NCBI GenBank assembly: GCA_019931105.1
Contig: JAIOUW010000001.1
Location: 248,001 to 312,000, forward strand
Source of the DNA: Flavobacteriaceae bacterium NBU2977
GTDB taxonomy: Bacteria; Bacteroidota; Bacteroidia; Flavobacteriales; Flavobacteriaceae
Length of the DNA: 64,000 bases
Direction of reading: 5' to 3'
Shown: positions 1-64,000 of the stretch, in pieces
How positions within the stretch are numbered: position 1 is the stretch's first letter
Layout: every line of letters begins with the position of its first letter
Position numbers and translations under genes: made by a program
The notes under the pieces: model-generated
What the model saw: the letters and a program-made list of their open reading frames with translations, nothing else
What the model was told of the DNA's origin: nothing
Databases searched by the model: none

Positions 1-564
1 GACGATCACGTCTCCAGCCCTAATATTGGCATTGTCGATTACATCACTTCTTTTTAAGCGTGCTGTGACCGTGGAATCTACGATAATGGTACGTACCAAA
101 TCACCTACGTCAGCTGTTTCGCCGCCCGTTGAGCGAATCGTTATTCCATGTTCGGCCAAATTGGAAATCAATTCTTCGGTACCATTGATAATGGCAGAGA
201 TTACCTCACCTGGTATCAAGTTCTTGTTTCTTCCGATCGTTGAAGACAACATTATGTTATCGATGGCCCCTACACAGATCAGGTCATCGATATTCATGAC
301 CAAGGCGTCTTGGGCGATACCTTTCCATACTGAAATATCACCGGTCTCCTTCCAATACATATAAGCCAATGACGACTTGGTTCCGGCACCATCGGCGTGC
401 ATTACCAAACAATACTCATCATCATTGGTCAAATAATCAGGTACAATTTTACAGAAGGCCTTTGGAAATAGTCCTTTATCAATATTTTTGATGGCATTGT
501 GCACGTCTTCCTTTGATGCCGAAACGCCCCGTTGATTATACCTTTCACTTGTAGAAGAACCCAT
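1..564 (-). CDS. purM: Phosphoribosylformylglycinamidine cyclo-ligase (AIR synthetase), N-terminal part
   Basis: PurM closes the imidazole ring of aminoimidazole ribotide in purine synthesis, using ATP. The 188 residues present begin MGSSTSERYNQRGVSASKED and contain the family's DGAGTKSSLAYMYW segment and the following QDALVMNIDDLICVGA segment, both typical of the AIR-synthase N-terminal ATP-binding domain. The gene runs off the left edge, so roughly the C-terminal half is missing from view. The start codon at 564 directly precedes the conserved N-terminus. A gap of about 77 bases separates it from the glutamine synthetase gene upstream on the same strand. Cytoplasmic enzyme; identification is firm. 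Confidence 0.9.
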   Translation of the reverse strand, partial: MGSSTSERYNQRGVSASKEDVHNAIKNIDKGLFPKAFCKIVPDYLTNDDEYCLVMHADGAGTKSSLAYMYWKETGDISVWKGIAQDALVMNIDDLICVGAIDNIMLSSTIGRNKNLIPGEVISAIINGTEELISNLAEHGITIRSTGGETADVGDLVRTIIVDSTVTARLKRSDVIDNANIRAGDVIV

Positions 565-641
565 GTAAACTTATTTATGGCAAAAATAACCGAATCATAA
601 AAAATTCGGCATTAATTTCATTATTAATGGAAAAGCAAGCC

Positions 642-2828
642 CTACCTAATGAACAACAGCTCTCGATATTTGGCCAAAGGCCAAACATGATTATCGACCA
701 AACGCTCGATCCTATCGGAATGAAATCGAATTTCATCAAAAAAAGGTTTGACCTTATCACAATAGGCAACTGCCTTTTTATCGATATCGGTAATGGCGTT
801 TGCCGTTTTTCGGGCGGTGACCATAGCATCGGTTTTCTGCTTAAGCGCATTAAGGTGGTTCGATAATTCTTCCAAGAGACTCATTTGCCCTGTTGTCATT
901 TCCTTATGTGCATTGCCATAAATTTCCTTTAGCCCTTTAACATTCTGAATGATGCTGTTTTGATATGCAATCGCCGCCGGAACGATATAGTTGTAAACCA
1001 GTTCAAAGAAAACCCTGCCTTCTATCTGAATGTTCATTATATAGGTCTCAAGTTCGACCTTTTTGCGGGCAGTGACCTCGACCTGATTCATCACGTTCAA
1101 CGCTTTGAACAGTGCCAAGCTCTCTTTTGTGTCAAGTACTTGTAACGCTTCGGGAGTACTTCTATTATTGCTCAGTTTGCGCTTTTTAGCTTCTTTTTCC
1201 CAATCGGCGCTATAACCATCGCCATCAAAGCGTATTCGTTTCGAAGTCTTGATATACTCTCGCAATACATTGAAGACCGCTTCGTCTTTTTTGAGGTTTT
1301 TCTTCTCGATCAAAACATCGACCTCTTTTTTGAAATCGATAAGTTGTTTGGCCACGATCGTATTCAGGACAGTCATCGGTTTGGCACAGTTGGTCTTTGA
1401 TCCAACACCCCTCATTTCAAACTTATTGCCGGTAAAGGCAAACGGAGACGTTCTATTTCTATCCGTATTGTCCAATAATATTTCGGGTATCTTTCCGACA
1501 ACGTTCAACTTCAGTTCGGTTTTTTCCTCAGGGGACAATTTACCATGGGAGACCCCTTCCAACTCATCGAGAACACTGCTCAATTGATCGCCTATAAATA
1601 TCGACATGATCGCCGGAGGCGCCTCATTGGCCCCCAGCCTATGGTCATTACTGGCAGACGCGATGGAAGAACGCAATAATTCTTCATAAGTGTCCACAGC
1701 TTTGATCGTATTGACGAAAAAAGTCAGGAATTGAAGGTTTTTCATCGGCGTAGTGCCCGGACTTAGGAGATTTACGCCCGTATCGGTGGCCAACGACCAA
1801 TTATTATGTTTACCTGAACCGTTGATGCCTTCGAACGGCTTTTCATGAAATAGCACCTTTAAACTATGTCGTTCGGCCACCTTATCCATAACATCCATCA
1901 ATAAGAGATTATGGTCGACCGCAAGATTGGCCTCCTCAAAAACCGGTGCCAATTCAAACTGGTTCGGCGCTACCTCGTTATGGCGCGTCTTTACCGGAAT
2001 GCCCAACTTTGTACATTCCTTTTCAAGATCGCTCATATAACTCAACACCCTTGCAGGTATAACACCGAAATAGTGGTCGTCAAGTTGTTGGCCCTTTGCT
2101 GCCGGATGTCCCACCAGGGTCCTGCCTGTCAACATAATATCCGGCCTTGAATCGGCCAAGGCCTTATCGATAAGAAAATATTCCTGCTCCCAACCCAACG
2201 TGGCATGAACTTTTGATACATTTTTGTCAAAATACCTGGCAACAGAGGTGGCCGCTTCATCAATAACGTTAAGTGCCCTAAGAAGTGGTGCCTTGTTGTC
2301 AAGCGCCTCACCGGTATAGGATACAAATATGGTCGGGATGCACAAGGTCGTGCCATAGACGAAAGCGGGGGAAGTCGGATCCCATGCGGTATACCCGCGG
2401 GCCTCAAAAGTATTTCGCAGACCGCCGCTCGGAAAACTCGATGCATCAGGTTCTTGTTGTACCAACTGTCCCCCACCGAATTTTTCCAGTGCCCTGCCGT
2501 CTGGCAACAGGTCGAAAAAAGCATCGTGCTTTTCGGCAGTGGATCCCGTCAATGGCTGAAACCAATGCGTATAATGGGTCGCCCCCATTGAAATGGCCCA
2601 ACCCTTCATTGCCTCGGCCACCTGATCCGCAATTTTGCGGTCTATCTTAGTACCGGCAAATACGGCATTTTCGACACTTTCAAGGGCATCTTTGGTCAAG
2701 TATTGCAACATTTTATTCTTATTGAATACGTTGACCCCGAAAAGTTCGGAACGCCTACCCTTTTCCTCTATTTGAATCCGAGGCTTTCCTTGGCTTTCCC
2801 TAATCGCCCCGAATCGTAACTGCGACAT
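642..2828 (-). CDS. glnN: Glutamine synthetase type III
   Basis: ATP-dependent condensation of ammonia with glutamate to glutamine. At 728 residues it has the usual GSIII length, well above GSI or GSII. Visible family motifs are GINGSGKHNNWSLAT (ammonium/glutamate-site region), NRTSPFAFTGNKFEMR and the N-terminal FGVNVFN segment. The C-terminal ~150 residues form the extra helical region specific to type III. It is transcribed away from a second glutamine synthetase (type II) across a 218-bp intergenic region that contains a perfect dyad, suggesting coordinated nitrogen control. Neither enzyme is the GSI type controlled by adenylylation, so regulation here is likely transcriptional or by effector proteins (inference). 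Confidence 0.95.
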   Translation of the reverse strand: MSQLRFGAIRESQGKPRIQIEEKGRRSELFGVNVFNKNKMLQYLTKDALESVENAVFAGTKIDRKIADQVAEAMKGWAISMGATHYTHWFQPLTGSTAEKHDAFFDLLPDGRALEKFGGGQLVQQEPDASSFPSGGLRNTFEARGYTAWDPTSPAFVYGTTLCIPTIFVSYTGEALDNKAPLLRALNVIDEAATSVARYFDKNVSKVHATLGWEQEYFLIDKALADSRPDIMLTGRTLVGHPAAKGQQLDDHYFGVIPARVLSYMSDLEKECTKLGIPVKTRHNEVAPNQFELAPVFEEANLAVDHNLLLMDVMDKVAERHSLKVLFHEKPFEGINGSGKHNNWSLATDTGVNLLSPGTTPMKNLQFLTFFVNTIKAVDTYEELLRSSIASASNDHRLGANEAPPAIMSIFIGDQLSSVLDELEGVSHGKLSPEEKTELKLNVVGKIPEILLDNTDRNRTSPFAFTGNKFEMRGVGSKTNCAKPMTVLNTIVAKQLIDFKKEVDVLIEKKNLKKDEAVFNVLREYIKTSKRIRFDGDGYSADWEKEAKKRKLSNNRSTPEALQVLDTKESLALFKALNVMNQVEVTARKKVELETYIMNIQIEGRVFFELVYNYIVPAAIAYQNSIIQNVKGLKEIYGNAHKEMTTGQMSLLEELSNHLNALKQKTDAMVTARKTANAITDIDKKAVAYCDKVKPFFDEIRFHSDRIERLVDNHVWPLAKYRELLFIR

Positions 2829-2851
2829 AACTCAATTCATTTAGTTAAAGG

Positions 2852-2859
2852 CAAAAATA
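2852..2859 (-). promoter_or_regulatory. Candidate -7 box of the GSIII gene
   Basis: On the minus strand this reads TATTTTTG, matching the Bacteroidota -7 consensus TAnnTTTG, 24 bases upstream of the GSIII start codon. I do not see a well-placed TTG -33 element, so the assignment rests on the -7 match and position only. Confidence 0.4.
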
Positions 2860-2919
2860 CTGATTATCGATTTATTAAATTAATGTGAAAAAAAAATATT
2901 TTTTTATAAAAATACCCCC

Positions 2920-2941
2920 TTATCAACAGGGGTGTTGATAA
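2920..2941. promoter_or_regulatory. Perfect 22-bp dyad between the two glutamine synthetase genes
   Basis: Nine-base arms TTATCAACA and TGTTGATAA flank a GGGG spacer. The dyad lies in the AT-rich region shared by the divergent GSIII and GSII genes, between their candidate -7 boxes. It is not followed by a T-run in either direction, so an operator is more likely than a terminator. The factor that binds it is unknown. Confidence 0.5.
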
Positions 2942-3000
2942 TTTTATACGTAATTATGATTTTTACCCCCCTAAAAATTAGCATTGATCCACAAAACATA

Positions 3001-3008
3001 TATTTTTG
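3001..3008 (+). promoter_or_regulatory. Candidate -7 box of the GSII gene
   Basis: TATTTTTG matches the Bacteroidota -7 consensus TAnnTTTG and lies 38 bases before the GSII ATG. The TTG upstream is spaced 14 bases rather than the usual 19-21, so the -33 part is not convincing. Confidence 0.4.
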
Positions 3009-3046
3009 TTCATCTGAAAATTCATTAAAAACCAAGTGCTAATATT

Positions 3047-4063
3047 ATGAGCAAAACAAAACTGGAATATATTTGGTTGGACGGGTATTATCCAACACAA
3101 AACATGAGAAGTAAGACCAAGGTCGTCAACGATTTTGGCGGTAAACTAGAAGATTGCCCAATGTGGTCCTTTGACGGAAGCTCAACAAGACAGGCCAAAG
3201 GAGGCTCTTCAGATTGTCTGCTAAAACCAGTGGCCCTTTTTCCGGATCCGGAAAGAATGAACGGGTACTTGGTAATGACAGAAGTTCTTAACGCCGATGG
3301 TACGCCCCATGCTTCAAATGGTAGGGCGACCATTGATGATGATGACAATGATTTCTGGTTCGGTTTCGAACAAGAATATTTTATTATGGATACCCACACC
3401 CAACTACCTTTGGGCTTTCCTGTTGGCGGCTACCCTGCTCCACAAGGCCTCTACTATTGTTCGGTCGGCGGGAAAAACACCCATGGAAGGGAATTGGTCG
3501 AAGAACACGCCGATATTTGTATAGCCGCCGGAATCAATTTCGAAGGCATCAACCAAGAGGTAGCTTGTGGCCAGTGGGAGTTTCAATTGTTCGCAAAAGG
3601 GGCCAAATTGGCCGGTGATGAACTTTGGGTCGCACGATATTTGTTGGACAGGCTAACCGAGAAGTACGGTTATTACATCGAATATCACCCCAAACCTCTT
3701 GGAAAGGATATGGACTGGAACGGCTCTGGTATGCACGCCAACTTCTCGAACACGACGTTAAGGACGGCCGGCTCAAAAGAAATATATGAGAAGATCTGTG
3801 AAGCCTTTAGACCAGTTGTCAAAGAACATATCGAGGTTTATGGTGAATTCAACGACCAACGTTTGACGGGCCTTCACGAAACTGCCGCAATTACCGACTT
3901 CAGCTACGGTATTTCAGATAGGGGAGCTTCGATACGTATTCCGATCGCCACTGTGGAGAGTGGATGGAAAGGTTGGCTGGAAGATCGACGACCTGCCTCG
4001 AACGGTGATCCCTATAAGATTGCCGGAAGAATCGTCAAGACCGTAAAATCCGCCAAGATTTAG
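3047..4063 (+). CDS. glnII: Glutamine synthetase type II (eukaryotic-like, beta-grasp)
   Basis: A second ATP-dependent glutamine synthetase, 338 residues, the short GSII type common in eukaryotes and some bacteria. Signature segments: EYIWLDGYYPTQNMRSKT at the N-terminus, WSFDGSSTRQA, FGFEQEYFIMD (metal ligands), GINQEVACGQWEFQ, NGSGMHANFSNT and the C-terminal DRRPASNGDPYKIAGRIV. No membrane segments; cytoplasmic. It is divergent from GSIII and followed by its own hairpin terminator, so it is likely a single-gene transcript. Presence of both types next to each other suggests different affinities or nitrogen conditions of use (inference). Confidence 0.95.
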   Translation: MSKTKLEYIWLDGYYPTQNMRSKTKVVNDFGGKLEDCPMWSFDGSSTRQAKGGSSDCLLKPVALFPDPERMNGYLVMTEVLNADGTPHASNGRATIDDDDNDFWFGFEQEYFIMDTHTQLPLGFPVGGYPAPQGLYYCSVGGKNTHGRELVEEHADICIAAGINFEGINQEVACGQWEFQLFAKGAKLAGDELWVARYLLDRLTEKYGYYIEYHPKPLGKDMDWNGSGMHANFSNTTLRTAGSKEIYEKICEAFRPVVKEHIEVYGEFNDQRLTGLHETAAITDFSYGISDRGASIRIPIATVESGWKGWLEDRRPASNGDPYKIAGRIVKTVKSAKI

Positions 4064-4086
4064 AAAAACGTTCTGAATATTTATTT

Positions 4087-4119
4087 AAAGTCCGGCTTAT
4101 TCTAATCCGGACTTTTTTT
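4087..4119 (+). terminator. Intrinsic terminator after GSII
   Basis: Stem AAAGTCCGG/CCGGACTTT (4087-4095 with 4107-4115) followed by a T-run to 4119. It also sits at the 3' end of the opposing gene at 4118. Confidence 0.85.
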
Positions 4120-4381
4120 ATTCAAAAGATTGAAGCGGGGTGTTCATCCAGTAATCCTTAAAATTGATAGGGCGTGCAATTGGCTGGGCTTTATATATCG
4201 GGCGATCTTTTTTCATATAAAGGTAATCGGAAGGCCCTCTGTTTTGTGGTTTGACCTGTTGCACGAAAAACTCCCTGAACTGTGTTGCACGCCAGTGTCT
4301 GTCCTCGTCAAGACGATTGCCATCATTATCATTTAAGCTTCTTATTCTGAGTTTAAAATCGCTGGCCACATCGATTCCCAT
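4118..4381 (-). pseudogene. C-terminal piece of the interrupted carboxypeptidase-regulatory-like protein
   Basis: An 87-residue reading frame that continues, in the same frame, directly after the TAG (4382-4384) ending the 446-residue frame upstream; its ATG is the very next codon. It has no signal peptide and ends FKDYWMNTPLQSFE; the internal FREFFVQQ and the closing YWMNTPLQ resemble the C-termini of larger CarboxypepD_reg-like envelope proteins of Flavobacteriia (from memory). It is therefore best read as the missing C-terminus of the upstream protein, cut off by a nonsense codon. Alternatives are a sequencing error, readthrough, or reinitiation at the adjacent ATG. Confidence 0.6.
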
Positions 4382-5722
4382 CTACCGATTTGCTTTATTC
4401 ACAGCAAGCCATACTCCGTCTAACTCTGTAAATAACCGCACCACTTTGTTATTTACTTCAACCTTACTAATGTCAACTTTTTTTCCTTTAAATCGAAGAT
4501 TGTATTTCCTTTTATTAATAGCCTCCGACACTTCAGGTTGAGCGGTAAAATGCACTTCATAACAAAGGTCGTCCCAATTCATGAGCATCTTTTCGACCTT
4601 GAATATAGGGTCTCGCTTGACTTGAAAATCATTACTAACAGAGATATAGTTCAAATACATATGACCATAGAATGGTTTGTATTCTATTTGTATATCAAAA
4701 AACTTGTCCCTGGCAACCTTCGAGTAACCGTATAGTTCGTTCACATCATAATTTTTACCTCCTCGGTAATGGGCATATTGCAGCTTGCGAATTGCAAAAT
4801 CATCTTGCGAGATGAACAATTTTCCCAAAGCCCTATTTTGTGCGGTAACCTTTTTGACGGAAACGACAAAAAGTTTCTGATTATCCAAAATTATATCGGC
4901 CTCTCTTTTGAACGTATGGTTTTTCTCAAAATCGATATCCAGAATATTTATGTAGTCAAATGAATTGATACTGTGATTTCTAATGGGGTCATGTATTCTT
5001 AATATCATGAATTCGTTACCCCCAAAGCTATTGATTATTGCTCCGTCGATTGTTTTTCTTTCATCTTCATAATCATAAGGCCTAGCCGTGGCCGTATCGA
5101 TTTGAAAATCATTGTTTCGTCTGTAGTTATAAATCCTGGTCTTCGTGGTATTGTAATCGTTCGTGCCAAAACCGCTATCAAATACTTCAAAAAGGGCCTC
5201 ATTGAGGTTTATGTATATCGAATCTTTCAATTGATAATCACGATAATAACCAATGTATGAATAGGGCAACCTGCTATAGTTAGAAAAAATACCTTTTATC
5301 GCCCTTTGAACAATCTCATCAGCCGAGAGGCCAAGAACGTCTTCCGTTTTATTCTTTGGTTTTCTGGTACCGCTAACAACAACCTCATCTAGAACTTCCA
5401 GAGCAGGCTCAAGTCGTATTAGATTAATTTCATCGGACTTTAGGTCTTCTATTTGAACCTCTTTAGAAACATATCCCATCGAAGAAATCAGAATACTATT
5501 GGCCTGCGTTTTGAATTCAAGTGGTATTTGAAAACTTCCATCCATGTTCGATATGACCGCCAATATTTGGTTCTTTACGATAATCGTTGCAAAAACTACA
5601 GGCTCATTGGTTTTTGCATCAATAATTTGTCCGCGGATGAAGTCCTCTTGCTGAGAAAGAGCAGTATGCTGCGCCAAAAGCAGAAAGAAGATAAAGAAGA
5701 ACTTGAACAGTTCTTTTACCAT
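4382..5722 (-). CDS. Envelope protein with CarboxypepD_reg-like N-terminal domain, ended early by TAG
   Basis: 446 residues. A signal peptide (hydrophobic stretch FFFIFFLLLAQHTALSQQ) is followed by a carboxypeptidase-regulatory-like beta-sandwich at about residues 27-110 (IRGQIIDAKTNEPVVFATI ... EVVVSGTRK), then a long soluble domain of unknown role rich in aromatic and acidic residues. Such proteins sit in the periplasm or at the outer membrane of Bacteroidota. The frame stops at TAG and continues in frame for 87 more codons, so this is probably a truncated version of a ~534-residue protein. The next gene upstream (exchanger) ends only 15 bases before this start, suggesting one transcript. 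The substrate or partner is not recognisable. Confidence 0.75.
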   Translation of the reverse strand: MVKELFKFFFIFFLLLAQHTALSQQEDFIRGQIIDAKTNEPVVFATIIVKNQILAVISNMDGSFQIPLEFKTQANSILISSMGYVSKEVQIEDLKSDEINLIRLEPALEVLDEVVVSGTRKPKNKTEDVLGLSADEIVQRAIKGIFSNYSRLPYSYIGYYRDYQLKDSIYINLNEALFEVFDSGFGTNDYNTTKTRIYNYRRNNDFQIDTATARPYDYEDERKTIDGAIINSFGGNEFMILRIHDPIRNHSINSFDYINILDIDFEKNHTFKREADIILDNQKLFVVSVKKVTAQNRALGKLFISQDDFAIRKLQYAHYRGGKNYDVNELYGYSKVARDKFFDIQIEYKPFYGHMYLNYISVSNDFQVKRDPIFKVEKMLMNWDDLCYEVHFTAQPEVSEAINKRKYNLRFKGKKVDISKVEVNNKVVRLFTELDGVWLAVNKANR

Positions 5723-5737
5723 GATATTGGCCGGTTT

Positions 5738-6676
5738 TTAAGTAATGGTAAAATAAACAAATACAATGTAAGTACCCACAAGAACTATACCATCTCGCCA
5801 ACCGAGACGTAATCCTTTTGGAATAAAAACCAAGGGAAGAATCAAGAAAGAAATGCCCATCATCCAAAAGATATCATTGGTCAACAGTCCTTGATCAATA
5901 ACCTTGATCGGAGTTATGATAGCCGTAATGCCCAATACGGCCAAAAGATTAAAAATATTGGACCCAATTAGGTTTCCCAGAGAAATTGCCTTCTCCTTTT
6001 TTATCACGGCAATAACCGATGCGGCCAATTCAGGAATGCTCGTACCTATCGAAACCACCGTAATACCGATTACCCGTTCACTGACCCCGAATGTCGTGGC
6101 CAGGCTGACCGCCCCTTTGATCAATAATTCAGAACCGCCCCACAATGCCGTACCACCTATCCCCAAAAAAAGAACGGTCTTGTACATTGGCAAGAGCACA
6201 TCATCTTCTGGGAGTTCATCGACCACGGCGGTTTTTTGAAAACGCAGCAAGTATACCAAGAACAAAAACAGTACGACTACCATTATGATTCCCTCGTATT
6301 GCCGAAGTTCACCATCAAAATAAATAAATGCGAAAAACAATATCGAGGCCAACATCATTACGGGCCAATCGGTCGTGTAAAAGCTTTTACGAACATCTAT
6401 ACTGCCCAAAAGAATGGTAACGGCCAGCACCAATCCCAGGTTAGCGATATTCGACCCCACAACATTGCCAAGGGCAAGGTCGGGAAACCCATCCAATGCC
6501 GATTTGATACTAACGATCAATTCAGGTGCCGAGGTCGCAAATGACACTACGGTCATTCCTATTACGATTTTAGGAATGTTCAGGCGCATTGATAGCGCCA
6601 CGGCCGCCTTTAACAACCAATTTCCACCGGCGATCAACAAACCCAGGCCCAGAACTATGTAAAGCGCGTTCAACAT
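5738..6676 (-). CDS. Calcium/sodium antiporter (CaCA family, YrbG-like)
   Basis: Inner-membrane cation exchanger of 312 residues with about ten hydrophobic segments. It shows the inverted duplicated alpha-repeats of the family: GMTVVSFATSAPELIVS followed by GNVVGSNIANLGLVL in the first half, and GITVVSIGTSIPELAASV followed by GNLIGSNIFNLLAVLG in the second. The acidic residues in SAPEL and SIPEL are the expected ion ligands. Length equals the normal family length. It likely exports Ca2+ in exchange for Na+; exact ion specificity cannot be read from sequence. It lies just upstream of the interrupted envelope protein on the same strand. Confidence 0.9.
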   Translation of the reverse strand: MLNALYIVLGLGLLIAGGNWLLKAAVALSMRLNIPKIVIGMTVVSFATSAPELIVSIKSALDGFPDLALGNVVGSNIANLGLVLAVTILLGSIDVRKSFYTTDWPVMMLASILFFAFIYFDGELRQYEGIIMVVVLFLFLVYLLRFQKTAVVDELPEDDVLLPMYKTVLFLGIGGTALWGGSELLIKGAVSLATTFGVSERVIGITVVSIGTSIPELAASVIAVIKKEKAISLGNLIGSNIFNLLAVLGITAIITPIKVIDQGLLTNDIFWMMGISFLILPLVFIPKGLRLGWRDGIVLVGTYIVFVYFTIT

Positions 6677-6751
6677 GTCTTGATTTTCGACAAATATAAC
6701 CCAAGATAGTAGTTATTGGTTTGAAAGTTGTTTTTAGCGCAAGCATCATCA

Positions 6752-6787
6752 AACTATTTTTATAGTTAAATAACTATTAAAATAGTT
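6752..6787. promoter_or_regulatory. Twin operator dyads upstream of the BlaI-type repressor
   Basis: Two 16-bp dyads with identical arms, AACTAT-N4-ATAGTT, at 6752-6767 and 6772-6787. Their start-to-start distance is exactly 20 bp, about two helical turns, so two dimers could bind the same DNA face. The second dyad overlaps the TTG of the -33 element. This is the expected geometry for autorepression by the BlaI-like product of the next gene (inference). Confidence 0.65.
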
Positions 6788-6816
6788 GTTTAGCTACGCC
6801 AATCGTATTATGTTTG
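6786..6816 (+). promoter_or_regulatory. Promoter of the blaI-like/M56 operon
   Basis: TTG at 6786-6788, a 20-base spacer, and TATGTTTG at 6809-6816: a complete match to the Bacteroidota pattern TTG-N19/20-TAnnTTTG. The -33 element lies inside the right-hand operator dyad. The ATG follows 16 bases after the -7 box. Confidence 0.65.
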
Positions 6817-6832
6817 GAGGAAATTAGTCAGG

Positions 6833-7192
6833 ATGCTAAAATTGACGAACAAAGAAGAAGAGGTTATGATCATACTCTGGCGACTCAAAAAAGCCTTTGT
6901 TAAAGAAATCATGGCCGAAATCGAAGGCGACAAGCCCCATTATAATACGCTTTCGACCATCGTTCGGAACCTTGAGGAAAAAAAGTACGTATCACATGAG
7001 GCTTTCGGAAATACGCATCGCTACTTTCCATTGGTAACTTTGGAAGCCTATCGCAAACGCTTTGTCAATTCTAAATTGGCCGAGTACTTTGATAACTCTT
7101 ATAAAAGCATGGTCTCTTTTTTTGCCAAGGAAGAGAAAATCTCTGTAGAAGAACTAAAGGAAATTATAGATCTGATCGAAAAAAAGAAATGA
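6833..7192 (+). CDS. BlaI/MecI/CopY-family transcriptional repressor
   Basis: 119-residue winged-helix DNA-binding protein. The N-terminal ~75 residues (LTNKEEEVMIILWRLKKAFV, then YNTLSTIVRNLEEKKYV, then HRYFPLVTLEAYRK) are the classic Penicillinase-repressor fold; the remaining helical tail would dimerise. Its stop overlaps the ATG of an M56 metallopeptidase gene by four bases (ATGA), the standard BlaI-BlaR1 arrangement in which the membrane peptidase senses a signal and causes the repressor to be cleaved. No beta-lactamase is near, so the controlled function is unknown; the twin dyads upstream suggest autoregulation. Confidence 0.92.
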   Translation: MLKLTNKEEEVMIILWRLKKAFVKEIMAEIEGDKPHYNTLSTIVRNLEEKKYVSHEAFGNTHRYFPLVTLEAYRKRFVNSKLAEYFDNSYKSMVSFFAKEEKISVEELKEIIDLIEKKK

Positions 7193-8919
7193 TGGAAGCA
7201 TTTTTGATTTATATAGCCAAGGCATCGAGCGTGCTTACGATATTTTTCCTCGCCTATTTTACGTTAAAAAGTGAGACCTTTTTTAGGTTCAATCGTTACT
7301 TTTTGATCTTTGGTCTTTTAAGCGCGCTGATTTTGCCATTGATCGAGTTGACCCGGTATGTGACCGTCGCCCCGATTACTAAAAATGTCGTTTATACTGA
7401 CAATTTGTTAAATTCAACAGTCTTAAACCATTCATCGAATCTTATCGATTGGACCCTTATATTTTTCATGGCCTATTTATTGGGGGTGGCATTTTTTTGC
7501 GCAAAGTTTGTTCTTCAGCTGTTGTCACTAAAAAAAATGGTCAGAACGAATACACCTTATTCTTTTGGTGGCTATACGTATGTTAGAACTTCGTCGCGGA
7601 TCGCCCCATTTTCATTTTTCAAGTACATTTTTTACAATCCTTCATTGTATACCGAAAAAGAACTGCAAGCGATCCTAAAACATGAAATCGTACATAGTAG
7701 TCAATGGCATTCGGCCGATGTGCTTTTGGCCCATATGGTCGCCATTGTGACGTGGCCCAACCCTTTTAGCTGGCTGTACCAGTCTATTGTCAAGCAAAAT
7801 CTTGAATTTATTGCCGACAATGGGGTAATTCAAAACACAAATTCCGTCAAGGGCTATCAATATACCTTATTAAAAGTTTCAGGAAACCAGCCTTTCACCC
7901 CCTTGGTAAATACATTTTATAATCCATCAATCAAAAAACGAATAGTCATGTTGAACAAATCAAAGTCGAACAAAATGAACATTTTAAAAGCCGCAGTTGT
8001 AATCCCTATACTTTCCATTTTCTTGGTCAGTTTTAACACCAAAGAAGTTATTATCCCAACCGGTTACGATTTGGATTCTTCTTGGGCCTTTGAAAACCCG
8101 AACGAAACGATAGAAATTATAATCAATAAAAACACCACGGACGAGGCTTTGGAAAAAGTAAAAAAAGATCTTGCCGAAAAAGACGTTGATTTTTCATATA
8201 CGGTGGTACACAATGATCAAAACGAGATCATCAACATATCCATTCAAGTAAGCGGGTATGGTAATTCAGGTAGCTATAATTCAGATTCGGGCAATCCAAT
8301 ATCTCCGATAAAAATTGTAATCGACAAAGAAAAAGGCCTATCAATAGGGAATTCAGATGTTGATTTTGGCAGTGACAGTTTCAACTTTACAATACATGAG
8401 GACGAAGATGCCGATGACGATGGCTTACATGAGATTACAATTAAAAAAATTAGCAGTAAGAAAGGTGACGGTACCGTTTGGGTACAAGCTACGGAAAAAG
8501 ATCATAAGACCGTAATAATCGAAGAAACCAATGGCAAAGAAATCATAAAAGTCAATGGTAAAGAAGTAAGTCGGGAGACGTATGAAAAAATGAAAGATGA
8601 TGATGAAATGCTTAACGTGCATGTAAGGAAGGGCAAAAAGGGAAAAAATGTTTTCATCATCAAGGATTCAGATGATGAACACGACATCGAAGTAATCGAC
8701 AACGATGACAACAGTTTTTTCTTTATTGATACCGATGGCGATGAAGAACCTCTTTACATAATTGACGGCAAAGAAGTAAGTGAAAAGAAATTCAAAAAAC
8801 TATCTCCATCGGAAATTGAAAAAATTGAAGTATTAAAAGGAGATGGGGCCACCAAAAAATATGGAAAAAAGGCCAAAAATGGAGTCGTCGAAATTACGAC
8901 CAAAAAGAAAACCGACTGA
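7189..8919 (+). CDS. M56-family (BlaR1-like) membrane metallopeptidase with acidic tail and plug-like C-terminus
   Basis: 576 residues. The N-terminal ~280 residues carry several membrane helices and the zinc-binding helix HEIVH (H165, E166, H169) of M56 peptidases, followed by EFIADNGVIQN, which supplies the third ligand region. After another membrane segment (near residue 270), residues ~290-510 are an extracytoplasmic region very rich in Asp, Glu and Lys. Residues ~522-572 (LYIIDGKEVSEKKFKKLSPS ... KNGVVEITTKK) resemble the plug motif of TonB-dependent receptors, a combination seen in Bacteroidota M56 proteins. It is translationally coupled to the repressor gene and is its probable signalling partner. 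There is no penicillin-binding sensor domain, so the signal is not obviously a beta-lactam. Confidence 0.88.
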   Translation: MMEAFLIYIAKASSVLTIFFLAYFTLKSETFFRFNRYFLIFGLLSALILPLIELTRYVTVAPITKNVVYTDNLLNSTVLNHSSNLIDWTLIFFMAYLLGVAFFCAKFVLQLLSLKKMVRTNTPYSFGGYTYVRTSSRIAPFSFFKYIFYNPSLYTEKELQAILKHEIVHSSQWHSADVLLAHMVAIVTWPNPFSWLYQSIVKQNLEFIADNGVIQNTNSVKGYQYTLLKVSGNQPFTPLVNTFYNPSIKKRIVMLNKSKSNKMNILKAAVVIPILSIFLVSFNTKEVIIPTGYDLDSSWAFENPNETIEIIINKNTTDEALEKVKKDLAEKDVDFSYTVVHNDQNEIINISIQVSGYGNSGSYNSDSGNPISPIKIVIDKEKGLSIGNSDVDFGSDSFNFTIHEDEDADDDGLHEITIKKISSKKGDGTVWVQATEKDHKTVIIEETNGKEIIKVNGKEVSRETYEKMKDDDEMLNVHVRKGKKGKNVFIIKDSDDEHDIEVIDNDDNSFFFIDTDGDEEPLYIIDGKEVSEKKFKKLSPSEIEKIEVLKGDGATKKYGKKAKNGVVEITTKKKTD

Positions 8920-8943
8920 TCAACCGCGCTTTTTAGACCATTG

Positions 8944-8973
8944 AAACCGACCATTAAAAGTGTCGGTTTTTTT
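8944..8973 (+). terminator. Intrinsic terminator after the M56 gene
   Basis: Stem AAACCGAC/GTCGGTTT (8944-8951 with 8962-8969) followed by T residues to 8973. Confidence 0.85.
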
Positions 8974-9080
8974 CTGTCGTACTAACGAAAAGGCTAAAAA
9001 ACACCATTTTTTTAATGAAATGCCCCTTCATTTCAAAAAATGCTCCAAAAAATGCCCTACAAAAGTTCTAATTTATAATA

Positions 9081-9099
9081 TACTTATACAATATAAGTA
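9081..9099. repeat. Perfect dyad TACTTATA-CAA-TATAAGTA in a gene-poor stretch
   Basis: Eight-base arms with a three-base spacer, in the ~470-base AT-rich region 8974-9446 that holds no gene of normal size. Just before it, 9016-9035 forms a smaller hairpin (TGAAATG/CATTTCA). Possibly an operator of the micro-ORF unit downstream; function unknown. Confidence 0.4.
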
Positions 9100-9237
9100 A
9101 CATTATATAACTTCATTCAAGAGATATTCGATAATATCATAATAATTACCATCTTTTTAATTACAATAGTGTATTCACTTGTATCGATTTAACTAAAAAT
9201 TCTTTGAAATGAGCATAAAGTTTATTTATCTTATTTA

Positions 9238-9251
9238 GATAATCGATTATC
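9238..9251. repeat. Perfect 14-bp palindrome GATAATCGATTATC
   Basis: An uninterrupted self-complementary site 33 bases before the ATG of the 19-codon micro-ORF. Its placement near the presumed promoter region makes a regulator-binding site plausible. No binder is identified. Confidence 0.4.
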
Positions 9252-9284
9252 AAAATTAATATTAACCCTTAAAAACCCCGAACT

Positions 9285-9344
9285 ATGATTACACTAGCTA
9301 AATTGTTGCTGTATCTGTTACTATCACTGATCATGATGTTGTAA
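9285..9344 (+). CDS. 19-residue hydrophobic micro-ORF (candidate membrane peptide)
   Basis: ATG to TAA encodes MITLAKLLLYLLLSLIMML, a single membrane-spanning stretch with one lysine near the N-terminus. It is preceded by the palindrome at 9238 and followed, 31 bases after the stop, by a strong terminator, so it looks like a self-contained short transcript. Size and composition recall Ibs-type hydrophobic peptides of type I toxin-antitoxin systems, but homology cannot be argued at this length and no antisense RNA promoter across the ORF is evident. It might instead be a leader peptide or an accidental ORF inside a small RNA. Confidence 0.4.
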   Translation: MITLAKLLLYLLLSLIMML

Positions 9345-9375
9345 TATGTAATCATATAGGCGTCTATATAATTTG

Positions 9376-9407
9376 AAGTCCTAGCCGGTACCGAGCTAGG
9401 ACTTTTT
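9376..9407 (+). terminator. Strong intrinsic terminator after the micro-ORF
   Basis: Ten-base perfect stem AAGTCCTAGC/GCTAGGACTT (9376-9385 with 9395-9404), a 9-base loop, and a T-run. No ordinary gene ends just upstream, so it implies a short transcript originating in 8974-9285. Confidence 0.85.
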
Positions 9408-9423
9408 CATTTGATTAACTTCC

Positions 9424-9431
9424 TATATTTG
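9424..9431 (+). promoter_or_regulatory. Candidate -7 box for the small basic protein gene
   Basis: TATATTTG is an exact TAnnTTTG match located 15 bases before the ATG at 9447; no well-spaced TTG -33 element is present because the preceding terminator occupies that position. Confidence 0.45.
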
Positions 9432-9446
9432 TCGAAACGAAACAAG

Positions 9447-9599
9447 ATGAAAAAGGCAGTTTTCAAATTCTTGGCCAAGGCGAACAAACTGATTCTTCCC
9501 TCCTACACCAAACAAAGATTGGATTTGGCCAAAGCATCAAAACTACAGTTGGCCATTATCGGCTGGCGTTACTTTGTTACCACCAATGCTTTGGGCTAA
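9447..9599 (+). CDS. Conserved small basic protein (50 aa)
   Basis: The protein starts MKKAVFKFLAKANKLILPSY and ends WRYFVTTNALG. It is Lys-rich, has no signal peptide, and resembles a small conserved flavobacterial protein that I recall being annotated in some genomes as SsrA-binding protein, although it is far shorter than SmpB. I therefore give no function. The ATG at 9447 is preferred to the ATG at 9411 because a -7 box lies between them. Its stop codon overlaps the stop codon of the convergent apt gene by a few bases, so the two transcripts overlap at their 3' ends. Confidence 0.7.
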   Translation: MKKAVFKFLAKANKLILPSYTKQRLDLAKASKLQLAIIGWRYFVTTNALG

Positions 9600-10108
9600 T
9601 AATGCAATAACGATTTGACCGAATAGTTTTTGAGTTTTTCACTTCCCTTGAGAAAATCCAGTTCAATCAAGAAATTACATTGAACGATTTCGCCACCCAA
9701 CCGTTCTACTAATTTACAGACCGCTGCGGCAGTTCCCCCTGTGGCAAGAACGTCATCATGCACCAAAACTTTTTCTCCTTCCTTGATACCATCAATATGT
9801 ATTTCCAAGGTATCGGTTCCATATTCCAGTGAAAACGCCTCACTCATGGTTTTATAGGGTAGTTTGCCCGATTTACGAACGGGCACGAATCCGGCTTTCA
9901 ATTCTGAAGCTAACATCGAAGCAAAGAAGAAACCTCGACTTTCCATTCCTACCACCTTGTCTATCTTTTGATTTTCAACAAGAGCCAGCAAGGCCTCTGC
10001 TGCAAATTTAAGGGCAATCGGATTTCCTAATAGCGGTGTAACATCCTTAAATACAATGCCATCACTCGGAAAATCCTTAATATCTCGCACATAGTCCTTA
10101 AGATCCAT
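9596..10108 (-). CDS. apt: Adenine phosphoribosyltransferase
   Basis: Purine salvage: adenine + PRPP to AMP + PPi. 170 residues, the normal length. It starts MDLKDYVRDIKDFPSDGIVF, contains the ESRGFFFASMLASELKAGFVP segment shared by APRTs, and the PRPP-binding loop VLVHDDVLATGGTAAA. Cytoplasmic. It is a single gene on the minus strand, divergent from the tRNA-Arg gene and convergent with the small basic protein gene. Confidence 0.97.
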   Translation of the reverse strand: MDLKDYVRDIKDFPSDGIVFKDVTPLLGNPIALKFAAEALLALVENQKIDKVVGMESRGFFFASMLASELKAGFVPVRKSGKLPYKTMSEAFSLEYGTDTLEIHIDGIKEGEKVLVHDDVLATGGTAAAVCKLVERLGGEIVQCNFLIELDFLKGSEKLKNYSVKSLLHY

Positions 10109-10128
10109 TCATTTAGAGTTCGGTTAGT

Positions 10129-10159
10129 TTGTGGTTAAATTTAAAAAGAAATATATTTG
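10129..10159 (+). promoter_or_regulatory. Promoter of tRNA-Arg
   Basis: TTG at 10129-10131, a 20-base spacer and TATATTTG at 10152-10159, a full match to the Bacteroidota promoter pattern, 13 bases before the mature tRNA 5' end. Confidence 0.75.
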
Positions 10160-10172
10160 CACCCCAATAATC

Positions 10173-10246
10173 GGCCTCGTGGCGCAACTGAATAGCGCAT
10201 CTGATTACGGCTCAGAAGGTTGCAGGTTTGAATCCTGCCGAGGTCA
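10173..10246 (+). tRNA. tRNA-Arg (anticodon ACG)
   Basis: A 74-nt cloverleaf. Acceptor stem GGCCTCG pairs with CGAGGTC (one G-U pair), discriminator A; D-arm GGCGCAACTGAATAGCGCA; anticodon stem TCTGA/TCAGA around loop TTACGGC, giving anticodon ACG (read as ICG); T-arm GCAGG TTTGAAT CCTGC. CCA is not encoded. It is preceded by a good promoter and followed by a hairpin terminator and by decayed partial copies of itself. Confidence 0.95.
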
Positions 10247-10256
10247 CTTAAAGCGT

Positions 10257-10285
10257 AAACCCTGCATGAAAATGCGGGGTTTGTT
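10257..10285 (+). terminator. Terminator of tRNA-Arg
   Basis: Stem AAACCCTGCAT/ATGCGGGGTTT (10257-10267 with 10272-10282, one G-U pair), GAAA-type tetraloop, then T-rich sequence. Confidence 0.75.
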
Positions 10286-10408
10286 GTTTCATGGAGCGTC
10301 AAAAGCCGAAGGTTTTTGTAAGCGTAAAGAAACGACCGAACCGAAGCGCGGAAGCGATGCGAGATTGCATTTTCAGGCGGGAGCATAAAGGACGTTCGAA
10401 GAAAATCA

Positions 10409-10420
10409 TGCCGAGGTCAC
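10409..10420 (+). repeat. Copy of the tRNA-Arg 3' end (first relic)
   Basis: The 12 bases TGCCGAGGTCAC repeat exactly the last part of the tRNA-Arg gene and its flank (10236-10247). An upstream GTTCGA and ATCATGCC echo the T-arm. The full cloverleaf is not conserved. The 10286-10700 stretch otherwise holds no convincing gene; a frame at 10131-10388 is just the tRNA and its flank read through. Confidence 0.55.
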
Positions 10421-10513
10421 GAACAATTCAACAATAGGTGAAGACGAAGCAAGCTAAAAACATATTATGTTTTTATTTCTTAGGTATTCGGGTTCTTTTG
10501 TGGTTTTCAAAAC

Positions 10514-10576
10514 GGAGCGCTGTGTAGCGGTGATCTGGTTTGTCAGAAGGTGAGATACGAATCATGCCAAGGTCAC
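10514..10576 (+). repeat. Decayed tRNA-Arg-like copy (second relic)
   Basis: The segment can be aligned with tRNA-Arg from the D-arm (AGCGCTGTGTAGCGG) through the anticodon arm (CTGGTTTGTCAGAAGGT) to the 3' end (GAATCATGCCAAGGTCAC, 11 of the last 12 bases matching). The anticodon loop is shortened and the T-stem no longer pairs, so it cannot be a working tRNA. Both relics are followed by similar CGAA...AATTcaaTA sequence, indicating a repeated unit of about 156 bases. Confidence 0.5.
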
Positions 10577-10700
10577 GAATGAATTGTTCAATAAGAAAAA
10601 ATGCCAAGATACCTTGAGCGCTTTTTTGTTCGGTGCTAAAAAAGTTTTTCCAACCGACGGCAAATACTCGAGCTCTCTCTTTAAGTCTAACACCGTTTAT

Positions 10701-12947
10701 TCAATCAACTATGATCTCATCGGCAAAGACCCATGACGGTAGACCTGCGGCATGATGCCAGTATGGGGTCTGCGTGTTCTTCGCCTCGACCTTTAGGTAC
10801 CTGATTTTTCGGGGTGTGAATTTCAAGTCGAAATACTGAATATCATTTACCTTACTTTCTTTGTTCAGTGGAGTGCGGTTCGTCACCAATCCCAGATCGA
10901 AATAACGATCTCCATCCAACGAACCCAAATAGGTAACCGATGTCGGAAAAAATACAATATGATTGGTCACCTGTAAAAAGGCCATAGAAACCGTACTGAT
11001 ATCATGCGTTTCCCCTAAATCAACGACCACCTCTAGATCATTGCCCTCATAGCCCAACCAATTCGCATAGAAACTACTGCCTCCCAGAGCTCCGTCGGTC
11101 AAGACCATGGGATCCTCATCAGCATATTTTTTTGGCTTTGTCAAAGTAGTCACTTTTTTGCCCAACGCTTTGTTCGGTTTCTTGGCTATGTTCAAAGCGT
11201 CCAAGTAATTTGAATAATACTCGTCGATCGTAAAACCCATTTCATTCATCAAAGTGATTTTCTGCGCCGTACAGACCGTTCTAAAATCTTCTATAATTTT
11301 TTTGATGCCGGGGTTTTCGACAAGTTGGCCATTTTCTGTACGGACCATCAAGCTGAAATCTTCAGTCAAGTTTTTTCTACAGGCCTCCAATATGGCATAA
11401 TCAATACCCAATCGAGCGGCCTTTACCCTTGCTGCTACCTCCGGCTTTGATTTGACGGCAGCTTCTGCCCTATCGAATATTTCAGCGTATTCTTTCAATA
11501 ATTCAGGGGCTAGATACGAATCAAATGCTTCTGAGGGGTCCCCATATAAAAACAAGAAAAAGTCTTCGTTTTGGGCCAATCTGTCATGAATTAAGTCAAT
11601 ATATTGCTTGATTAACGGTCCGGCCTCCTCGTAATACCCATTCGTGAAAGTGGTGACCAAACCTTCAAAATCTAAATTTGGATCCCATAATAATTTAGAT
11701 GTGACATAGGAACGTAATTCAAATAGCTCGCTCGGATTAGTGCTGTGCTGCTCAAAAACCCAATTTGCATTGTTGTCCTTAAATAACTGGATATTAGGGC
11801 GTAAAGTTCGTAGATTAGGGAACGGGGCCAAAAAATTGGTAAACTGTGTGGTATAGTCCCAAATTCTGATATTGGTCGTCAGCTTTCCCCAACCGCGAAG
11901 ATCATCGGCAAAATCCTTACACTTTTCAGCAATAGGAGCACTTCGGTCACATTCTATGCTACAAAGTGTGATCAAGACATTTTTGGCCGGTCGGGTCTTA
12001 CATGGTTTTCGGGTATATTGATAGGCCAAGGTAGATATGGTCTTGTCGGGAAAGGCTTCGGCCACCTTGTTAACAAAACGGATCATCGTGCCTGCCGGAC
12101 TACCTTCTTGAGCATCTATCTTACTGCAATTATCACACTGACAATATTGTTGGTTGTCATCTTGACTGACCGATACGACCGTGGCTTCTGGGTATCTTTC
12201 GAAAAGGGCCGCCACGGAATCCTTTACAATCTCCAAGACATGGTCGTTTGTCAAACATAACTGTGTCGGTAGTCTTTGAGTGCCCCTCAGAGCATAATAT
12301 TCAGGGTTTGACCGGTAAAATTTCTCTTCGGGCAGAAACTTATGAAAAGTATGCACCCTTGCCTCTGGCACATAGTATGGAAACGATTCATGTGTTACTT
12401 TCTGTTTGTCGGCAAAGTCGGGGTTGTCGTAAAATAGTCTCGAGTGAACTGTGCGCGTAACAATTTCAGGTGTATAAGCATAGTTTATAGAGTCTAAGGT
12501 CATTTTATTTTGAGTTGGCACTTCTTCAACTCCCGGTGCGTACCACTTACAATCAAAATAGGCTTCGAGAAAAACATATACGGCATTCCTTATGGCATTG
12601 TCAGAACCTCCGGTCAAATAAACATTACCGTTTTCTGTGCGAATCGAAATTTGTTCCCTTTCAAGTTTTCTCTTGGCACTTCTGCCAATATATATCTTTC
12701 CTTTACCATCAGTTTGCGAGCTCTCTTCCGTCACATTTAATTCCGCTCCACTTATCAATTTTATGTACTTGCCCAATTCTTGGGCCGATTCATATTGAGA
12801 TTCCGAAGCTTCGCCCAAAAGGACAATTTCGTAATTGGTTTTTCCATTTTCCGCAATGATAATATTGCTATCGGTGAAACCTGAACATGACATTAGCAAA
12901 ATGATGAACATTAAAAAAACGTTTATGCCAGTGGCCCTACTCATCAT
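10701..12947 (-). CDS. DUF4838-domain lipoprotein with C-terminal discoidin-like domain
   Basis: 748 residues with a lipoprotein signal (FIILLMSC, lipid-modified Cys about residue 22). Residues ~35-130 look like the small alpha/beta N-terminal domain found before some glycoside hydrolase barrels (ESAQELGKYIKLISGAEL). The middle (~190-460) matches DUF4838, including the CQCDNCSKID cysteine pair, and the last ~130 residues look like an F5/8 type C (discoidin-like) carbohydrate-binding sandwich. DUF4838 proteins are thought to act on glycans; no activity can be named. Its start overlaps the 3' end of the CBM9-like gene by 11 bases, so the two are probably co-expressed and act together outside the inner membrane. 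Confidence 0.85.
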   Translation of the reverse strand: MMSRATGINVFLMFIILLMSCSGFTDSNIIIAENGKTNYEIVLLGEASESQYESAQELGKYIKLISGAELNVTEESSQTDGKGKIYIGRSAKRKLEREQISIRTENGNVYLTGGSDNAIRNAVYVFLEAYFDCKWYAPGVEEVPTQNKMTLDSINYAYTPEIVTRTVHSRLFYDNPDFADKQKVTHESFPYYVPEARVHTFHKFLPEEKFYRSNPEYYALRGTQRLPTQLCLTNDHVLEIVKDSVAALFERYPEATVVSVSQDDNQQYCQCDNCSKIDAQEGSPAGTMIRFVNKVAEAFPDKTISTLAYQYTRKPCKTRPAKNVLITLCSIECDRSAPIAEKCKDFADDLRGWGKLTTNIRIWDYTTQFTNFLAPFPNLRTLRPNIQLFKDNNANWVFEQHSTNPSELFELRSYVTSKLLWDPNLDFEGLVTTFTNGYYEEAGPLIKQYIDLIHDRLAQNEDFFLFLYGDPSEAFDSYLAPELLKEYAEIFDRAEAAVKSKPEVAARVKAARLGIDYAILEACRKNLTEDFSLMVRTENGQLVENPGIKKIIEDFRTVCTAQKITLMNEMGFTIDEYYSNYLDALNIAKKPNKALGKKVTTLTKPKKYADEDPMVLTDGALGGSSFYANWLGYEGNDLEVVVDLGETHDISTVSMAFLQVTNHIVFFPTSVTYLGSLDGDRYFDLGLVTNRTPLNKESKVNDIQYFDLKFTPRKIRYLKVEAKNTQTPYWHHAAGLPSWVFADEIIVD

Positions 12948-14031
12948 AACTAATAAATTTACCGTCTTCGCGAACTGTCAATCTCTTATTGGAAAAAGGA
13001 CTCATAACCGATAAGTTCCACCCAGTGGTGTGTTCTTCAAATAAAGGAAAAACCTCTATATCGGATATATTGAAGGATTTCTGCAAATCCGCCTTTTTTG
13101 GTTTTGTAGACCGATTTTTTTCCGCTGACCATAAGCGGTGTGCCAAAGTGTACAGGTGCCATTTGATTTTTTCATCACTGGAAATGGTAAAATTCACATG
13201 GGTAGCGGACTCGTTCGAAAAATATACATAGCCCCAATGTTCGGGCTCGTGCATATTGATAACCCCTTGGGGAGACCAAACCCAATTATATTCCGGCAAA
13301 TACTTCCCTGATTCGTCTTTTTTTCTTGAATATCTGCCGTTTTCGAGTTCGTACTCCCAGTTGACCCTTGAAAAATTCAAACGCCAAAATTCATTGACAG
13401 GTATTCTATTGTCCTTGGCCGCTTCCAAAATTGCTTTCCATGGCATTGCTATTTCAACGCTCCACCCCGCATCCTTATCGTTCGGATCGTTCAAAGTGCC
13501 ATCGATGTGCACCGCAGTTTTTAACCCATGAATATCCCATCCATCAATTACTTTAGCACCATTTCGATAGGGCTTTGTAAGCCATAGATCCCAGATAGTA
13601 TTCAATACATTCATCTCAAATTCCATATAGTCGTGGGTATCGCCATCGGGATCTATGAAAATTTCAAAATCGTTGTTGTAGAAAATGACCGTATCCCTTT
13701 GTTTGAGTGTACCCCAAACATGTGGTTCTTCAATTTTCGCAAAAAAATACAGATAGTCCTCGTTCCACAGCATCTTCATTCGGGTTCTGTATAAAGGCGT
13801 CTTAACTCCTTCGATATCTATAAAATCCTCGGACCAACCCGCATCTTTCCATGACGCTTCGAGTGCACGCCCGTCAATTTTCAATAACTCATTTGCCTTT
13901 AGAACCGTATAAGTTCTGGGCGACTGTTGGGCAGTTGCCAAAAAGCAGTTTATTGAAATAACACTTATCAATAGTCCAACGATACCTTTTTTACAGCCGA
14001 AAGACTCCAAGCCTTCATACATAAGAGCCAT
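12937..14031 (-). CDS. Secreted carbohydrate-binding family 9-like protein
   Basis: The open frame extends to 14145, but its first 38 residues are highly basic and the ATG at 14031 gives a normal signal peptide (MALMYEGLESF then GIVGLLISVISINCFLATAQQ). The mature part begins with the CBM9/DOMON-like pattern LKIDGRALEASWKDAGWS, then MLWNEDYLYFFAKIEEPHVW, DFEIFIDPDGDTHDYMEFE, WSVEIAMPWKAIL and FWRLNFSRV. Such proteins bind sugars, and in Bacteroidota they often sit beside glycan-degrading enzymes. The last ~70 residues are a separate region of unknown role. It is upstream of the DUF4838 gene in the same operon and divergent from a two-component system. Confidence 0.85.
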   Translation of the reverse strand: MALMYEGLESFGCKKGIVGLLISVISINCFLATAQQSPRTYTVLKANELLKIDGRALEASWKDAGWSEDFIDIEGVKTPLYRTRMKMLWNEDYLYFFAKIEEPHVWGTLKQRDTVIFYNNDFEIFIDPDGDTHDYMEFEMNVLNTIWDLWLTKPYRNGAKVIDGWDIHGLKTAVHIDGTLNDPNDKDAGWSVEIAMPWKAILEAAKDNRIPVNEFWRLNFSRVNWEYELENGRYSRKKDESGKYLPEYNWVWSPQGVINMHEPEHWGYVYFSNESATHVNFTISSDEKIKWHLYTLAHRLWSAEKNRSTKPKKADLQKSFNISDIEVFPLFEEHTTGWNLSVMSPFSNKRLTVREDGKFISYDE

Positions 14032-14294
14032 TTTTAAAATATCGGTTTTTTTAAGTATAACATACTTCCAAAGGAAACCTAGCTTTGCCTTCATCTGCAA
14101 AAAACTTTTATGAAAAATATTTACCTTACGCGCCATACGTGTCAAACACCTTTAGCCAGAACCTTAAATTTACGAATTGATTTTAAAAAAGATCAAAGTC
14201 TTGCCAAATCAAATATCGAAATTCGCCCAACAGGAATACTATGTGCGCGGTAATATCAAAAATGTGTAAATAGGTATATTTTAAACGGTCTGAA

Positions 14295-15377
14295 ATGGGT
14301 ATCAACAACCAACTTGATGATATTTTAAAAGTTGACTCCACGGGTAAATACAAGGTAACCTACTGGCACCATATAATATTCTGGGTTCTTTATTTTGCGT
14401 TCAATACGTTACGTTGGCAAAGTATTCACGGTGATTTCATGTACTCGCTCAAGACCAATTTGATCGGTTTTCCTATTCACATGACCCTTTGTTATTTAAA
14501 TGTGTATGTTTTAATGCCAAAATTCATCTATACCAGAAAATATTTTCACTATACAGCGCTGATTTTGATAGCACTACTTTCAATGTTACTGCTCAAGTTT
14601 AACCTTACCTATTATTTAGTCGGGCCGAACGTAATGCCCGAAGCAGAAGAAGAAGTTACTAGTATTACATTAAATTATGCCATTGTCACCATGATCGGCG
14701 AAGTTTACGTAATCTCATTTTTTACGGCCATCAAGATTACCGTGGATTGGCTTCGGGAACATAGCAAGTTGCACGATTTGGAAAAAAGGCAACTCACCAC
14801 CGAACTTCGATTTCTTAGGTCGCAGGTTTCCCCACACTTTTTTTTCAATACGCTCAACAATATTTATTCGTTGACCCTTTCGAAATCGAAAAAAGCACCT
14901 GAAGTGGTTCTTAAACTTTCAGAACTGATGCGCTATCTACTTTATGCGACCGCACAAAGCAAACAAGATCTTAAAAGCGAAATCGACTGTATTCAAAATT
15001 ATATCGATTTGGAAAGAATCCGTTTTGACGATTCACTTGATGTTCAAATGAATGTTTCAGGAAAGCTTGATGACAAAAAAATAGCCCCGATGTTACTTAT
15101 TCCCCTTGTCGAAAATTGTTTTAAACATGGCGCCAATCAAAGCATCGAACACATAACCATCCTCATCGACGTCAAGGTCAAAGGTGATTTTCTCTATTTC
15201 AACGTGTCGAATACCGTTCCCAAGACCAGAAAGTCGAAAAAAAATTCTTATGTCGGCGGAATCGGATTATCCAATGTTAAAAAACGTTTGGAATTAGGAT
15301 ATGATGTCAACGATTATGAACTTTCAATCAATGAAAGGGAAGACATGTTTTACGTGAACTTAAAATTGAGAGTGTAA
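14295..15377 (+). CDS. LytS/YehU-type sensor histidine kinase
   Basis: 360 residues. Four hydrophobic segments in residues ~20-150 form an integral-membrane sensor without a large extracellular domain. A short coiled stretch (REHSKLHDLEKRQLTTEL) leads to the His_kinase box LRSQVSPHFFFNTLNNIYSL with phospho-acceptor H181, then the ATPase part (LIPLVENCFKHGA; GGIGLSNVKKRLEL). Its stop overlaps the ATG of a LytTR response regulator (TAATG), so the pair is translationally coupled. It is divergent from the CBM9/DUF4838 operon; the signal is unknown. Confidence 0.92.
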   Translation: MGINNQLDDILKVDSTGKYKVTYWHHIIFWVLYFAFNTLRWQSIHGDFMYSLKTNLIGFPIHMTLCYLNVYVLMPKFIYTRKYFHYTALILIALLSMLLLKFNLTYYLVGPNVMPEAEEEVTSITLNYAIVTMIGEVYVISFFTAIKITVDWLREHSKLHDLEKRQLTTELRFLRSQVSPHFFFNTLNNIYSLTLSKSKKAPEVVLKLSELMRYLLYATAQSKQDLKSEIDCIQNYIDLERIRFDDSLDVQMNVSGKLDDKKIAPMLLIPLVENCFKHGANQSIEHITILIDVKVKGDFLYFNVSNTVPKTRKSKKNSYVGGIGLSNVKKRLELGYDVNDYELSINEREDMFYVNLKLRV

Positions 15378-16087
15378 TGGAATTGAAAGCCATCGTTGTC
15401 GATGATGAGCCATTGGCCGTAGACGTACTCAAAAACTACATTGACCAGATCAAGGAGCTTCATTTGGCAAAAACCTTTTCGAACGCTATAGATGCATATA
15501 CCTATGTTCAGGCCAATCACCTCGACATTATTTTTTTGGATATAAATATGCCCGTCCTCGGCGGACTCGATTTTCTCGAAAACCTAAAAGTAAAACCAAT
15601 GGTCGTGATTACATCGGCACATGAAGAATATGCCCTGAAAAGTTTTGAGCTTGAAGTAATCGATTATTTGGTGAAACCCATACCCTTTCCGAGGTTTTTA
15701 AAAGCAGTTAATCGCATTATTGAACTAAAGAATCCAAAAGGGGATCCAAGTCAGGCTAGTTCTGAAAAAGCCCATATTTTCATAAAGGTCGATAAGAAAA
15801 AACTTCAAAAAATTCATTTGAACGATATTTTGGTCGTCGAGAGCCTTAAAGACTATATTCGTATCAAGACCAAGACCGACAAATTCATTATTCACAAAAC
15901 TTTGGGCAGTTTTACCGACGAGCTTCCTGCAGATAGGTTTTTAAGAATACACAGATCTTTTACCATTGCACTCGACAAAGTCGATGCCGTTGAGGGAAAC
16001 AGCCTTGAAGTCGACGGAATACGCTATACCATAGGTCGAAGTTATATCGATGCCGTCAAAAGTCGAATTCTGGAAGATTTGTTGTAA
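15377..16087 (+). CDS. LytTR-family response regulator
   Basis: 236 residues. Receiver domain at ~1-120 with the acidic pair in VVDDEPLA, phospho-acceptor D55 in FLDINMPVLGG, and the conserved Lys in VKPIPFPRF. LytTR DNA-binding domain at ~135-235 (IFIKVDKKKLQKIHLNDILV, then FLRIHRSFTIALDKVDAV). It is the output partner of the kinase immediately upstream. LytTR regulators usually bind imperfect direct repeats near target genes; no specific site was identified here. Confidence 0.95.
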   Translation: MELKAIVVDDEPLAVDVLKNYIDQIKELHLAKTFSNAIDAYTYVQANHLDIIFLDINMPVLGGLDFLENLKVKPMVVITSAHEEYALKSFELEVIDYLVKPIPFPRFLKAVNRIIELKNPKGDPSQASSEKAHIFIKVDKKKLQKIHLNDILVVESLKDYIRIKTKTDKFIIHKTLGSFTDELPADRFLRIHRSFTIALDKVDAVEGNSLEVDGIRYTIGRSYIDAVKSRILEDLL

Positions 16088-16153
16088 TCGCCCTAACTAA
16101 ATTACGACCATAAGTATTGATTTTTCAAAACGACAAATTTAGAACTAATCTAT

Positions 16154-16711
16154 ATGGAACCTATTTTACAGCCCTGGCCATGGTATATTTCGGGCCCCTT
16201 GATAGCTTTTGTAATGTTCGTTCTCATCTATCTTGGAAAAACCTTCGGTATGTCATCAAATTTGCGAACACTCTGCAGTATGGGAGGGGCCGGAAAATAT
16301 TCCGATTTTTTCAGGTTTGATTGGAGAGCACAAAAGTGGAATCTGACCGTGGTCTTAGGGGCCGTTATCGGAGGTTTTTTTGCCACCACCTTTATGTCAG
16401 ACGGTTCGACCATAGCACTTAGCAATGAAACCTTGGCCGATCTTCAAGATTTGGGTTTTTCGAATATCGGCGAGACACTTTTGCCACCCGAAATTTACGC
16501 TTGGGACAATGTGTTGTCATTAAAAGGATTGTCTATTTTGATTATTGCAGGTTTTTTGGTCGGATTCGGAACCCGATATGCCGGCGGATGTACTTCTGGC
16601 CATGCCATCACCGGCCTTAGCAACCTACAACTACCTTCGTTGATCGCCGTCATCGGGTTCTTTATCGGTGGCCTCATTATGACCCATTTTATACTACCGC
16701 TGATTTTTTGA
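16154..16711 (+). CDS. YeeE/YedE-type thiosulfate/sulfur-compound transporter, first half
   Basis: 185 residues with about five membrane helices. Conserved motif GTRYAGGCTSGHAITGLSNLQ, with the cysteine typical of the YeeE/YedE (DUF395) family, whose member TsuA takes up thiosulfate. At about half the size of a full-length YeeE, it pairs with the next gene, which begins two bases after its stop. Together they would provide the two repeat halves of the transporter. The exact substrate cannot be read from sequence. Confidence 0.88.
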   Translation: MEPILQPWPWYISGPLIAFVMFVLIYLGKTFGMSSNLRTLCSMGGAGKYSDFFRFDWRAQKWNLTVVLGAVIGGFFATTFMSDGSTIALSNETLADLQDLGFSNIGETLLPPEIYAWDNVLSLKGLSILIIAGFLVGFGTRYAGGCTSGHAITGLSNLQLPSLIAVIGFFIGGLIMTHFILPLIF

Positions 16712-16712
16712 T

Positions 16713-17126
16713 ATGAAGTATTTGAAATTTCTTTTGATCGGGATTTTTTTCGGAATAGTACTAGTGAAATCGGAGGCTGTTTCTTGGTATCGCATTTTTG
16801 AGATGTTCAAATTCCAATCTTTTCACATGTACGGAATTATTGGATCCGCAGTAGGCCTAGGAATCATATTTATTCAGGGTATAAGAAAATTTAAGATAAA
16901 AAGTATAGATGGCAAAGAAATATACCTTCCGCCAAAAGAAAAAAGTTTTATCCGCTATATTCTGGGCGGCGCCATTTTCGGTTTTGGTTGGGCCTTGGCC
17001 GGTGCCTGCCCAGGGCCAATGTATATCTTACTAGGCACGGGGATTTTTAGCATGCTGGTCGTTATTGCAGCAGCCGTTGTAGGCACTTTTGTCTATGGAC
17101 TTTTAAAGGATAAATTGCCGCATTAA
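16713..17126 (+). CDS. YeeE/YedE-type transporter, second half (DUF6691-like)
   Basis: 137 residues, about four hydrophobic segments, with the second conserved cysteine motif FGWALAGACPGPMYILLG. It starts two bases after the stop of the first half, a fixed arrangement in many Gram-negative bacteria. It converges with the phosphorylase-like gene, whose stop is only 11 bases away, leaving little room for a terminator. Confidence 0.88.
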   Translation: MKYLKFLLIGIFFGIVLVKSEAVSWYRIFEMFKFQSFHMYGIIGSAVGLGIIFIQGIRKFKIKSIDGKEIYLPPKEKSFIRYILGGAIFGFGWALAGACPGPMYILLGTGIFSMLVVIAAAVVGTFVYGLLKDKLPH

Positions 17127-17137
17127 GCTTAACTACT

Positions 17138-20100
17138 TCAATGTAATGTATTCGCATCCAGGGAGACAATAATTTTATCTATTTCTCCTGTTCTCCCAAA
17201 AATTTTGGCACTTGTTTTTATATCAAGCCCAAGAGTCTCAAATTGACCAACTTCATTGTTGGCGTAGAACACTTCAAGACTAGAGCTCTCGGCAATTTTG
17301 TAGACAACTGGAACTTGGCAATAGGTAAAACAAAGTGAATTTTTTTCAAGCTTTACCTCTTCTTGTTCTTTCTTCAGGTTCGTGTAACTAAAGCTTCGCT
17401 CCTTGCTTAAAAACTCTTCTTTTCTCAAGAGACCGGGGCCAAATCCAAGCTTACCATCTTTTATTGAAACCCCTATTTCGCCCAACCTACTAAGAATATC
17501 CTCTTTTACCTGACCGGTCATCCCCGGTTGCTGTGCTCCTTTGTTCGATGGCGTATGTGAATAAGGGTCCGTAGTAAATGCACCATAAAGTTCTGGGGAT
17601 TTATGAACTCCGATTCCCTCATTAATTTCGTAATAATGATCCAACAACCTTCCGATCACTACATCATTTTCCTTGTTGGCAATGGCCTTTAAACAACATT
17701 CTTGCACCGCCAACAAGAGCTTAGAAACCATGTGCCAATAAATAGAGCCCAAGCCCTCATAACCAAAAAAGGTTCCTGATCTTCCTGTGAAGGATTTGTG
17801 GTCGAACATATCTTCAAAGACATCAAGCACTAGTTGTTGATCCTCTTTCACCAGTTCGCCGTATTTATCTTTCGATAATTCTGACAAAGCACTAACAAGA
17901 CTAGTAGCATTATTAAAATTACCATTAAAATGATAGCCACCCTCAACATCTTTTTCAATGATCTGGGTATTTCCATCCTTTACTAATTGCCGTAGTAAAG
18001 CTGATTTTTCAACTGCGGCAAGCGGAATGTTATTCTTGTTGATGAATCGCTTGAGCTCCTTGTCAGGGTATAGCAAATAACTATATTGATCGCTACGGAA
18101 CAGGGCACTGTTCTTAAGACCATCCAGCAATTTTAAACTCGCTTCCGAAGAAAGATAGCCGGAACTTAAAACCGCCACCTGACCCTCTAGCATTTCGTTT
18201 AAATATGTTATCGAAATCTTATTTTTATTTGAAACGGTCATTAAGTTGTACGAATGGTACAAATTGTCTTCCCTTTTGTTAGTTTTTATGGAATGCTCAA
18301 AATAGGCCAGTACTATTTGTAAAAAATGTTGGAGTTTCTCAGTTGGCACCTCCTTTCTCCGACCGGAAAACCCATTTTCGTAAATGATGGTCCTATATGT
18401 ACTGCCTGCATTGCCCAACCCATCTAAAATCAGTTTGCGATCACTATCGGAAAATTTACCGGAAAGCATCTGTCGGTTTTGCTCCAAAGTGCTTATTACC
18501 TCATCAAAAAAATGAGCCAATTCTTCGGATATTTCAATTTCCTTGACCGACGTATTGCGCACTATTCGCTCAAAGAATTTTAGAAACCTTCTGAGGTAGC
18601 AGAGCGTAACCATTGAAACTCCGTTTCCTACCAAGGCATTGTTCGCATCATTCCATTCAGGTCGTTGTGTATTCAGCCATATACCGCCTTCCGGAATAAA
18701 ATTGGAGCATTTGGCCAAAACGGTTGCCAGTAGTTTTTCCAACAGATTGACGTTATAAATAGCATCGTTTTCGGCACCAAGTAGCGCACCATCCGCCCCT
18801 AGTTTTTTTTTGTTTAAGAATATCTTCCCTTCTGAGCCATGATCAAAGGTTATGGTGTCTTTAGGATTCGAAAGTATATCGTCGTAGGTTTTGATTTTGT
18901 AGGGAACATTGGCGTAGACAAAAAGATTTTGATCAAGACATGCAGTCAAACGACCTGGGTAGTAATCTTCGATAAATTCAAGAAACTTGAGTAGGTAAAT
19001 TATCTGGTGGTCTCCCCAATACCCAATATAGGACCATGGGTCATTTGGTTCAATCACTTCCCAGTCAAAACCGCCCTTGGTAACCCTATATGGATTATAG
19101 CCGTCGAAGGTGGTTGCATTCAAGAACTTATGGATCATGCTTTCGATAAACTGGGGATAAGAATGGGCCAACGCTTCCCAGTTTTGAAAAATATCCCTCC
19201 AGTTACCCTCGTAATCGAGTACCTTAGACCCATCAATTTCACTCTTTGTATTGATGGAAAACTTATTCCATAGTCGGCTTGGATCACCGTGTCTCCTACT
19301 AAACTTTAGCGGCATATACTCAATACAGAGTCTTTTGAAGTTTGCATCTTCGTGTTTATCAACAATTGTCCTTAAATGTTCGAGTGAAAATGTTTCTGGT
19401 AATTTTTTCAGTAGGGTCTCATACTTCTTATAAACTCTTTTATTGGCCATGGCCATATACTTTATAAAATCACTTTTTAGAATTTCATATCCGTCATCAA
19501 AAATACCACCCCGCATAATGTTGAAAAGAACGTTCGAAAAATGCCTGGAATTTTGAAGTTCATCGGCGGTTAGCTGTAAACCATCCGCCGCCCCGACCAA
19601 TTCTATGAGATTGCGCGTACCCAAAGCGACGTCATTTGAGACCTCTTTGACCAACAAGTCCTTTGTGCTTCTCAGTGTAGTTGAAATTGCCTTTACATCT
19701 GATGGCCCTTGATTTACGTTAGCGACAATCATCCAACTTTTTGTTTGACCGGCATCGATTTCAAGATCGGCACAAACGAAGTAAGCGCACTTCTCAGCCC
19801 TAATGTCTCTTTCTTCTATTACATCTTGACCTTTTCTAAAGGTGTCGAGTTGTGTAGCAGATATCAAATATTTTGGCCTCTCCAGGCCAACGGACCAGGC
19901 GACGGTTGCCTTCAATGCCTCACTAGGCTCGGCCTTATCGACAATAATGGCACTTAAGGCGTAGATTCCCAATCCTAATTCCGATTCAAGCTCACTTTTC
20001 TTATAGGCGTCTGCCAGATTGCTTCTGTTGTTCTGCAAGTCGGCATTTATACCGTAGGGCATGATATTTTGAATGCCATCCATGGCGGTTATCTTGATTT

Positions 20101-20623
20101 TACTTCCGGTATGGTTTATCAAGGTGGTCTTTTTAACAAATCCGAAACGATTGCTCATACTCCATTGATACCTGCAAGTGAGGCCAAAGTCGTGGTTCAC
20201 TTCTTCAAAAATAATCTTGTTCCCATATTTGTTTTTATACAAATTGTGTTCGGTGGAGTATAGTCCTTTGTAGTTGTTTGAAAAAGGTTCCCACAGATAG
20301 GTCTTGCTGACACGATGTATTTGGAGAATGGTCTTACTTCCCGTTATTTCAACAGATTCCGTTATCTTATCATCAGTATAATAGGGAAAAAGGGCAGTAT
20401 CACAGTCTTTCCTTCCTGCACTTAGTCCGCCATTACTTGAGATGAACATCCAATGATTTGAATCACTTACAATGCTCATTAAAAACGGTCGCATACCGTC
20501 AACATTGGAAATTTTATAAAAACTTTCCCTCTCAATGGTGACCAAGCTTCCTGATACCTCTTGCCTTTGAACATTCAATTCAACGTCACCTAAATAAATT
20601 GCATTGCCCATCTCTTCTTTCAT
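17138..20623 (-). CDS. Putative beta-glucan/oligosaccharide phosphorylase (GH94/GH149/GH161-like)
   Basis: 1161 residues, no signal peptide or membrane segment, so cytoplasmic. N-terminal ~300 residues are beta-rich (super-sandwich-like; GDVELNVQRQEVSGSLVTIE); the centre is helical and Trp-rich, with DPWSYIGYWGDHQIIYLLKF at about 510-530 and TQRPEWNDANNALVGNG at about 651-667, in which D659 matches the catalytic Asp of the WND motif of inverting GH94-type phosphorylases. Near 943-963 TGRSGTFFGYEGLGSIYWHM could be the phosphate-binding loop. Length fits GH149 better than GH94. Neighbours are a GH16, an MFS sugar porter and a GH-A lipoprotein, so phosphorolysis of imported beta-1,3-glucan oligosaccharides to glucose-1-phosphate is the best inference. 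Exact family and linkage are unproven. Confidence 0.6.
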   Translation of the reverse strand: MKEEMGNAIYLGDVELNVQRQEVSGSLVTIERESFYKISNVDGMRPFLMSIVSDSNHWMFISSNGGLSAGRKDCDTALFPYYTDDKITESVEITGSKTILQIHRVSKTYLWEPFSNNYKGLYSTEHNLYKNKYGNKIIFEEVNHDFGLTCRYQWSMSNRFGFVKKTTLINHTGSKIKITAMDGIQNIMPYGINADLQNNRSNLADAYKKSELESELGLGIYALSAIIVDKAEPSEALKATVAWSVGLERPKYLISATQLDTFRKGQDVIEERDIRAEKCAYFVCADLEIDAGQTKSWMIVANVNQGPSDVKAISTTLRSTKDLLVKEVSNDVALGTRNLIELVGAADGLQLTADELQNSRHFSNVLFNIMRGGIFDDGYEILKSDFIKYMAMANKRVYKKYETLLKKLPETFSLEHLRTIVDKHEDANFKRLCIEYMPLKFSRRHGDPSRLWNKFSINTKSEIDGSKVLDYEGNWRDIFQNWEALAHSYPQFIESMIHKFLNATTFDGYNPYRVTKGGFDWEVIEPNDPWSYIGYWGDHQIIYLLKFLEFIEDYYPGRLTACLDQNLFVYANVPYKIKTYDDILSNPKDTITFDHGSEGKIFLNKKKLGADGALLGAENDAIYNVNLLEKLLATVLAKCSNFIPEGGIWLNTQRPEWNDANNALVGNGVSMVTLCYLRRFLKFFERIVRNTSVKEIEISEELAHFFDEVISTLEQNRQMLSGKFSDSDRKLILDGLGNAGSTYRTIIYENGFSGRRKEVPTEKLQHFLQIVLAYFEHSIKTNKREDNLYHSYNLMTVSNKNKISITYLNEMLEGQVAVLSSGYLSSEASLKLLDGLKNSALFRSDQYSYLLYPDKELKRFINKNNIPLAAVEKSALLRQLVKDGNTQIIEKDVEGGYHFNGNFNNATSLVSALSELSKDKYGELVKEDQQLVLDVFEDMFDHKSFTGRSGTFFGYEGLGSIYWHMVSKLLLAVQECCLKAIANKENDVVIGRLLDHYYEINEGIGVHKSPELYGAFTTDPYSHTPSNKGAQQPGMTGQVKEDILSRLGEIGVSIKDGKLGFGPGLLRKEEFLSKERSFSYTNLKKEQEEVKLEKNSLCFTYCQVPVVYKIAESSSLEVFYANNEVGQFETLGLDIKTSAKIFGRTGEIDKIIVSLDANTLH

Positions 20624-20631
20624 TAAATATG

Positions 20632-20663
20632 AAGACCTCTAAAAATTTATTTAAAGAGGTCTT
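20632..20663 (-). promoter_or_regulatory. Hairpin immediately upstream of the phosphorylase-like start codon
   Basis: Stem AAGACCTCT/AGAGGTCTT (20632-20640 with 20655-20663) in the 72-base gap between the GH-A lipoprotein stop and the phosphorylase-like ATG, ending eight bases before that ATG. No T-run follows on the minus strand, so an RNA processing, stability or translation-control element is likelier than a terminator. Confidence 0.45.
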
Positions 20664-20695
20664 TGTACTAGTTGTTTGTTAAAAAACCCTTTCCA

Positions 20696-22027
20696 TTAAT
20701 TTACCAAAAAAGGTATGTTGGCCGCTGCCGCATGATCGTGTCCATCAGAAGCATAAACAAACAGGCGATAGGCACCCTTGCCGGGTGACTTGAATGTTAC
20801 CTTACCCTCTTGTTGTGATATGATCAGGCCACCAATAGCTTCAGGCCTTTCCTCTGCATCACCACCTTCTTTTAAATCCGTGCTTTCAGGCATAATCTCC
20901 CATCGGTAGCTAATTTCATCTCGCTCGTAATCTTTTACCATTATTTGGGCGGAGTATTGTTCGTCCGCCTCCAACTCCACATTTTCATACGCTGTTTTTC
21001 CGTTCAACTTGTAATCTTCGATAATAGGAGTACGATTTTCGGGCCAAGAGCCGTTCCAAACGTAATGCATCACATCAACAGATTCCGTTTCTTTGCCATC
21101 TTCCAAAAAAATACCATACCATGTTGGAGTCCGTTCTTGTTTATTGCCCCATAGAAAAACATAAGACCCAATACACTGTAATGAATCTGCAGCTATGCCG
21201 CCATTAAATCGCTTGAGATAGTTGGCTGCTTTTACCGAACTGTGTTCTTCAATCGGTGCGCCCCATTTTGTCGTGGGAACCTCCCAGTGACCAGTAGCCC
21301 CCCATTCGGTAACCATATAAGGGCCCTCCCAGCCGAACTTCTTGATCAAGTTGGGCAAATCTGGAAGATCCCCGTACATCTGTACGGATAAGATGTCAAG
21401 ATCTGCACAACGTTCTTTTATATAATCCACTTCTTTTTGAGCCAGACCTGCCAGACTAGTAGTAGTAGGGTGATTTGGGTCTATTTCATGAATCATTTTT
21501 GAAATATCGTTTACCGCATCCCAAACTTTCGGATTGGTATAATGTAGATTAAGCTCGTTGCCTATTCCCCATATCAATAAGGCGGGATGATCTTTCAAGG
21601 GCAAAACTTGCTCCTTGATTTCTTCCAATTGTTTTTTCACCATTTCGGGATCGTCATAATTGAACCCATGGCGCTCCCTGCCCACCTCAATGCCCATGGT
21701 AACCATTAGCCCATTCTCATGGGCTTCATCAAGCACCTCCTTCGCCGATCTCTCCCCATTGTCGGTACGCCAAGTCCGAAAGGAATTAGCATTGTGTTTT
21801 GCCAATGCCGGTATGCTTCCGAATTCAAGCCCAGCGCCCTTTATATAAAAATCTTGGCCGTTGACCAGCAATTGATATTTTCCATTTTCTTCCTTTAATT
21901 CTACCTTAGCAGCGGTTGTTTTTTGTTCAGTAGCGGATTCAGGGGTACTATTTCCGGTATTTTGCTTACATGATACAAGAATACCGATACTAAGGATAAA
22001 AAATAATCTTCGCATTGCAGGTGTCAT
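20696..22027 (-). CDS. Clan GH-A glycoside hydrolase lipoprotein (GH2-barrel/GH158-like)
   Basis: 443 residues. Lipoprotein signal ending LSIGILVSC (Cys20), then a TIM barrel at about 40-340: YIKGAGLEFG, NANSFRTWRTDNG, LLIWGIGNELN (E158 as acid/base) and YMVTEWGATGHWEVP (E241 as nucleophile), the strand 4/strand 7 pair of clan GH-A. The last ~90 residues look Ig-like. Compact GH-A enzymes with an Ig-like tail include GH158 endo-beta-1,3-glucanases of Bacteroides, which would fit the GH16 neighbour; a GH2 or GH5-type origin is possible. The ATG overlaps the MFS stop (ATGA), so the two are translationally coupled. Confidence 0.75.
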   Translation of the reverse strand: MTPAMRRLFFILSIGILVSCKQNTGNSTPESATEQKTTAAKVELKEENGKYQLLVNGQDFYIKGAGLEFGSIPALAKHNANSFRTWRTDNGERSAKEVLDEAHENGLMVTMGIEVGRERHGFNYDDPEMVKKQLEEIKEQVLPLKDHPALLIWGIGNELNLHYTNPKVWDAVNDISKMIHEIDPNHPTTTSLAGLAQKEVDYIKERCADLDILSVQMYGDLPDLPNLIKKFGWEGPYMVTEWGATGHWEVPTTKWGAPIEEHSSVKAANYLKRFNGGIAADSLQCIGSYVFLWGNKQERTPTWYGIFLEDGKETESVDVMHYVWNGSWPENRTPIIEDYKLNGKTAYENVELEADEQYSAQIMVKDYERDEISYRWEIMPESTDLKEGGDAEERPEAIGGLIISQQEGKVTFKSPGKGAYRLFVYASDGHDHAAAANIPFLVN

Positions 22028-23565
22028 TTTCTGATTAGTAATTCTTCGACTTCTTCCAGGGTTCTACCTTTGGTCTCGATTACAAATTTATAGACGAAGA
22101 GCATCGCACAGAAAGAGAGTAAAGCGTATATAGCGAAAGTTATCGTCGGCCCAAGGTTTGATAGCTCCCAAGGAAATATCTGGGTCACGGAAAAACTAAC
22201 CAACGAGTTGAAAAAGCCAACAACTGAAATCGCTATTCCCTTTATCTTACTTGGAAATATCTCAGAAAGTAAAGTCCACATTACTGGGCCTAAAGATATC
22301 GCAAACGAAGCCACATATAGCAGTATCGCAATAAGCACCAAGGTGGCATTGATTTGAATAAAATTGGTAATCTGGTTGCGCTTAAAATCCAAAAACTGAG
22401 AACCTTCCAATTTAGGTTCGACGGCTTCGAACAGGGCTGCCTGACTCTCAAAAGATTTACCCTGAAAATCGTTCAAAACCATATTGAGTTCTTTATTATC
22501 GATTTTGGATAGTGTTTTCTCACTAAAGTCATAGGTCGCGTTATTGAAGGCGTATGCCGCCATTAATAGTGCAATGGTCATAAAAGTGGTGCCGATCAAC
22601 AACAAAGGTTTTCTTCCCAACCGATCGATCAACCACATCGCGACCAAAGTGAATACAAGATTGGTAAGCCCGACTACAATTGCCTGTAAAAAGGAGGAAT
22701 CGGTACTGCCTCCCGCCTGTTCGAAAATGGTAGGTGCATAATAAAAAACCGCATTTATACCGGTAATCTGCTGAAAAAATGCAATGCCGAATGCAATGAT
22801 CATAATGGTGGCGTACCTACTCTTAAAGAAATCAGATAGCTTTCCCTTGGTTTCTTTTTTTGCAAGGCCTCTTTGAATTTCCGAGACCGTTGACTTGGCA
22901 TATTCTTCCCCTCCTATTTTGGCCAAAGTTTTTTGTGCAATCTCTTCATTACCCGTTTTTTGAATCAACCATCTAGGGCTTTTGGGCACTGCGAAAAGAG
23001 AGAGAAAATAGATTGCTGCTGGAATTGCTTCAACGCCCAACATCCAACGCCAGCTCTCCCCTTCAATGTTCACAAGAAAGTAATTTGAAAAATAGGCCAC
23101 CGAAATACCGATCACAATATTCAGTTGATTAAACGATACTAGGCTACCTCTTAACTTCGGTGGGGCGATTTCGGCTATATAAATGGGTGCTATTAATATA
23201 GCGCCTCCGATTCCTATACCACCAATAATTCGCGCAATAATAAATTCCGTGTAGCCGGTCGCAAACGCGGACCAAGTTGCCGATATCGTAAAGAGCGCAG
23301 CAACGATAATCAGCACCTTCTTCCTGCCGAAACGATCCGCAAGGGGTCCTGCCATTAGATTCCCGGCCATCGCACCGAATACCACACAACCCACTGAAAA
23401 ACCAAGCATCCATTCTGTCATTTCGAAATACACGGTAATTCCTTTGACAGCTCCTGAAATCACGGCACTGTCAAAACCCAGTAAAAACCCACCTAAAGCA
23501 ACAATTAGACTTATAAGAATGGTATACGACCTATTTAATTTAACAACGTCATCCGGTGTGTTCAT
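22024..23565 (-). CDS. MFS sugar porter (sugar:H+ symporter)
   Basis: 513 residues, 12 predicted helices. Sugar-porter signatures: LLGFDSAVISGAV in helix 1, DRFGRKKVL between helices 2 and 3, VPKSPRWLIQ after helix 6, QQITGINAVFYYAPTIF in helix 7, DRLGRKPLLL, and the C-terminal ETKGRTLEEVEELL. A loop of about 60 residues near 340-400 (after helix 9) makes it longer than XylE-type relatives. Inner membrane. It sits between the GH16 gene and the GH-A gene, and no SusC/SusD pair is present in the locus, so this would carry glucose or short oligosaccharides across the inner membrane. Confidence 0.93.
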   Translation of the reverse strand: MNTPDDVVKLNRSYTILISLIVALGGFLLGFDSAVISGAVKGITVYFEMTEWMLGFSVGCVVFGAMAGNLMAGPLADRFGRKKVLIIVAALFTISATWSAFATGYTEFIIARIIGGIGIGGAILIAPIYIAEIAPPKLRGSLVSFNQLNIVIGISVAYFSNYFLVNIEGESWRWMLGVEAIPAAIYFLSLFAVPKSPRWLIQKTGNEEIAQKTLAKIGGEEYAKSTVSEIQRGLAKKETKGKLSDFFKSRYATIMIIAFGIAFFQQITGINAVFYYAPTIFEQAGGSTDSSFLQAIVVGLTNLVFTLVAMWLIDRLGRKPLLLIGTTFMTIALLMAAYAFNNATYDFSEKTLSKIDNKELNMVLNDFQGKSFESQAALFEAVEPKLEGSQFLDFKRNQITNFIQINATLVLIAILLYVASFAISLGPVMWTLLSEIFPSKIKGIAISVVGFFNSLVSFSVTQIFPWELSNLGPTITFAIYALLSFCAMLFVYKFVIETKGRTLEEVEELLIRK

Positions 23566-23650
23566 CTGATCGGTTTTATTGTTATTGTAAGTTAATGAAT
23601 TTCAGGGTACGAATTTCTTTGCCTTCTATTGCGTACTGAAATCAAAGAAG

Positions 23651-23676
23651 AAGGCTAGCGAATTTTGGCTAGCCTT
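23651..23676 (-). terminator. Hairpin between the GH16 and MFS genes
   Basis: Perfect stem AAGGCTAGC/GCTAGCCTT (23651-23659 with 23668-23676), followed on the minus strand by pyrimidine-rich CTTCTTTGA. It may terminate part of the GH16 transcript, letting the enzyme be made in excess over the transporter, or mark the end of a separate unit. Confidence 0.55.
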
Positions 23677-23700
23677 CCATCCTACTATAACCTATTCAAA

Positions 23701-25803
23701 TTATTGATATACCCTTATATAATCGACTTCCATTGTATCTTCTGTAAAGGCAGGATCAATAGCTCCACCTAGTGTTCCGCCAACCGCGATATTCATTATG
23801 AAAAAGAAATCACTGTTGAACGGAGTATCTGTAGAATTCACAAAACTTAGGTGTATAAGTTCATCGTCCACCACAAATTTGATGCTTTCCGGAGTCCACT
23901 CAACTGTGTAGTTATGAAACTCTGAAGTTGCTGTAGGTACTGATGTTGATGCCGTAACGGCCGTACCACCGAAATTACCTGGATAGTGCAATGCACTAGA
24001 GGTTACATTTGGGTTATTGCCCACATGTTCCATGATATCAATTTCACCGCACGTAGGCCATCCTACGTCAGCGAAATTTGCCCCTAGCGCCCAAAGAGCC
24101 GGCCATGTACCTCCGGCTGTAGGAAGTTTGGCTCTGACCTCTACCCTTCCATAGGTAAATTCATAAAGGTTTTCCGATTTAATCCTTGCTGAAGTGTACG
24201 CCGCATCACCCAAAGGGCTCACGCCGAAATCAAAGAACAGAACTACTCTGTCATAAGTAAATGCCGGTGCTGCGCTAAGATCAAAAGTCAGTGTTTCCCA
24301 AGCCTCAGCTACCGCTGTGGTCGCATCTACTTCCACGAATTCGTCTGCATTCGCCTTGTTCTCAAGCTTCAACCGCACCACGGCACCAACCTCCGGGGAC
24401 CATGTTTTCACACTCATACTCGTATACGTATTCAAATCGAGAGGAGTGGGTAAATCAAAGAAAGAGCCGGCCCAAACTTCCGCACCAACGGGCTTTGTTG
24501 ATTCAGCAACGGATAAAGATGTATTCTCACCCGACGCGTCCGGGTTGTCAACCACCGTGGTCGATGCACCGCCAAATCCAGTAAAAGCCGGAGGCGTTCC
24601 CTCAAAATCCTCTACGGTTGATGTTGCCCCTCCTGAAGCGACCAAAGTTACGTCATCATAATAATGCGTGGCACCACTAGCATCGCCCGAAGCCTTCGCC
24701 GTAATCTTCAGTACTCCATCCTCAACCCTTACGTTTTCAGGATTATCGGTATACGACTGTGACTCTCCGTTACCCCAGCCACCTGCGCCAAGATCATAGG
24801 TCCAATTTGCAGGATTAGGTGCGCCATCTATATCAAATTCATCTGACCAAACCAAGTTGTCATATATGGTCTCCAGATTTTCATCACCTCCTCCTGTAGC
24901 AGGAGCCGAGGTAAACCTAAGGTACCAAGCCAAATCAGCATTCATGGTATCATAGGTTCTCACGTATAACAAGTCCTCAGTAATTGTGAGAATCTCATAA
25001 GTTGAAGAACCTACATAATAACTCATAAACCCGCCATCGGAAAAGTCCATTTGAATGCCCGTAGTTTCTCCTTCCGGAACATTACCACTGACAGATGATA
25101 TCGTCACCGTTTTTGAGCCTGAGGTATCAAAATCATAACAAGCATCCTCAGTTTCCGCACCACCGGCTACCTCTTTATGCGCCACATTAAAGAAAGTCTG
25201 ACCTTTGTTGTCAAGAACGTAAGACAACTCTCCGGTCGAATCTACAGAAAAGGTCAACTCGTCATCACAAAAGCAATCGGAGATATCGGCACCACATTTT
25301 TCAAATGCCTGGGCCGAGTACCATTTAGGATACCACCAATCGCCATCAATACCTTCTCTCGCTGGGCCTAAACCTAAATGGCCCGGCTGTGAAGCCGCCA
25401 AAAACCATGTTTTAGAACTACCATTCGTCAAAAGACCGACCTCCTCCGGAATCTCTACGGTAACAGTTACAGTCACCTGTATTGTTTCAGTAAGACTAGA
25501 TCCATCGTTACCATTGGCAGTCACGGTCACGGTATAATTATTTTCGCCCGCCATCTCATAGGTCTTTACTATAAATCCAGTAAGGGACTCTCCAGTGGTA
25601 CCATCACCAAAATCAAAACTGAATGATTTTGCGCCAGAGGCTGTAGCCCTTATTGTTACGGTACCAGATCCATCGTCCTGAACTTCAGGGGTCACTGATA
25701 AATTAGCAAGAGGGCCGTTGACCGGACCGTCATCCTCTTCACAACTAAATGCGATTATGAGTAACGCGATAAAAACATACTTAAATTTTTTCATATTGTT
25801 CAA
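23701..25803 (-). CDS. GH16 beta-glucanase lipoprotein (laminarinase-like) with PKD and nested accessory domain
   Basis: 700 residues. Lipoprotein signal IALLIIAFSC (Cys21), a PKD-type domain at about 35-115 (FDFGDGTTGESL), an unassigned region at 120-300 with several cysteines, then GH16. The GH16 fold begins NLVWSDEFDIDGAPNPANW near 320 and its active site is EIDIMEH (nucleophile E587, acid/base E592) after GTWPALWALGANF. Between about 375 and 535 the GH16 fold is interrupted by a ~160-residue jelly-roll-like domain (SVKTWSPEVGAVVRLKLENK; WETLTFDLS). Surface-anchored endo-beta-1,3(4)-glucanase is the likely role. An ATG nine bases downstream (25794) is an alternative start. Confidence 0.9.
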   Translation of the reverse strand: MNNMKKFKYVFIALLIIAFSCEEDDGPVNGPLANLSVTPEVQDDGSGTVTIRATASGAKSFSFDFGDGTTGESLTGFIVKTYEMAGENNYTVTVTANGNDGSSLTETIQVTVTVTVEIPEEVGLLTNGSSKTWFLAASQPGHLGLGPAREGIDGDWWYPKWYSAQAFEKCGADISDCFCDDELTFSVDSTGELSYVLDNKGQTFFNVAHKEVAGGAETEDACYDFDTSGSKTVTISSVSGNVPEGETTGIQMDFSDGGFMSYYVGSSTYEILTITEDLLYVRTYDTMNADLAWYLRFTSAPATGGGDENLETIYDNLVWSDEFDIDGAPNPANWTYDLGAGGWGNGESQSYTDNPENVRVEDGVLKITAKASGDASGATHYYDDVTLVASGGATSTVEDFEGTPPAFTGFGGASTTVVDNPDASGENTSLSVAESTKPVGAEVWAGSFFDLPTPLDLNTYTSMSVKTWSPEVGAVVRLKLENKANADEFVEVDATTAVAEAWETLTFDLSAAPAFTYDRVVLFFDFGVSPLGDAAYTSARIKSENLYEFTYGRVEVRAKLPTAGGTWPALWALGANFADVGWPTCGEIDIMEHVGNNPNVTSSALHYPGNFGGTAVTASTSVPTATSEFHNYTVEWTPESIKFVVDDELIHLSFVNSTDTPFNSDFFFIMNIAVGGTLGGAIDPAFTEDTMEVDYIRVYQ

Positions 25804-25979
25804 TTTAATTCGGTTCGTTATACTTCAACATAAACATGATTGGCTATCATTGTGGAACACTATACACAGAATAACATTTGCAATGTATTGTATTGTTCTA
25901 TCAATTCAATAAAAAGAACCACTACAAAAAACATACAATTGAAAAATTATCCCAAAAATCAACCAAATACGTAACTTTT

Positions 25980-25987
25980 AGAGGTCT
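25980..25987. promoter_or_regulatory. AGAGGTCT motif upstream of the GH16 gene
   Basis: The same 8-mer, in similar TTTA...TTG context, occurs in the hairpin before the phosphorylase-like gene (20655-20662). It lies in the 283-base gap 25804-26086 that separates the regulator from GH16 and holds no gene. A shared operator is possible, but an 8-mer occurring twice in 6 kb is weak evidence. Confidence 0.2.
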
Positions 25988-26086
25988 CTTGACTGTTTTA
26001 TATAAGGAAGTAAATGGCTGAATTCTTGAGTTAATTCAACATCTTGTATAGGTAATGTTGTGGTAGATGGAGAGAAAGGAAAAAAT

Positions 26087-28951
26087 TTAAATATCCAAAA
26101 TATAGTCAGTTAGACCATCTTCGTGAATTAATTTCATCTTTTTGCGCAAACGATATCTCTTTACTTCAACACTGCGAACCGAAATATTCAATAATGGGGC
26201 AATCTCTTTTGAAGAAAGGTTTAATCTAAGGTAAGTACATAATCTGAGATCGTTTGCGGTTAATTCAGGATGCAAAGATTTTACTTTTTTCAAAAAATCC
26301 TTGTCGGCATGGTTAAAAGCATCTTCGAAGAATTTCCAGTCATCTGAGTTATTGATATTTCGATCGATGGTACGGATAACGGATTTTACCTGAGGAATAT
26401 TGGTACTATCCTTTAACTGATCTTTGATAGCATTTAAAAATTCGTTCTTTTTTATAATACTCATCGTCGATATCGCAAGTTCTCTATTCTTACTCTCAAC
26501 CTCTTCCTGCAACTTTTCATTTTTTATTTGGACGATTCTCTTTTGTGCCTTCAACTTCTTTCTCTTTATCTTTTTCTTATTGGCCCGTAATAGAAGTTCC
26601 TGCTGTTTTACATAATAGCGCTTGTATAATTTGTGAACCGAAAGCGCTAGAAGAATAAAAGTCAATACATAAATAAAAATGGCAAGATTGGACAAGAACC
26701 ATGGCCGTTCAATTCGAAAATCATAACCTGCCACATTTGATGAAATCAGATTACCAATTTTGGCCCTAACTTTAAAAGAATAGTTTCCATAAGGTAAGTT
26801 CTCAAAAGAAGCCTCAGATACAGTAGACCATTCGCTCCATGACTCATATATTCCTTTAAGCAAATATTGGTAGTTTACCTCTGTATATTTATCAAACTCC
26901 GGAACATGGTACGAAAAGAATAAATTGTTTTGACTGGATTTAAAGGAAATCGTTGAATCGGTATAAATTCTCTCTACCGGAGTGTCACTTGATTTTCTAG
27001 CGACTGAACTAATTCGAACGGTATATTCCTTCGATTTTAATTTAGTTAAATCGACGGTCAAGTAACCATTGGAAATACCTACCAAATATTTTTCATTGCC
27101 AATTGGGATCAAACTTTCAAAACCTAAAACCCCAAGGTTCTTTCTAACATGAGCAGGAATAGGTATTTTACTTATTTGCGAACGAGCATCCAATTTTCCT
27201 GGGGAGGTATAGACGATATTTCGTTCTGTAAAGCACCACAGGCGCTTAGCACGTTGGTCGGGAATAAAAATACCTATAGGGTCATCCTTTTCACCATAAA
27301 ACTGGTACGTTAAAACGGTATCGGGTAAAAATACTGCGTCCGTAACGTCATATTTAAAAATTCCATTGTTACAAGTGTAAAGTACATCTTCGGCATATCT
27401 CACAAGACTTGCCCCGATTCCTTTAGGTGGCTCATTTTCTTTACCAACAATTTTGGTATAGTCACTATCTACATAAAGCTTGTAGAGACCCTTGAATTCT
27501 CGATTCACTACTATGCGATTCTTGCCGATAAATTCGAAAAAACGGCTTGATATATCAAACCCTTCAATCGAATTTCTAAACTGCCATTCCGTTCCATTTT
27601 TTTTTAGAACACTCAACCCATTGAAATTACCTTGAAGCAATAGATCCTTTCGATTTGGAATCGGCTTGATATCCCATGTGCCCGGGAATTTTGAAATCAG
27701 CTTGGCCTTGGTTCCATTTACTACATACGTCCCTGAATTATGACCACAAAACAGAACATTATCAACAATTTTCAAAAGCCATACTTGCCCTTCGGTGCCC
27801 TTAACTTTCGTAAAATTCCCTTCGCTTTCGGCCTGTTTATAAAATAAGCCTTGATTCGTTCCAAGATATAGATAGTCTCGATATAATGTCGAGGCATAAA
27901 CCACTCCTATCTCCCCATTTTTATCTATGTATTCGTTAAATGGTGAATCCATATTAAGAATACTGATACCGTTATCAAGTGCCAACCATAGATTATGCTC
28001 CCTATCTTCAAAAATCGCTAAAACTGTATTGTTATTAAGCCCTTTTTTCTGGTTGATACTATGAATGACCTTGCCTGAACTGTCAATATGATATATACCG
28101 TTAGAAATGGTTCCGAGAACGATGGTACCATCTATAAGCTGAAGACTGCTGTAGACCTTGATAGATTCATTGTTTTCGCTAAAAGGATCATGCCATCGAA
28201 CCAAGTTTCCACCATTCAAAAAGTAAAATTCCCCTTTCTCGGTAACCAGTAACGGTCTATTATCGATGGAAAAAATCCCTAAAATCACGTCTTCTTTGAC
28301 AATGGGGTCGTCCGCTATTAAAATGGAAATTCCATTCTCGATCTTAAAAAGTCCAATACCAATACGGTGGTAGTAAACCGTTCCATTAAAATTAAACATA
28401 TGCGCTTTGATAGAACTCGCGTCTATGCTCTTAATGGATTTATCAGATGCGTTATAGATATAAATACGTTCGAGGCTTTGAAAAAGCACCCAATCATCCA
28501 ACTGTACAATATTCCAAAATTCCTCATCCTCCAATAGTTCCACGCCCAGGTCACCACTAATCGAATAATAAATAAGCTCCCCCCATGAATTCTTTTTCCA
28601 AAACCCGAACTCCATATAGCAGCCAGAATATATGATATCATTCACAGCCTTTACGGACCTGATTATTGAACCATTGGGTGAGCCATATAGCTTCCAAACC
28701 GAGCCATTATATTCGAGTAGACCTGCGTTATTGGCTACGTAGATATTCTCTTCTACTGACTGCGACACCCCCCAATTCTGGTTCTCCGCCCCATAATCGA
28801 TCGGTATGAAATTTTGGATTGGCGGATGCTCTTGACCCAAAGTCAAGACAACAAAAAATAACAAAAAAGATAGATTGAGTAACTTCTGTGGTGCCCTAAT
28901 CTTCAAGGTCCTAAAAAATGGAAAAAAGGGAAAATCAAACAATTTCAGCAC
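26087..28951 (-). CDS. Membrane-spanning propeller sensor with LuxR-type HTH (SusR-like regulator)
   Basis: 954 residues. A signal/anchor (LNLSFLLFFVVLTLG) is followed by a long periplasmic beta-propeller region (Reg_prop-like repeats, e.g. AIFEDREHNLWLALDNGISI), a Y_Y_Y domain near 690-755 (SFENLPYGNYSFKVRAKIG), one membrane helix (~760-780), a basic coiled coil (~785-835), and a C-terminal LuxR-type HTH (ELTANDLRLCTYLRLNLSSK; SVRSVEVKRYRLRKKM). It has no kinase domain, so a periplasmic glycan signal would pass directly to DNA binding. It lies next to the GH16 gene, its likely target. Its start overlaps the clpS 3' end by 17 bases, tying it to a housekeeping operon. Confidence 0.88.
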   Translation of the reverse strand: MLKLFDFPFFPFFRTLKIRAPQKLLNLSFLLFFVVLTLGQEHPPIQNFIPIDYGAENQNWGVSQSVEENIYVANNAGLLEYNGSVWKLYGSPNGSIIRSVKAVNDIIYSGCYMEFGFWKKNSWGELIYYSISGDLGVELLEDEEFWNIVQLDDWVLFQSLERIYIYNASDKSIKSIDASSIKAHMFNFNGTVYYHRIGIGLFKIENGISILIADDPIVKEDVILGIFSIDNRPLLVTEKGEFYFLNGGNLVRWHDPFSENNESIKVYSSLQLIDGTIVLGTISNGIYHIDSSGKVIHSINQKKGLNNNTVLAIFEDREHNLWLALDNGISILNMDSPFNEYIDKNGEIGVVYASTLYRDYLYLGTNQGLFYKQAESEGNFTKVKGTEGQVWLLKIVDNVLFCGHNSGTYVVNGTKAKLISKFPGTWDIKPIPNRKDLLLQGNFNGLSVLKKNGTEWQFRNSIEGFDISSRFFEFIGKNRIVVNREFKGLYKLYVDSDYTKIVGKENEPPKGIGASLVRYAEDVLYTCNNGIFKYDVTDAVFLPDTVLTYQFYGEKDDPIGIFIPDQRAKRLWCFTERNIVYTSPGKLDARSQISKIPIPAHVRKNLGVLGFESLIPIGNEKYLVGISNGYLTVDLTKLKSKEYTVRISSVARKSSDTPVERIYTDSTISFKSSQNNLFFSYHVPEFDKYTEVNYQYLLKGIYESWSEWSTVSEASFENLPYGNYSFKVRAKIGNLISSNVAGYDFRIERPWFLSNLAIFIYVLTFILLALSVHKLYKRYYVKQQELLLRANKKKIKRKKLKAQKRIVQIKNEKLQEEVESKNRELAISTMSIIKKNEFLNAIKDQLKDSTNIPQVKSVIRTIDRNINNSDDWKFFEDAFNHADKDFLKKVKSLHPELTANDLRLCTYLRLNLSSKEIAPLLNISVRSVEVKRYRLRKKMKLIHEDGLTDYILDI

Positions 28952-29210
28952 TCAGACCTGCTTGAAGTAAACCGCTACAACGTGGCTCAAGGTCACTATA
29001 TTCGCCTGTCTTAACGGTGCATTTGCCCTTGTGATGAACAATTAACGCGCATTGTTCCGCCTGTATTGGTGAATGTTCACAAACCGCGACCAAAGTTTCG
29101 ATTACATGGTCAAAAGTGTTTACCTCATCATTGAACAGCACGATTTCATTTTGTTTGACCGCTTCGTTTTCTAAAAGTAATTCTTCTGATATCTGTTCTT
29201 TGGTACCCAT
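28935..29210 (-). CDS. clpS: ATP-dependent Clp protease adaptor ClpS
   Basis: Delivers N-degron substrates to ClpAP-type proteases. The core VLFNDEVNTFDHVIETLVAV is the classical ClpS segment, and the ending CSGLLQAGLSAEIV is typical of Flavobacteriia. An ATG at 29231 would add MTIKKDF; the ATG at 29210 (MGTKEQISEE) gives the usual length of 91 residues and is preferred. It lies downstream of prmA and overlaps the regulator gene start. Confidence 0.93.
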   Translation of the reverse strand: MGTKEQISEELLLENEAVKQNEIVLFNDEVNTFDHVIETLVAVCEHSPIQAEQCALIVHHKGKCTVKTGEYSDLEPRCSGLLQAGLSAEIV

Positions 29211-29240
29211 AAAATCTTTTTTAATTGTCAAATACCTTTT

Positions 29241-30068
29241 CTAAAATACATATTTTACGGCAACCCAATTATTTTTTTTCAACTTTTTTTTGAACGCAAG
29301 ACCGTGTTCGACACAACATTCATCGATGATCCGATGGTCATCTTCATAGAACCCGCTTAAAAAAAGTAGGCCATTTTTGGTCAAACTTTCGACATACGAA
29401 GACATATCGTTCAGCAAAATATTACGATTGATATTCGCAATGATTATGTCATATCGTCTTTGTTTCAATAATTCGGCACCTCCCTCAAGAACCGTTATGT
29501 TCGTACATTTGTTGCGATCGACATTCTCCAAGGCGTTGAGATAGCACCAGTTGTCGATATCGATGGCATCAACGGCTTGTGCTCCCCGCATCTCGGCAAG
29601 AATGGCCAATACCCCGGTTCCACTTCCCATGTCGAGTACGGTCTTTTCCTTAAAATCGGTATCCAAGATAAATTGCAGCATCATGTGCGTGGTCTCATGG
29701 TGACCGGTACCGAAACTCATTTTGGGTTCAATGACGATATCATATTTCACATCGGGCTTTTCATGGAAAGGCGCCCGTACCATACATTGGCTTCCTACCT
29801 TTATGGGGTTAAAATTTGTTTCCCAGGTCGCATTCCAATTTTCCTGTTCAATTTCCTTGATTTCGAAATCGATTTTGAAGTTGGGATTTTTTAATACTTT
29901 TATCCCATCCAAGACATCTGCCTCGTATTCCTCCTTTTGGATATAGGCCAAAACCCCTTCCTTATTTTCAACGAAGCTTTCAAAACCTGCTTCGCCCAAT
30001 TCGGCAATCAAAATATCTGAAGCCGGTTGAAGTGGGGCTACTTTGAAACTGTACTCTATGTAAACCAT
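29241..30068 (-). CDS. prmA: Ribosomal protein L11 methyltransferase
   Basis: SAM-dependent trimethylation of ribosomal protein L11. 275 residues: N-terminal substrate-recognition domain (FKVAPLQPASDILIAELGEA) and a C-terminal Rossmann methyltransferase with the linker MSFGTGHHETTHMML, motif I VLDMGSGTGVLAILAEMRGA, and IIIANINRNILL. Cytoplasmic. It sits between tpiA and clpS in a same-strand cluster with short gaps, a gene order common in Flavobacteriia. Confidence 0.95.
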   Translation of the reverse strand: MVYIEYSFKVAPLQPASDILIAELGEAGFESFVENKEGVLAYIQKEEYEADVLDGIKVLKNPNFKIDFEIKEIEQENWNATWETNFNPIKVGSQCMVRAPFHEKPDVKYDIVIEPKMSFGTGHHETTHMMLQFILDTDFKEKTVLDMGSGTGVLAILAEMRGAQAVDAIDIDNWCYLNALENVDRNKCTNITVLEGGAELLKQRRYDIIIANINRNILLNDMSSYVESLTKNGLLFLSGFYEDDHRIIDECCVEHGLAFKKKLKKNNWVAVKYVF

Positions 30069-30123
30069 TTGTCAGGTGTCTTGGTCGATTTGACACGGTT
30101 AGGAAGCATCAGCTACGCGAACG

Positions 30124-30873
30124 TTAGATCGCCTTGATGATGGCCGTAAAATCATCGGCATTCAAAGAAGCTCCGCCGATAAGTCCGCCATCGACATCGG
30201 GTTTGGAGAAAATCTCCTCGGCATTGTTGGGTTTCACACTGCCGCCATATAAGATGGACACCGATTCTGATATCGAGGCATCGTTTGCTTCAGAAATCGT
30301 TTTTCGAATAAAGGCGTGCATTTCCTGGGCTTGCTCAGGTGAGGCGGTCTCTCCGGTTCCGATCGCCCATACGGGCTCATAGGCCAACACGATATGTTGC
30401 CAAGCGGAATCCTTCAAAGAAAAAAGTGCATTTTTCAATTGACTTTCAACAATATTGAAATGATTTCCCGCTTTTCTATCGGCCAATTCTTCCCCGAAAC
30501 AAAACATAACTCGCAAACCTTTGTTCAAGGCCATGGCCACTTTTTTGGCCAAAATCTCATCGGTTTCGCCAAAATAGGCGCGACGTTCAGAATGACCGAT
30601 AATCACAGTCTCGATACCGATTTCCAATAACATGTCAGCCGATATTTCCCCTGTATAGGCACCGTTTTCGGCAAAGTGCATATTCTGGGCAATCACCTCA
30701 ATGGCAGAGCCCTCGAGCTGGCGCACGGCGCCGGTCAAATTTACATAGGTAGGCGCCACCATAACTTCGGCATCGGTGTCTGGCAACATAGCGGAAAGCC
30801 GTGTTACCAAAGCTTCCGTTTCAGATAAGGTTTTGTTCATTTTCCAGTTTCCGGCTACTATTTTGTTTCTCAT
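30124..30873 (-). CDS. tpiA: Triosephosphate isomerase
   Basis: Interconverts dihydroxyacetone phosphate and glyceraldehyde-3-phosphate. 249 residues, normal length. N-terminus MRNKIVAGNWKMNKTL with active-site Asn and Lys, catalytic His in VIIGHSERRAYFGE, catalytic Glu in VLAYEPVWAIGTGETAS, and phosphate-binding SILYGGSVKPNN. Cytoplasmic glycolytic enzyme. It is 19 bases downstream of the BT_3928-family gene and 55 bases upstream of prmA. Confidence 0.98.
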   Translation of the reverse strand: MRNKIVAGNWKMNKTLSETEALVTRLSAMLPDTDAEVMVAPTYVNLTGAVRQLEGSAIEVIAQNMHFAENGAYTGEISADMLLEIGIETVIIGHSERRAYFGETDEILAKKVAMALNKGLRVMFCFGEELADRKAGNHFNIVESQLKNALFSLKDSAWQHIVLAYEPVWAIGTGETASPEQAQEMHAFIRKTISEANDASISESVSILYGGSVKPNNAEEIFSKPDVDGGLIGGASLNADDFTAIIKAI

Positions 30874-30892
30874 TTATAGAATGTTTAATTTC

Positions 30893-32563
30893 TCATTGCT
30901 TCTGTTGATCTATCTCTGACTGGGCTTTTGCCTCTTCGATGGTCAGGGGTTTGTATTCAAAACCCTCGCCAAATATGCGCTTGGCGTCTTCTTCAACGGT
31001 ATTTGAAAAGCCTGCTTCTTTTCTCCTCTTATTTACTTCTTCGTGGTTTTCAATTGGCCAGATAAAGGCCACTTCGTCAGGCGTTCCGATAAAATTGGCT
31101 CTTCCTTGGGTACCATATAACTGTGGTTTCCCCTGCTGCATCAATTGCCTGTCGAGCATCATAGCGTAAAGTCGAAAGGGCAGCTCATCTTTTTCGGCGG
31201 CTTCTTTTATCAGGTCGATATACTGGTCGATTTTATTGGAATGCTGAATGACGTACCATGCGGCGGTGCTCGTCTCATCACCCACCAAGCTTTTTCCCGG
31301 ATAACCATACATTGCAATCACCTTTTCCACAAATTCGATATTGGCACTATCGATAAGTGCCTGTTTCTGCCAGTCTTCGGGAGTATGGTTTTCACGATAT
31401 TTTTGATCCAGGACCATTACGCTGTCCAGGCGTTTCTTCAAATTCAAATCAAGAGCGTTGGGGCGGTCATTGGTGAACACAAGCTCATCCAAATCATTAT
31501 AATGCACTTTTTGCTCGATAGTACCCCTATGCAATACCAATACCCCGGGGTTTGAACGCACGATTGTTTTTAGGGCCGTCTCATCGGTAAAATAAAACTT
31601 GAAATTCAGATTATGATCAGAAACGATCTTGTCGCTTAACTCAGGCCCTGATGCCGACATACCGATAACCTTGTAATGATTTTGGAGCGCGAGGTCGGTA
31701 GTCTTTTTGATCTCGTCAAAGACCGGATCGCTTTTATAAAGGTCGTAGGCCACGACCATAACCAACTTAGGTTCTTGCAAGAGCGATGGTGCGAAATCCT
31801 CCCCGTTCTGTTCTATGGTAAAATCGTGTATGGGCGGCTCATAACCCGCCTGTACCTCCGTGGTCTCAACATCGATAAATTCGCCATCCACTGTTGGATA
31901 ATCCCCTTGGGTGATCACTATTTTTTCGCCTTCGCTTGTCTTAAATCGCCATGCGTAGTCGTAAACGGCTTGTGGCGCACCTTCGGGCACGATCATTCCT
32001 TCTTCTATGTTGGCACCTATCTTATAAGGCCTGAAATCGATTTCCGGTAAATGATTTAATACGTGATACGCATATATACCACTTAGCAACAAAGCTATGG
32101 CAACAACAATGGTTTTCATAACGGGGCCTAAAAACGAGGTAATATGTTTTCGACCAACAAATAAGACAATGATGAGTACGAGTAGAATTATGTCTTTGGT
32201 AAATGATTCCCATGGGGTGAGTTTAATGGCATCCCCAAAACAACCACAATCGGTTACCTTGTTGAAATAAGCCGAATAGAAGGTCAGAAATGTAAAAAAT
32301 ACGATCATCAACAATAAGCTCCATACTGTGAATTTTACTCGAAAACCAATAAGGAGCATGACCCCCAAAAGCACCTCGAATATGACAACGAATACGGAAA
32401 TAGCCAAAGCGTGCGGCTCAAAAAACGGCAAATCTAAAACGCCGGCACTAAAATATTCTTCCAATTTAAAGGAAAAACCCATCGGGTCGTTCAATTTAAT
32501 GAGACCACTTATAATAAAAAGTATTCCGACGAGCACTCTACTGATATGTACCAAATATTTCAT
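30893..32563 (-). CDS. BT_3928 family protein: DoxX/MauE-like membrane domain fused to a soluble domain
   Basis: 556 residues. The N-terminal ~175 residues hold five hydrophobic segments with DoxX/MauE features: ISGLIKLNDPMGFSFKLEEY and the cysteine motif DCGCFGDAIKLTPWESFTKD. The rest is soluble; residues ~235-350 look thioredoxin-like without an obvious CXXC active site. This is the layout of the Bacteroidota BT_3928 family, found regularly near tpiA and DUF1599 genes. MauE relatives take part in disulfide chemistry, so a redox role at the membrane is possible but unproven. Its start overlaps the DUF1599 gene stop by four bases. Confidence 0.85.
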   Translation of the reverse strand: MKYLVHISRVLVGILFIISGLIKLNDPMGFSFKLEEYFSAGVLDLPFFEPHALAISVFVVIFEVLLGVMLLIGFRVKFTVWSLLLMIVFFTFLTFYSAYFNKVTDCGCFGDAIKLTPWESFTKDIILLVLIIVLFVGRKHITSFLGPVMKTIVVAIALLLSGIYAYHVLNHLPEIDFRPYKIGANIEEGMIVPEGAPQAVYDYAWRFKTSEGEKIVITQGDYPTVDGEFIDVETTEVQAGYEPPIHDFTIEQNGEDFAPSLLQEPKLVMVVAYDLYKSDPVFDEIKKTTDLALQNHYKVIGMSASGPELSDKIVSDHNLNFKFYFTDETALKTIVRSNPGVLVLHRGTIEQKVHYNDLDELVFTNDRPNALDLNLKKRLDSVMVLDQKYRENHTPEDWQKQALIDSANIEFVEKVIAMYGYPGKSLVGDETSTAAWYVIQHSNKIDQYIDLIKEAAEKDELPFRLYAMMLDRQLMQQGKPQLYGTQGRANFIGTPDEVAFIWPIENHEEVNKRRKEAGFSNTVEEDAKRIFGEGFEYKPLTIEEAKAQSEIDQQKQ

Positions 32564-33105
32564 TCCGTTTCGGAGTTAATGTGAATTAGTGCAAAAACGG
32601 CATAATTGACCATGTCTTGATAATTGGCATCGATACCTTCGCTAACAAGTGTTTTTCCCTTATTGTTCTCAATGGTCTTGACACGCAAAAGCTTTTGAAG
32701 GATTAGATCGGTCAACGAACTCACGCGCATTTCGCGCCAAGCCTCGCCATAATCATGATTCTTGTTCTCCATCAACGACTTGGTGATCGCACTGTGTTTA
32801 TCGTACAACTTCAAAGACTGCTTGACGCTCATATCGGGTTGATCGACCACGCCGAGTTCCAATTGGATCAGGGCCATAATGGCATAGTTGATAATTCCGA
32901 TAAATTCGGAACGTTCATCTTCATCAACTTTCTGCACTTCATTTTCTTGAATACCTCTAATACGCTGGGCCTTGATGAAAATTTGATCCGTCAACGATGG
33001 AAGCCTGAGAATACGCCAAGCACTGCCATAATCTTTCATTTTCTTTTCGAACAGGTCGCGACATGTTCGTATTACCTCATCGTACTGTTCTGAAGTTTTG
33101 CCCAT
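32560..33105 (-). CDS. DUF1599 protein with internal duplication
   Basis: 181 residues, soluble. Two tandem copies of one unit: KMKDYGSAWRILRLPSLTDQ with IINYAIMALIQLE in the first half, and KNHDYGEAWREMRVSSLTDL with MVNYAVFALIHI in the second. DUF1599 has been called a nucleotide-modification-associated domain, but its function in Bacteroidota is unknown. First gene of the DUF1599-BT_3928-tpiA-prmA-clpS cluster, divergent from folP. Confidence 0.85.
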   Translation of the reverse strand: MGKTSEQYDEVIRTCRDLFEKKMKDYGSAWRILRLPSLTDQIFIKAQRIRGIQENEVQKVDEDERSEFIGIINYAIMALIQLELGVVDQPDMSVKQSLKLYDKHSAITKSLMENKNHDYGEAWREMRVSSLTDLILQKLLRVKTIENNKGKTLVSEGIDANYQDMVNYAVFALIHINSETE

Positions 33106-33209
33106 TAATACTATCTTATTTGCGTAAATTTCGTCGAAATTTCAAAACGCCCAAAGTTCGTACATTATACCCGACCGACAAAATACAATCCTGGTAAACA
33201 TACAACGTC

Positions 33210-34031
33210 ATGACAATCAACTGCAAAGGTAATTTGGTCGATTTGAGCGCCCCGAAGGTCATGGGCATTCTGAATGTGACCCCGGACTCCTTCTACGACG
33301 GAGGAAGGTATTCGGACATTCAAAAAATGTTATCACATGTTGAAAAGATGTTGAACGATGGTGCGACTTTCGTTGACATTGGTGCTTATAGCTCTCGACC
33401 CGGAGCAGACCCGGTCTCTGAAGTAGATGAATTGAGCAGACTGCTTCCCATTGTCGAAGCATTGCTCAAAGAATTTCCTGAAATACTTCTTTCCATAGAT
33501 ACTTTTCGCAGCAATGTCGCCGAACAATGCCTACATAGGGGGGCGGCTTTGGTAAATGATATTTCGGCCGGTAAGCTCGATGAGAAAATGTTATCGGTAA
33601 TCGCCCGATTCAAGGTTCCGTGCATCATGATGCACATGCGAGGAAATCCTCGGACCATGTCAGACCAAACGCAATATGACGATTTGATCGAAGACATACA
33701 CTTCTATTTTTCGGAACGTCTGGCCATGGCAAGAAAAATGGGCCTAAACGATATGATTATTGATCCGGGGTTCGGTTTTGCCAAGACTTTGAGGCAAAAT
33801 TATGAGCTTTTGCAAGACCTAGACCTATTTCAATCGTTGGATGTACCCGTATTGGTCGGACTAAGTAGAAAATCGATGATCTATAAGACCCTAAAATCAG
33901 ATCCAGAAAATGCATTGAACGGTACAACGGCCTTGAACATGTTGGCACTGAGCAAAGGAGCCAAAATTCTAAGGGTGCACGATGTAAAAGAAGCGATGGA
34001 ATGTGTTCAACTATACAATCAAATGTCTTAA
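33210..34031 (+). CDS. folP: Dihydropteroate synthase
   Basis: Folate pathway: joins p-aminobenzoate to hydroxymethyl-dihydropterin pyrophosphate; target of sulfonamides. 273 residues of normal length. Motifs: VMGILNVTPDSFYDGGRYSD, FVDIGAYSSRPGADPVSE, LSIDTFRSNVAEQ, VNDISAGK, DPGFGFAKTLRQNYELL, VPVLVGLSRKSM and the final LRVHDVKEAMECVQ. Cytoplasmic. It is followed after 57 bases by the cyclic-di-AMP synthase gene. Confidence 0.97.
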   Translation: MTINCKGNLVDLSAPKVMGILNVTPDSFYDGGRYSDIQKMLSHVEKMLNDGATFVDIGAYSSRPGADPVSEVDELSRLLPIVEALLKEFPEILLSIDTFRSNVAEQCLHRGAALVNDISAGKLDEKMLSVIARFKVPCIMMHMRGNPRTMSDQTQYDDLIEDIHFYFSERLAMARKMGLNDMIIDPGFGFAKTLRQNYELLQDLDLFQSLDVPVLVGLSRKSMIYKTLKSDPENALNGTTALNMLALSKGAKILRVHDVKEAMECVQLYNQMS

Positions 34032-34088
34032 TTCAGCGTTCAGTGTTAAGTACTCTTATTTTTTCTAATTTTACAAAAACGGCGCAGA

Positions 34089-34874
34089 TTGGATTTTCTG
34101 AATTTCATCGACTTTAAGATCACCGATATCATCGATATTATCTTGGTCGCCGTTCTTCTGTATTATATCTATAAGTTGGTCCGGGGTTCGGTAGCCATCA
34201 ATATTTTTATCGGAATCGTCATTGTCTGGGCTTTTTGGAAATTGACCGAACTGCTCGACATGAAAATGATCAGCAGTATGGTCGGTGGCTTTATGCAGGT
34301 CGGGTTGATCGCGTTGATCATCGTCTTTCAACAAGAGATCCGTAAGTTTCTATTGATGATCGGGTCTACCAATTTTGCCAACAAGCGCAATTTTATCAAG
34401 CACTTTAAATTTTTGAGGCAAGAAGGTCTCTCGACCGATGCGAATATCGATGCAATCGTCAGGGCGTGTGAAAAAATGGCCTCGACCCGCACGGGAGCCA
34501 TCATCGTTCTCGAACGGAACAATTCGCTGGATTTTGTAAAATCCTCAGGAGACACCATGAACGCCGAGGTCAATCTTCCCATTCTTGAAAGCATTTTTTA
34601 CAAGAACAGCCCCCTACATGACGGGGCTACGGTAATCAAAGACAATCATATCGTGGCCACGCGGGTCATTTTACCGATTACCAATGAACGTAAGATACCT
34701 TTACGGTTCGGGCTGCGCCATCGCGCGGCCGTAGGCATTACCGAAAAGACCGATGCGCTGGCCTTGGTCGTCAGCGAGGAAACCGGCGATATCTCATACA
34801 TTAAAAACGGGGAATTCGTTATCTACAATGATTTGACCGAACTGGCCGAGACCATCAAGCAAGACCTGATCTGA
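34089..34874 (+). CDS. cdaA: Diadenylate cyclase CdaA (c-di-AMP synthase)
   Basis: Makes cyclic di-AMP from two ATP. 261 residues: three membrane helices in the first ~85 residues (IDIILVAVLLYYIYKLVRGS onward) and a DAC domain with the DGA motif in SPLHDGATVIKDNHIVAT and the RHR motif in LRFGLRHRAAVGITEKTDAL. The start is TTG, not ATG: no ATG precedes the first helix, and the TTG gives the N-terminus MDFLNFIDFKITDIID expected for the family. It ends one base before the 3' end of the convergent ABC exporter gene. Confidence 0.93.
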   Translation: MDFLNFIDFKITDIIDIILVAVLLYYIYKLVRGSVAINIFIGIVIVWAFWKLTELLDMKMISSMVGGFMQVGLIALIIVFQQEIRKFLLMIGSTNFANKRNFIKHFKFLRQEGLSTDANIDAIVRACEKMASTRTGAIIVLERNNSLDFVKSSGDTMNAEVNLPILESIFYKNSPLHDGATVIKDNHIVATRVILPITNERKIPLRFGLRHRAAVGITEKTDALALVVSEETGDISYIKNGEFVIYNDLTELAETIKQDLI

Positions 34875-36641
34875 TCAAACCACCTCTTCTGCCAAAAACT
34901 GGGCCTCATAGAGCTTGCTATAGTATCCATTTTTTTTCAAAAGTTCCTTGTGCGTACCGGTCTCCACAATTTTACCGGCATCCATTACCAATATCTTATC
35001 GGCCTTTTTCACCGTGTGCAACCGATGTGCTATGACTATCGAAGTGCGCCCCTCGGTTATCTTGTCGGTAGCGCGTTGTATCAATTGTTCGGAATACGTA
35101 TCGACGGAAGAAGTCGCCTCATCCAAAACAAGAATACTAGGATTGCTAACGTAGGCCCTCAAGAAAGCTATCAACTGACGTTGGCCGCTCGAGAGCATTG
35201 TACCCCGTTCCTTTACGTTATACCCGTACCCTCCCGGAAGACTCGAAATAAATTCATGTACCCCGATCTGCTTTGCCGCATGTTCGATACTTTCCAAAGT
35301 TATCGCAGGGTCTTTCAATGATATGTTATTGGCGATGGTGTCGGCAAATAAAAAGACATCCTGGAGCACAACCGCAATTTGTGCGCGCAACGACGCCAGT
35401 TTAAAATCCTTTATATCGACCCCATCAACCAAAATAACTCCCGAATCGATCTCATAAAAACGGTTCAACAAATTGATAATGGTCGATTTTCCGGCTCCGG
35501 TAGCGCCGACAATGGCAATGGTCTCCCCGGCCTTCACATCGAAAGAAATACCATGAAGTACCTCTTCGCCATCAACATATGAAAAACGGACATCGGAAAA
35601 TTCGATATTGCCATTTACATTGTCTTTTTCTATGGTGCCCACATCTTGTATATTGCTGTCGGTATCCAAAATCTTGAAGACGCGATTGGCGGCGACCATT
35701 CCCATTTGCAATGTATTGAACTTATCGGCAATCTGGCGGAGCGGTCTAAAAAGAATTTCAATATATAGGATAAAGGCGAATATCGTCCCCGATATATCTA
35801 CCGTAATATTCGCGACATTTTGAAGTCCGCCGTACCAGACCACCAGGCCGACCGCGACAGAAGTCACAATTTCAGCGATCGGAAAGAAAATCGAGTTGTA
35901 CCATACCGTTGTCAACCAGGCATTTTGATGTTTCTCGTTGATCTCTCTAAAATTATCGCTCTCGATTTTCTCTCGGGTGAACAGTTGTACGATCTTCATT
36001 CCGGTAACACGTTCCTGCACGAAGGAATTCAAGTTGGCCACTTGGGCCCGTACCTCGATAAACGCGACTTTCATCGCTTTTTGAAACAAACGCGTAGCGT
36101 AAATAATAATGGGAAGCAGCGCAAATACAATCAATGACAACTTCCAGTTCAAATAGACCATCATGATGGCCGCGGCCAACATTTTTAACAGGTCGGCCAC
36201 GATCATGAAGAAACCCTGGCTGAAAATTTCCCCAATGCGCTGCATATCTGAAACGCTACGGGTAACCAAGACCCCCAATGAAGAATTATCAAAGTACTTC
36301 ATACGAAAGCCCAACATGTGCTTGAACAGGTTGACGCGAACATCTTGGATCACCGATTCGCCCAACCAATTGGCATAGTAGTCGAACAGAAGCTGACATA
36401 CGACCTGCGCCAACAATGCGCCGAGCATGAGCAAAGACAACTGCAGCAATTTTTCGCCGTTTGGCGTTATTATCGCATCATCTACGATTTTTTGCAATAT
36501 ATAAGGGCCAAGTACGGCAAAACCGGACAATAGAATAGCCGCCAAGGCGACTCCGTAAAAAGTTAGCCGATATGGTTTGGTATGGGCAAGCAGCCTTTTA
36601 AAAAGACGCGTATCAAATGCCTTTCCCGTTTCTTTAGTCAT
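34875..36641 (-). CDS. ABC exporter, fused permease and ATPase (MsbA-like)
   Basis: 588-residue half-transporter that should act as a homodimer in the inner membrane. Six membrane helices in residues ~20-320, then the nucleotide-binding domain: Walker A GATGAGKSTIINLLNR, Q-loop VVLQDVFLF, signature MLSSGQRQLIAFLRA, Walker B SILVLDEATSSVD and H-loop VIAHRLHTV. All catalytic motifs are intact. Lipid or drug export is typical for this type; the substrate is unknown. Its start overlaps the truA stop by eight bases, suggesting co-expression. Confidence 0.93.
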   Translation of the reverse strand: MTKETGKAFDTRLFKRLLAHTKPYRLTFYGVALAAILLSGFAVLGPYILQKIVDDAIITPNGEKLLQLSLLMLGALLAQVVCQLLFDYYANWLGESVIQDVRVNLFKHMLGFRMKYFDNSSLGVLVTRSVSDMQRIGEIFSQGFFMIVADLLKMLAAAIMMVYLNWKLSLIVFALLPIIIYATRLFQKAMKVAFIEVRAQVANLNSFVQERVTGMKIVQLFTREKIESDNFREINEKHQNAWLTTVWYNSIFFPIAEIVTSVAVGLVVWYGGLQNVANITVDISGTIFAFILYIEILFRPLRQIADKFNTLQMGMVAANRVFKILDTDSNIQDVGTIEKDNVNGNIEFSDVRFSYVDGEEVLHGISFDVKAGETIAIVGATGAGKSTIINLLNRFYEIDSGVILVDGVDIKDFKLASLRAQIAVVLQDVFLFADTIANNISLKDPAITLESIEHAAKQIGVHEFISSLPGGYGYNVKERGTMLSSGQRQLIAFLRAYVSNPSILVLDEATSSVDTYSEQLIQRATDKITEGRTSIVIAHRLHTVKKADKILVMDAGKIVETGTHKELLKKNGYYSKLYEAQFLAEEVV

Positions 36642-37425
36642 TTATCGCTAAAATACTTGAAGGGTAAATTATCTCGGTCAAATATAATCCTTTTGCCGGC
36701 ACTGAAGGTCCTGCCTGTGCCCTATCCTTACTTTTTAGGATAGTCTTAACATAGGCCACCTCTATTTTGCCCTGGCCGACCTCAAGCAAGGTACCGACTA
36801 TGGCCCTGACCATATTCCTAAGAAAACGATCCGCTGAAATAGTAAAGACCAGCATGTCGTTCTTATTTTCCCAAAACGCTTTGTTGATATCGCAAAGAAA
36901 AGTCTTCACATCGGTGTTCGATTTCGAAAAGCATTCGAAATCTCTATGATTCAAGAGCAATACCGCGGCTTCGTTCATCTTTTCAACATTCAAAGGTTGC
37001 TTCACGTAATGCGCCTTTTCCATCAAAAAAGGATTCTTCTGCTGCACTAACCAATACTCATAGGTACGCTGAAGCGCATCGAACCGGGCATGTGCATTTT
37101 CGGCCACCTCGAATATTCTTTTTACAGAAACATCATCTTCTAAAAATGCATTCAATCGGTACACAAGATCACCAAGATGATCGATTTCATCGACATCGAA
37201 ATGTGCGAACATTTGCCTCGCATGTACACCGGCATCGGTACGCCCGGCCCCAACAAGCGAAATATCGGCCCGAAGTAGTTTCGAAATAGTTTCTTCGAGC
37301 GCCTCCTGTACCGTAATCGCATTGGGCTGTCTCTGCCAGCCATGGTACGCCTTCCCGAAATATGAAAACTCGATAAAATATCTCAATGTTTGCCTACTTT
37401 TGAATTTCAAAGATACTTCATCCAT
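36634..37425 (-). CDS. truA: tRNA pseudouridine synthase A
   Basis: Makes pseudouridine at positions 38-40 in the anticodon arm. From the ATG at 37425 the protein is 263 residues, normal for TruA: FIEFSYFGKAYHGWQRQPNA, catalytic Asp in VGAGRTDAGVHARQMFAHFD, and the C-terminal FLRNMVRAIVGTLLEVGQGK. The frame is open upstream to 37530, but that extension lacks family similarity and would reach into the divergent phosphoesterase gene. Cytoplasmic. Confidence 0.95.
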   Translation of the reverse strand: MDEVSLKFKSRQTLRYFIEFSYFGKAYHGWQRQPNAITVQEALEETISKLLRADISLVGAGRTDAGVHARQMFAHFDVDEIDHLGDLVYRLNAFLEDDVSVKRIFEVAENAHARFDALQRTYEYWLVQQKNPFLMEKAHYVKQPLNVEKMNEAAVLLLNHRDFECFSKSNTDVKTFLCDINKAFWENKNDMLVFTISADRFLRNMVRAIVGTLLEVGQGKIEVAYVKTILKSKDRAQAGPSVPAKGLYLTEIIYPSSILAIND

Positions 37426-37493
37426 AAGGTAAAAATAAAAGTCGCGAGTACATATCAAATAATTGACTTGTGAATTGCGAAATAATCTGTAAA

Positions 37494-37988
37494 ATGACCA
37501 AAATACTTCTGCTATCAGACACACATTCATACTTAGACGATACGGTATTAAAGTACGTTCGTCAGGCAGACGAGGTTTGGCATGCAGGTGATATAGGTGG
37601 TCTGGAGGTCACGGATACGTTGCGTGCGATAAAACCCGTTCGGGCCGTTTACGGCAATATTGACAACAATATCATTCAGAAGGAATTTCCTTTGGACAAT
37701 CGGTTCATGTGCGAAAAAGTAGATGTATATATGACCCATATCGGAGGCTACCCCCCAAAATACAACCCAAGAACTAGAAATGAAATCAAAAAAAAACCAC
37801 CCAAACTATTTATATGTGGACATTCGCATATTTTAAAGGTGATGTGGGACAAGAACATGAACCTGCTGCATATGAACCCAGGTGCATGTGGCAAACATGG
37901 TTTTCATCAAGTACGTACCATGTTGCGTTTCACAATTGATGGCGATAATATCAAAGATCTTGAAGTTATTGAACTTGGCAAGCGGTAA
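37494..37988 (+). CDS. YfcE-type metallophosphoesterase
   Basis: Calcineurin-like phosphodiesterase of 164 residues from the ATG at 37494. Metal-binding motifs: LLLSDTHSYLDD (DxH), VWHAGDIGG (GD), VYGNIDNN (GNxD), YMTHIGGYP and LFICGHSHILKV (GHSH). Close to YfcE/MJ0936-type enzymes active on phosphodiesters; the physiological substrate is unknown. The open frame starts 24 bases earlier, but MTKILLLSDTHSY is the natural start. Divergent from truA, followed by a strong terminator. Confidence 0.9.
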   Translation: MTKILLLSDTHSYLDDTVLKYVRQADEVWHAGDIGGLEVTDTLRAIKPVRAVYGNIDNNIIQKEFPLDNRFMCEKVDVYMTHIGGYPPKYNPRTRNEIKKKPPKLFICGHSHILKVMWDKNMNLLHMNPGACGKHGFHQVRTMLRFTIDGDNIKDLEVIELGKR

Positions 37989-37991
37989 TAG

Positions 37992-38022
37992 AAAAACCCC
38001 GACGATTCCATCGGGGTTTTTT
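37992..38022. terminator. Bidirectional terminator
   Basis: Stem AAAAACCCCGA/TCGGGGTTTTT with a short loop and T-runs on both strands, between the convergent phosphoesterase and DUF4293 genes. Confidence 0.85.
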
Positions 38023-38050
38023 ACGCACTAATACAACTAAGATGTTGGTC

Positions 38051-38461
38051 TTATCGCAGACGATCCACAGATTTTACAAGATCTTCATCCTTCTTTATGG
38101 CCCTATTCGCAAGGACCAAAAAAACGATAGAAAATACAGGAATCAGCATCCCAATACCCTTCTCAGAGATCGCAATCCCTCCGGATAGATTTAGGGATCG
38201 ATAAACGAAAAATCCCAGTAAAAAAAGGTTCAGTATCATATTCAATCTGTTCACAACAAATTGATTCTGTCTATTTTTGAACAGCACTATGGCCACAAAA
38301 GCCAAAACCGCCGAAATATAAAATGCTCCGGAAACCAACAAATCATTCTTGGCAAAAACTTCGACCCCATCGGCATCGTACCATAGATTTAGCCAAAATG
38401 GAAGCAAACCTCCCATAAGGGCCACGACCAATAGATATATTGTTTGAATGCGCTGAATCAT
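38051..38461 (-). CDS. DUF4293 four-helix membrane protein
   Basis: 136 residues from the ATG at 38461 (MIQRIQTIYLLVVALMGGLL). Four hydrophobic segments and a basic C-terminus (KSVDRLR). It matches the Bacteroidota-specific DUF4293 family in size and N-terminal sequence; no function known. The frame is open to 38590, but a -7 box at 38485-38492 lies inside that extension, which supports the shorter start. Divergent from rho, a common neighbour of this family. Confidence 0.88.
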   Translation of the reverse strand: MIQRIQTIYLLVVALMGGLLPFWLNLWYDADGVEVFAKNDLLVSGAFYISAVLAFVAIVLFKNRQNQFVVNRLNMILNLFLLGFFVYRSLNLSGGIAISEKGIGMLIPVFSIVFLVLANRAIKKDEDLVKSVDRLR

Positions 38462-38484
38462 CTCATTTATTGACTTCGCAAGCG

Positions 38485-38492
38485 CAAAAATA
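38485..38492 (-). promoter_or_regulatory. Candidate -7 box of the DUF4293 gene
   Basis: Minus strand TATTTTTG, an exact TAnnTTTG match 23 bases upstream of the ATG at 38461. No clear -33 TTG. Confidence 0.45.
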
Positions 38493-38658
38493 CGTGTCTT
38501 TTTAAAAAATATCGATCTTATCTTGAAAATAATTCGTAATATTGTGACGTTATCAGTTGTGACACTTACCGAAAGGGAAAACTTTCCCAAGTAATATCCA
38601 TATAATAGTACACACTTCTTATTATTTTTCTAAAGACATATAATTTATACCATACTTA

Positions 38659-40242
38659 ATGTTTGAGATTTCAGATTTAAAGTCAAAAAAGCTACCTGAG
38701 CTTCAGGAAATTGCCAAAGAACTTAATGTGCCCAAGTACAAAACCCAAAAAAAATTAGACCTTGTCTATCAAATATTGGACTTACAGGCAGCCAACCCAA
38801 AGGCCGTTGCAGAGGCGACGACCGACAAGGTAAATGACCTACCGAAGGCAAAACCTGAGCGCAAGAGAATACATCAAAGGCCTGACGCCAAGGATGCCGT
38901 TAAAAGCGAAGATCCCAACAATCAAACTCAAGAGGGCAAGGATCAGAAAAGAGCATCACGACCGAACCCAAGACCAAAAAAGGATCATCAAAAAAATACC
39001 ACGCACCGCAGCGACCAAAACAATAACAAAAAATCGCAGCATCAGAAAAACAATCAGGACAGGAATTTTGACAAGAGCAACTTCGACAAAGACCTGAAAA
39101 ACCGCTATAAAGAACCAGAGTTTGAATTCGATAGCATTATAGAGAGCGAAGGTGTTCTGGACATTATGCAGGATGGATACGGATTTTTGAGATCTTCCGA
39201 TTACAATTACCTGTCATCACCTGACGACATTTACGTCTCGCAATCTCAAATCCGTCTTTTCGGATTGAAGACCGGCGATACCGTTTTGGGCAATGTACGC
39301 CCTCCAAAAGAAGGTGAAAAATATTTCCCGCTGATCAAAGTGAACAAAATCAATGGGATCGATCCCCAGATCGTTCGTGACCGGGTATCTTTCGAACATT
39401 TGACACCGCTTTTTCCCAAAGAAAAGTTCAATCTTGCAGAACGTCAGGCGACCATCTCGACTCGTATCATAGATTTGTTCTCGCCAATAGGAAAAGGACA
39501 ACGCGGAATGATAGTGGCGCAGCCCAAAACCGGTAAGACTATGTTGCTTAAGGATATAGCGAATGGTATTGCAGCGAATCACCCAGAGGTTTATCAAATC
39601 ATTTTATTGATCGATGAACGCCCCGAAGAGGTAACCGATATGCAACGCAATGTTCGCGGCGAAGTCGTAGCATCGACTTTTGACAAAGAAGCCACCGAAC
39701 ATGTACGGGTGGCCAATATCGTTCTCGAAAAGGCAAAGCGCTTGGTCGAATGCGGGCATGACGTAGTCATTCTTTTAGACTCGATCACCCGTTTGGCCAG
39801 AGCCTATAATACAGTGCAACCCGCTTCAGGAAAAGTATTGAGCGGAGGTGTGGACGCGAACGCCTTGCACAAACCCAAACGTTTTTTCGGCGCGGCCCGA
39901 AAAATCGAGAACGGAGGGTCTTTATCGATCATCGCGACGGCGTTGACCGAGACCGGCTCTAAAATGGACGAGGTTATCTTCGAGGAATTTAAGGGAACCG
40001 GTAATATGGAACTTCAACTAGATCGCAAAATCAGTAATAGAAGAATATTCCCTGCTATCGACCTTACCTCTTCAAGTACACGTAGGGATGATCTTTTATT
40101 GGACGAAAACACGATCCAGCGCATGTGGATCATGCGCAAATACTTGGCAGACATGAATCCTGTGGAAGCGATGGAGTTCATTGAACAGCGATTCAAGCAG
40201 ACCAAGAACAATGAAGAGTTCTTGATGACGATGAACCAATAA
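38659..40242 (+). CDS. rho: Transcription termination factor Rho
   Basis: Hexameric RNA-dependent ATPase that ends transcription. 527 residues. Rho_N domain at ~1-45 ([18 protein letters not shown]), a Bacteroidota-type low-complexity insert at ~60-150 rich in Lys, Asn, Gln and Arg, the RNA-binding domain ([20 protein letters not shown]), and the ATPase with P-loop [16 protein letters not shown], Walker [18 protein letters not shown] and Q/R-loop region [20 protein letters not shown]. Its own gene ends in a long intrinsic terminator shared with rpsT. Confidence 0.98.
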
Positions 40243-40277
40243 TATTATTGGGGGGAAAAGATTATTCGATCATAAAA

Positions 40278-40323
40278 AAATTCCAAATTCCCAAAGCTAC
40301 TTGCTTTTGGGAATTTGGAATTT
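40278..40323. terminator. Long bidirectional terminator between rho and rpsT
   Basis: Eighteen-base perfect stem (40278-40295 with 40306-40323), GCTACTTGCT-type loop, A-run before and T-run after, serving both convergent genes. Confidence 0.9.
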
Positions 40324-40345
40324 TTATTTAAGCCGATTCTACCGT

Positions 40346-40597
40346 CTACAGAGATGCGACGTGTTTGGTGAGCTTACTCTTTAAATTGGAGGCCTTATTG
40401 TTATGAATGATATTTCGCTTGGCCAACCTATCGATCATGCTGATAACTTCCGGCAATAGTTTTTCGGCATCTTTCTTGTTCTCCTCGCCACGCAATTTCT
40501 TGATCGCGTTACGGGTAGTCTTGTGCTGATAACGGTTGCGCAAACGAACTGCTTCGTTTCTTCTGATTCTTTTTAATGCCGACTTGTGATTTGCCAT
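40346..40597 (-). CDS. rpsT: 30S ribosomal protein S20
   Basis: 83 residues, very basic, entirely helical; binds 16S rRNA. It starts MANHKSALKRIRRNEAVRLR and ends NLKSKLTKHVASL, characteristic of S20. Length normal. Followed on the minus strand by the shared rho/rpsT terminator; the two tRNA-Glu genes lie upstream on the same strand. Confidence 0.97.
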   Translation of the reverse strand: MANHKSALKRIRRNEAVRLRNRYQHKTTRNAIKKLRGEENKKDAEKLLPEVISMIDRLAKRNIIHNNKASNLKSKLTKHVASL

Positions 40598-40653
40598 TTT
40601 TACTTCAATTATATTTTTTTAAATCTTCCTTCACCGATCCTCTTCGAACTTTG

Positions 40654-40725
40654 TAGCCCGTAGGGGAATCGAACCCCTGTTACCAGGATGAAAACCTGGC
40701 GTCCTAACCCCTAGACGAACGGGCC
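40654..40725 (-). tRNA. tRNA-Glu (anticodon TTC), copy 1
   Basis: 72 nt on the minus strand, from GGCCCGTTCGTC through anticodon arm CCAGGTTTTCATCCTGG (anticodon TTC) and T-arm AGGGGTTCGATTCCCCT to CGGGCTA. Acceptor stem has a terminal G-U pair. Identical to the second copy 91 bases upstream. CCA is not encoded. Confidence 0.95.
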
Positions 40726-40815
40726 GCTTTTAAGTTCGAAGTACAAAATTCGAAGTGCGAAATCGTTTTAATAAATCTTCACTTCCAGCCCTGTACTTCC
40801 AACTTGGTATTTTAG

Positions 40816-40887
40816 TAGCCCGTAGGGGAATCGAACCCCTGTTACCAGGATGAAAACCTGGCGTCCTAACCCCTAGACGAACGGGCC
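40816..40887 (-). tRNA. tRNA-Glu (anticodon TTC), copy 2
   Basis: Identical 72-nt sequence to the downstream copy. The two genes are separated by about 90 bases of unrelated sequence and are probably transcribed together from the promoter at 40911-40940. Confidence 0.95.
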
Positions 40888-40910
40888 ATTGCTTTGTACA
40901 ATTGCGGATG

Positions 40911-40940
40911 CAAAAATACAATTATTTTTAACTATAGCAA
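40911..40940 (-). promoter_or_regulatory. Promoter of the tRNA-Glu pair
   Basis: On the minus strand: TTG (40940-40938), 19-base spacer, TATTTTTG (40918-40911). Full Bacteroidota-type match, 23 bases before the first tRNA-Glu. Confidence 0.65.
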
Positions 40941-40966
40941 CCCCTACCCATAAATTTTAAAGGCAT

Positions 40967-42442
40967 TTAGTATGCCTTGGCGAATAATACCCTAAAGGGA
41001 GAAGGTTTCCCGGTTACCATGCAGCTTCCCGGCTCCTTTGCAACGTTGATCGGAATGCACCGGATCGTTGCCTTGGTTTCTTCCTTAATTCGATTTTCGG
41101 TTTCGTTAGTACCATCCCAATGCGCGGAAATAAAACCTCCTTTTGATTCGATCAGCCTCTTGAATTCGTCATAGTTGTCGACTTCGGTAATGTGGTCTTC
41201 TCTATATTTATGGGCCCGGTCAAATATATTCCTTTGAATGTCTTCCATCAGAAATTCGATTTTCGACACGACCTCCTCCATAGGCACGGTCTCCTTTTCG
41301 AACGTATCTCTTCTAGCCACCTCAAAAGTACCATTGTCCATATCACGTTGGCCTATCGCCAGGCGCACCGGCACACCTTTCAGTTCATATTCGTTGAACT
41401 TGAACCCCGGTTTATGGGTATCCCTATCATCATATTTGACCGAAATACCCTTTGAGCGAAGCTCTTGCACCAACGGTTTTACCCTTTCCGAAATGGCGTC
41501 CAATTGCTCAAGCCCCTTATATATAGGAACTATGACCACCTGAATCGGTGCTAATTTAGGAGGAATCACCAAACCACTATCATCGCTATGGGTCATGACC
41601 AACGCCCCCATCAATCGCGTTGAAACACCCCATGAAGTGGCCCAAACATGCTCTTGTTGGCCTTCCTTGTTCGCGAATTTGACATCAAAGGCCTTGGCGA
41701 AATTCTGACCTAAGAAGTGTGAAGTTCCAGCTTGTAACGCCTTGCCATCCTGCATCAATGCCTCTATACAATAGGTTTCGACCGCACCGGCAAAACGCTC
41801 GCTTTCAGTCTTGACCCCTTTGATTACGGGTACGGCCATATGCTCTTCTGCAAACTCCGCATAAAGGTTCATGATAAGTTCTGCCTCTTCGATCGCCTCT
41901 TTTTCCGTCGCATGGGCCGTATGTCCCTCTTGCCATAAAAACTCGGCAGTGCGCAAAAAAAGACGGGTACGCATCTCCCAACGGACCACATTGGCCCATT
42001 GATTGATCAGCAAAGGGAGATCTCTATAGGATTGTATCCACCTACGGTAGGTATCCCAAATAATCGTTTCGGAGGTAGGTCTTACGATAAGCTCTTCTTC
42101 CAACTTAGCTTCGGGATCTACGATGATACCGTTTCCATCCTCATCATTCTTAAGCCTATAATGTGTGACCACGGCACACTCTTTCGCAAACCCTTCTACA
42201 TGGCTTGCTTCCTTACTTAAAAACGATTTCGGAATAAAAAGCGGAAAATAGGCATTTTCATGCCCTGTCTCCTTGAACATTTTGTCCAACCCGGCCTGCA
42301 TCTTTTCCCAGATCGCGAATCCGTAGGGCTTGATGACCATACATCCTCTCACCCCCGAGTTTTCGGCCAAATCTGCCTTTACAACAAGTTCGTTGTACCA
42401 TTTGGAATAATCGTCACTGCGCTTCGTCAAATTTTTACCCAT
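40967..42442 (-). CDS. proS: Prolyl-tRNA synthetase (archaeal/eukaryotic-like short form)
   Basis: Charges tRNA-Pro. 491 residues from the ATG at 42442 ([20 protein letters not shown]); the frame stays open to 42523 but the extension is unlike the family. Class II synthetase motifs include [40 protein letters not shown] and [20 protein letters not shown]; the anticodon-binding domain follows near 290-390 and the Zn-domain-like C-terminus ends [18 protein letters not shown]. It lacks the INS editing domain of the E. coli type. Cytoplasmic. Confidence 0.96.
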
Positions 42443-42538
42443 CATATATAGTTTGGCATAGAACTTGTGTCTATGATGTCGAAATAATTCGGTAAAACTA
42501 ATTATTTTTAGTATGTTCAACAATATAAAATCAGACCG

Positions 42539-43858
42539 ATGAATAATTCACTACCCCACCCAAACTTCAATATCGCTGCCATCTCCGCACTAGTGGGACT
42601 TATGTTCATTTCATGTGGTTCTTACCAACAAGCCTCATACTACGACAATGACGGCATCTATGCAGACCCGAAAGATCGTATCGCGGAAAGACCTGCCGAG
42701 AACAGGACGGCGCGCCAAGCGGAGCAAAATTCGTATGCTGAATACTTCGGAAACAAGGCCGACCAGTACAATGAGATTTTGGAAAACGAGATTTTTACCG
42801 ATATCGAATCGTATTCAAGCGGGGTGGAAAATGACAGCTTAAATTCGACCCAATTGACCGATTACTACAGTCCTGATAATGATTACCAAGGTTATGCGGG
42901 CTGGGGTGATAATGCAACTAGTGTGAACATCAATATATACGATAGCGGATGGAACAATTGGGGCTGGGGCGGCTTCGGTTGGGGTTGGAACAGTCCATGG
43001 GGCTGGAACAACTGGGGCTGGGGAGGATACTATGGAGGTTATTACGGATGGGGCTGGAACAACCCTTGGAGATGGAATCGATGGGGCTGGGGTGGATATT
43101 ATGGCGGTTGGGGTTACGCCGGTTACTATGGCTGGGGCGGATATTACAACAATTGGTATTATCCCGGTTATGGTTATTATGGCCGAAACCCCTATTATTA
43201 CGGTTATAATAGAAGTTATGCCTATAATCGAGGCCGTAGAGGATACTACAATACAAATACCGTTGCGGGAATCAACTCACGAACCGCTTTAAGGGGGAGG
43301 TCAAACGTCAATACGAGAAGTACTTCTCCAAGATACAGGTCTACAAGTTCAAGATCTCTAAATAACCGTTCGACCAGTGTAAGAAGCTCAAGAAGTACGG
43401 GCATTTCCTCCAGAAGAACTGTAGGTGTCGATCAGAACAGAAGTTATAGAACAAGTCGCAGCACACGGGCCGTACCTAGATATAATAGTTCTTCGAGAGG
43501 TCAAACCTATGGAAGTACACCGAGAACAGGAACCTATCGGAGCGGTCGTTCTTCCTCGGGAATTAGAACGGCTCCAAGAACTTCGACTTATAGCCGTAGC
43601 AGTGGAGCACGAACAGGCTCATATAGAAGTTCGGGGCAAAGTACCCGTACCAATCAGTCGTATAGAAGTTCTACCCCTAGAAGTAGTAGCTATGGGTCGG
43701 GCAGCAGAAGTTCAAGTACACGAAGCAGCGGCAGCTACCGAAGTTCAGGCAGCAGTTCAAGAAGCTCTGGCGGAAGCTATAGAAGTTCTGGTGGTTCATC
43801 GTCGCGTTCTTCAGGTAGCCGATCATCAGGTTCAAGAAGCGGAGGAAGAAGACAATAA
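42539..43858 (+). CDS. Low-complexity lipoprotein, Gly/Trp/Tyr-rich then Ser/Arg-rich
   Basis: 439 residues of unknown function. Lipoprotein signal ending [10 protein letters not shown] (Cys about 26). Residues ~30-135 are acidic and Asn/Asp-rich; ~135-235 consist of short repeats of WGWGG, WNN and YYGGYYGW type; ~240-439 are a strongly basic Ser/Arg/Thr/Gly/Tyr tail (repeats of YRSS, SRSSG). Such composition suggests a disordered, sticky surface protein that could self-associate or bind nucleic acids or polysaccharide, but that is inference. It is 40 bases upstream of a FadL-like barrel gene, so the two may act together. Confidence 0.75.
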
Positions 43859-43897
43859 GCTTCTTAATTTTCACGAACGATATTAAAAACCATAACA

Positions 43898-45430
43898 ATG
43901 AAAAGGTATATCACTTTCATAATGCTATCGGCATGCGCTTTGGTGAGTGCTCAGAACATTAACGATGTCATGCGGTACGGCAGCGAAAATTTACAGGGTA
44001 CGGCCCGATTTCAAGGACTTAGCGGTGCTTTTGGAGCCCTGGGAGGCGATTTATCAGCCTTGAACGTCAACCCGGCGGGATCAGCAGTCTTCAACAACAG
44101 TTTGTTCACAGTTTCAGGAACCAGTTATACTCGTGACAATGCAGTACGGTATTTTAATGGCAACGAGGGAACCATAAGTAGCAATGTCGACCTCAACCAA
44201 ATTGGGGGCGTAATGGTATTTAAGACTACCGATCCAGATGCGGATTGGAAGAAAGTGTCCTTAGCCATCAATTACGATGTTGTACAAGATCTTGACGATA
44301 GCTTTTTTGTCTCCGGCAATAGTGATCAAGGAATCGACAACTATTTTTTAAACTTTGCCAATGGAAAAATACCTTTACAAATTTTGCAAAGGCCAGAAGA
44401 TGAACTTACCGAAAATTACTACTTAGACCTAGGGGCAAATTCAGGATTTGGGGCACAACAAGCTTATCTTGGTTTTCAAGGTTTTCTCTTTGAACCTGTT
44501 GATGATCAAAATCCAGATAATGTGGAATACATATCCAGTGCACTATATGACAATGTATTTCAAGAATTTTCCCGAACCACAGCCGGATACAATGGCAAGT
44601 TTACCCTCAACGCGGCCACCCAGTTCAAAAACCGGTTACATCTAGGGGCTTCATTGAATTTTCACAACATTCAATATACACAGTTGGATAATTTTTACGA
44701 AGATGGTTATAATACCGATTCTGAAATTCAGTTTACGACCTTCGATAATTATCTTCAGACCCAAGGATCGGCGTTCTCTTTTAGCTTAGGTACCATAATG
44801 AAGCTTAACGAGTTTTTTAGGATCGGTGGAAGTTATCAATCCCCCACTTGGTATAGGCTAACCGATGACTTCTCGCAACGTCTAAATTCGAACATTGCTC
44901 AAGAAGAGAGAAGTAACGGAAATTCAGATATCCACTTTATCAATTTTGAAGTCGTAAACCTTTTTGAAGCTTATACGATCAAGATTCCTGAAAAATTAAC
45001 AGGTAGTTTAGCTATTATATTTGGCAAAAACGGACTCTTGAGTCTTGACTACAGCTATCAAGACATGGCCCGGGCGGAATTAAGGCCCGAAACCGATAGC
45101 AGCTTTAACGTTATCAACAATCAAATTGCCAACGAGTTAGGTGCAGTTTCCTCAGTACGCGTTGGAGGTGAATACCGTATTGCCCAGATAAGTCTGCGTG
45201 GAGGGTTCAGATATGAACAGAGCCCTTACATCAACGAAACCACAATCGGCGACCTTTCAGGATTTTCGGCAGGTATCGGATATAATTTTGGTGGAAGCCG
45301 ATTGGATTTGGCATTCAACCGTTCTGAGCAGGATATCAACAAGCAATTGTTCGATACCGGCCTGACAACTCGGGCATTGATAAACAACATCAACACCAAT
45401 GTCACTTTGGGGTATACCCTGAATTTTTAG
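43898..45430 (+). CDS. OmpP1/FadL-like outer-membrane protein
   Basis: 510 residues with signal peptide MKRYITFIMLSACALVSAQ. The mature N-terminus NDVMRYGSENLQGTARFQGL and SGAFGALGGDLSALNVNPAG match the OmpP1/FadL/TodX group of hydrophobic-compound porins; the rest alternates amphipathic strands and ends with an aromatic residue (TLGYTLNF), as outer-membrane barrels do. A role in uptake of hydrophobic molecules is a family inference. Terminated by the hairpin at 45452. Confidence 0.85.
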   Translation: MKRYITFIMLSACALVSAQNINDVMRYGSENLQGTARFQGLSGAFGALGGDLSALNVNPAGSAVFNNSLFTVSGTSYTRDNAVRYFNGNEGTISSNVDLNQIGGVMVFKTTDPDADWKKVSLAINYDVVQDLDDSFFVSGNSDQGIDNYFLNFANGKIPLQILQRPEDELTENYYLDLGANSGFGAQQAYLGFQGFLFEPVDDQNPDNVEYISSALYDNVFQEFSRTTAGYNGKFTLNAATQFKNRLHLGASLNFHNIQYTQLDNFYEDGYNTDSEIQFTTFDNYLQTQGSAFSFSLGTIMKLNEFFRIGGSYQSPTWYRLTDDFSQRLNSNIAQEERSNGNSDIHFINFEVVNLFEAYTIKIPEKLTGSLAIIFGKNGLLSLDYSYQDMARAELRPETDSSFNVINNQIANELGAVSSVRVGGEYRIAQISLRGGFRYEQSPYINETTIGDLSGFSAGIGYNFGGSRLDLAFNRSEQDINKQLFDTGLTTRALINNINTNVTLGYTLNF

Positions 45431-45451
45431 ACAGAATACGATCGAATGTAA

Positions 45452-45479
45452 AAAAGACCGGTTCGAACATCGGTCTTTT
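45452..45479. terminator. Terminator between the FadL-like gene and the T9SS cargo gene
   Basis: Stem AAAAGACCG/CGGTCTTTT with a short loop, T-run on the plus strand and A-run before it, so it can serve both convergent genes. Confidence 0.8.
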
Positions 45480-45491
45480 GATTTTTAAAGA

Positions 45492-46934
45492 TCAACGCTT
45501 TAATGTAAAATGGGATTGTCGTGTCTTGGCCACCACAATGTTATCTTCTTGTTCGGCATAGACCAATTTGAACCAATAATCGGTAGACGGCATTGGCCGT
45601 CCATTGTAAACACCGTCCCATCCAATAGCGTTGGAATCCAATTGAACCAAAAACTTACCATAGCGATCAAATATGGCAACTACCGGATTGGTCAGTGTTT
45701 CAACACCTAAAATGTGCCAGGTATCGTTGAATCCATCGTTGTTGGGCGTGAAGAATTTCGGATATCCCACAACCAGAAATTCAATGGGTTCCGTGGTTCC
45801 GCAACCATTTTTATCATTGATGATTACCGTATTGAGACCGGGAGGCACATCGTTAAAGACCGGATCATCTTGAAATTCACCCCCATTAATGGCAAATTCG
45901 TAATCGCTATTGCCCACCACAAAAAACTCGATATTGTTCTGGTCTGGATCTTTGGTGAGGTTGGTATCCAGAATCTCGACACGGTCCAAAACAGGTACTC
46001 CGTGGAAGGTGATCAAAATGCCCCCATAGTCCCCCACAGCAGGTGGTGTACCTGATATCGTGGTTATTTCGGCAAAATAGCGCCCGGAATTCGGACTTGT
46101 AACTACATATTCGGCCCCGAAGGGTCCTGTTCCTGTCAGCGTGGCATCGATCGTTCCATCATCTTCATAGTCGACCGTCCATTCAACATTGGCAATATCA
46201 GGTCCTGCCGGTGAATTCAAGGCACTCAATGTAATATCTGGATCGCCCTCACATGCAACGATATCCAATCCTAAAAATTCATCCCTCAAAGTACAATCGA
46301 GAGCCGTGTTTTGGTCGGCTTGAACGGAACTTCCTGTAAAGGTCAACATGAAGGGTTCGGCGTCACCGTCAAAGTTGGTGTTGAAGTTGTTTATTAGAAT
46401 GTAATATATCTCTCCCGGCTGAACATCGAGCCATTCGTCATAGGTGTTTTGGCTTCCTTTCAAAAAGGGTGCACCTTCTTGGCCGTTTTCGGGGTTTACC
46501 CCTACCCCGGTAAAATTCGTATCGTTCACCTCGTAGTTACATCGAATGGGGTCTGCGGTACCATTACTAATATCGGCGCAATCAACATCGGGGCCATAAA
46601 CTGCAAAATCCCATTCCGCGGTGGGCGCTCCAGAACCGCTGACCGGCAATGCCTCGATATCGAATCCGACTTGACCTCCCGTGCCTGCCCTAAATACGAA
46701 CCAAGAGGTATTATGTTCAATATTCGCAGAGCTTATACTTCCCTTTTCCAAACAACCCGAAGTACGCATGGTATCGGGATCAAAATCATCTATATCACCA
46801 CTACCATCTGCGAGCCCCATGACGGGTGCATCGGCACAGACCGGAATGGCACTTCTACAATCAGGAGAATTTTGTGCGGTCACAACTATGCAAAATAGTA
46901 GTAAACAGCAAACAAAACAAAAGCGCGTTCGCAT
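45492..46934 (-). CDS. T9SS type B sorting-domain secreted protein (paralogue A)
   Basis: 480 residues: signal peptide MRTRFCFVCCLLLFCIVVTA; an N-terminal beta-sandwich with several cysteines (NSPDCRSAIPVCADAPVMG ... YDEWLDVQPGEIYYILINNF); a central Ig-like part; and a C-terminal gliding-motility-associated/T9SS type B domain (GYPKFFTPNNDGFNDTWHI; IFDRYGKFLVQLDSN; GRPMPSTDYWFKLVY; ending HFTLKR). It should be exported by the type IX system to the cell surface or medium. It lies next to a longer paralogue in the same orientation. Confidence 0.9.
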   Translation of the reverse strand: MRTRFCFVCCLLLFCIVVTAQNSPDCRSAIPVCADAPVMGLADGSGDIDDFDPDTMRTSGCLEKGSISSANIEHNTSWFVFRAGTGGQVGFDIEALPVSGSGAPTAEWDFAVYGPDVDCADISNGTADPIRCNYEVNDTNFTGVGVNPENGQEGAPFLKGSQNTYDEWLDVQPGEIYYILINNFNTNFDGDAEPFMLTFTGSSVQADQNTALDCTLRDEFLGLDIVACEGDPDITLSALNSPAGPDIANVEWTVDYEDDGTIDATLTGTGPFGAEYVVTSPNSGRYFAEITTISGTPPAVGDYGGILITFHGVPVLDRVEILDTNLTKDPDQNNIEFFVVGNSDYEFAINGGEFQDDPVFNDVPPGLNTVIINDKNGCGTTEPIEFLVVGYPKFFTPNNDGFNDTWHILGVETLTNPVVAIFDRYGKFLVQLDSNAIGWDGVYNGRPMPSTDYWFKLVYAEQEDNIVVAKTRQSHFTLKR

Positions 46935-47053
46935 AAAATTGTGGGGCTATTTGTAAACAATTGATCAATAGTATAACTCCACTACCTTATTTTTAGTATG
47001 TTTCAACGGGATTTTAAGTACTTAATCGATGAAATACGATTTGACACCAAAAA

Positions 47054-48859
47054 TCATCTTTTGAGCGCAAAATGGTTGTTTACGTACTTTGCGGTAATTC
47101 GCTGTCCATCAACATCGTCATAGGTCAATTTGAACCAATAGTCGGACGAAGGCATGTCGATACCGTTGAAAGTACCGTCCCAGCCAGCGTTTTCGTCGGT
47201 AAGTTGTTTTAATAATTTACCATATCGGTCATAAATAGAGACCGTCGGGTTGTCTAAATTGGATAGTCCTTGAATTTGCCAATCGGCATTCGAAACATCA
47301 CCGTTCGGTGTAAAGTATTTTGGAAAACCGACGACCACAATATTTTCAGTAACCTCACCACAACCCATGGGATCGTTGACCGTTATTGTATGAGCACCCG
47401 GTAGCACATTGTACCAAGTATTGCCTTCTTGATAAGGTTCATCATCCATTCTATACTCAAGATTTACATCACTGTTTTCGACAAGAACCTTTACCGTATT
47501 GTTATTCTGTAAATCATCGATGATAACATCCTTGATCTGTGGTGGTTTTGATTCGACCACATTTATTAAGGCCTCATTGGAACAGTATAGACCGCCCTGT
47601 GAGTTGCTTATCGTTAGGGTATAATTTCCTGCCTGTGAAACAACGATACTCGACGTGGTCTCGCCCGAATCCCACGAATAATTATAATTGGCGTTTGGTT
47701 GTATCTCCCCAATTGTTACGTTTCCATTATCCATGCAGAGGTATGCCTCCAAAGGAAAGTCCACCGATGGTGTTTCCAGTGCCGTTAACTGAAAACTTAC
47801 CGAGGCATCGAAACATTTTGGGTTCATCATGGAGGTTACCCGTACATAAATCGTTTTGGACCCAAAGCCCGTTTCGTATTGCTGCGCCAAGGAATTGACG
47901 CCATTGTTCGCATCAATTTGCGATTCGTGATATGAAACCAAATATTCGTCCATCGATTGACCGCCCAATGCCTCAACATCTTTTTGCGAAAGGTCATAGG
48001 CAATGCTTTCGGAGCATGATGCATCGTCGGATACGGGATAGGTCATCGGCACTTCCGAAAAAGAGACTTGAACATCACTGTATATATTTCCGGTCGGGGT
48101 TACGACCTCCACCCTGTACAAGGCCGAAGCACTTACATTTAATATGGCGTTATTTTCTCCAGGAATAGGCACAAAACCATTTCCCGTATCTGAAAACCAA
48201 TTATAGATGCTTGCATTGGTCGTTGTGGCATCCAATGCGATTGCATCACCTTCACAGGCTGAAATCGGTGGCCCGAGCAAATTATTGATTATGGAGCAAT
48301 CAAGGGCAGTATAAGGAAAGGCCGCGAAAATACTTCCTGAAAACTGTATTGAAAAACCTGAATTATTATTGCTGAAATTATTGATGAGCAAGTAATATTC
48401 CTCTCCCGGGGCAACATTGAGCCATGCCTCGTACTGCACATTTGCCGTATCACCGGTAGGATCTTGGCCGACGCCGATAAACGTATTTTCATCTTGGTTA
48501 TCAAAGAAATTGCACCTTATGGGCTCGCCCAAATCGTTGCAATCGTCCGATTTGTAAAGGGCAAAATCCCAATCTTCAGAAGAATCTATTGCAATATTGA
48601 ATCCCAGTTGCCCGCTTTCACCGGTTTTAAAACGGTACCACGCAGAATTAGACTCGATTGCCCCAGAGAGGGTCTCTTCAAGACAGCCGGTCATTGTGCT
48701 TCCGTTAAAATCATCAACTCCGAACCCGTTGGTGCCTCCGTTCACAGGGGTATTGTTGCAAATAGGAATCGCATTGCCACAATCTGGCGAAACTTGGGCC
48801 AAGGCTTGGGCCACACCCAAAAAGAAGTGTACTAGAAGTACAGCGACAATGCGTTTCAT
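47054..48859 (-). CDS. T9SS type B sorting-domain secreted protein (paralogue B)
   Basis: About 601 residues from the ATG at 48859 (MKRIVAVLLVHFFLGVAQAL); an ATG at 48880 would add seven residues. N-terminal sandwich parallel to paralogue A (VSPDCGNAIPICNNTPVNGG; YEAWLNVAPGEEYYLLINNF), then extra PKD/Ig-like units absent from A (cysteine-containing SDDASCSESIAYDLSQKDVE; NYSWDSGETTSSIVVSQAGN), and the same T9SS type B tail (GFPKYFTPNGDVSNADWQI; MPSSDYWFKLTYDDVDG; HFALKR). Surface or secreted protein; function not otherwise recognisable. Confidence 0.9.
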   Translation of the reverse strand: MKRIVAVLLVHFFLGVAQALAQVSPDCGNAIPICNNTPVNGGTNGFGVDDFNGSTMTGCLEETLSGAIESNSAWYRFKTGESGQLGFNIAIDSSEDWDFALYKSDDCNDLGEPIRCNFFDNQDENTFIGVGQDPTGDTANVQYEAWLNVAPGEEYYLLINNFSNNNSGFSIQFSGSIFAAFPYTALDCSIINNLLGPPISACEGDAIALDATTTNASIYNWFSDTGNGFVPIPGENNAILNVSASALYRVEVVTPTGNIYSDVQVSFSEVPMTYPVSDDASCSESIAYDLSQKDVEALGGQSMDEYLVSYHESQIDANNGVNSLAQQYETGFGSKTIYVRVTSMMNPKCFDASVSFQLTALETPSVDFPLEAYLCMDNGNVTIGEIQPNANYNYSWDSGETTSSIVVSQAGNYTLTISNSQGGLYCSNEALINVVESKPPQIKDVIIDDLQNNNTVKVLVENSDVNLEYRMDDEPYQEGNTWYNVLPGAHTITVNDPMGCGEVTENIVVVGFPKYFTPNGDVSNADWQIQGLSNLDNPTVSIYDRYGKLLKQLTDENAGWDGTFNGIDMPSSDYWFKLTYDDVDGQRITAKYVNNHFALKR

Positions 48860-48964
48860 AAGTAGGTTGCGCTTAATCAAAGCTAAAATTAACTCCTCTT
48901 TTATCTTAACACCAATTTATGTTGTGTATGGCCTCTAATGTGGTATAAAGTGTCATTTTATGTA

Positions 48965-48972
48965 TATCTTTG
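48965..48972 (+). promoter_or_regulatory. Candidate -7 box of folE
   Basis: TATCTTTG matches TAnnTTTG and lies 23 bases before the ATG at 48996. A good -33 TTG is not evident. Confidence 0.4.
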
Positions 48973-48995
48973 CGGTTCTTTAAGCCGTGGAAAGC

Positions 48996-49676
48996 ATGAA
49001 AATCGATAGAAGTTTAGGAGAACATTTCGAGGAAGTGGGCAATGAACATATCTCATCATCGGAAGACACCCCTATGCGCGACGATGCATTTGTACTGAAC
49101 GACGATGAAAAAATCGAACGCATTCGTGAGAGTATCAGGGAAGTAATGCTCACACTCGGCCTGGACTTGGACGACGACAGCTTAAAAGGAACCCCGGACA
49201 GGGTGGCCAAAATGTTCGTAAAGGAAATCTTTGGAGGACTACATCCTGCACGAAGACCCAAGGCATCCACTTTCGAAAATAAATACAAGTATGGTGAAAT
49301 GTTGGTCGAAAAGAACATTACGGTCTATTCAACCTGTGAGCACCATTTATTGCCCATTGTCGGAAAAGCCCATGTAGCTTATATTTCAAATGGTAAAGTA
49401 GTCGGTCTTTCAAAAATGAACCGTATCGTTGATTATTACGCAAAACGACCGCAGGTTCAAGAACGTCTCAATATTCAAATTGTTAGGGAACTACAAAAAG
49501 TATTGGATACCGATGATGTTGCCTGCGTTATCGATGCCAAACATTTATGTGTAAACTCCAGAGGTATACGCGATATAGAAAGCAGCACGGTCACTGCCGA
49601 GTATGGAGGCAAGTTTAAAGATGAAGCCGTTCGACGCGAATTTTTGGACTATATTAACCTCGATACCAATTTTTAA
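48996..49676 (+). CDS. folE: GTP cyclohydrolase I
   Basis: First step of tetrahydrofolate/tetrahydrobiopterin synthesis: GTP to dihydroneopterin triphosphate. 226 residues from the ATG at 48996; a GTG at 48987 is a possible but less likely start. Motifs: LKGTPDRVAKMFVKEIFGGL, zinc and active-site segment VYSTCEHHLLPIVGKAHVAY, VVGLSKMNRIVDYYAKRPQV, and CVIDAKHLCVNSRGI with the second Zn cysteine. Normal length with a slightly longer acidic N-terminus. Followed after 15 bases by cysS. Confidence 0.97.
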   Translation: MKIDRSLGEHFEEVGNEHISSSEDTPMRDDAFVLNDDEKIERIRESIREVMLTLGLDLDDDSLKGTPDRVAKMFVKEIFGGLHPARRPKASTFENKYKYGEMLVEKNITVYSTCEHHLLPIVGKAHVAYISNGKVVGLSKMNRIVDYYAKRPQVQERLNIQIVRELQKVLDTDDVACVIDAKHLCVNSRGIRDIESSTVTAEYGGKFKDEAVRREFLDYINLDTNF

Positions 49677-49691
49677 CACTTTCCGTTTCAA

Positions 49692-51173
49692 ATGCAGCTT
49701 TACAAAAGCCAGAATTTAAGAGTTTCCAATTCGCTTACCGGTAAAAAAGAGCCTTTCAAGCCTTTGAACGAAGGCCACGTCGGTATGTACGTCTGCGGGC
49801 CCACGGTATATAGTAACGTACACTTGGGAAATTGCCGAACCTTCATGTCTTTCGATATGATCTTTCGCTATCTCAGATATTTGGGCTATAAGGTTCGCTA
49901 TGTACGTAACATTACCGATGCCGGACATTTAGAGGATGATGCCGATGATGGAGAGGACAAGATTGCAAAAAAAGCGCGTCTCGAACAACTGGAACCCATG
50001 GAAGTCGTTCAGCGCTACACGGTCGATTTTCACAATATACTTGAGAAATTTAATTTTTTGCCCCCTAGTATCGAACCAACGGCAACGGGCCATATCATCG
50101 AACAGATAGAAATCATCAAAGATATTCTTGAAAAGGGCTATGCCTATGAAATCAACGGTTCGGTCTACTTTGATGTCAAAAAGTTCAATGAAACCTATGA
50201 GTATGGGAAGCTTAGCGGAAGAAAGCTCGAGGACATGATCGCAAACACGCGCGAATTGACCGCGCAAGACGAAAAAAGAAACCCTCAAGATTTTGCACTT
50301 TGGAAAAAAGCCGAACCGCAACATATTATGCGATGGCCCTCTCCGTGGGGGGATGGTTTCCCGGGATGGCACTTGGAATGTACCGCAATGAGCACCAAAT
50401 ACCTCGGCGAGACTTTCGACATACATGGCGGTGGAATGGACCTGAAATTTCCGCATCACGAATGCGAAATCGCCCAGGCCGAGGCCAGTAATGGCCATTC
50501 GCCCGTCAATTATTGGCTGCATGCCAATATGCTGACCATGAACGGCAAGAAAATGGCCAAATCGACAGGGAACAATATTTTGCCCGGTGAAATTTTTTCT
50601 GGCGACAACAAAATATTGAGCAAGGCCTTTGAGCCCTCCGTAGTCCGTTTTTTTATGATGCAGGCACATTATACCAGTATACTTGACCTGAGCAATGATG
50701 CACTATTGGCCTCTGAAAAAGGATACAATCGATTGATGGAAGCAGTGGACACACTATCTATCTTGGAAACAGGAAAATCGTCTGATTTCAATATCGAAAG
50801 CTGGAAACAAAGATGCCACGATGCCATGAACGACGATTTTAATACGCCGATATTAATTGCGCATTTATTTGATGCCGTCAAGCACATCAATCTTATCAAA
50901 GAAGGAAAGGAAAGTATCTCGGAGACTGATAAAGAGCTGTTACAACAGACCATGAACGCTTTTATCTTTGATGTGTTGGGTCTTGAACGTAAGAGTGAAT
51001 CAGGAGCAGACACCCAAAAACTGTCAGGAGTGGTCGAATTGTTGATCGATCTAAGAAAAGAGGCCCGGGCCAACAAAGATTTTGCAACTTCCGACAAGAT
51101 CCGTGATCAGCTGGCCGAATTGGGCATACAGTTAAAAGATGGGAAAGAAGGAACTACTTTTAGTATGAATTAA
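49692..51173 (+). CDS. cysS: Cysteinyl-tRNA synthetase
   Basis: Charges tRNA-Cys. 493 residues, class I synthetase. [20 protein letters not shown] contains the first Zn cysteine and the HIGH-type HLGN; the second Zn site is [13 protein letters not shown] with [18 protein letters not shown]; the KMSKS-type loop is KKMAKSTGN. The C-terminal helical domain is complete. A 246-residue open frame on the other strand is only a shadow of this gene. Confidence 0.97.
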
Positions 51174-51245
51174 AATTTGTACGCACAAAAGCTTCCCCTC
51201 CATCTTGAACCGTTCAGCCGGCCGTAAAACTCAAATCAAGCACAA

Positions 51246-51467
51246 ATGAAAAAAATAATGATCGCTCCCTTTGTGCTGTTGGTGAAGTTCTATCAATATG
51301 CCATATCGCCCTACACGCCGGCAACCTGTAGGTACTCGCCCACCTGTTCACAATATACCCTCGAGGCATTGCAGAAACATGGATTGTTCAAGGGCGGATG
51401 GTTGGCTGTCAAAAGGATTTTTAGCTGTAATCCATGGGGAGGTTCGGGTTACGATCCCGTGCCCTAG
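51246..51467 (+). CDS. yidD: Membrane protein insertion efficiency factor YidD
   Basis: 73-residue membrane-associated protein that assists YidC-dependent insertion. [20 protein letters not shown] and [16 protein letters not shown] are the invariant cysteine-containing motifs, and the protein ends [13 protein letters not shown] as usual. It starts 72 bases after cysS. The 197 bases that follow to lgt hold no recognisable gene or RNA. Confidence 0.95.
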
Positions 51468-51664
51468 CGAACGAAAAAGCATAGGCGCAAGTTCAAGTTC
51501 AACTACAAATAAAAACAAAAATAACAGTTAAAGCTTTGACCGGGGCCGTAGAGCCTCCACACCTGGATAAATAACCCTAAAACCGCGGGCGTTCAAACTA
51601 ATAAACCCATAAACTTTATGAACCCTACCCGAAATTCTTATCTTAGCCCTTCAAAATATTCTTT

Positions 51665-52606
51665 ATGCACTTTTTAGGAATTATCTGGAATCCGGACGAA
51701 ACGATTTTCAGCCTTGGACCGCTACAAATCAAATATTATAACCTACTATGGGTTGTGTCTTTTGCCCTGGGTTGGTACTTGATGAAAAAGATTTTCTTCA
51801 ATGAGAAAAAAACGGTTGAGCAGCTTGATTCCCTTTTTATCTATACCCTTGTTGCGACAATGCTCGGTGCACGCCTAGGGCATGTGTTTTTTTATGACTG
51901 GGCCTATTATTCCGAACACTTGCTCGAGATTCTGCTTCCTATAAGGGATACCGGAGACGGCTATGAATTTACCGGCTTTACCGGGCTTGCCAGCCATGGT
52001 GCGGCGATCGGGGTCATTATCGGCATGTATCTTTTTACACGAAAGTTCAAGGAGTTCAAAATGCTCTGGATATTGGATCGCATCGTCGTTCCCTTTGCCA
52101 TTGGTGCTTTTTGTGTGCGCTTGGGCAACTTTTTCAATTCTGAGATCAACGGTAAAGTGACCGACGAGAATTTTATTTTCGCTACCAAGTTCGTTCGTGA
52201 TTCTGACGATATGCACCCATCCAAGGCATTGGGTATAACTAAGGAAAAAACAATAAATGCGGCCTATGACGCCCTGGCGACCAAAGCCGAGTTTTCTGAA
52301 TATCTGGCGCAGATCCCGTACAGGCACCCGGCCCAATTGTATGAGGGAATCGCTTATATTTTTGTGTTCCTTATCCTCTATTTTTTATATTGGAAAACAA
52401 ACAAAAAGGACAAACCCGGCTACCTGTTCGGACTGTTCTTGGTGCTTTTGTGGACCATTAGGTTCTTCGTCGAATACGTAAAGAAAAGCCAAGGCGGTTT
52501 TGAGGAATCTTTAGGCCTACTTTCAACTGGTCAATGGCTCAGTATACCGTTCGTGATCATCGGTCTCTATTTTATGTTCAGGCCCGTTAATGGCGTACGT
52601 GCCTAG
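51665..52606 (+). CDS. lgt: Prolipoprotein diacylglyceryl transferase
   Basis: Adds diacylglycerol to the lipobox cysteine of prelipoproteins; inner membrane. 313 residues with about seven hydrophobic segments. Conserved parts: YYNLLWVVSFALGWYLMKK, GARLGHVFFYDWAYY, GLASHGAAIGVIIG (the Lgt active-site region, usually HGG), VRLGNFFNSEINGKV and YRHPAQLYEGIAYIF. A ~45-residue charged insert near 180-215 is common in Bacteroidota. It serves the many lipoproteins encoded in this window. Confidence 0.95.
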   Translation: MHFLGIIWNPDETIFSLGPLQIKYYNLLWVVSFALGWYLMKKIFFNEKKTVEQLDSLFIYTLVATMLGARLGHVFFYDWAYYSEHLLEILLPIRDTGDGYEFTGFTGLASHGAAIGVIIGMYLFTRKFKEFKMLWILDRIVVPFAIGAFCVRLGNFFNSEINGKVTDENFIFATKFVRDSDDMHPSKALGITKEKTINAAYDALATKAEFSEYLAQIPYRHPAQLYEGIAYIFVFLILYFLYWKTNKKDKPGYLFGLFLVLLWTIRFFVEYVKKSQGGFEESLGLLSTGQWLSIPFVIIGLYFMFRPVNGVRA

Positions 52607-52621
52607 AAATATACACGGTCA

Positions 52622-53110
52622 ATGAAAACAACGTTTTGTTTTAGTGCCATTGTAAGCCTGCTTTTACTGTTCGGCTCTTGTAAAGATGAACACAAAAATG
52701 TGGTCAAGACCGAACCCGTTGTTTTTGCCAAAGAAGGAGAGCTTACGGTATTTAGACAGGAGACAGATTCTATACTTGCAAAACTCGATATCGAATTTGC
52801 CCAAAGTGAATATGAGACGCAGACCGGTCTGATGTATCGTCAATCGATGTTGGACGATCAAGGGATGCTTTTTGTTTTTCCTGATGAGGCCATGCATTCG
52901 TTCTATATGAAGAACACCGAATTCCCTCTTGATATCATTTTCATCGATTCGAACCTCAAAATAGCCAGTTTTCAGGAAAATGCGCAACCCCTGAGTGAAA
53001 AGGGACTTTCTTCAAAAGTACCTGTTCAATACGTACTCGAAGTCAATGCCGGACTTGTAGAAAAATGGTCATTATCGGAAGGAGATATCATCGAATTTAC
53101 CAAACTCTGA
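52622..53110 (+). CDS. DUF192 lipoprotein
   Basis: 162 residues. Lipoprotein signal ending SLLLLFGSC, then a DUF192 domain at ~50-160 (FAQSEYETQTGLMYRQSMLD; MLFVFPDEAMHSFYMKNTEF; PLDIIFIDSNLKIASFQENA; YVLEVNAGLVEKWSL). DUF192 proteins are small, widespread and of unknown function. It starts 15 bases after lgt and ends four bases before the GNAT gene, so it belongs to the same transcript. Confidence 0.9.
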   Translation: MKTTFCFSAIVSLLLLFGSCKDEHKNVVKTEPVVFAKEGELTVFRQETDSILAKLDIEFAQSEYETQTGLMYRQSMLDDQGMLFVFPDEAMHSFYMKNTEFPLDIIFIDSNLKIASFQENAQPLSEKGLSSKVPVQYVLEVNAGLVEKWSLSEGDIIEFTKL

Positions 53111-53114
53111 AACG

Positions 53115-53633
53115 ATGGATTTACTGCTCGTAAATCAAGTTACGGAACGGTTGAAGTTTCGAAAAATTACCACCTCTGATTTCGAAGCCTGGCTGCCTTT
53201 TTTTCAAAACCCTATTAGCACCCAATATTGGGAAGGATTGCCCAAAGACCCAAAAGAAGCCTGTGAAGAACAGTTTCAAAGGATTTTCGAGCGGTATGAA
53301 AACAATCTTGGAGGAATGAATGCCCTTATTCTTAGAACGTCGGGAAGATTGGTGGGCATATGCGGATTATTGGTTCAAGAGGTGGATGCGATTCGAGAAC
53401 TTGAAATCGGGTATTCTATACTGCCCGAATTTTGGCGCAATGGCTATGCCACCGAAGCGGCCAAGAAATGCAAAGAATTTGCCTTCACCAATAAACTTGC
53501 CGATTCGTTGATCTCCATTATCCATATCGACAATATTCCCTCCCAAAAAGTAGCGCTGGCCAATGGTATGAGTTTAGATAAAACGACTATCTATAAAAAT
53601 AACCCCGTCCATATTTATAGAATCGTGACATGA
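53115..53633 (+). CDS. GNAT-family acetyltransferase (RimJ/RimL-like)
   Basis: 172 residues. An N-terminal substrate part (TERLKFRKITTSDFEAWLPF) is followed by the acetyl-CoA-binding motif region RELEIGYSILPEFWRNGYAT, then EAAKKCKEFAF and IIHIDNIPSQKVALANGMSL, typical of the RimJ/RimL group that acetylates N-termini or small molecules. Substrate unknown. Its stop overlaps the ATG of the ABC ATPase gene by four bases. Confidence 0.9.
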   Translation: MDLLLVNQVTERLKFRKITTSDFEAWLPFFQNPISTQYWEGLPKDPKEACEEQFQRIFERYENNLGGMNALILRTSGRLVGICGLLVQEVDAIRELEIGYSILPEFWRNGYATEAAKKCKEFAFTNKLADSLISIIHIDNIPSQKVALANGMSLDKTTIYKNNPVHIYRIVT

Positions 53634-54862
53634 ACAATAAACATTGGGCCATATTTACGAACAATGCCTCAAAGAAGAACAATTTCATAGCTTCTTTATT
53701 GAACGGTAAAGTCAGTTCGGGTTTCAATGAACTTCGAAACAAAAAAGGAAGCTTGTTTTCAAAATCGGTTTTGGAGGATTACATGCGAAAAGAAGAACAG
53801 CACGGTCGGAAAATAATTACCAATACGGCCCAAAACCTAAAAACAATGTCAAGCGGTGAACGTCAAAAGGCACTGTTGGCCCATGTTCTCGAGAATAAAC
53901 CCGATTACCTGATCCTTGATAATCCATTCGACAACCTGGATATCGATACCCAGATCGAACTGAAACGGAAACTACAAAACATGCGCCACGAAATTTCTCT
54001 GGTGCAACTAATCAGCAGAAAAAGTGATCTGCTTCCTTTTGTCAATACCTTCTTCAAACTTGAAATTAACGATCTGGTTACCGTTGAAAAAGTTTCGATT
54101 ACAAAACGGCTCCAAGAGAAGAAAATGTTCCGCAATAAAATACCACCACCTTTAAAACCGTTTGACTTTGGCGAAAAGGTACTTATCGAGTTGAAGAATA
54201 TCAATGTCAGTTATTCGGAACGCCCGATTTTAAAAAATATCAACTGGAAAATCCAAAAAGGTGATTTTTGGGAGCTTCGCGGCAAAAATGGAAGTGGAAA
54301 AACGACCATCCTTTCCATGATTACCGGAGAGAATCCCAAAGGATATGGCCAGGAGCTTTACATTTTCGGTCAGAAAAAAGGGAGCGGTGAAAGTGTTTGG
54401 GATATCAAAAGACGCATCGGGTATTTCACACCTGCGATGACCGATAAGTTTACAGGATATCATTCGGTCCAAAATATGGTCATATCAGGATTGACCGACT
54501 CTTTAGGCCTATATATTAGACCCACCGAGTCCCAATTACGTGTAGCGAAGGATTGGTTGCTATTGTTGGGCCTTTGGCACTTAAAGGATAAACTGTACCA
54601 CGACCTCACCATAGGGCAGCGCAGGTTGATCATGTGTGCCCGCGCCATGATAAAGCATCCGGTATTACTGATCTTGGATGAACCGACCGCAGGATTGGAT
54701 GATGAAAGTGCCGAATTATTCGTGGCTTTGGTAAACAAATTCGCTTCGGAGAGCGAAACAGCGATTGTATTTGTCTCGCATCGCCAAGAACCCAATTTGA
54801 ATCCCGATTTCATTTATGAACTGAAAATGGGCAACGAAGGTTCGACAGGAAGCGTTCATTAA
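53630..54862 (+). CDS. Soluble tandem ABC ATPase (ModF-like) with degenerate first domain
   Basis: 410 residues, no membrane segments. Domain 1 (~1-165) keeps a signature (MSSGERQKALLAHVL) but has no Walker A (the region reads TNNASKKNNF) and its Walker B glutamate is replaced by Asn (LILDNPFDNLD). Domain 2 (~185-400) is intact: Walker A LRGKNGSGKTTILSMITGEN, signature LTIGQRRLIMCARAM, Walker B LLILDEPTAGLDD and H-loop FVSHRQEP. The architecture resembles ModF/YbiT-like stand-alone ATPases. Translationally coupled to the GNAT gene. The first domain is probably structural or regulatory. Confidence 0.88.
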   Translation: MNNKHWAIFTNNASKKNNFIASLLNGKVSSGFNELRNKKGSLFSKSVLEDYMRKEEQHGRKIITNTAQNLKTMSSGERQKALLAHVLENKPDYLILDNPFDNLDIDTQIELKRKLQNMRHEISLVQLISRKSDLLPFVNTFFKLEINDLVTVEKVSITKRLQEKKMFRNKIPPPLKPFDFGEKVLIELKNINVSYSERPILKNINWKIQKGDFWELRGKNGSGKTTILSMITGENPKGYGQELYIFGQKKGSGESVWDIKRRIGYFTPAMTDKFTGYHSVQNMVISGLTDSLGLYIRPTESQLRVAKDWLLLLGLWHLKDKLYHDLTIGQRRLIMCARAMIKHPVLLILDEPTAGLDDESAELFVALVNKFASESETAIVFVSHRQEPNLNPDFIYELKMGNEGSTGSVH

Positions 54863-54922
54863 TAGTTCATCTGAACTGAGACCTTCTTCAAAAGTCAAGG
54901 TAATTGCTCAACACGGAATAAT

Positions 54923-54950
54923 AAAAAAGCCGCTTAAAAGCGGCTTTTTT
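54923..54950. terminator. Bidirectional terminator before secDF 3' end
   Basis: A-run, stem GCCGC/GCGGC extended by A/T pairs, T-run; between the convergent ABC ATPase and secDF genes. Confidence 0.85.
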
Positions 54951-54968
54951 ATTTAACTGGTTCAACTA

Positions 54969-57935
54969 TTATTTTTCACTGCCCCCTTTTATCTTTTTGG
55001 TAAGCATATCGAACATTACGGGCGTGGCAATGAACAACGAGGAATATGTACCTACTATAATACCGACTATCATGGCAAACATAAAGCCTCTTAGCGATTC
55101 TCCGCCAAAAACAAAAATTGCCAATAATACTACCAATGTTGTCATCGAGGTATTCAATGTTCTACTCAATGTGCTGTTCAACGCAAGATTGACATTCATT
55201 CCACTACGCCATCCTTTTTCGTTTATAATCTCACGAATACGGTCGAAAACGACCACGGTGTCGTTCAAAGAGTATCCAATTACCGTTAAGATCGCGGCAA
55301 TGAAAGCCTGATCGATTTCCATATTGAAAGGCATTATCTTTCCAAAAAGAGAGAATACACCCAATACGATCAAAACGTCGTGAAAAACCGCCACAACAGC
55401 TCCCAAGGAGAATTGCCATTTTCTAAATCGTATCAAAATATACAAGAAAACCACGGCCAACGAACCGATTATGGCCAAGAAAGCATTTTTCTTGATATCA
55501 TCGGCGATGGTGGGCCCGACCTTTACCGATTGCATTATACCAATAGATTTTTCGTCACTACCCGTAATAAAATCCGATTTCGTCATTCCGTCAGGTAAAT
55601 ACTTTTGCAACGCGGTAAAAAGTTTGTCCTGAATTTCATTGTCGACCTCGACACCTTCAACATCGACTTTATAAGGTGTGGTCAATTTGATTTGATTGGC
55701 ATCGCCGAACTCCTTGACATTTGTTCCGCTACCAAAGACAGTATTCAATTCTGAAGCGATTTCCGATGGGTTTACTTCATTTTGAAAACGGATTTGATAT
55801 GAACGCCCACCTACAAAATCAACCCCTTGCTGCAGGCCATTTGTTGCCAACGAAAATATTCCGATACCTAGAAGGATCGCCGATAATATATAGGCTATTT
55901 TTCGTTTCCCCAAGAAATCGATATTCATGTTCTTGAAAAGATTCTTGGTCAAAGAAGTCGAAAAATCCAATGTTCTACCCTTACCACCAATATACCAATC
56001 GATCAACAATCTTGTTATGAAAATAGCCGTGAACAATGAGGTGACAATACCGATCAAAAGGGTCGTTGCGAAACCTTTAATGGGCCCCGAACCGAATACA
56101 AAAAGAATCAAGGCCGTAAGGCCGGTAGTAATGTTGGCATCCAAAATCGAGGACAATGCATTGCCAAAACCATCGGCAACGGCCTGTGCCTTACCTTTGC
56201 CTTTGGCAAGCTCTTCTTTGATTCTTTCAAAAATGAGTACGTTGGCATCGACCGACATACCAATGGTCAAAACGATACCGGCAATACCCGGCAGGGTCAA
56301 GACCGCGTTCAAGCTCGTCAAAACCCCGAAAATCAATAAAATGTTCAACAGCAAGGCAACATCGGCGAACGCACCCGCCTTGCCGTAGTAAAAAATCATC
56401 CAGATCAAAACGATGGCCATTGCAAGCATAAATGACATAAAGCCACTATCAATAGCTTCTTGGCCCAAAGACGGCCCCACAATTTCCGATTGAATGATTT
56501 CTGCGGATGCGGGCAGCTTACCGGCCCGCAAAACGTTTGCAATATCTTTTGTCTCGTTGACGGTAAAGGTTCCGGTTATCTCAGACCGACCACCGGAGAT
56601 AGGGCCTGAAGACACGCCCGGTGCGGTATATACTTTATTGTCCAAAACTATGGCGATGCCCGTTTGATTATTGTAGGCGTCACCCGTTAGATTTTCCCAT
56701 TCTTTGGCACCCTTGGTATTCATGGTCATGGAAACGGCCGGTCTTCCTCCCATATCGAAATCGTCGCGGGCATCGCTCACCACATCACCGCTGATCCGCG
56801 GAATACCGTCCCTATTCGATTTTAAGGCATATAGGTCGACTACTTCGGTCTCTGGAGTCGGTGGCCTCTCCCATACGAATTTCGCAAATTGAATATCGGC
56901 CGGAAGCAGACGTCTGATCTCGGGCATTCGAAGATATTCGCCCACTTTCGCCGTATCATTGATGGCGGCCCTGAACATAGCGTGTGTGCCCGGGTTGGCC
57001 GGAATCAACAAATCAAATAACGGATTGACCTGATTGCCCAAATCCAATGAATCGGTGGCAACATCGGAAAGCAACGAATCGATTTCGGACTCTTCTTTTA
57101 CCGGTTCTTCGATTTCGGTCGTATCGACCATTGTCTTAAGTTTCTCGTTTGCCGCAACAATAAACTGACTGAAGCTCGGGTTGCTCTGGCTATGGGTCTC
57201 CCAAAACTCAAGCTGGGCGGTACTGGATAGCAAGTCCTGTGCACGGGCAATATCCCTTGCTCCGGGCAGTTCTACCAAAATACGTCCCGAATTACCTTCA
57301 CGCTGAATATTCGGTTGGGTCACACCAAAACCATCGATACGTTCACGGAGTACTTCGAACGCCGAAACGATAGATTCGTCAATTTTTCTTCGGATAATCG
57401 GTTTGACCTCGTCATCGCTCATCTGAAAATTAATTTCTTCGCTCAAACCTTTGTTCGCAAAGATGTCAGGTGAAGCCAATTTCGTATCACCTTTTATATT
57501 GTCAAAAGCATCGAAGAACAGATCAATATAAGTATCATCACTGTTTTTAGAAGCTGTATCGGCGTCGGCCAAGGCTTTGTTGAAGACCGGATTTTTGGTG
57601 TTATTGGCCAAACCTTTCAAAATATCCTTGATAGAAATCTGAAGCGTTACGTTGATTCCGCCTTTCAAGTCAAGACCTTTGTTCAGTTCTTTCTTTTTGG
57701 CCTCATTATAATCGGTAAACCCTAAAATAGGATTACTTCCTATAGAATCAAGATAACTGGCCTCAAGTGCTTCGCGCTTTGAAACATAGTCTTCCTCACT
57801 TTCCGAAATTCTACTATTGGCAAAGACCTCGGCTTCCTTTTCAATTTTACCGGTTATAAAAGTGTACGATAACTGGTAGATACTTACTAATCCGAATAGG
57901 AGGGCAAAAAGCTTTATAAGTCCTTTATTCTGCAT
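54969..57935 (-). CDS. secDF: Fused SecD-SecF protein translocase subunit
   Basis: 988 residues. The RND-type protein uses the proton gradient to help preprotein translocation. SecD half: N-terminal helix, periplasmic P1 region with GLDLKGGINVTLQISIKDIL and IQREGNSGRILVELPGARD, then helices with PGIAGIVLTIGMSVDANVLI and FERIKEELAKGK. SecF half: VDFVGGRSYQIRF, TVIGYSLNDTVVVFDRIREI and the final helices. SecD and SecF are fused into one chain, as usual in Bacteroidota. A matching promoter lies upstream. Confidence 0.97.
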   Translation of the reverse strand: MQNKGLIKLFALLFGLVSIYQLSYTFITGKIEKEAEVFANSRISESEEDYVSKREALEASYLDSIGSNPILGFTDYNEAKKKELNKGLDLKGGINVTLQISIKDILKGLANNTKNPVFNKALADADTASKNSDDTYIDLFFDAFDNIKGDTKLASPDIFANKGLSEEINFQMSDDEVKPIIRRKIDESIVSAFEVLRERIDGFGVTQPNIQREGNSGRILVELPGARDIARAQDLLSSTAQLEFWETHSQSNPSFSQFIVAANEKLKTMVDTTEIEEPVKEESEIDSLLSDVATDSLDLGNQVNPLFDLLIPANPGTHAMFRAAINDTAKVGEYLRMPEIRRLLPADIQFAKFVWERPPTPETEVVDLYALKSNRDGIPRISGDVVSDARDDFDMGGRPAVSMTMNTKGAKEWENLTGDAYNNQTGIAIVLDNKVYTAPGVSSGPISGGRSEITGTFTVNETKDIANVLRAGKLPASAEIIQSEIVGPSLGQEAIDSGFMSFMLAMAIVLIWMIFYYGKAGAFADVALLLNILLIFGVLTSLNAVLTLPGIAGIVLTIGMSVDANVLIFERIKEELAKGKGKAQAVADGFGNALSSILDANITTGLTALILFVFGSGPIKGFATTLLIGIVTSLFTAIFITRLLIDWYIGGKGRTLDFSTSLTKNLFKNMNIDFLGKRKIAYILSAILLGIGIFSLATNGLQQGVDFVGGRSYQIRFQNEVNPSEIASELNTVFGSGTNVKEFGDANQIKLTTPYKVDVEGVEVDNEIQDKLFTALQKYLPDGMTKSDFITGSDEKSIGIMQSVKVGPTIADDIKKNAFLAIIGSLAVVFLYILIRFRKWQFSLGAVVAVFHDVLIVLGVFSLFGKIMPFNMEIDQAFIAAILTVIGYSLNDTVVVFDRIREIINEKGWRSGMNVNLALNSTLSRTLNTSMTTLVVLLAIFVFGGESLRGFMFAMIVGIIVGTYSSLFIATPVMFDMLTKKIKGGSEK

Positions 57936-57975
57936 GGGTTGCGTTTATGTTTGAGCTATTTTGATTAACAGCGTG

Positions 57976-58006
57976 CAAATATATGATTTCGGCTACATAT
58001 TGACAA
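57976..58006 (-). promoter_or_regulatory. Promoter of secDF
   Basis: On the minus strand: TTG (58006-58004), 20-base spacer, TATATTTG (57983-57976); full Bacteroidota-type match, 40 bases upstream of the ATG. Confidence 0.7.
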
Positions 58007-58045
58007 TGAACTCGTTCATAATATTTGGCGAGGTTCCATAAATCA

Positions 58046-58080
58046 AAACGTCTTGCGCAATATTGCATGGCAAGACGTTT
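58046..58080 (-). terminator. Hairpin at the 3' end of mdh
   Basis: Eleven-base perfect stem AAACGTCTTGC/GCAAGACGTTT (58046-58056 with 58070-58080), 20 bases after the mdh stop and before the secDF promoter; followed on the minus strand by TTTTGATTT, a moderate T-tract. Confidence 0.65.
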
Positions 58081-58099
58081 CATATTATTGGCTAATAGA

Positions 58100-59026
58100 T
58101 TACAATTCCAAAAGGCCATTTGTTTTGGTAACACCGGCCGCGCTTTCTTGCATTTTTGCCTTTTCGGCATCGCTCAAGGGGATATCGACGATTTTCTCGA
58201 TTCCATCCTTGCCCAATATTACGGGAACACCTATACATATATCTTCAAGGTCGTATTCCCCATTCAAAAAAGTAGAACATGGGAATATTTTCTTCTGGTC
58301 ACAGGCAATCGACTGTACCAATGCCGAAACTGCCGCCCCGGGGGCATACCAAGCACTGGTACCCAATAATTTGGTCAAGGTCGCCCCACCAACCTTAGTG
58401 TCTTCTGCTACCTGGGCCAATCGCTCGGCAGACAGAAATTCGGAAACCTTGATACTATTACGCGTGGCATGCGATGTTAGGGGAACCATTCCGGTATCAC
58501 TATGACCCCCGATTACCATTCCGTCAACATCTGAAATAGGGGCTTCCAAAGCCTCAGCCAATCGGTATTTAAAACGGGCGCTATCAAGGGCACCTCCCAT
58601 ACCTATGATTTTGTTCTTTGGCAGTCCGGTGGTTTTGTGTACCAAATAGGTCATGGTGTCCATCGGATTGCTTACAACAATCAAGGTAACATTCGGAGAA
58701 TGCTCGATCAAACTAGAGGATACGGCTTTTACGATTCCTGCATTGATTCCGATGAGCTCTTCACGGGTCATTCCCGGTTTTCTAGGAATGCCCGATGTAA
58801 TAACGGCAATATCGCTTCCCGCTGTTTTCGAATAATCATTGGTTACCCCGGTAATCTTGGTGTCGAAACCATTTAAAGAGGCCGTTTGCATCAAATCCAT
58901 GGCCTTTCCCTCGGCATATCCTTCCTTAATATCCAACAAAACTACTTCCGACGCAAAATTCTTGATTGCAATATACTCGGCACAACTGGCGCCAACGGCT
59001 CCCGCCCCAACAACTGTTACTTTCAT
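58100..59026 (-). CDS. mdh: Malate dehydrogenase (LDH-like type)
   Basis: TCA cycle: malate + NAD+ to oxaloacetate + NADH. 308 residues. Dinucleotide fold VTVVGAGAVGASCAEYIA with the acidic NAD-binding residue in VVLLDIKEGYAEGKAMDLMQ, substrate-loop arginines in SGIPRKPGMTREEL, VVSNPMDTMTYLVHKTTGLP, and catalytic His in MVIGGHSDTGMVPLTSHA. Belongs to the lactate-dehydrogenase-like MDH group. Cytoplasmic; single gene with its own terminator. Confidence 0.96.
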   Translation of the reverse strand: MKVTVVGAGAVGASCAEYIAIKNFASEVVLLDIKEGYAEGKAMDLMQTASLNGFDTKITGVTNDYSKTAGSDIAVITSGIPRKPGMTREELIGINAGIVKAVSSSLIEHSPNVTLIVVSNPMDTMTYLVHKTTGLPKNKIIGMGGALDSARFKYRLAEALEAPISDVDGMVIGGHSDTGMVPLTSHATRNSIKVSEFLSAERLAQVAEDTKVGGATLTKLLGTSAWYAPGAAVSALVQSIACDQKKIFPCSTFLNGEYDLEDICIGVPVILGKDGIEKIVDIPLSDAEKAKMQESAAGVTKTNGLLEL

Positions 59027-59330
59027 TTAATTATGATTTATTATTAATACTATTCGATTATACCACCTTATGGACATTAAGCCCAGCGACCAAAATCTGA
59101 ACGCCTCAAAAATACTGAAATTAAGAGTTAAAAGAAGATGTGAGATGGCATAATTATGTTCAAAATGTGGTATTTCACCGATCGATGAAATGCATTGATG
59201 TTAAAAAAAGGCGCTTTTCAACGAAGAAAATTAGAATATCGTGCCGTACATCGAATTCTGGCAATACCCACTCTCAAAGTGCCGTTGTTATGATATCGAA
59301 CCCCGAATCGAATTATAGCCTACAAACCAA
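59027..59330. other. 304-base intergenic stretch, nothing recognised
   Basis: The region between the divergent mdh and lipocalin-like genes is AT-rich. I find no tRNA, hairpin terminator, complete TTG/TAnnTTTG promoter or plausible short gene in it, though promoters for both genes must lie here. Confidence 0.5.
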
Positions 59331-59699
59331 ATGAAAAAGATTTTTTCATTCTTAGCAATACTAGGAATCATATTCGTAAGCAATTGTACGCGAATTCCGG
59401 AAAACGACGACCCCATCATTGGTATCTGGGATCTCGAAGAAGTGGCTACCAGCTTGAGCGGTAAGCAGACTATTCGTACGGAATGGATTTTCAATGACGC
59501 CTATTTAGGCAGGTATCACCGTATCGAAAATGGCAGCATCATCGTAAAGTCGGACTTTAAATGGAAACAAGAGGATGGCGTTTACGTTATTTCCTACCCC
59601 GGTCTTGAGAGGAGCGACGACCATGTAATTCTAAAGCAATCGGTGAATGGCTCATTGCTTGAAAGAAATGATGGAGTCATGTTAGCGAGGAGAGATTAA
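59331..59699 (+). CDS. Lipocalin-like small lipoprotein
   Basis: 122 residues. Lipoprotein signal AILGIIFVSNC (Cys19), then a short beta-barrel-like domain beginning with the lipocalin-type motif PIIGIWDLEEVATSLSGKQT, followed by strand-like segments (TEWIFNDAYLGRYHRIENGS; FKWKQEDGVYVISYPG). Similar small proteins are common in Flavobacteriia; ligand unknown. Single gene with a strong terminator. Confidence 0.75.
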   Translation: MKKIFSFLAILGIIFVSNCTRIPENDDPIIGIWDLEEVATSLSGKQTIRTEWIFNDAYLGRYHRIENGSIIVKSDFKWKQEDGVYVISYPGLERSDDHVILKQSVNGSLLERNDGVMLARRD

Positions 59700-59756
59700 T
59701 ACTACCCTTTAACAAATAAGAATATTCCAGTAGTACGTTTAGTTACAACCCTTTTT

Positions 59757-59793
59757 AAAAAAGCGCCTCACCCCCGAGAGGCGCTTTTTTTTG
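59757..59793 (+). terminator. Terminator after the lipocalin-like gene
   Basis: Stem AAGCGCCTC/GAGGCGCTT (59761-59769 with 59778-59786) flanked by an A-run and a run of eight T. Confidence 0.9.
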
Positions 59794-59881
59794 TTTTACC
59801 TTCAGCCTACGATTTCAAAGAGTTTAACGAGACCCTAAAAAAACCTGTGCAAAATTGAAAGCTCGCCGTACAGATCGTTAC

Positions 59882-60895
59882 TTACCTAAAACCAAAATTA
59901 AGACCCACCGAAAGGCTATTGAAATCTGCTAAAGTATAGTCGGCGTGCAGCCTAAAAAAGCCCAACTTCAATTTTGCGCCTATGTTTGCTCGAACACCTT
60001 TGGCATCCTTATTCAACGAAAATGGGTCGGTGTATGTTTCTTGGAAAGGACCGGACTGCACCGTATAGGTACCAAGAATATCTGTTGTTGATTTTCCGCT
60101 TAGATAGCCCAGACCTCCATAAAAGTTGATTATTGGAAGTTTTGTAGACACAACTGCCTGAAAAATCCAGGTATTCATCTTCATATCTATTCGTTGATCT
60201 TCGCCTGCAATGATATTGGTACTTGTGAAATCATAGGTGCCATCAAGGTGGGTATACCCTATTACTCCTGAAATGGCCACCGGAAACAGTTTCTCGGCAG
60301 GCAAATGCTGTGTAAACTCGTGTTGAACACCCACACCATAAAGTCCTATCGCCGCTTCTTCAGTATTTATCTTGGGCAAAAACCTGGCTTTAAGCTCGGT
60401 TCCCTTAAAAAGTCCGATACTGGCCTGTATAAATGCAGAAGGAATAAAATTGACATCCTCCGAAGCCAGACCTGCAGGAAGTTCAAAGTCTTCCCGTGAA
60501 TTGACGCCCGGTGCAATTTCGCCTACAACGTAGACCATTACTCCTTCTATATCGCCCAGAGCCGTGGACACCATTTTGGAAGTACTACCATCGTCGAACT
60601 GTAGGTTCTCATAATCAACAGTGTTCAACTCGAAGGTTTTTTTATCGGTCTTGTCCTTGAAATTGGCCATATTACCAATAATCGAAATTTCAAAACCGCC
60701 CAGTGGTTTTGCTTCACCATGGTTGTACCAACCGTTCGAGATACTATGCATGGCTCCCTCGGAAACTGGTGCGAGATAATCATTGGTAAACCGCTCTGCA
60801 TCATCTAGCCCTGCCGCTAAAATCTCATTGATATTGGATTGGCCATAGACGTTTAGGCCAGCAATCGTAAAAAGTAGGAAAATTACCTTTTTCAT
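59882..60895 (-). CDS. DUF6588 family outer-membrane protein
   Basis: 337 residues with signal peptide MKKVIFLLFTIAGLNVYGQ. The start of the mature protein (INEILAAGLDDAERFTNDYL, PVSEGAMHSISNGWYNHGEA) matches the DUF6588 family of Bacteroidota; the C-terminal half is rich in amphipathic strands (FFRLHADYTLADFNSLSVGL) and ends NFGFR, suggesting a beta-barrel. Function unknown. Downstream of gyrB and separated from it by a terminator. Confidence 0.85.
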   Translation of the reverse strand: MKKVIFLLFTIAGLNVYGQSNINEILAAGLDDAERFTNDYLAPVSEGAMHSISNGWYNHGEAKPLGGFEISIIGNMANFKDKTDKKTFELNTVDYENLQFDDGSTSKMVSTALGDIEGVMVYVVGEIAPGVNSREDFELPAGLASEDVNFIPSAFIQASIGLFKGTELKARFLPKINTEEAAIGLYGVGVQHEFTQHLPAEKLFPVAISGVIGYTHLDGTYDFTSTNIIAGEDQRIDMKMNTWIFQAVVSTKLPIINFYGGLGYLSGKSTTDILGTYTVQSGPFQETYTDPFSLNKDAKGVRANIGAKLKLGFFRLHADYTLADFNSLSVGLNFGFR

Positions 60896-60910
60896 ATTGT
60901 AAGTTTTCCC

Positions 60911-60940
60911 TAAAATAAAATGTCCGCCGGGTGGCGGACA
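60911..60940 (-). terminator. Terminator of gyrB
   Basis: Perfect stem TGTCCGCC/GGCGGACA (60921-60928 with 60933-60940) followed on the minus strand by TTTTATTTTA. It lies between the gyrB stop and the DUF6588 start. Confidence 0.8.
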
Positions 60941-60966
60941 AGTTTTTGTTGTGTAAGTGCCTATTT

Positions 60967-62937
<1,971 letters not shown>

Positions 62938-62961
62938 TCAACTTCAAATTCAGCAATCTTA

Positions 62962-62969
62962 CAAATATA
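62962..62969 (-). promoter_or_regulatory. Candidate -7 box of gyrB
   Basis: Minus strand TATATTTG, an exact consensus match 40 bases upstream of the gyrB ATG. No TTG at the expected -33 distance. The rest of the 287-base gap to asnB shows no gene. Confidence 0.45.
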
Positions 62970-63122
62970 TGCAATACCCTATGGAATATAGGGTTTTGGC
63001 ATTTTTTTAACCTCTAAGTTATTAACAAAATTTGTGGAAAATTTGAAAGCAAAAACCCTTGAAATCTCATTCAAAAATCTAATGTTATTACATATTCAAT
63101 AAAGTTGGAGGAATAACCAAAA

Positions 63123-63148
63123 GACCCTAACATTATCGCTAGGGCCAA
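63123..63148 (-). terminator. Weak hairpin after asnB
   Basis: CCCTA/TAGGG arms around a 10-base loop, followed on the minus strand by TCTTTTGG, about 65 bases after the asnB stop. Short stem, so only a tentative terminator. Confidence 0.35.
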
Positions 63149-63209
63149 TTGACTAATCAAATAAAAACAGAGGACCCTTCAGGGCCAAAACAGAATTATA
63201 TTTTTGCCA

Positions 63210-64000
63210 TTATTTTATATAGGCATCGTCATGCACGTTCGCAACCGCTCTGCCGGAAGGGTCGTTCATGTTCTTGAACGCCTCGTCCCACTCCAAGGCA
63301 ATTTTCGTACTGCACGCCACTGATGGTTCTTGGGGCACGCATAGGGCGGCCGCATCGCTTGGAAAATGTGATTCGAATATCGAGCGGTAGTAAAACTCTT
63401 CCTTGGTCGTCGGCGTCTGTACCGGAAACCTGAACTTTGCATTGGCCAATTGCTCATCGGTAACCTCATCGCGCACCAGTTCCTTTAGCGTATCGATCCA
63501 ACTATAACCGACCCCGTCTGAAAACTGTTCTTTCTGTCGCCATGCCACGCTTTCGGGCAGCATATCTTCAAAGGCTTTTCTGACCACCCATTTTTCCATT
63601 CGCTCGCCGTTGATCATCTTGTCCTGCGGATTGATTCGCATGGCCACATCCATAAACTCCTTGTCCAAAAACGGAACGCGCCCCTCGATTCCCCATGCAG
63701 CCAGTGATTTGTTGGCCCGCAAACAGTCGTACATATGTAATTTGCTCAACTTTCGAACGGTTTCTTCATGAAATTCCTGCGCGTTCGGAGCTTTGTGGAA
63801 ATATAGATAACCGCCGAACAGTTCATCGGCCCCCTCGCCCGAAAGCACCATTTTAATACCCATGGACTTGATCACCCTTGCCATCAAATACATTGGTGTC
63901 GAAGCTCTAATGGTCGTAATATCATAGGTCTCAAGATTATAAATAACATCCTTTATGGCATCGAGGCCCTCTTGAATGGTAAACTTGATCTCATGGTGTA
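63210..64000 (-). CDS. asnB: Asparagine synthetase B (glutamine-hydrolysing), C-terminal part
   Basis: Makes asparagine from aspartate, ATP and glutamine. The visible ~263 residues are the later part of the synthetase domain: HHEIKFTIQEGLDAIKDVIY, ETYDITTIRASTPMYLMARV, the conserved VLSGEGADELFGGYLYFHKA, GIEGRVPFLDKEFMDVAMRI and EDMLPESVAWRQKEQFSDGV, ending VANVHDDAYIK. The glutaminase domain and the PP-loop (SGGxDS) lie beyond the right edge. Cytoplasmic. No defects in the visible part. Confidence 0.95.
   Translation of the reverse strand, partial: HHEIKFTIQEGLDAIKDVIYNLETYDITTIRASTPMYLMARVIKSMGIKMVLSGEGADELFGGYLYFHKAPNAQEFHEETVRKLSKLHMYDCLRANKSLAAWGIEGRVPFLDKEFMDVAMRINPQDKMINGERMEKWVVRKAFEDMLPESVAWRQKEQFSDGVGYSWIDTLKELVRDEVTDEQLANAKFRFPVQTPTTKEEFYYRSIFESHFPSDAAALCVPQEPSVACSTKIALEWDEAFKNMNDPSGRAVANVHDDAYIK

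Follow-up and report, generated by a model that had tools for sequence, protein, structure and literature searches.

As a carbon store, laminarin is of major importance in the sea, and the organisms that consume it are predicted with SusCD genes as markers. CAZyme clusters containing GH149 have been described both with and without susCD, falling into type I (ABC), type II (TonB receptor and MFS), Bacteroidetes PULs and susCD-less CAZyme clusters (Kuhaudomlarp et al. 2018, PMC5827456). The "variant 1" laminarin PULs carry GH149, GH17, GH16, GH158 and GH30, "including variations" (PMC10108472, PMC10877868), and in the same sources the variant 1 PUL of the highly expressed NS4 MAG W_MB115 is given without susCD. 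The laminarin PULs of Formosa are induced by laminarin (PMC6246565). The large GH16_3 of Maribacter forsetii rises on laminarin; the interruption of its GH16 domain was reported in 2024, with laminarin binding suspected and the domain left without assignment (PMC11345257).

The locus described here, at 17138-28951 of the window (the whole 64,000-nt stretch of DNA that was analysed), is quite probably a reduced, SusCD-less form of this variant 1 laminarin locus that works as proposed below, and its gene set probably serves the use of the algal sugar laminarin.

Gene content and encoded proteins

The five genes named in the original prediction (regulator, GH16, MFS porter, GH-A lipoprotein and phosphorylase-like protein on one strand) were all found as intact ORFs on the minus strand, with the following features:

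26087-28951, minus strand: regulator REG, 954 aa, with a Y_Y_Y/propeller sensor part and a C-terminal LuxR-like HTH
23701-25803, minus strand: GH16 laminarinase lipoprotein, 700 aa, predicted surface enzyme
24910-25752, minus strand: PKD and glucan-binding region at the GH16 N-terminus (aa 18-298), resembling Bacteroides SGBP-B
24199-24690, minus strand: CBM X584-like module within the GH16 catalytic domain (aa 372-535)
23649-23678, minus strand: candidate terminator-like hairpin in the gap between GH16 and porter
22024-23565, minus strand: XylE-like sugar porter (MFS, SP family), 513 aa
20696-22027, minus strand: GH158 endo-beta-1,3-glucanase lipoprotein, 443 aa, alternative start ATG at 22015
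17138-20623, minus strand: GH149 beta-1,3-glucan phosphorylase, 1161 aa, predicted cytoplasmic

The adjoining GH16, GH158, GH149 and MFS porter genes correspond to a susCD-less CAZyme cluster as defined in PMC10108472; the linked susCD pair of the canonical Bacteroidota PUL was not found in the window scans.

Judged by its sequence, the 1161-residue protein is a GH149 beta-1,3-glucan phosphorylase with full catalytic residues, which gives the predicted "phosphorylase-like" protein its family: the NCBIfam equivalog GH149_beta_1_3 (NF058639) matches residues 20-1155 with 1783.6 bits (cut-off 1150), and the score against Pro_7066 (PDB entry 6hq6) is 1594.5 bits. Pro_7066 has a WND catalytic loop, an RD motif and a conserved His (PMC6771811), and here W657-N658-D659, R476-D477 and H964 are identical in 90 of 90 relatives. 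Of the surface oligosaccharide site (E990, Y993 and E994, not conserved in all GH149), Y998 and E999 are present and the equivalent of E990 is D995. Inspection by eye revealed no signal peptide. By family and active site, the enzyme would use phosphate to convert oligosaccharides into glucose 1-phosphate and shorter sugars. GH149 is present in just one of three genomes of the genus, so the trait is dispensable.

The GH-A lipoprotein (PF02836, clan GH-A in Pfam) belongs with GH158: phmmer matches it to 9oro, "GH158(Pro)", over residues 42-442 (E 8.4e-85) and to 6pal (E 2.9e-76), with homology spanning the barrel and the Ig-like domain. Residues N157, E158 and E241, present in 25 of 25 relatives, are equivalent to N136/E137/E220 of BuGH158 (Asn-Glu acid/base and Glu nucleophile; PMC7157763). 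The lipoprotein probably faces the periplasm, where an enzyme of this family would trim longer pieces. The GH16 and GH-A proteins both belong to beta-1,3-glucanase families, which supports the original prediction of a beta-glucan locus. All counts of conserved residues, and the overlap survey below, leave aside the self loci (L001, L082-L084) and the near-duplicates L008/L009.

In the GH16 protein, Pfam identifies the catalytic domain (PF00722, 86.7 bits) and a PKD domain. The top match of its structure model is ZgLamA (PDB entry 4bpz; Z 29.2, r.m.s.d. 2.4 over 231), and the motif GEIDIMEH at residue 586 is of the ExDxxE type, with the catalytic residues present. Modelled fold, motif and nearest structures are those of an endo-laminarinase, putatively of subfamily 3. 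Translation probably starts at an ATG that lies 9 nt inside the TTG listed as the start. A lipoprotein signature, Cys-Glu-Glu-Asp-Asp following the signal peptide, was read from the sequence and suggests a position at the cell surface. The N-terminus matches the "PKD domain protein" 7kv5 (phmmer E 3.3e-18), which we take to be an SGBP-B. The corresponding region of the Maribacter homologue has been likened to BfSGBP-B (PMC11345257).

As the search with the full-length GH16 model was filled by the GH16 domain, the inserted module was folded and searched alone (pLDDT 90.2, pTM 0.84). Its best PDB match is 8qx6, "Novel laminarin-binding CBM X584" (Z 12.7, r.m.s.d. 2.4 over 129; Foldseek rank 1 with E 2e-3, no Foldseek match reaching E <= 0.001; phmmer E 0.0047). 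It is about 55% identical to the modules of lipoprotein family F1 in L033/L048, and is permuted in register with respect to that family's tandem modules. By modelled structure and sequence it is likely a CBM X584-type module and a putative laminarin binder, the likely identity of the unassigned domain. No literature match for 7KV5 or 8QX6 was found in openly available papers, nor was a paper on the laminarin-binding CBM X584 among the matches listed for that literature. The interrupted GH16 architecture also occurs in 6 of 298 other genomes of the family, at 59-80% identity; these, and the interruption reported for Maribacter (PMC11345257), rule out an assembly artefact. From its families and homologues, the surface GH16 would hold laminarin with its SGBP-B-like N-terminus and X584-type module and cut it to short laminari-oligosaccharides.

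A mixed-linkage or fungal beta-glucan as the target instead of laminarin would agree with the ability of subfamily 3 GH16 enzymes to cut beta-1,3/1,4-glucans (BuGH16, PMC7157763). It is improbable, given that BuGH158 and BfGH158 show high specificity for Laminaria laminarin (PMC7157763), GH149 is a beta-1,3 phosphorylase (PMC5827456) and the inserted module is nearest to a laminarin-binding CBM.

The porter is assigned to Sugar_tr/MFS by Pfam, scores 375.8 bits with TIGR00879 (cut-off 237.8) and matches XylE (PDB entry 4qiq) with E 8.6e-84; a loop of about 60 residues joins TM9 and TM10. Residues D32, Q147, Q265, Q266, N271 and W430 are invariant in 25 of 25 relatives, and Y275 is kept in 18 and replaced by F in 7. 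D32 aligns with the TM1 aspartate of XylE, which is linked to proton coupling, and several of the conserved residues contact the sugar in XylE. The sequence thus agrees with the predicted proton-driven MFS porter, which would import short oligosaccharides and/or glucose with protons. That it mainly imports glucose, leaving GH149 with little substrate or working synthetically, we regard as unlikely. Its nearest relatives XylE and GlcP are monosaccharide porters, the sugar-contact residues are kept, and another porter, MFS_2, a possible oligosaccharide importer, is present in 65 of 80 GH149 loci (best 80 of 589). Against this, the genome lacks an MFS_2 orthologue (best E 6e-5) and both its GH3s resemble NagZ; nothing was therefore found that would make periplasmic glucose, and a cytoplasmic phosphorylase needs imported oligosaccharides.

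The regulator matches Y_Y_Y in Pfam (34.4 bits), with GerE and Sigma70_r4_2 below their cut-offs; a kinase domain was looked for and not found. Its family occurs in 20 of 80 GH149 loci (best 80 of 589); in certain loci it sits at the far end or is encoded on the opposite strand. In a tree of the 19 proteins over 640 aa (10 of 29 ORFs were too short and left out) it groups with L166/L168 (98/96), with L170/L171 as sister group (97/92). It would sense a beta-glucan product and turn on the genes.

Gene order and transcription units

The gene-order survey covers the best 80 of 589 confirmed stretches; it leans to close relatives, and many of its loci end at contig edges. Families in the locus maps were named from one representative each plus BLAST clustering. 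The GH17 name came initially from gene order, the first Pfam scan at E <= 1e-6 having listed nothing; the family matches PF00332 with 29.0 bits (cut-off 28.2) and PDB entry 6fcg with E 1.7e-34.

The same porter family lies directly upstream of GH158 in 14 of 19 GH158 loci from genomes of the family, and likewise in all eight GH158-bearing loci of the GH149 set (best 80 of 589), once with an ORF between; the two sets overlap by two genomes. This pairing points to a candidate inner-membrane importer of laminari-oligosaccharides, for which the parts of the cited literature consulted contain no biochemical assay. Of 19 other genomes whose GH158 is at least 53% identical, 10 have it adjoining GH149 on the same strand. 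In four genomes with a close GH158 (G131, G020, G205 and G193), the search for GH149 at E <= 1e-200 found none.

The 4-base overlap predicted between the porter and GH158 genes (22024-22027) depends on the choice of start codon and is not conserved. It is there if GH158 starts at the first ATG and disappears with the second in-frame ATG at 22015. The porter-GH158 pair was compared across 21 loci, and an ATG overlapping by 4 bases is peculiar to the window: 18 of the other 20 have their first in-frame ATG at a downstream distance of 0-30 nt (6-10 nt for 11 of them), in L135 an overlap of 1 base is possible, and for L011 the survey yielded no GH158 start. In L004 a TTG is also present at the -4 spot.

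The hairpin between GH16 and porter has an 11-bp stem with 6 GC pairs, the longest among the sites listed, and the 71-nt stretch containing it has -21.6 kcal/mol (z -2.6, equalled by 2 of 200 shuffles). It counts as no more than a candidate, since 14 terminator-like sites were found in the region and 11.1 are expected from shuffles. The -33/-7 promoter pattern, which is of the Bacteroidetes type, has 3 matches across the window, against an expectation of 3.85, and the cluster contains none of them; sigma-70-like sites (40 found, 30.8 expected) were given no weight.

Together with the split contigs of Eudoraea chungangensis (L129, L167), where GH16 is on a different contig from porter-GH158-GH149, the hairpin allows for two independent units. 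The regulator and GH16 would then deal with polysaccharide, and a neighbouring porter-GH158-GH149 unit would scavenge oligosaccharides. Such a division is quite possible, if short of probable. L166 and L168 have regulator-GH16 without the remaining genes, L169 has GH16 alone, and L128 and L129 have porter-GH158 at the same site with a different GH16 or none; against it, the longer relatives L127, L132 and L135 keep SusC and/or SusD, F1, GH16, porter, GH158 and GH149 in one run.

SusCD and the origin of the locus

A linked SusC/SusD pair was looked for in the window and not found, in line with the predicted SusC/SusD-free locus. Neither SusD nor a full SusC is among the 32 ORFs scanned with Pfam, out of 48 window ORFs of at least 150 aa. 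The ORF at 7189-8919 has a TonB-plug fragment that also matches SusC with 50 bits, far under the cut-off of 368. No SusC in the window exceeds this cut-off; the genome has 10 that do, the nearest (C8:233873-237028) about 28 kb from the GH149 gene. Relative to the variant 1 PUL, GH149, GH16 and GH158 are present. Debranching GH30, which occurs in 63 of 80 GH149 loci (best 80 of 589), was not found in the genome, and GH17 gave no match there in a search with one query and no positive control.

Uptake may instead rely on a SusCD pair encoded elsewhere, as proposed for Maribacter, so that the gene order alone is SusCD-free; this is close to an even prospect, and the genome does have ten SusCs over the cut-off. 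In Maribacter forsetii an unlinked SusC/D is strongly up on laminarin relative to casamino acids and is expressed on glucose too, and the GH16_3 gene is solitary (PMC11345257). The lack of SusCD at a locus is therefore compatible with uptake that does use SusCD. On the other side, the nine stretches holding the ten own SusCs contain no ORF that clusters (BLAST) with the GH16, GH17, GH30, GH149, GH158 or GH3 of the survey. Identity of the own SusCs to those of GH149/GH158 loci does not exceed 35% (a comparison that left out the self loci alone), and none of the ten, all full-length, falls inside the group of 16 SusCs from such loci (97/98). This tree leaves out 8 of 25 locus SusC ORFs, which are under 800 aa, and one L075 SusC (opposite strand) lies outside the group.

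The SusCD-free state is most likely a secondary loss at a conserved site, by synteny and parsimony: PrmA and/or the YeeE pair flank differing subsets of the gene set in L128, L129, L131, L132, L002, L169 and L171, and in L171 the subset is REG-SusC-SusD-F1-GH16 (with the same interrupted GH16), 2.5 kb and two ORFs from PrmA. Most likely an ancestor lost, by deletion, the SusC, SusD and lipoprotein genes that stood between regulator and GH16. In the interrupted-GH16 tree, five SusCD-less genes are split from two SusCD-linked ones (100/100), and the REG tree agrees; with 7 midpoint-rooted rows, 69 of 500 label shuffles split equally cleanly. A locus type that never had SusCD is not favoured by the synteny of the site and the midpoint-rooted trees. 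Among 46 long loci, 30 have no SusC or SusD within 10 kb, an upper bound, since a locus with two GH16 runs can have its SusCD at a greater distance upstream; 13 of these 30 hold the regulator in the stretch.

To pass the outer membrane, the oligosaccharides would use a porin or TonB transporter whose gene lies outside the reduced locus. A more specific version, which we hold to be doubtful, is that the locus lost SusC, SusD and the binding lipoprotein and works without TonB-dependent import. An X584 module would have been captured, circularly permuted, in GH16, short oligosaccharides would enter through a porin, and a laminari-oligosaccharide/H+ porter and periplasmic GH158 would feed GH149, the sole exo-acting beta-1,3-glucan step found. 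The predicted pathway of laminarin cleavage, proton-driven import and phosphorolysis is plausible. A single chromosomal site that ranges from SusCD-linked sets to SusCD-less remnants offers a test of the need for SusCD in laminarin use, and such remnants make it risky to predict diet from SusCD alone.

Comparison with described systems

The Bacteroides 1,3GUL (PMC7157763) also combines GH16_3 and GH158 with SGBP-B-type glucan binding, but is SusCD-linked, has an HTCS regulator and has GH3 in place of a phosphorylase. The Muricauda laminarin PUL (PMC13188888) shares a LuxR-annotated regulator, GH16, GH149 and MFS, and differs in having two GH17, GH30 and GH2; the main text of that source does not contain the term GH158. 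A mislabelled GH158 behind this "GH2" is ruled out by the map of L069 (Flagellimonas algicola AsT0115, a strain listed in PMC13188888), which shows a GH2-like family of about 1050 aa and no GH158.

The GH16 protein is closest in architecture to the GH16_3 of Maribacter forsetii, of about 700 aa, with PKD, an SGBP-B-like region and an extra domain interrupting GH16. That source already suspects two laminarin-binding domains and names a homologue in Eudoraea chungangensis (PMC11345257). The interrupting domain, 29% identical to BfSGBP-B and without an assigned function there, here matches CBM X584 and F1 modules. Genes of this type are solitary or PUL-linked; the present one sits beside porter-GH158-GH149.

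The clusters of PMC5827456 likewise have GH149 beside GH16 and sugar transporters, susCD-less ones included; GH158 and an SP-family porter, present here, do not appear in the parts of that source consulted. The variant 1 PUL of Formosa Hel1_33_131 and North Sea bloom MAGs is laminarin-induced (Formosa) or expressed in blooms. No GH17, GH30, MFS_2, SusCD or free-standing F1 lipoprotein was found here, and a XylE-like porter stands where that PUL has MFS_2 and GH17-MFS fusions; both share GH149, GH16_3 and an MFS porter, with GH158 in some variant 1 PULs. The expectation that this was the best candidate for an undescribed system is not supported: published systems already include variant 1 PULs as well as GH149 clusters that have or lack susCD.

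The five genes and their products

The five genes are all intact and, as the original prediction had it, lie on a single strand:

17138-28951, minus strand: cluster of regulator, GH16 laminarinase, XylE-like porter, GH158 lipoprotein and GH149 phosphorylase
22024-23565, minus strand: the porter gene within it

In profile searches, the regulator (954 residues) contains a Y_Y_Y domain together with a LuxR-like HTH that matches weakly and below threshold, the GH16 protein (700 residues) contains PKD, the porter (513 residues) is an SP-family MFS protein and the GH158 protein (443 residues) belongs to clan GH-A. The 1161-residue protein has no match in the Pfam profile search; against the NCBIfam equivalog GH149 beta-1,3-glucan phosphorylase it scores 1783.6 bits (cut-off 1150). 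The closest solved structures by sequence are 6hq6 (Pro_7066) for this protein, the GH158 enzymes 9oro and 6pal for the GH-A protein, XylE for the porter and laminarinases for the GH16 protein.

Porter residue D32, identical in 25/25 relatives, aligns with the Asp of TM1 in XylE, which is involved in proton coupling. Residues Q147, Q265, Q266, N271 and W430 are equally invariant, while position 275 is Tyr, as here, in 18 of these relatives and Phe in seven. Between TM9 and TM10, a hydrophilic loop of about 60 residues (341–403), expected to be periplasmic, apparently occurs in two sequence types among the 25. In the GH149 protein, W657-N658-D659, R476-D477 and H964 correspond to the Pro_7066 catalytic residues described in PMC6771811 and are identical in 90/90 aligned relatives; the surface binding site described there retains Y998 and E999 and has D995 in place of E990. 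N157, E158 and E241 of the GH158 protein, present in 25/25 relatives, are the counterparts of the BuGH158 Asn-Glu pair and Glu (N136, E137 and E220; PMC7157763). The pathway proposed originally, from cleavage through import to phosphorolysis, is plausible, and the XylE-like porter paired with GH158 may be a laminari-oligosaccharide importer.

The predicted four-base overlap between porter and GH-A genes exists only if the first GH158 ATG is used; a second ATG is located at 22015. At other porter-GH158 loci, the first in-frame ATG lies 0–30 nt downstream of the porter in 18/20, 11 of these 18 having it at 6–10 nt. A terminator-like hairpin between the GH16 and porter genes is a candidate only, because such sites barely exceed their frequency in shuffles (14 in the region versus 11.1). 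The five co-stranded genes may form a single operon.

The interrupted GH16 protein and its chromosomal site

In the GH16 protein, residues 18–298 match 7kv5, a 'PKD domain protein' from Bacteroides (E 3e-18), and the catalytic domain is interrupted by 164 residues (372–535). This insert is about 55% identical to the tandem modules of F1, a lipoprotein whose gene stands between those of SusD and GH16 at SusCD-linked loci, and starts with the strand that in F1 ends the preceding module, giving a permuted register. Structure prediction gives the insert an independent beta-sandwich fold (pLDDT 90.2, pTM 0.84), and the solved structure closest to this model is 8qx6, 'Novel laminarin-binding CBM X584' (Z 12.7, rmsd 2.4, 129 residues; Foldseek rank 1, E 2e-3; phmmer E 0.0047). 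The interrupted architecture is present in 6/298 other genomes. A Maribacter GH16 has the same interruption; according to PMC11345257, databases do not assign the interrupting domain, which has 29% identity to BfSGBP-B and is suspected of laminarin binding. The X584 and F1 matches and the permuted register are new relative to that description. In the genome itself, the search for the interrupted architecture gives two matches at E <= 1e-10, one being this gene and the other presumably the second GH16 (on contig C9), so free-standing F1 seems to be absent.

The cluster is flanked by PrmA-TpiA (names confirmed) on one side and by a YeeE pair on the other, a site shared by several relatives.

Gene content of relatives' loci at the PrmA/YeeE site
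L128: GH16-porter-GH158; both sides seen
L129 (Eudoraea chungangensis): porter-GH158-GH149 and two more ORFs; both sides seen
L169: GH16 alone; both sides seen
L131: porter-GH158-GH3; PrmA side
L132: SusD-F1-GH16-GH16-porter-GH158-GH149-GH17; YeeE side
L171: regulator-SusC-SusD-F1-GH16-GH16; PrmA side, with 2.5 kb containing two ORFs between PrmA and regulator

Interrupted GH16 genes accompany SusCD in L170 and L171; those of the window and L166 to L169 are SusCD-less. A tree of these seven sequences separates the two groups (100/100), a split equalled by 69 of 500 label shuffles, and the regulator tree of the same loci is split alike (98/96; 97/92 for the pair of groups). The simplest reading is that SusC-SusD-F1, between regulator and GH16, was deleted in an ancestor.

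Other genes in the window are:

7189-8919, plus strand: 576-residue protein with a BlaR1-type M56 peptidase part and a TonB-plug-like carboxy-terminus
10701-14145, minus strand: consecutive genes for a DUF4838 protein and a CBM9-like protein, the latter with a relative at the same site in L169
14295-16087: histidine kinase/LytTR pair beside these two genes

SusCD and other beta-glucan genes of the genome

Ten SusCs of the genome pass the cut-off; none lies inside the window, in agreement with the predicted lack of a linked SusCD pair, and the nearest is separated from the GH149 gene by about 28 kb. Uptake may instead be performed by an unlinked pair, as suggested by Maribacter forsetii, in which a SusC/D pair away from the locus rises on laminarin (PMC11345257). 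However, the ten share no more than 35% identity with the SusCs of GH149/GH158 loci, and the nine stretches containing them have no ORF clustering with the census families GH16, GH17, GH30, GH149, GH158 or GH3. A 27-sequence tree (the ten plus 17 of 25 locus ORFs, the remainder being too short) puts 16/17 locus SusCs in one group (97/98) that includes none of the ten. All this makes an unlinked pair less likely.

Searches of the genome found no GH30, no GH17 (with a single query, without positive control) and no orthologue (best E 6e-5) of MFS_2, another porter family of GH149 loci. Both GH3s look like NagZ by sequence: one has a beta-lactamase-like second half and the other (L096 1453-3009; contig C13) adjoins an anmK-like gene (both by eye), its best NCBIfam match being beta-N-acetylhexosaminidase (157 bits, under the cut-off of 207). 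The five-gene cluster therefore seems to contain most of the beta-1,3-glucan equipment. The second GH16 (293 residues, C9:400059-400610, L086) is apart from all other genes of the set.

Relatives' loci and described laminarin loci

Among the best 80 of at least 589 GH149 stretches, GH17 is present in 73, MFS_2 in 65, GH30 in 63, GH16 in 60, SusD in 19, SusC in 16, the window-type porter family in 15 and GH158 in eight. A family of about 1050 residues (e.g. L040 4457-7624), which matches the GH2 barrel only weakly (25.4 bits), is near GH149 in 38/80, often directly after the regulator, and may correspond to what published laminarin PULs label 'GH0'. The order porter-GH158-GH149 is kept in all eight GH158-bearing loci, with an extra ORF between in two. 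In the family sample of 299 genomes, 101 have GH149 (E <= 1e-200), as does one of three in the genus. GH158 at >=53% identity is found in 19 other genomes of the sample (two shared with the 80-locus set); it adjoins GH149 on the same strand in ten and GH149 is absent from four. The porter is immediately upstream in 14/19 loci, and one of the five exceptions starts at a contig end. Of 14 porters listed from relatives, 12 are 80–86% identical to the one here; the 14 GH149 proteins listed are 64–69% identical. L126, L128, L130 and L131 have a close GH158, and their genomes lack GH149 at E <= 1e-200; GH3 occupies its place in L131.

The original prediction regarded the cluster as the best candidate for an undescribed system, a view that is not upheld. 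The founding paper on GH149 describes clusters with sugar transporters and, in Bacteroidetes, clusters with and without susCD (PMC5827456). Variant 1 laminarin PULs contain GH149, GH17, GH16, GH158 and GH30, with variations, and that of the highly expressed MAG W_MB115 is without susCD (PMC10108472, PMC10877868); PMC10811738 likewise reports loci with several CAZymes that lack susCD, and Formosa laminarin PULs are induced by laminarin (PMC6246565). The window cluster is thus, compared with the variant 1 PULs, a trimmed form of a described type of locus.
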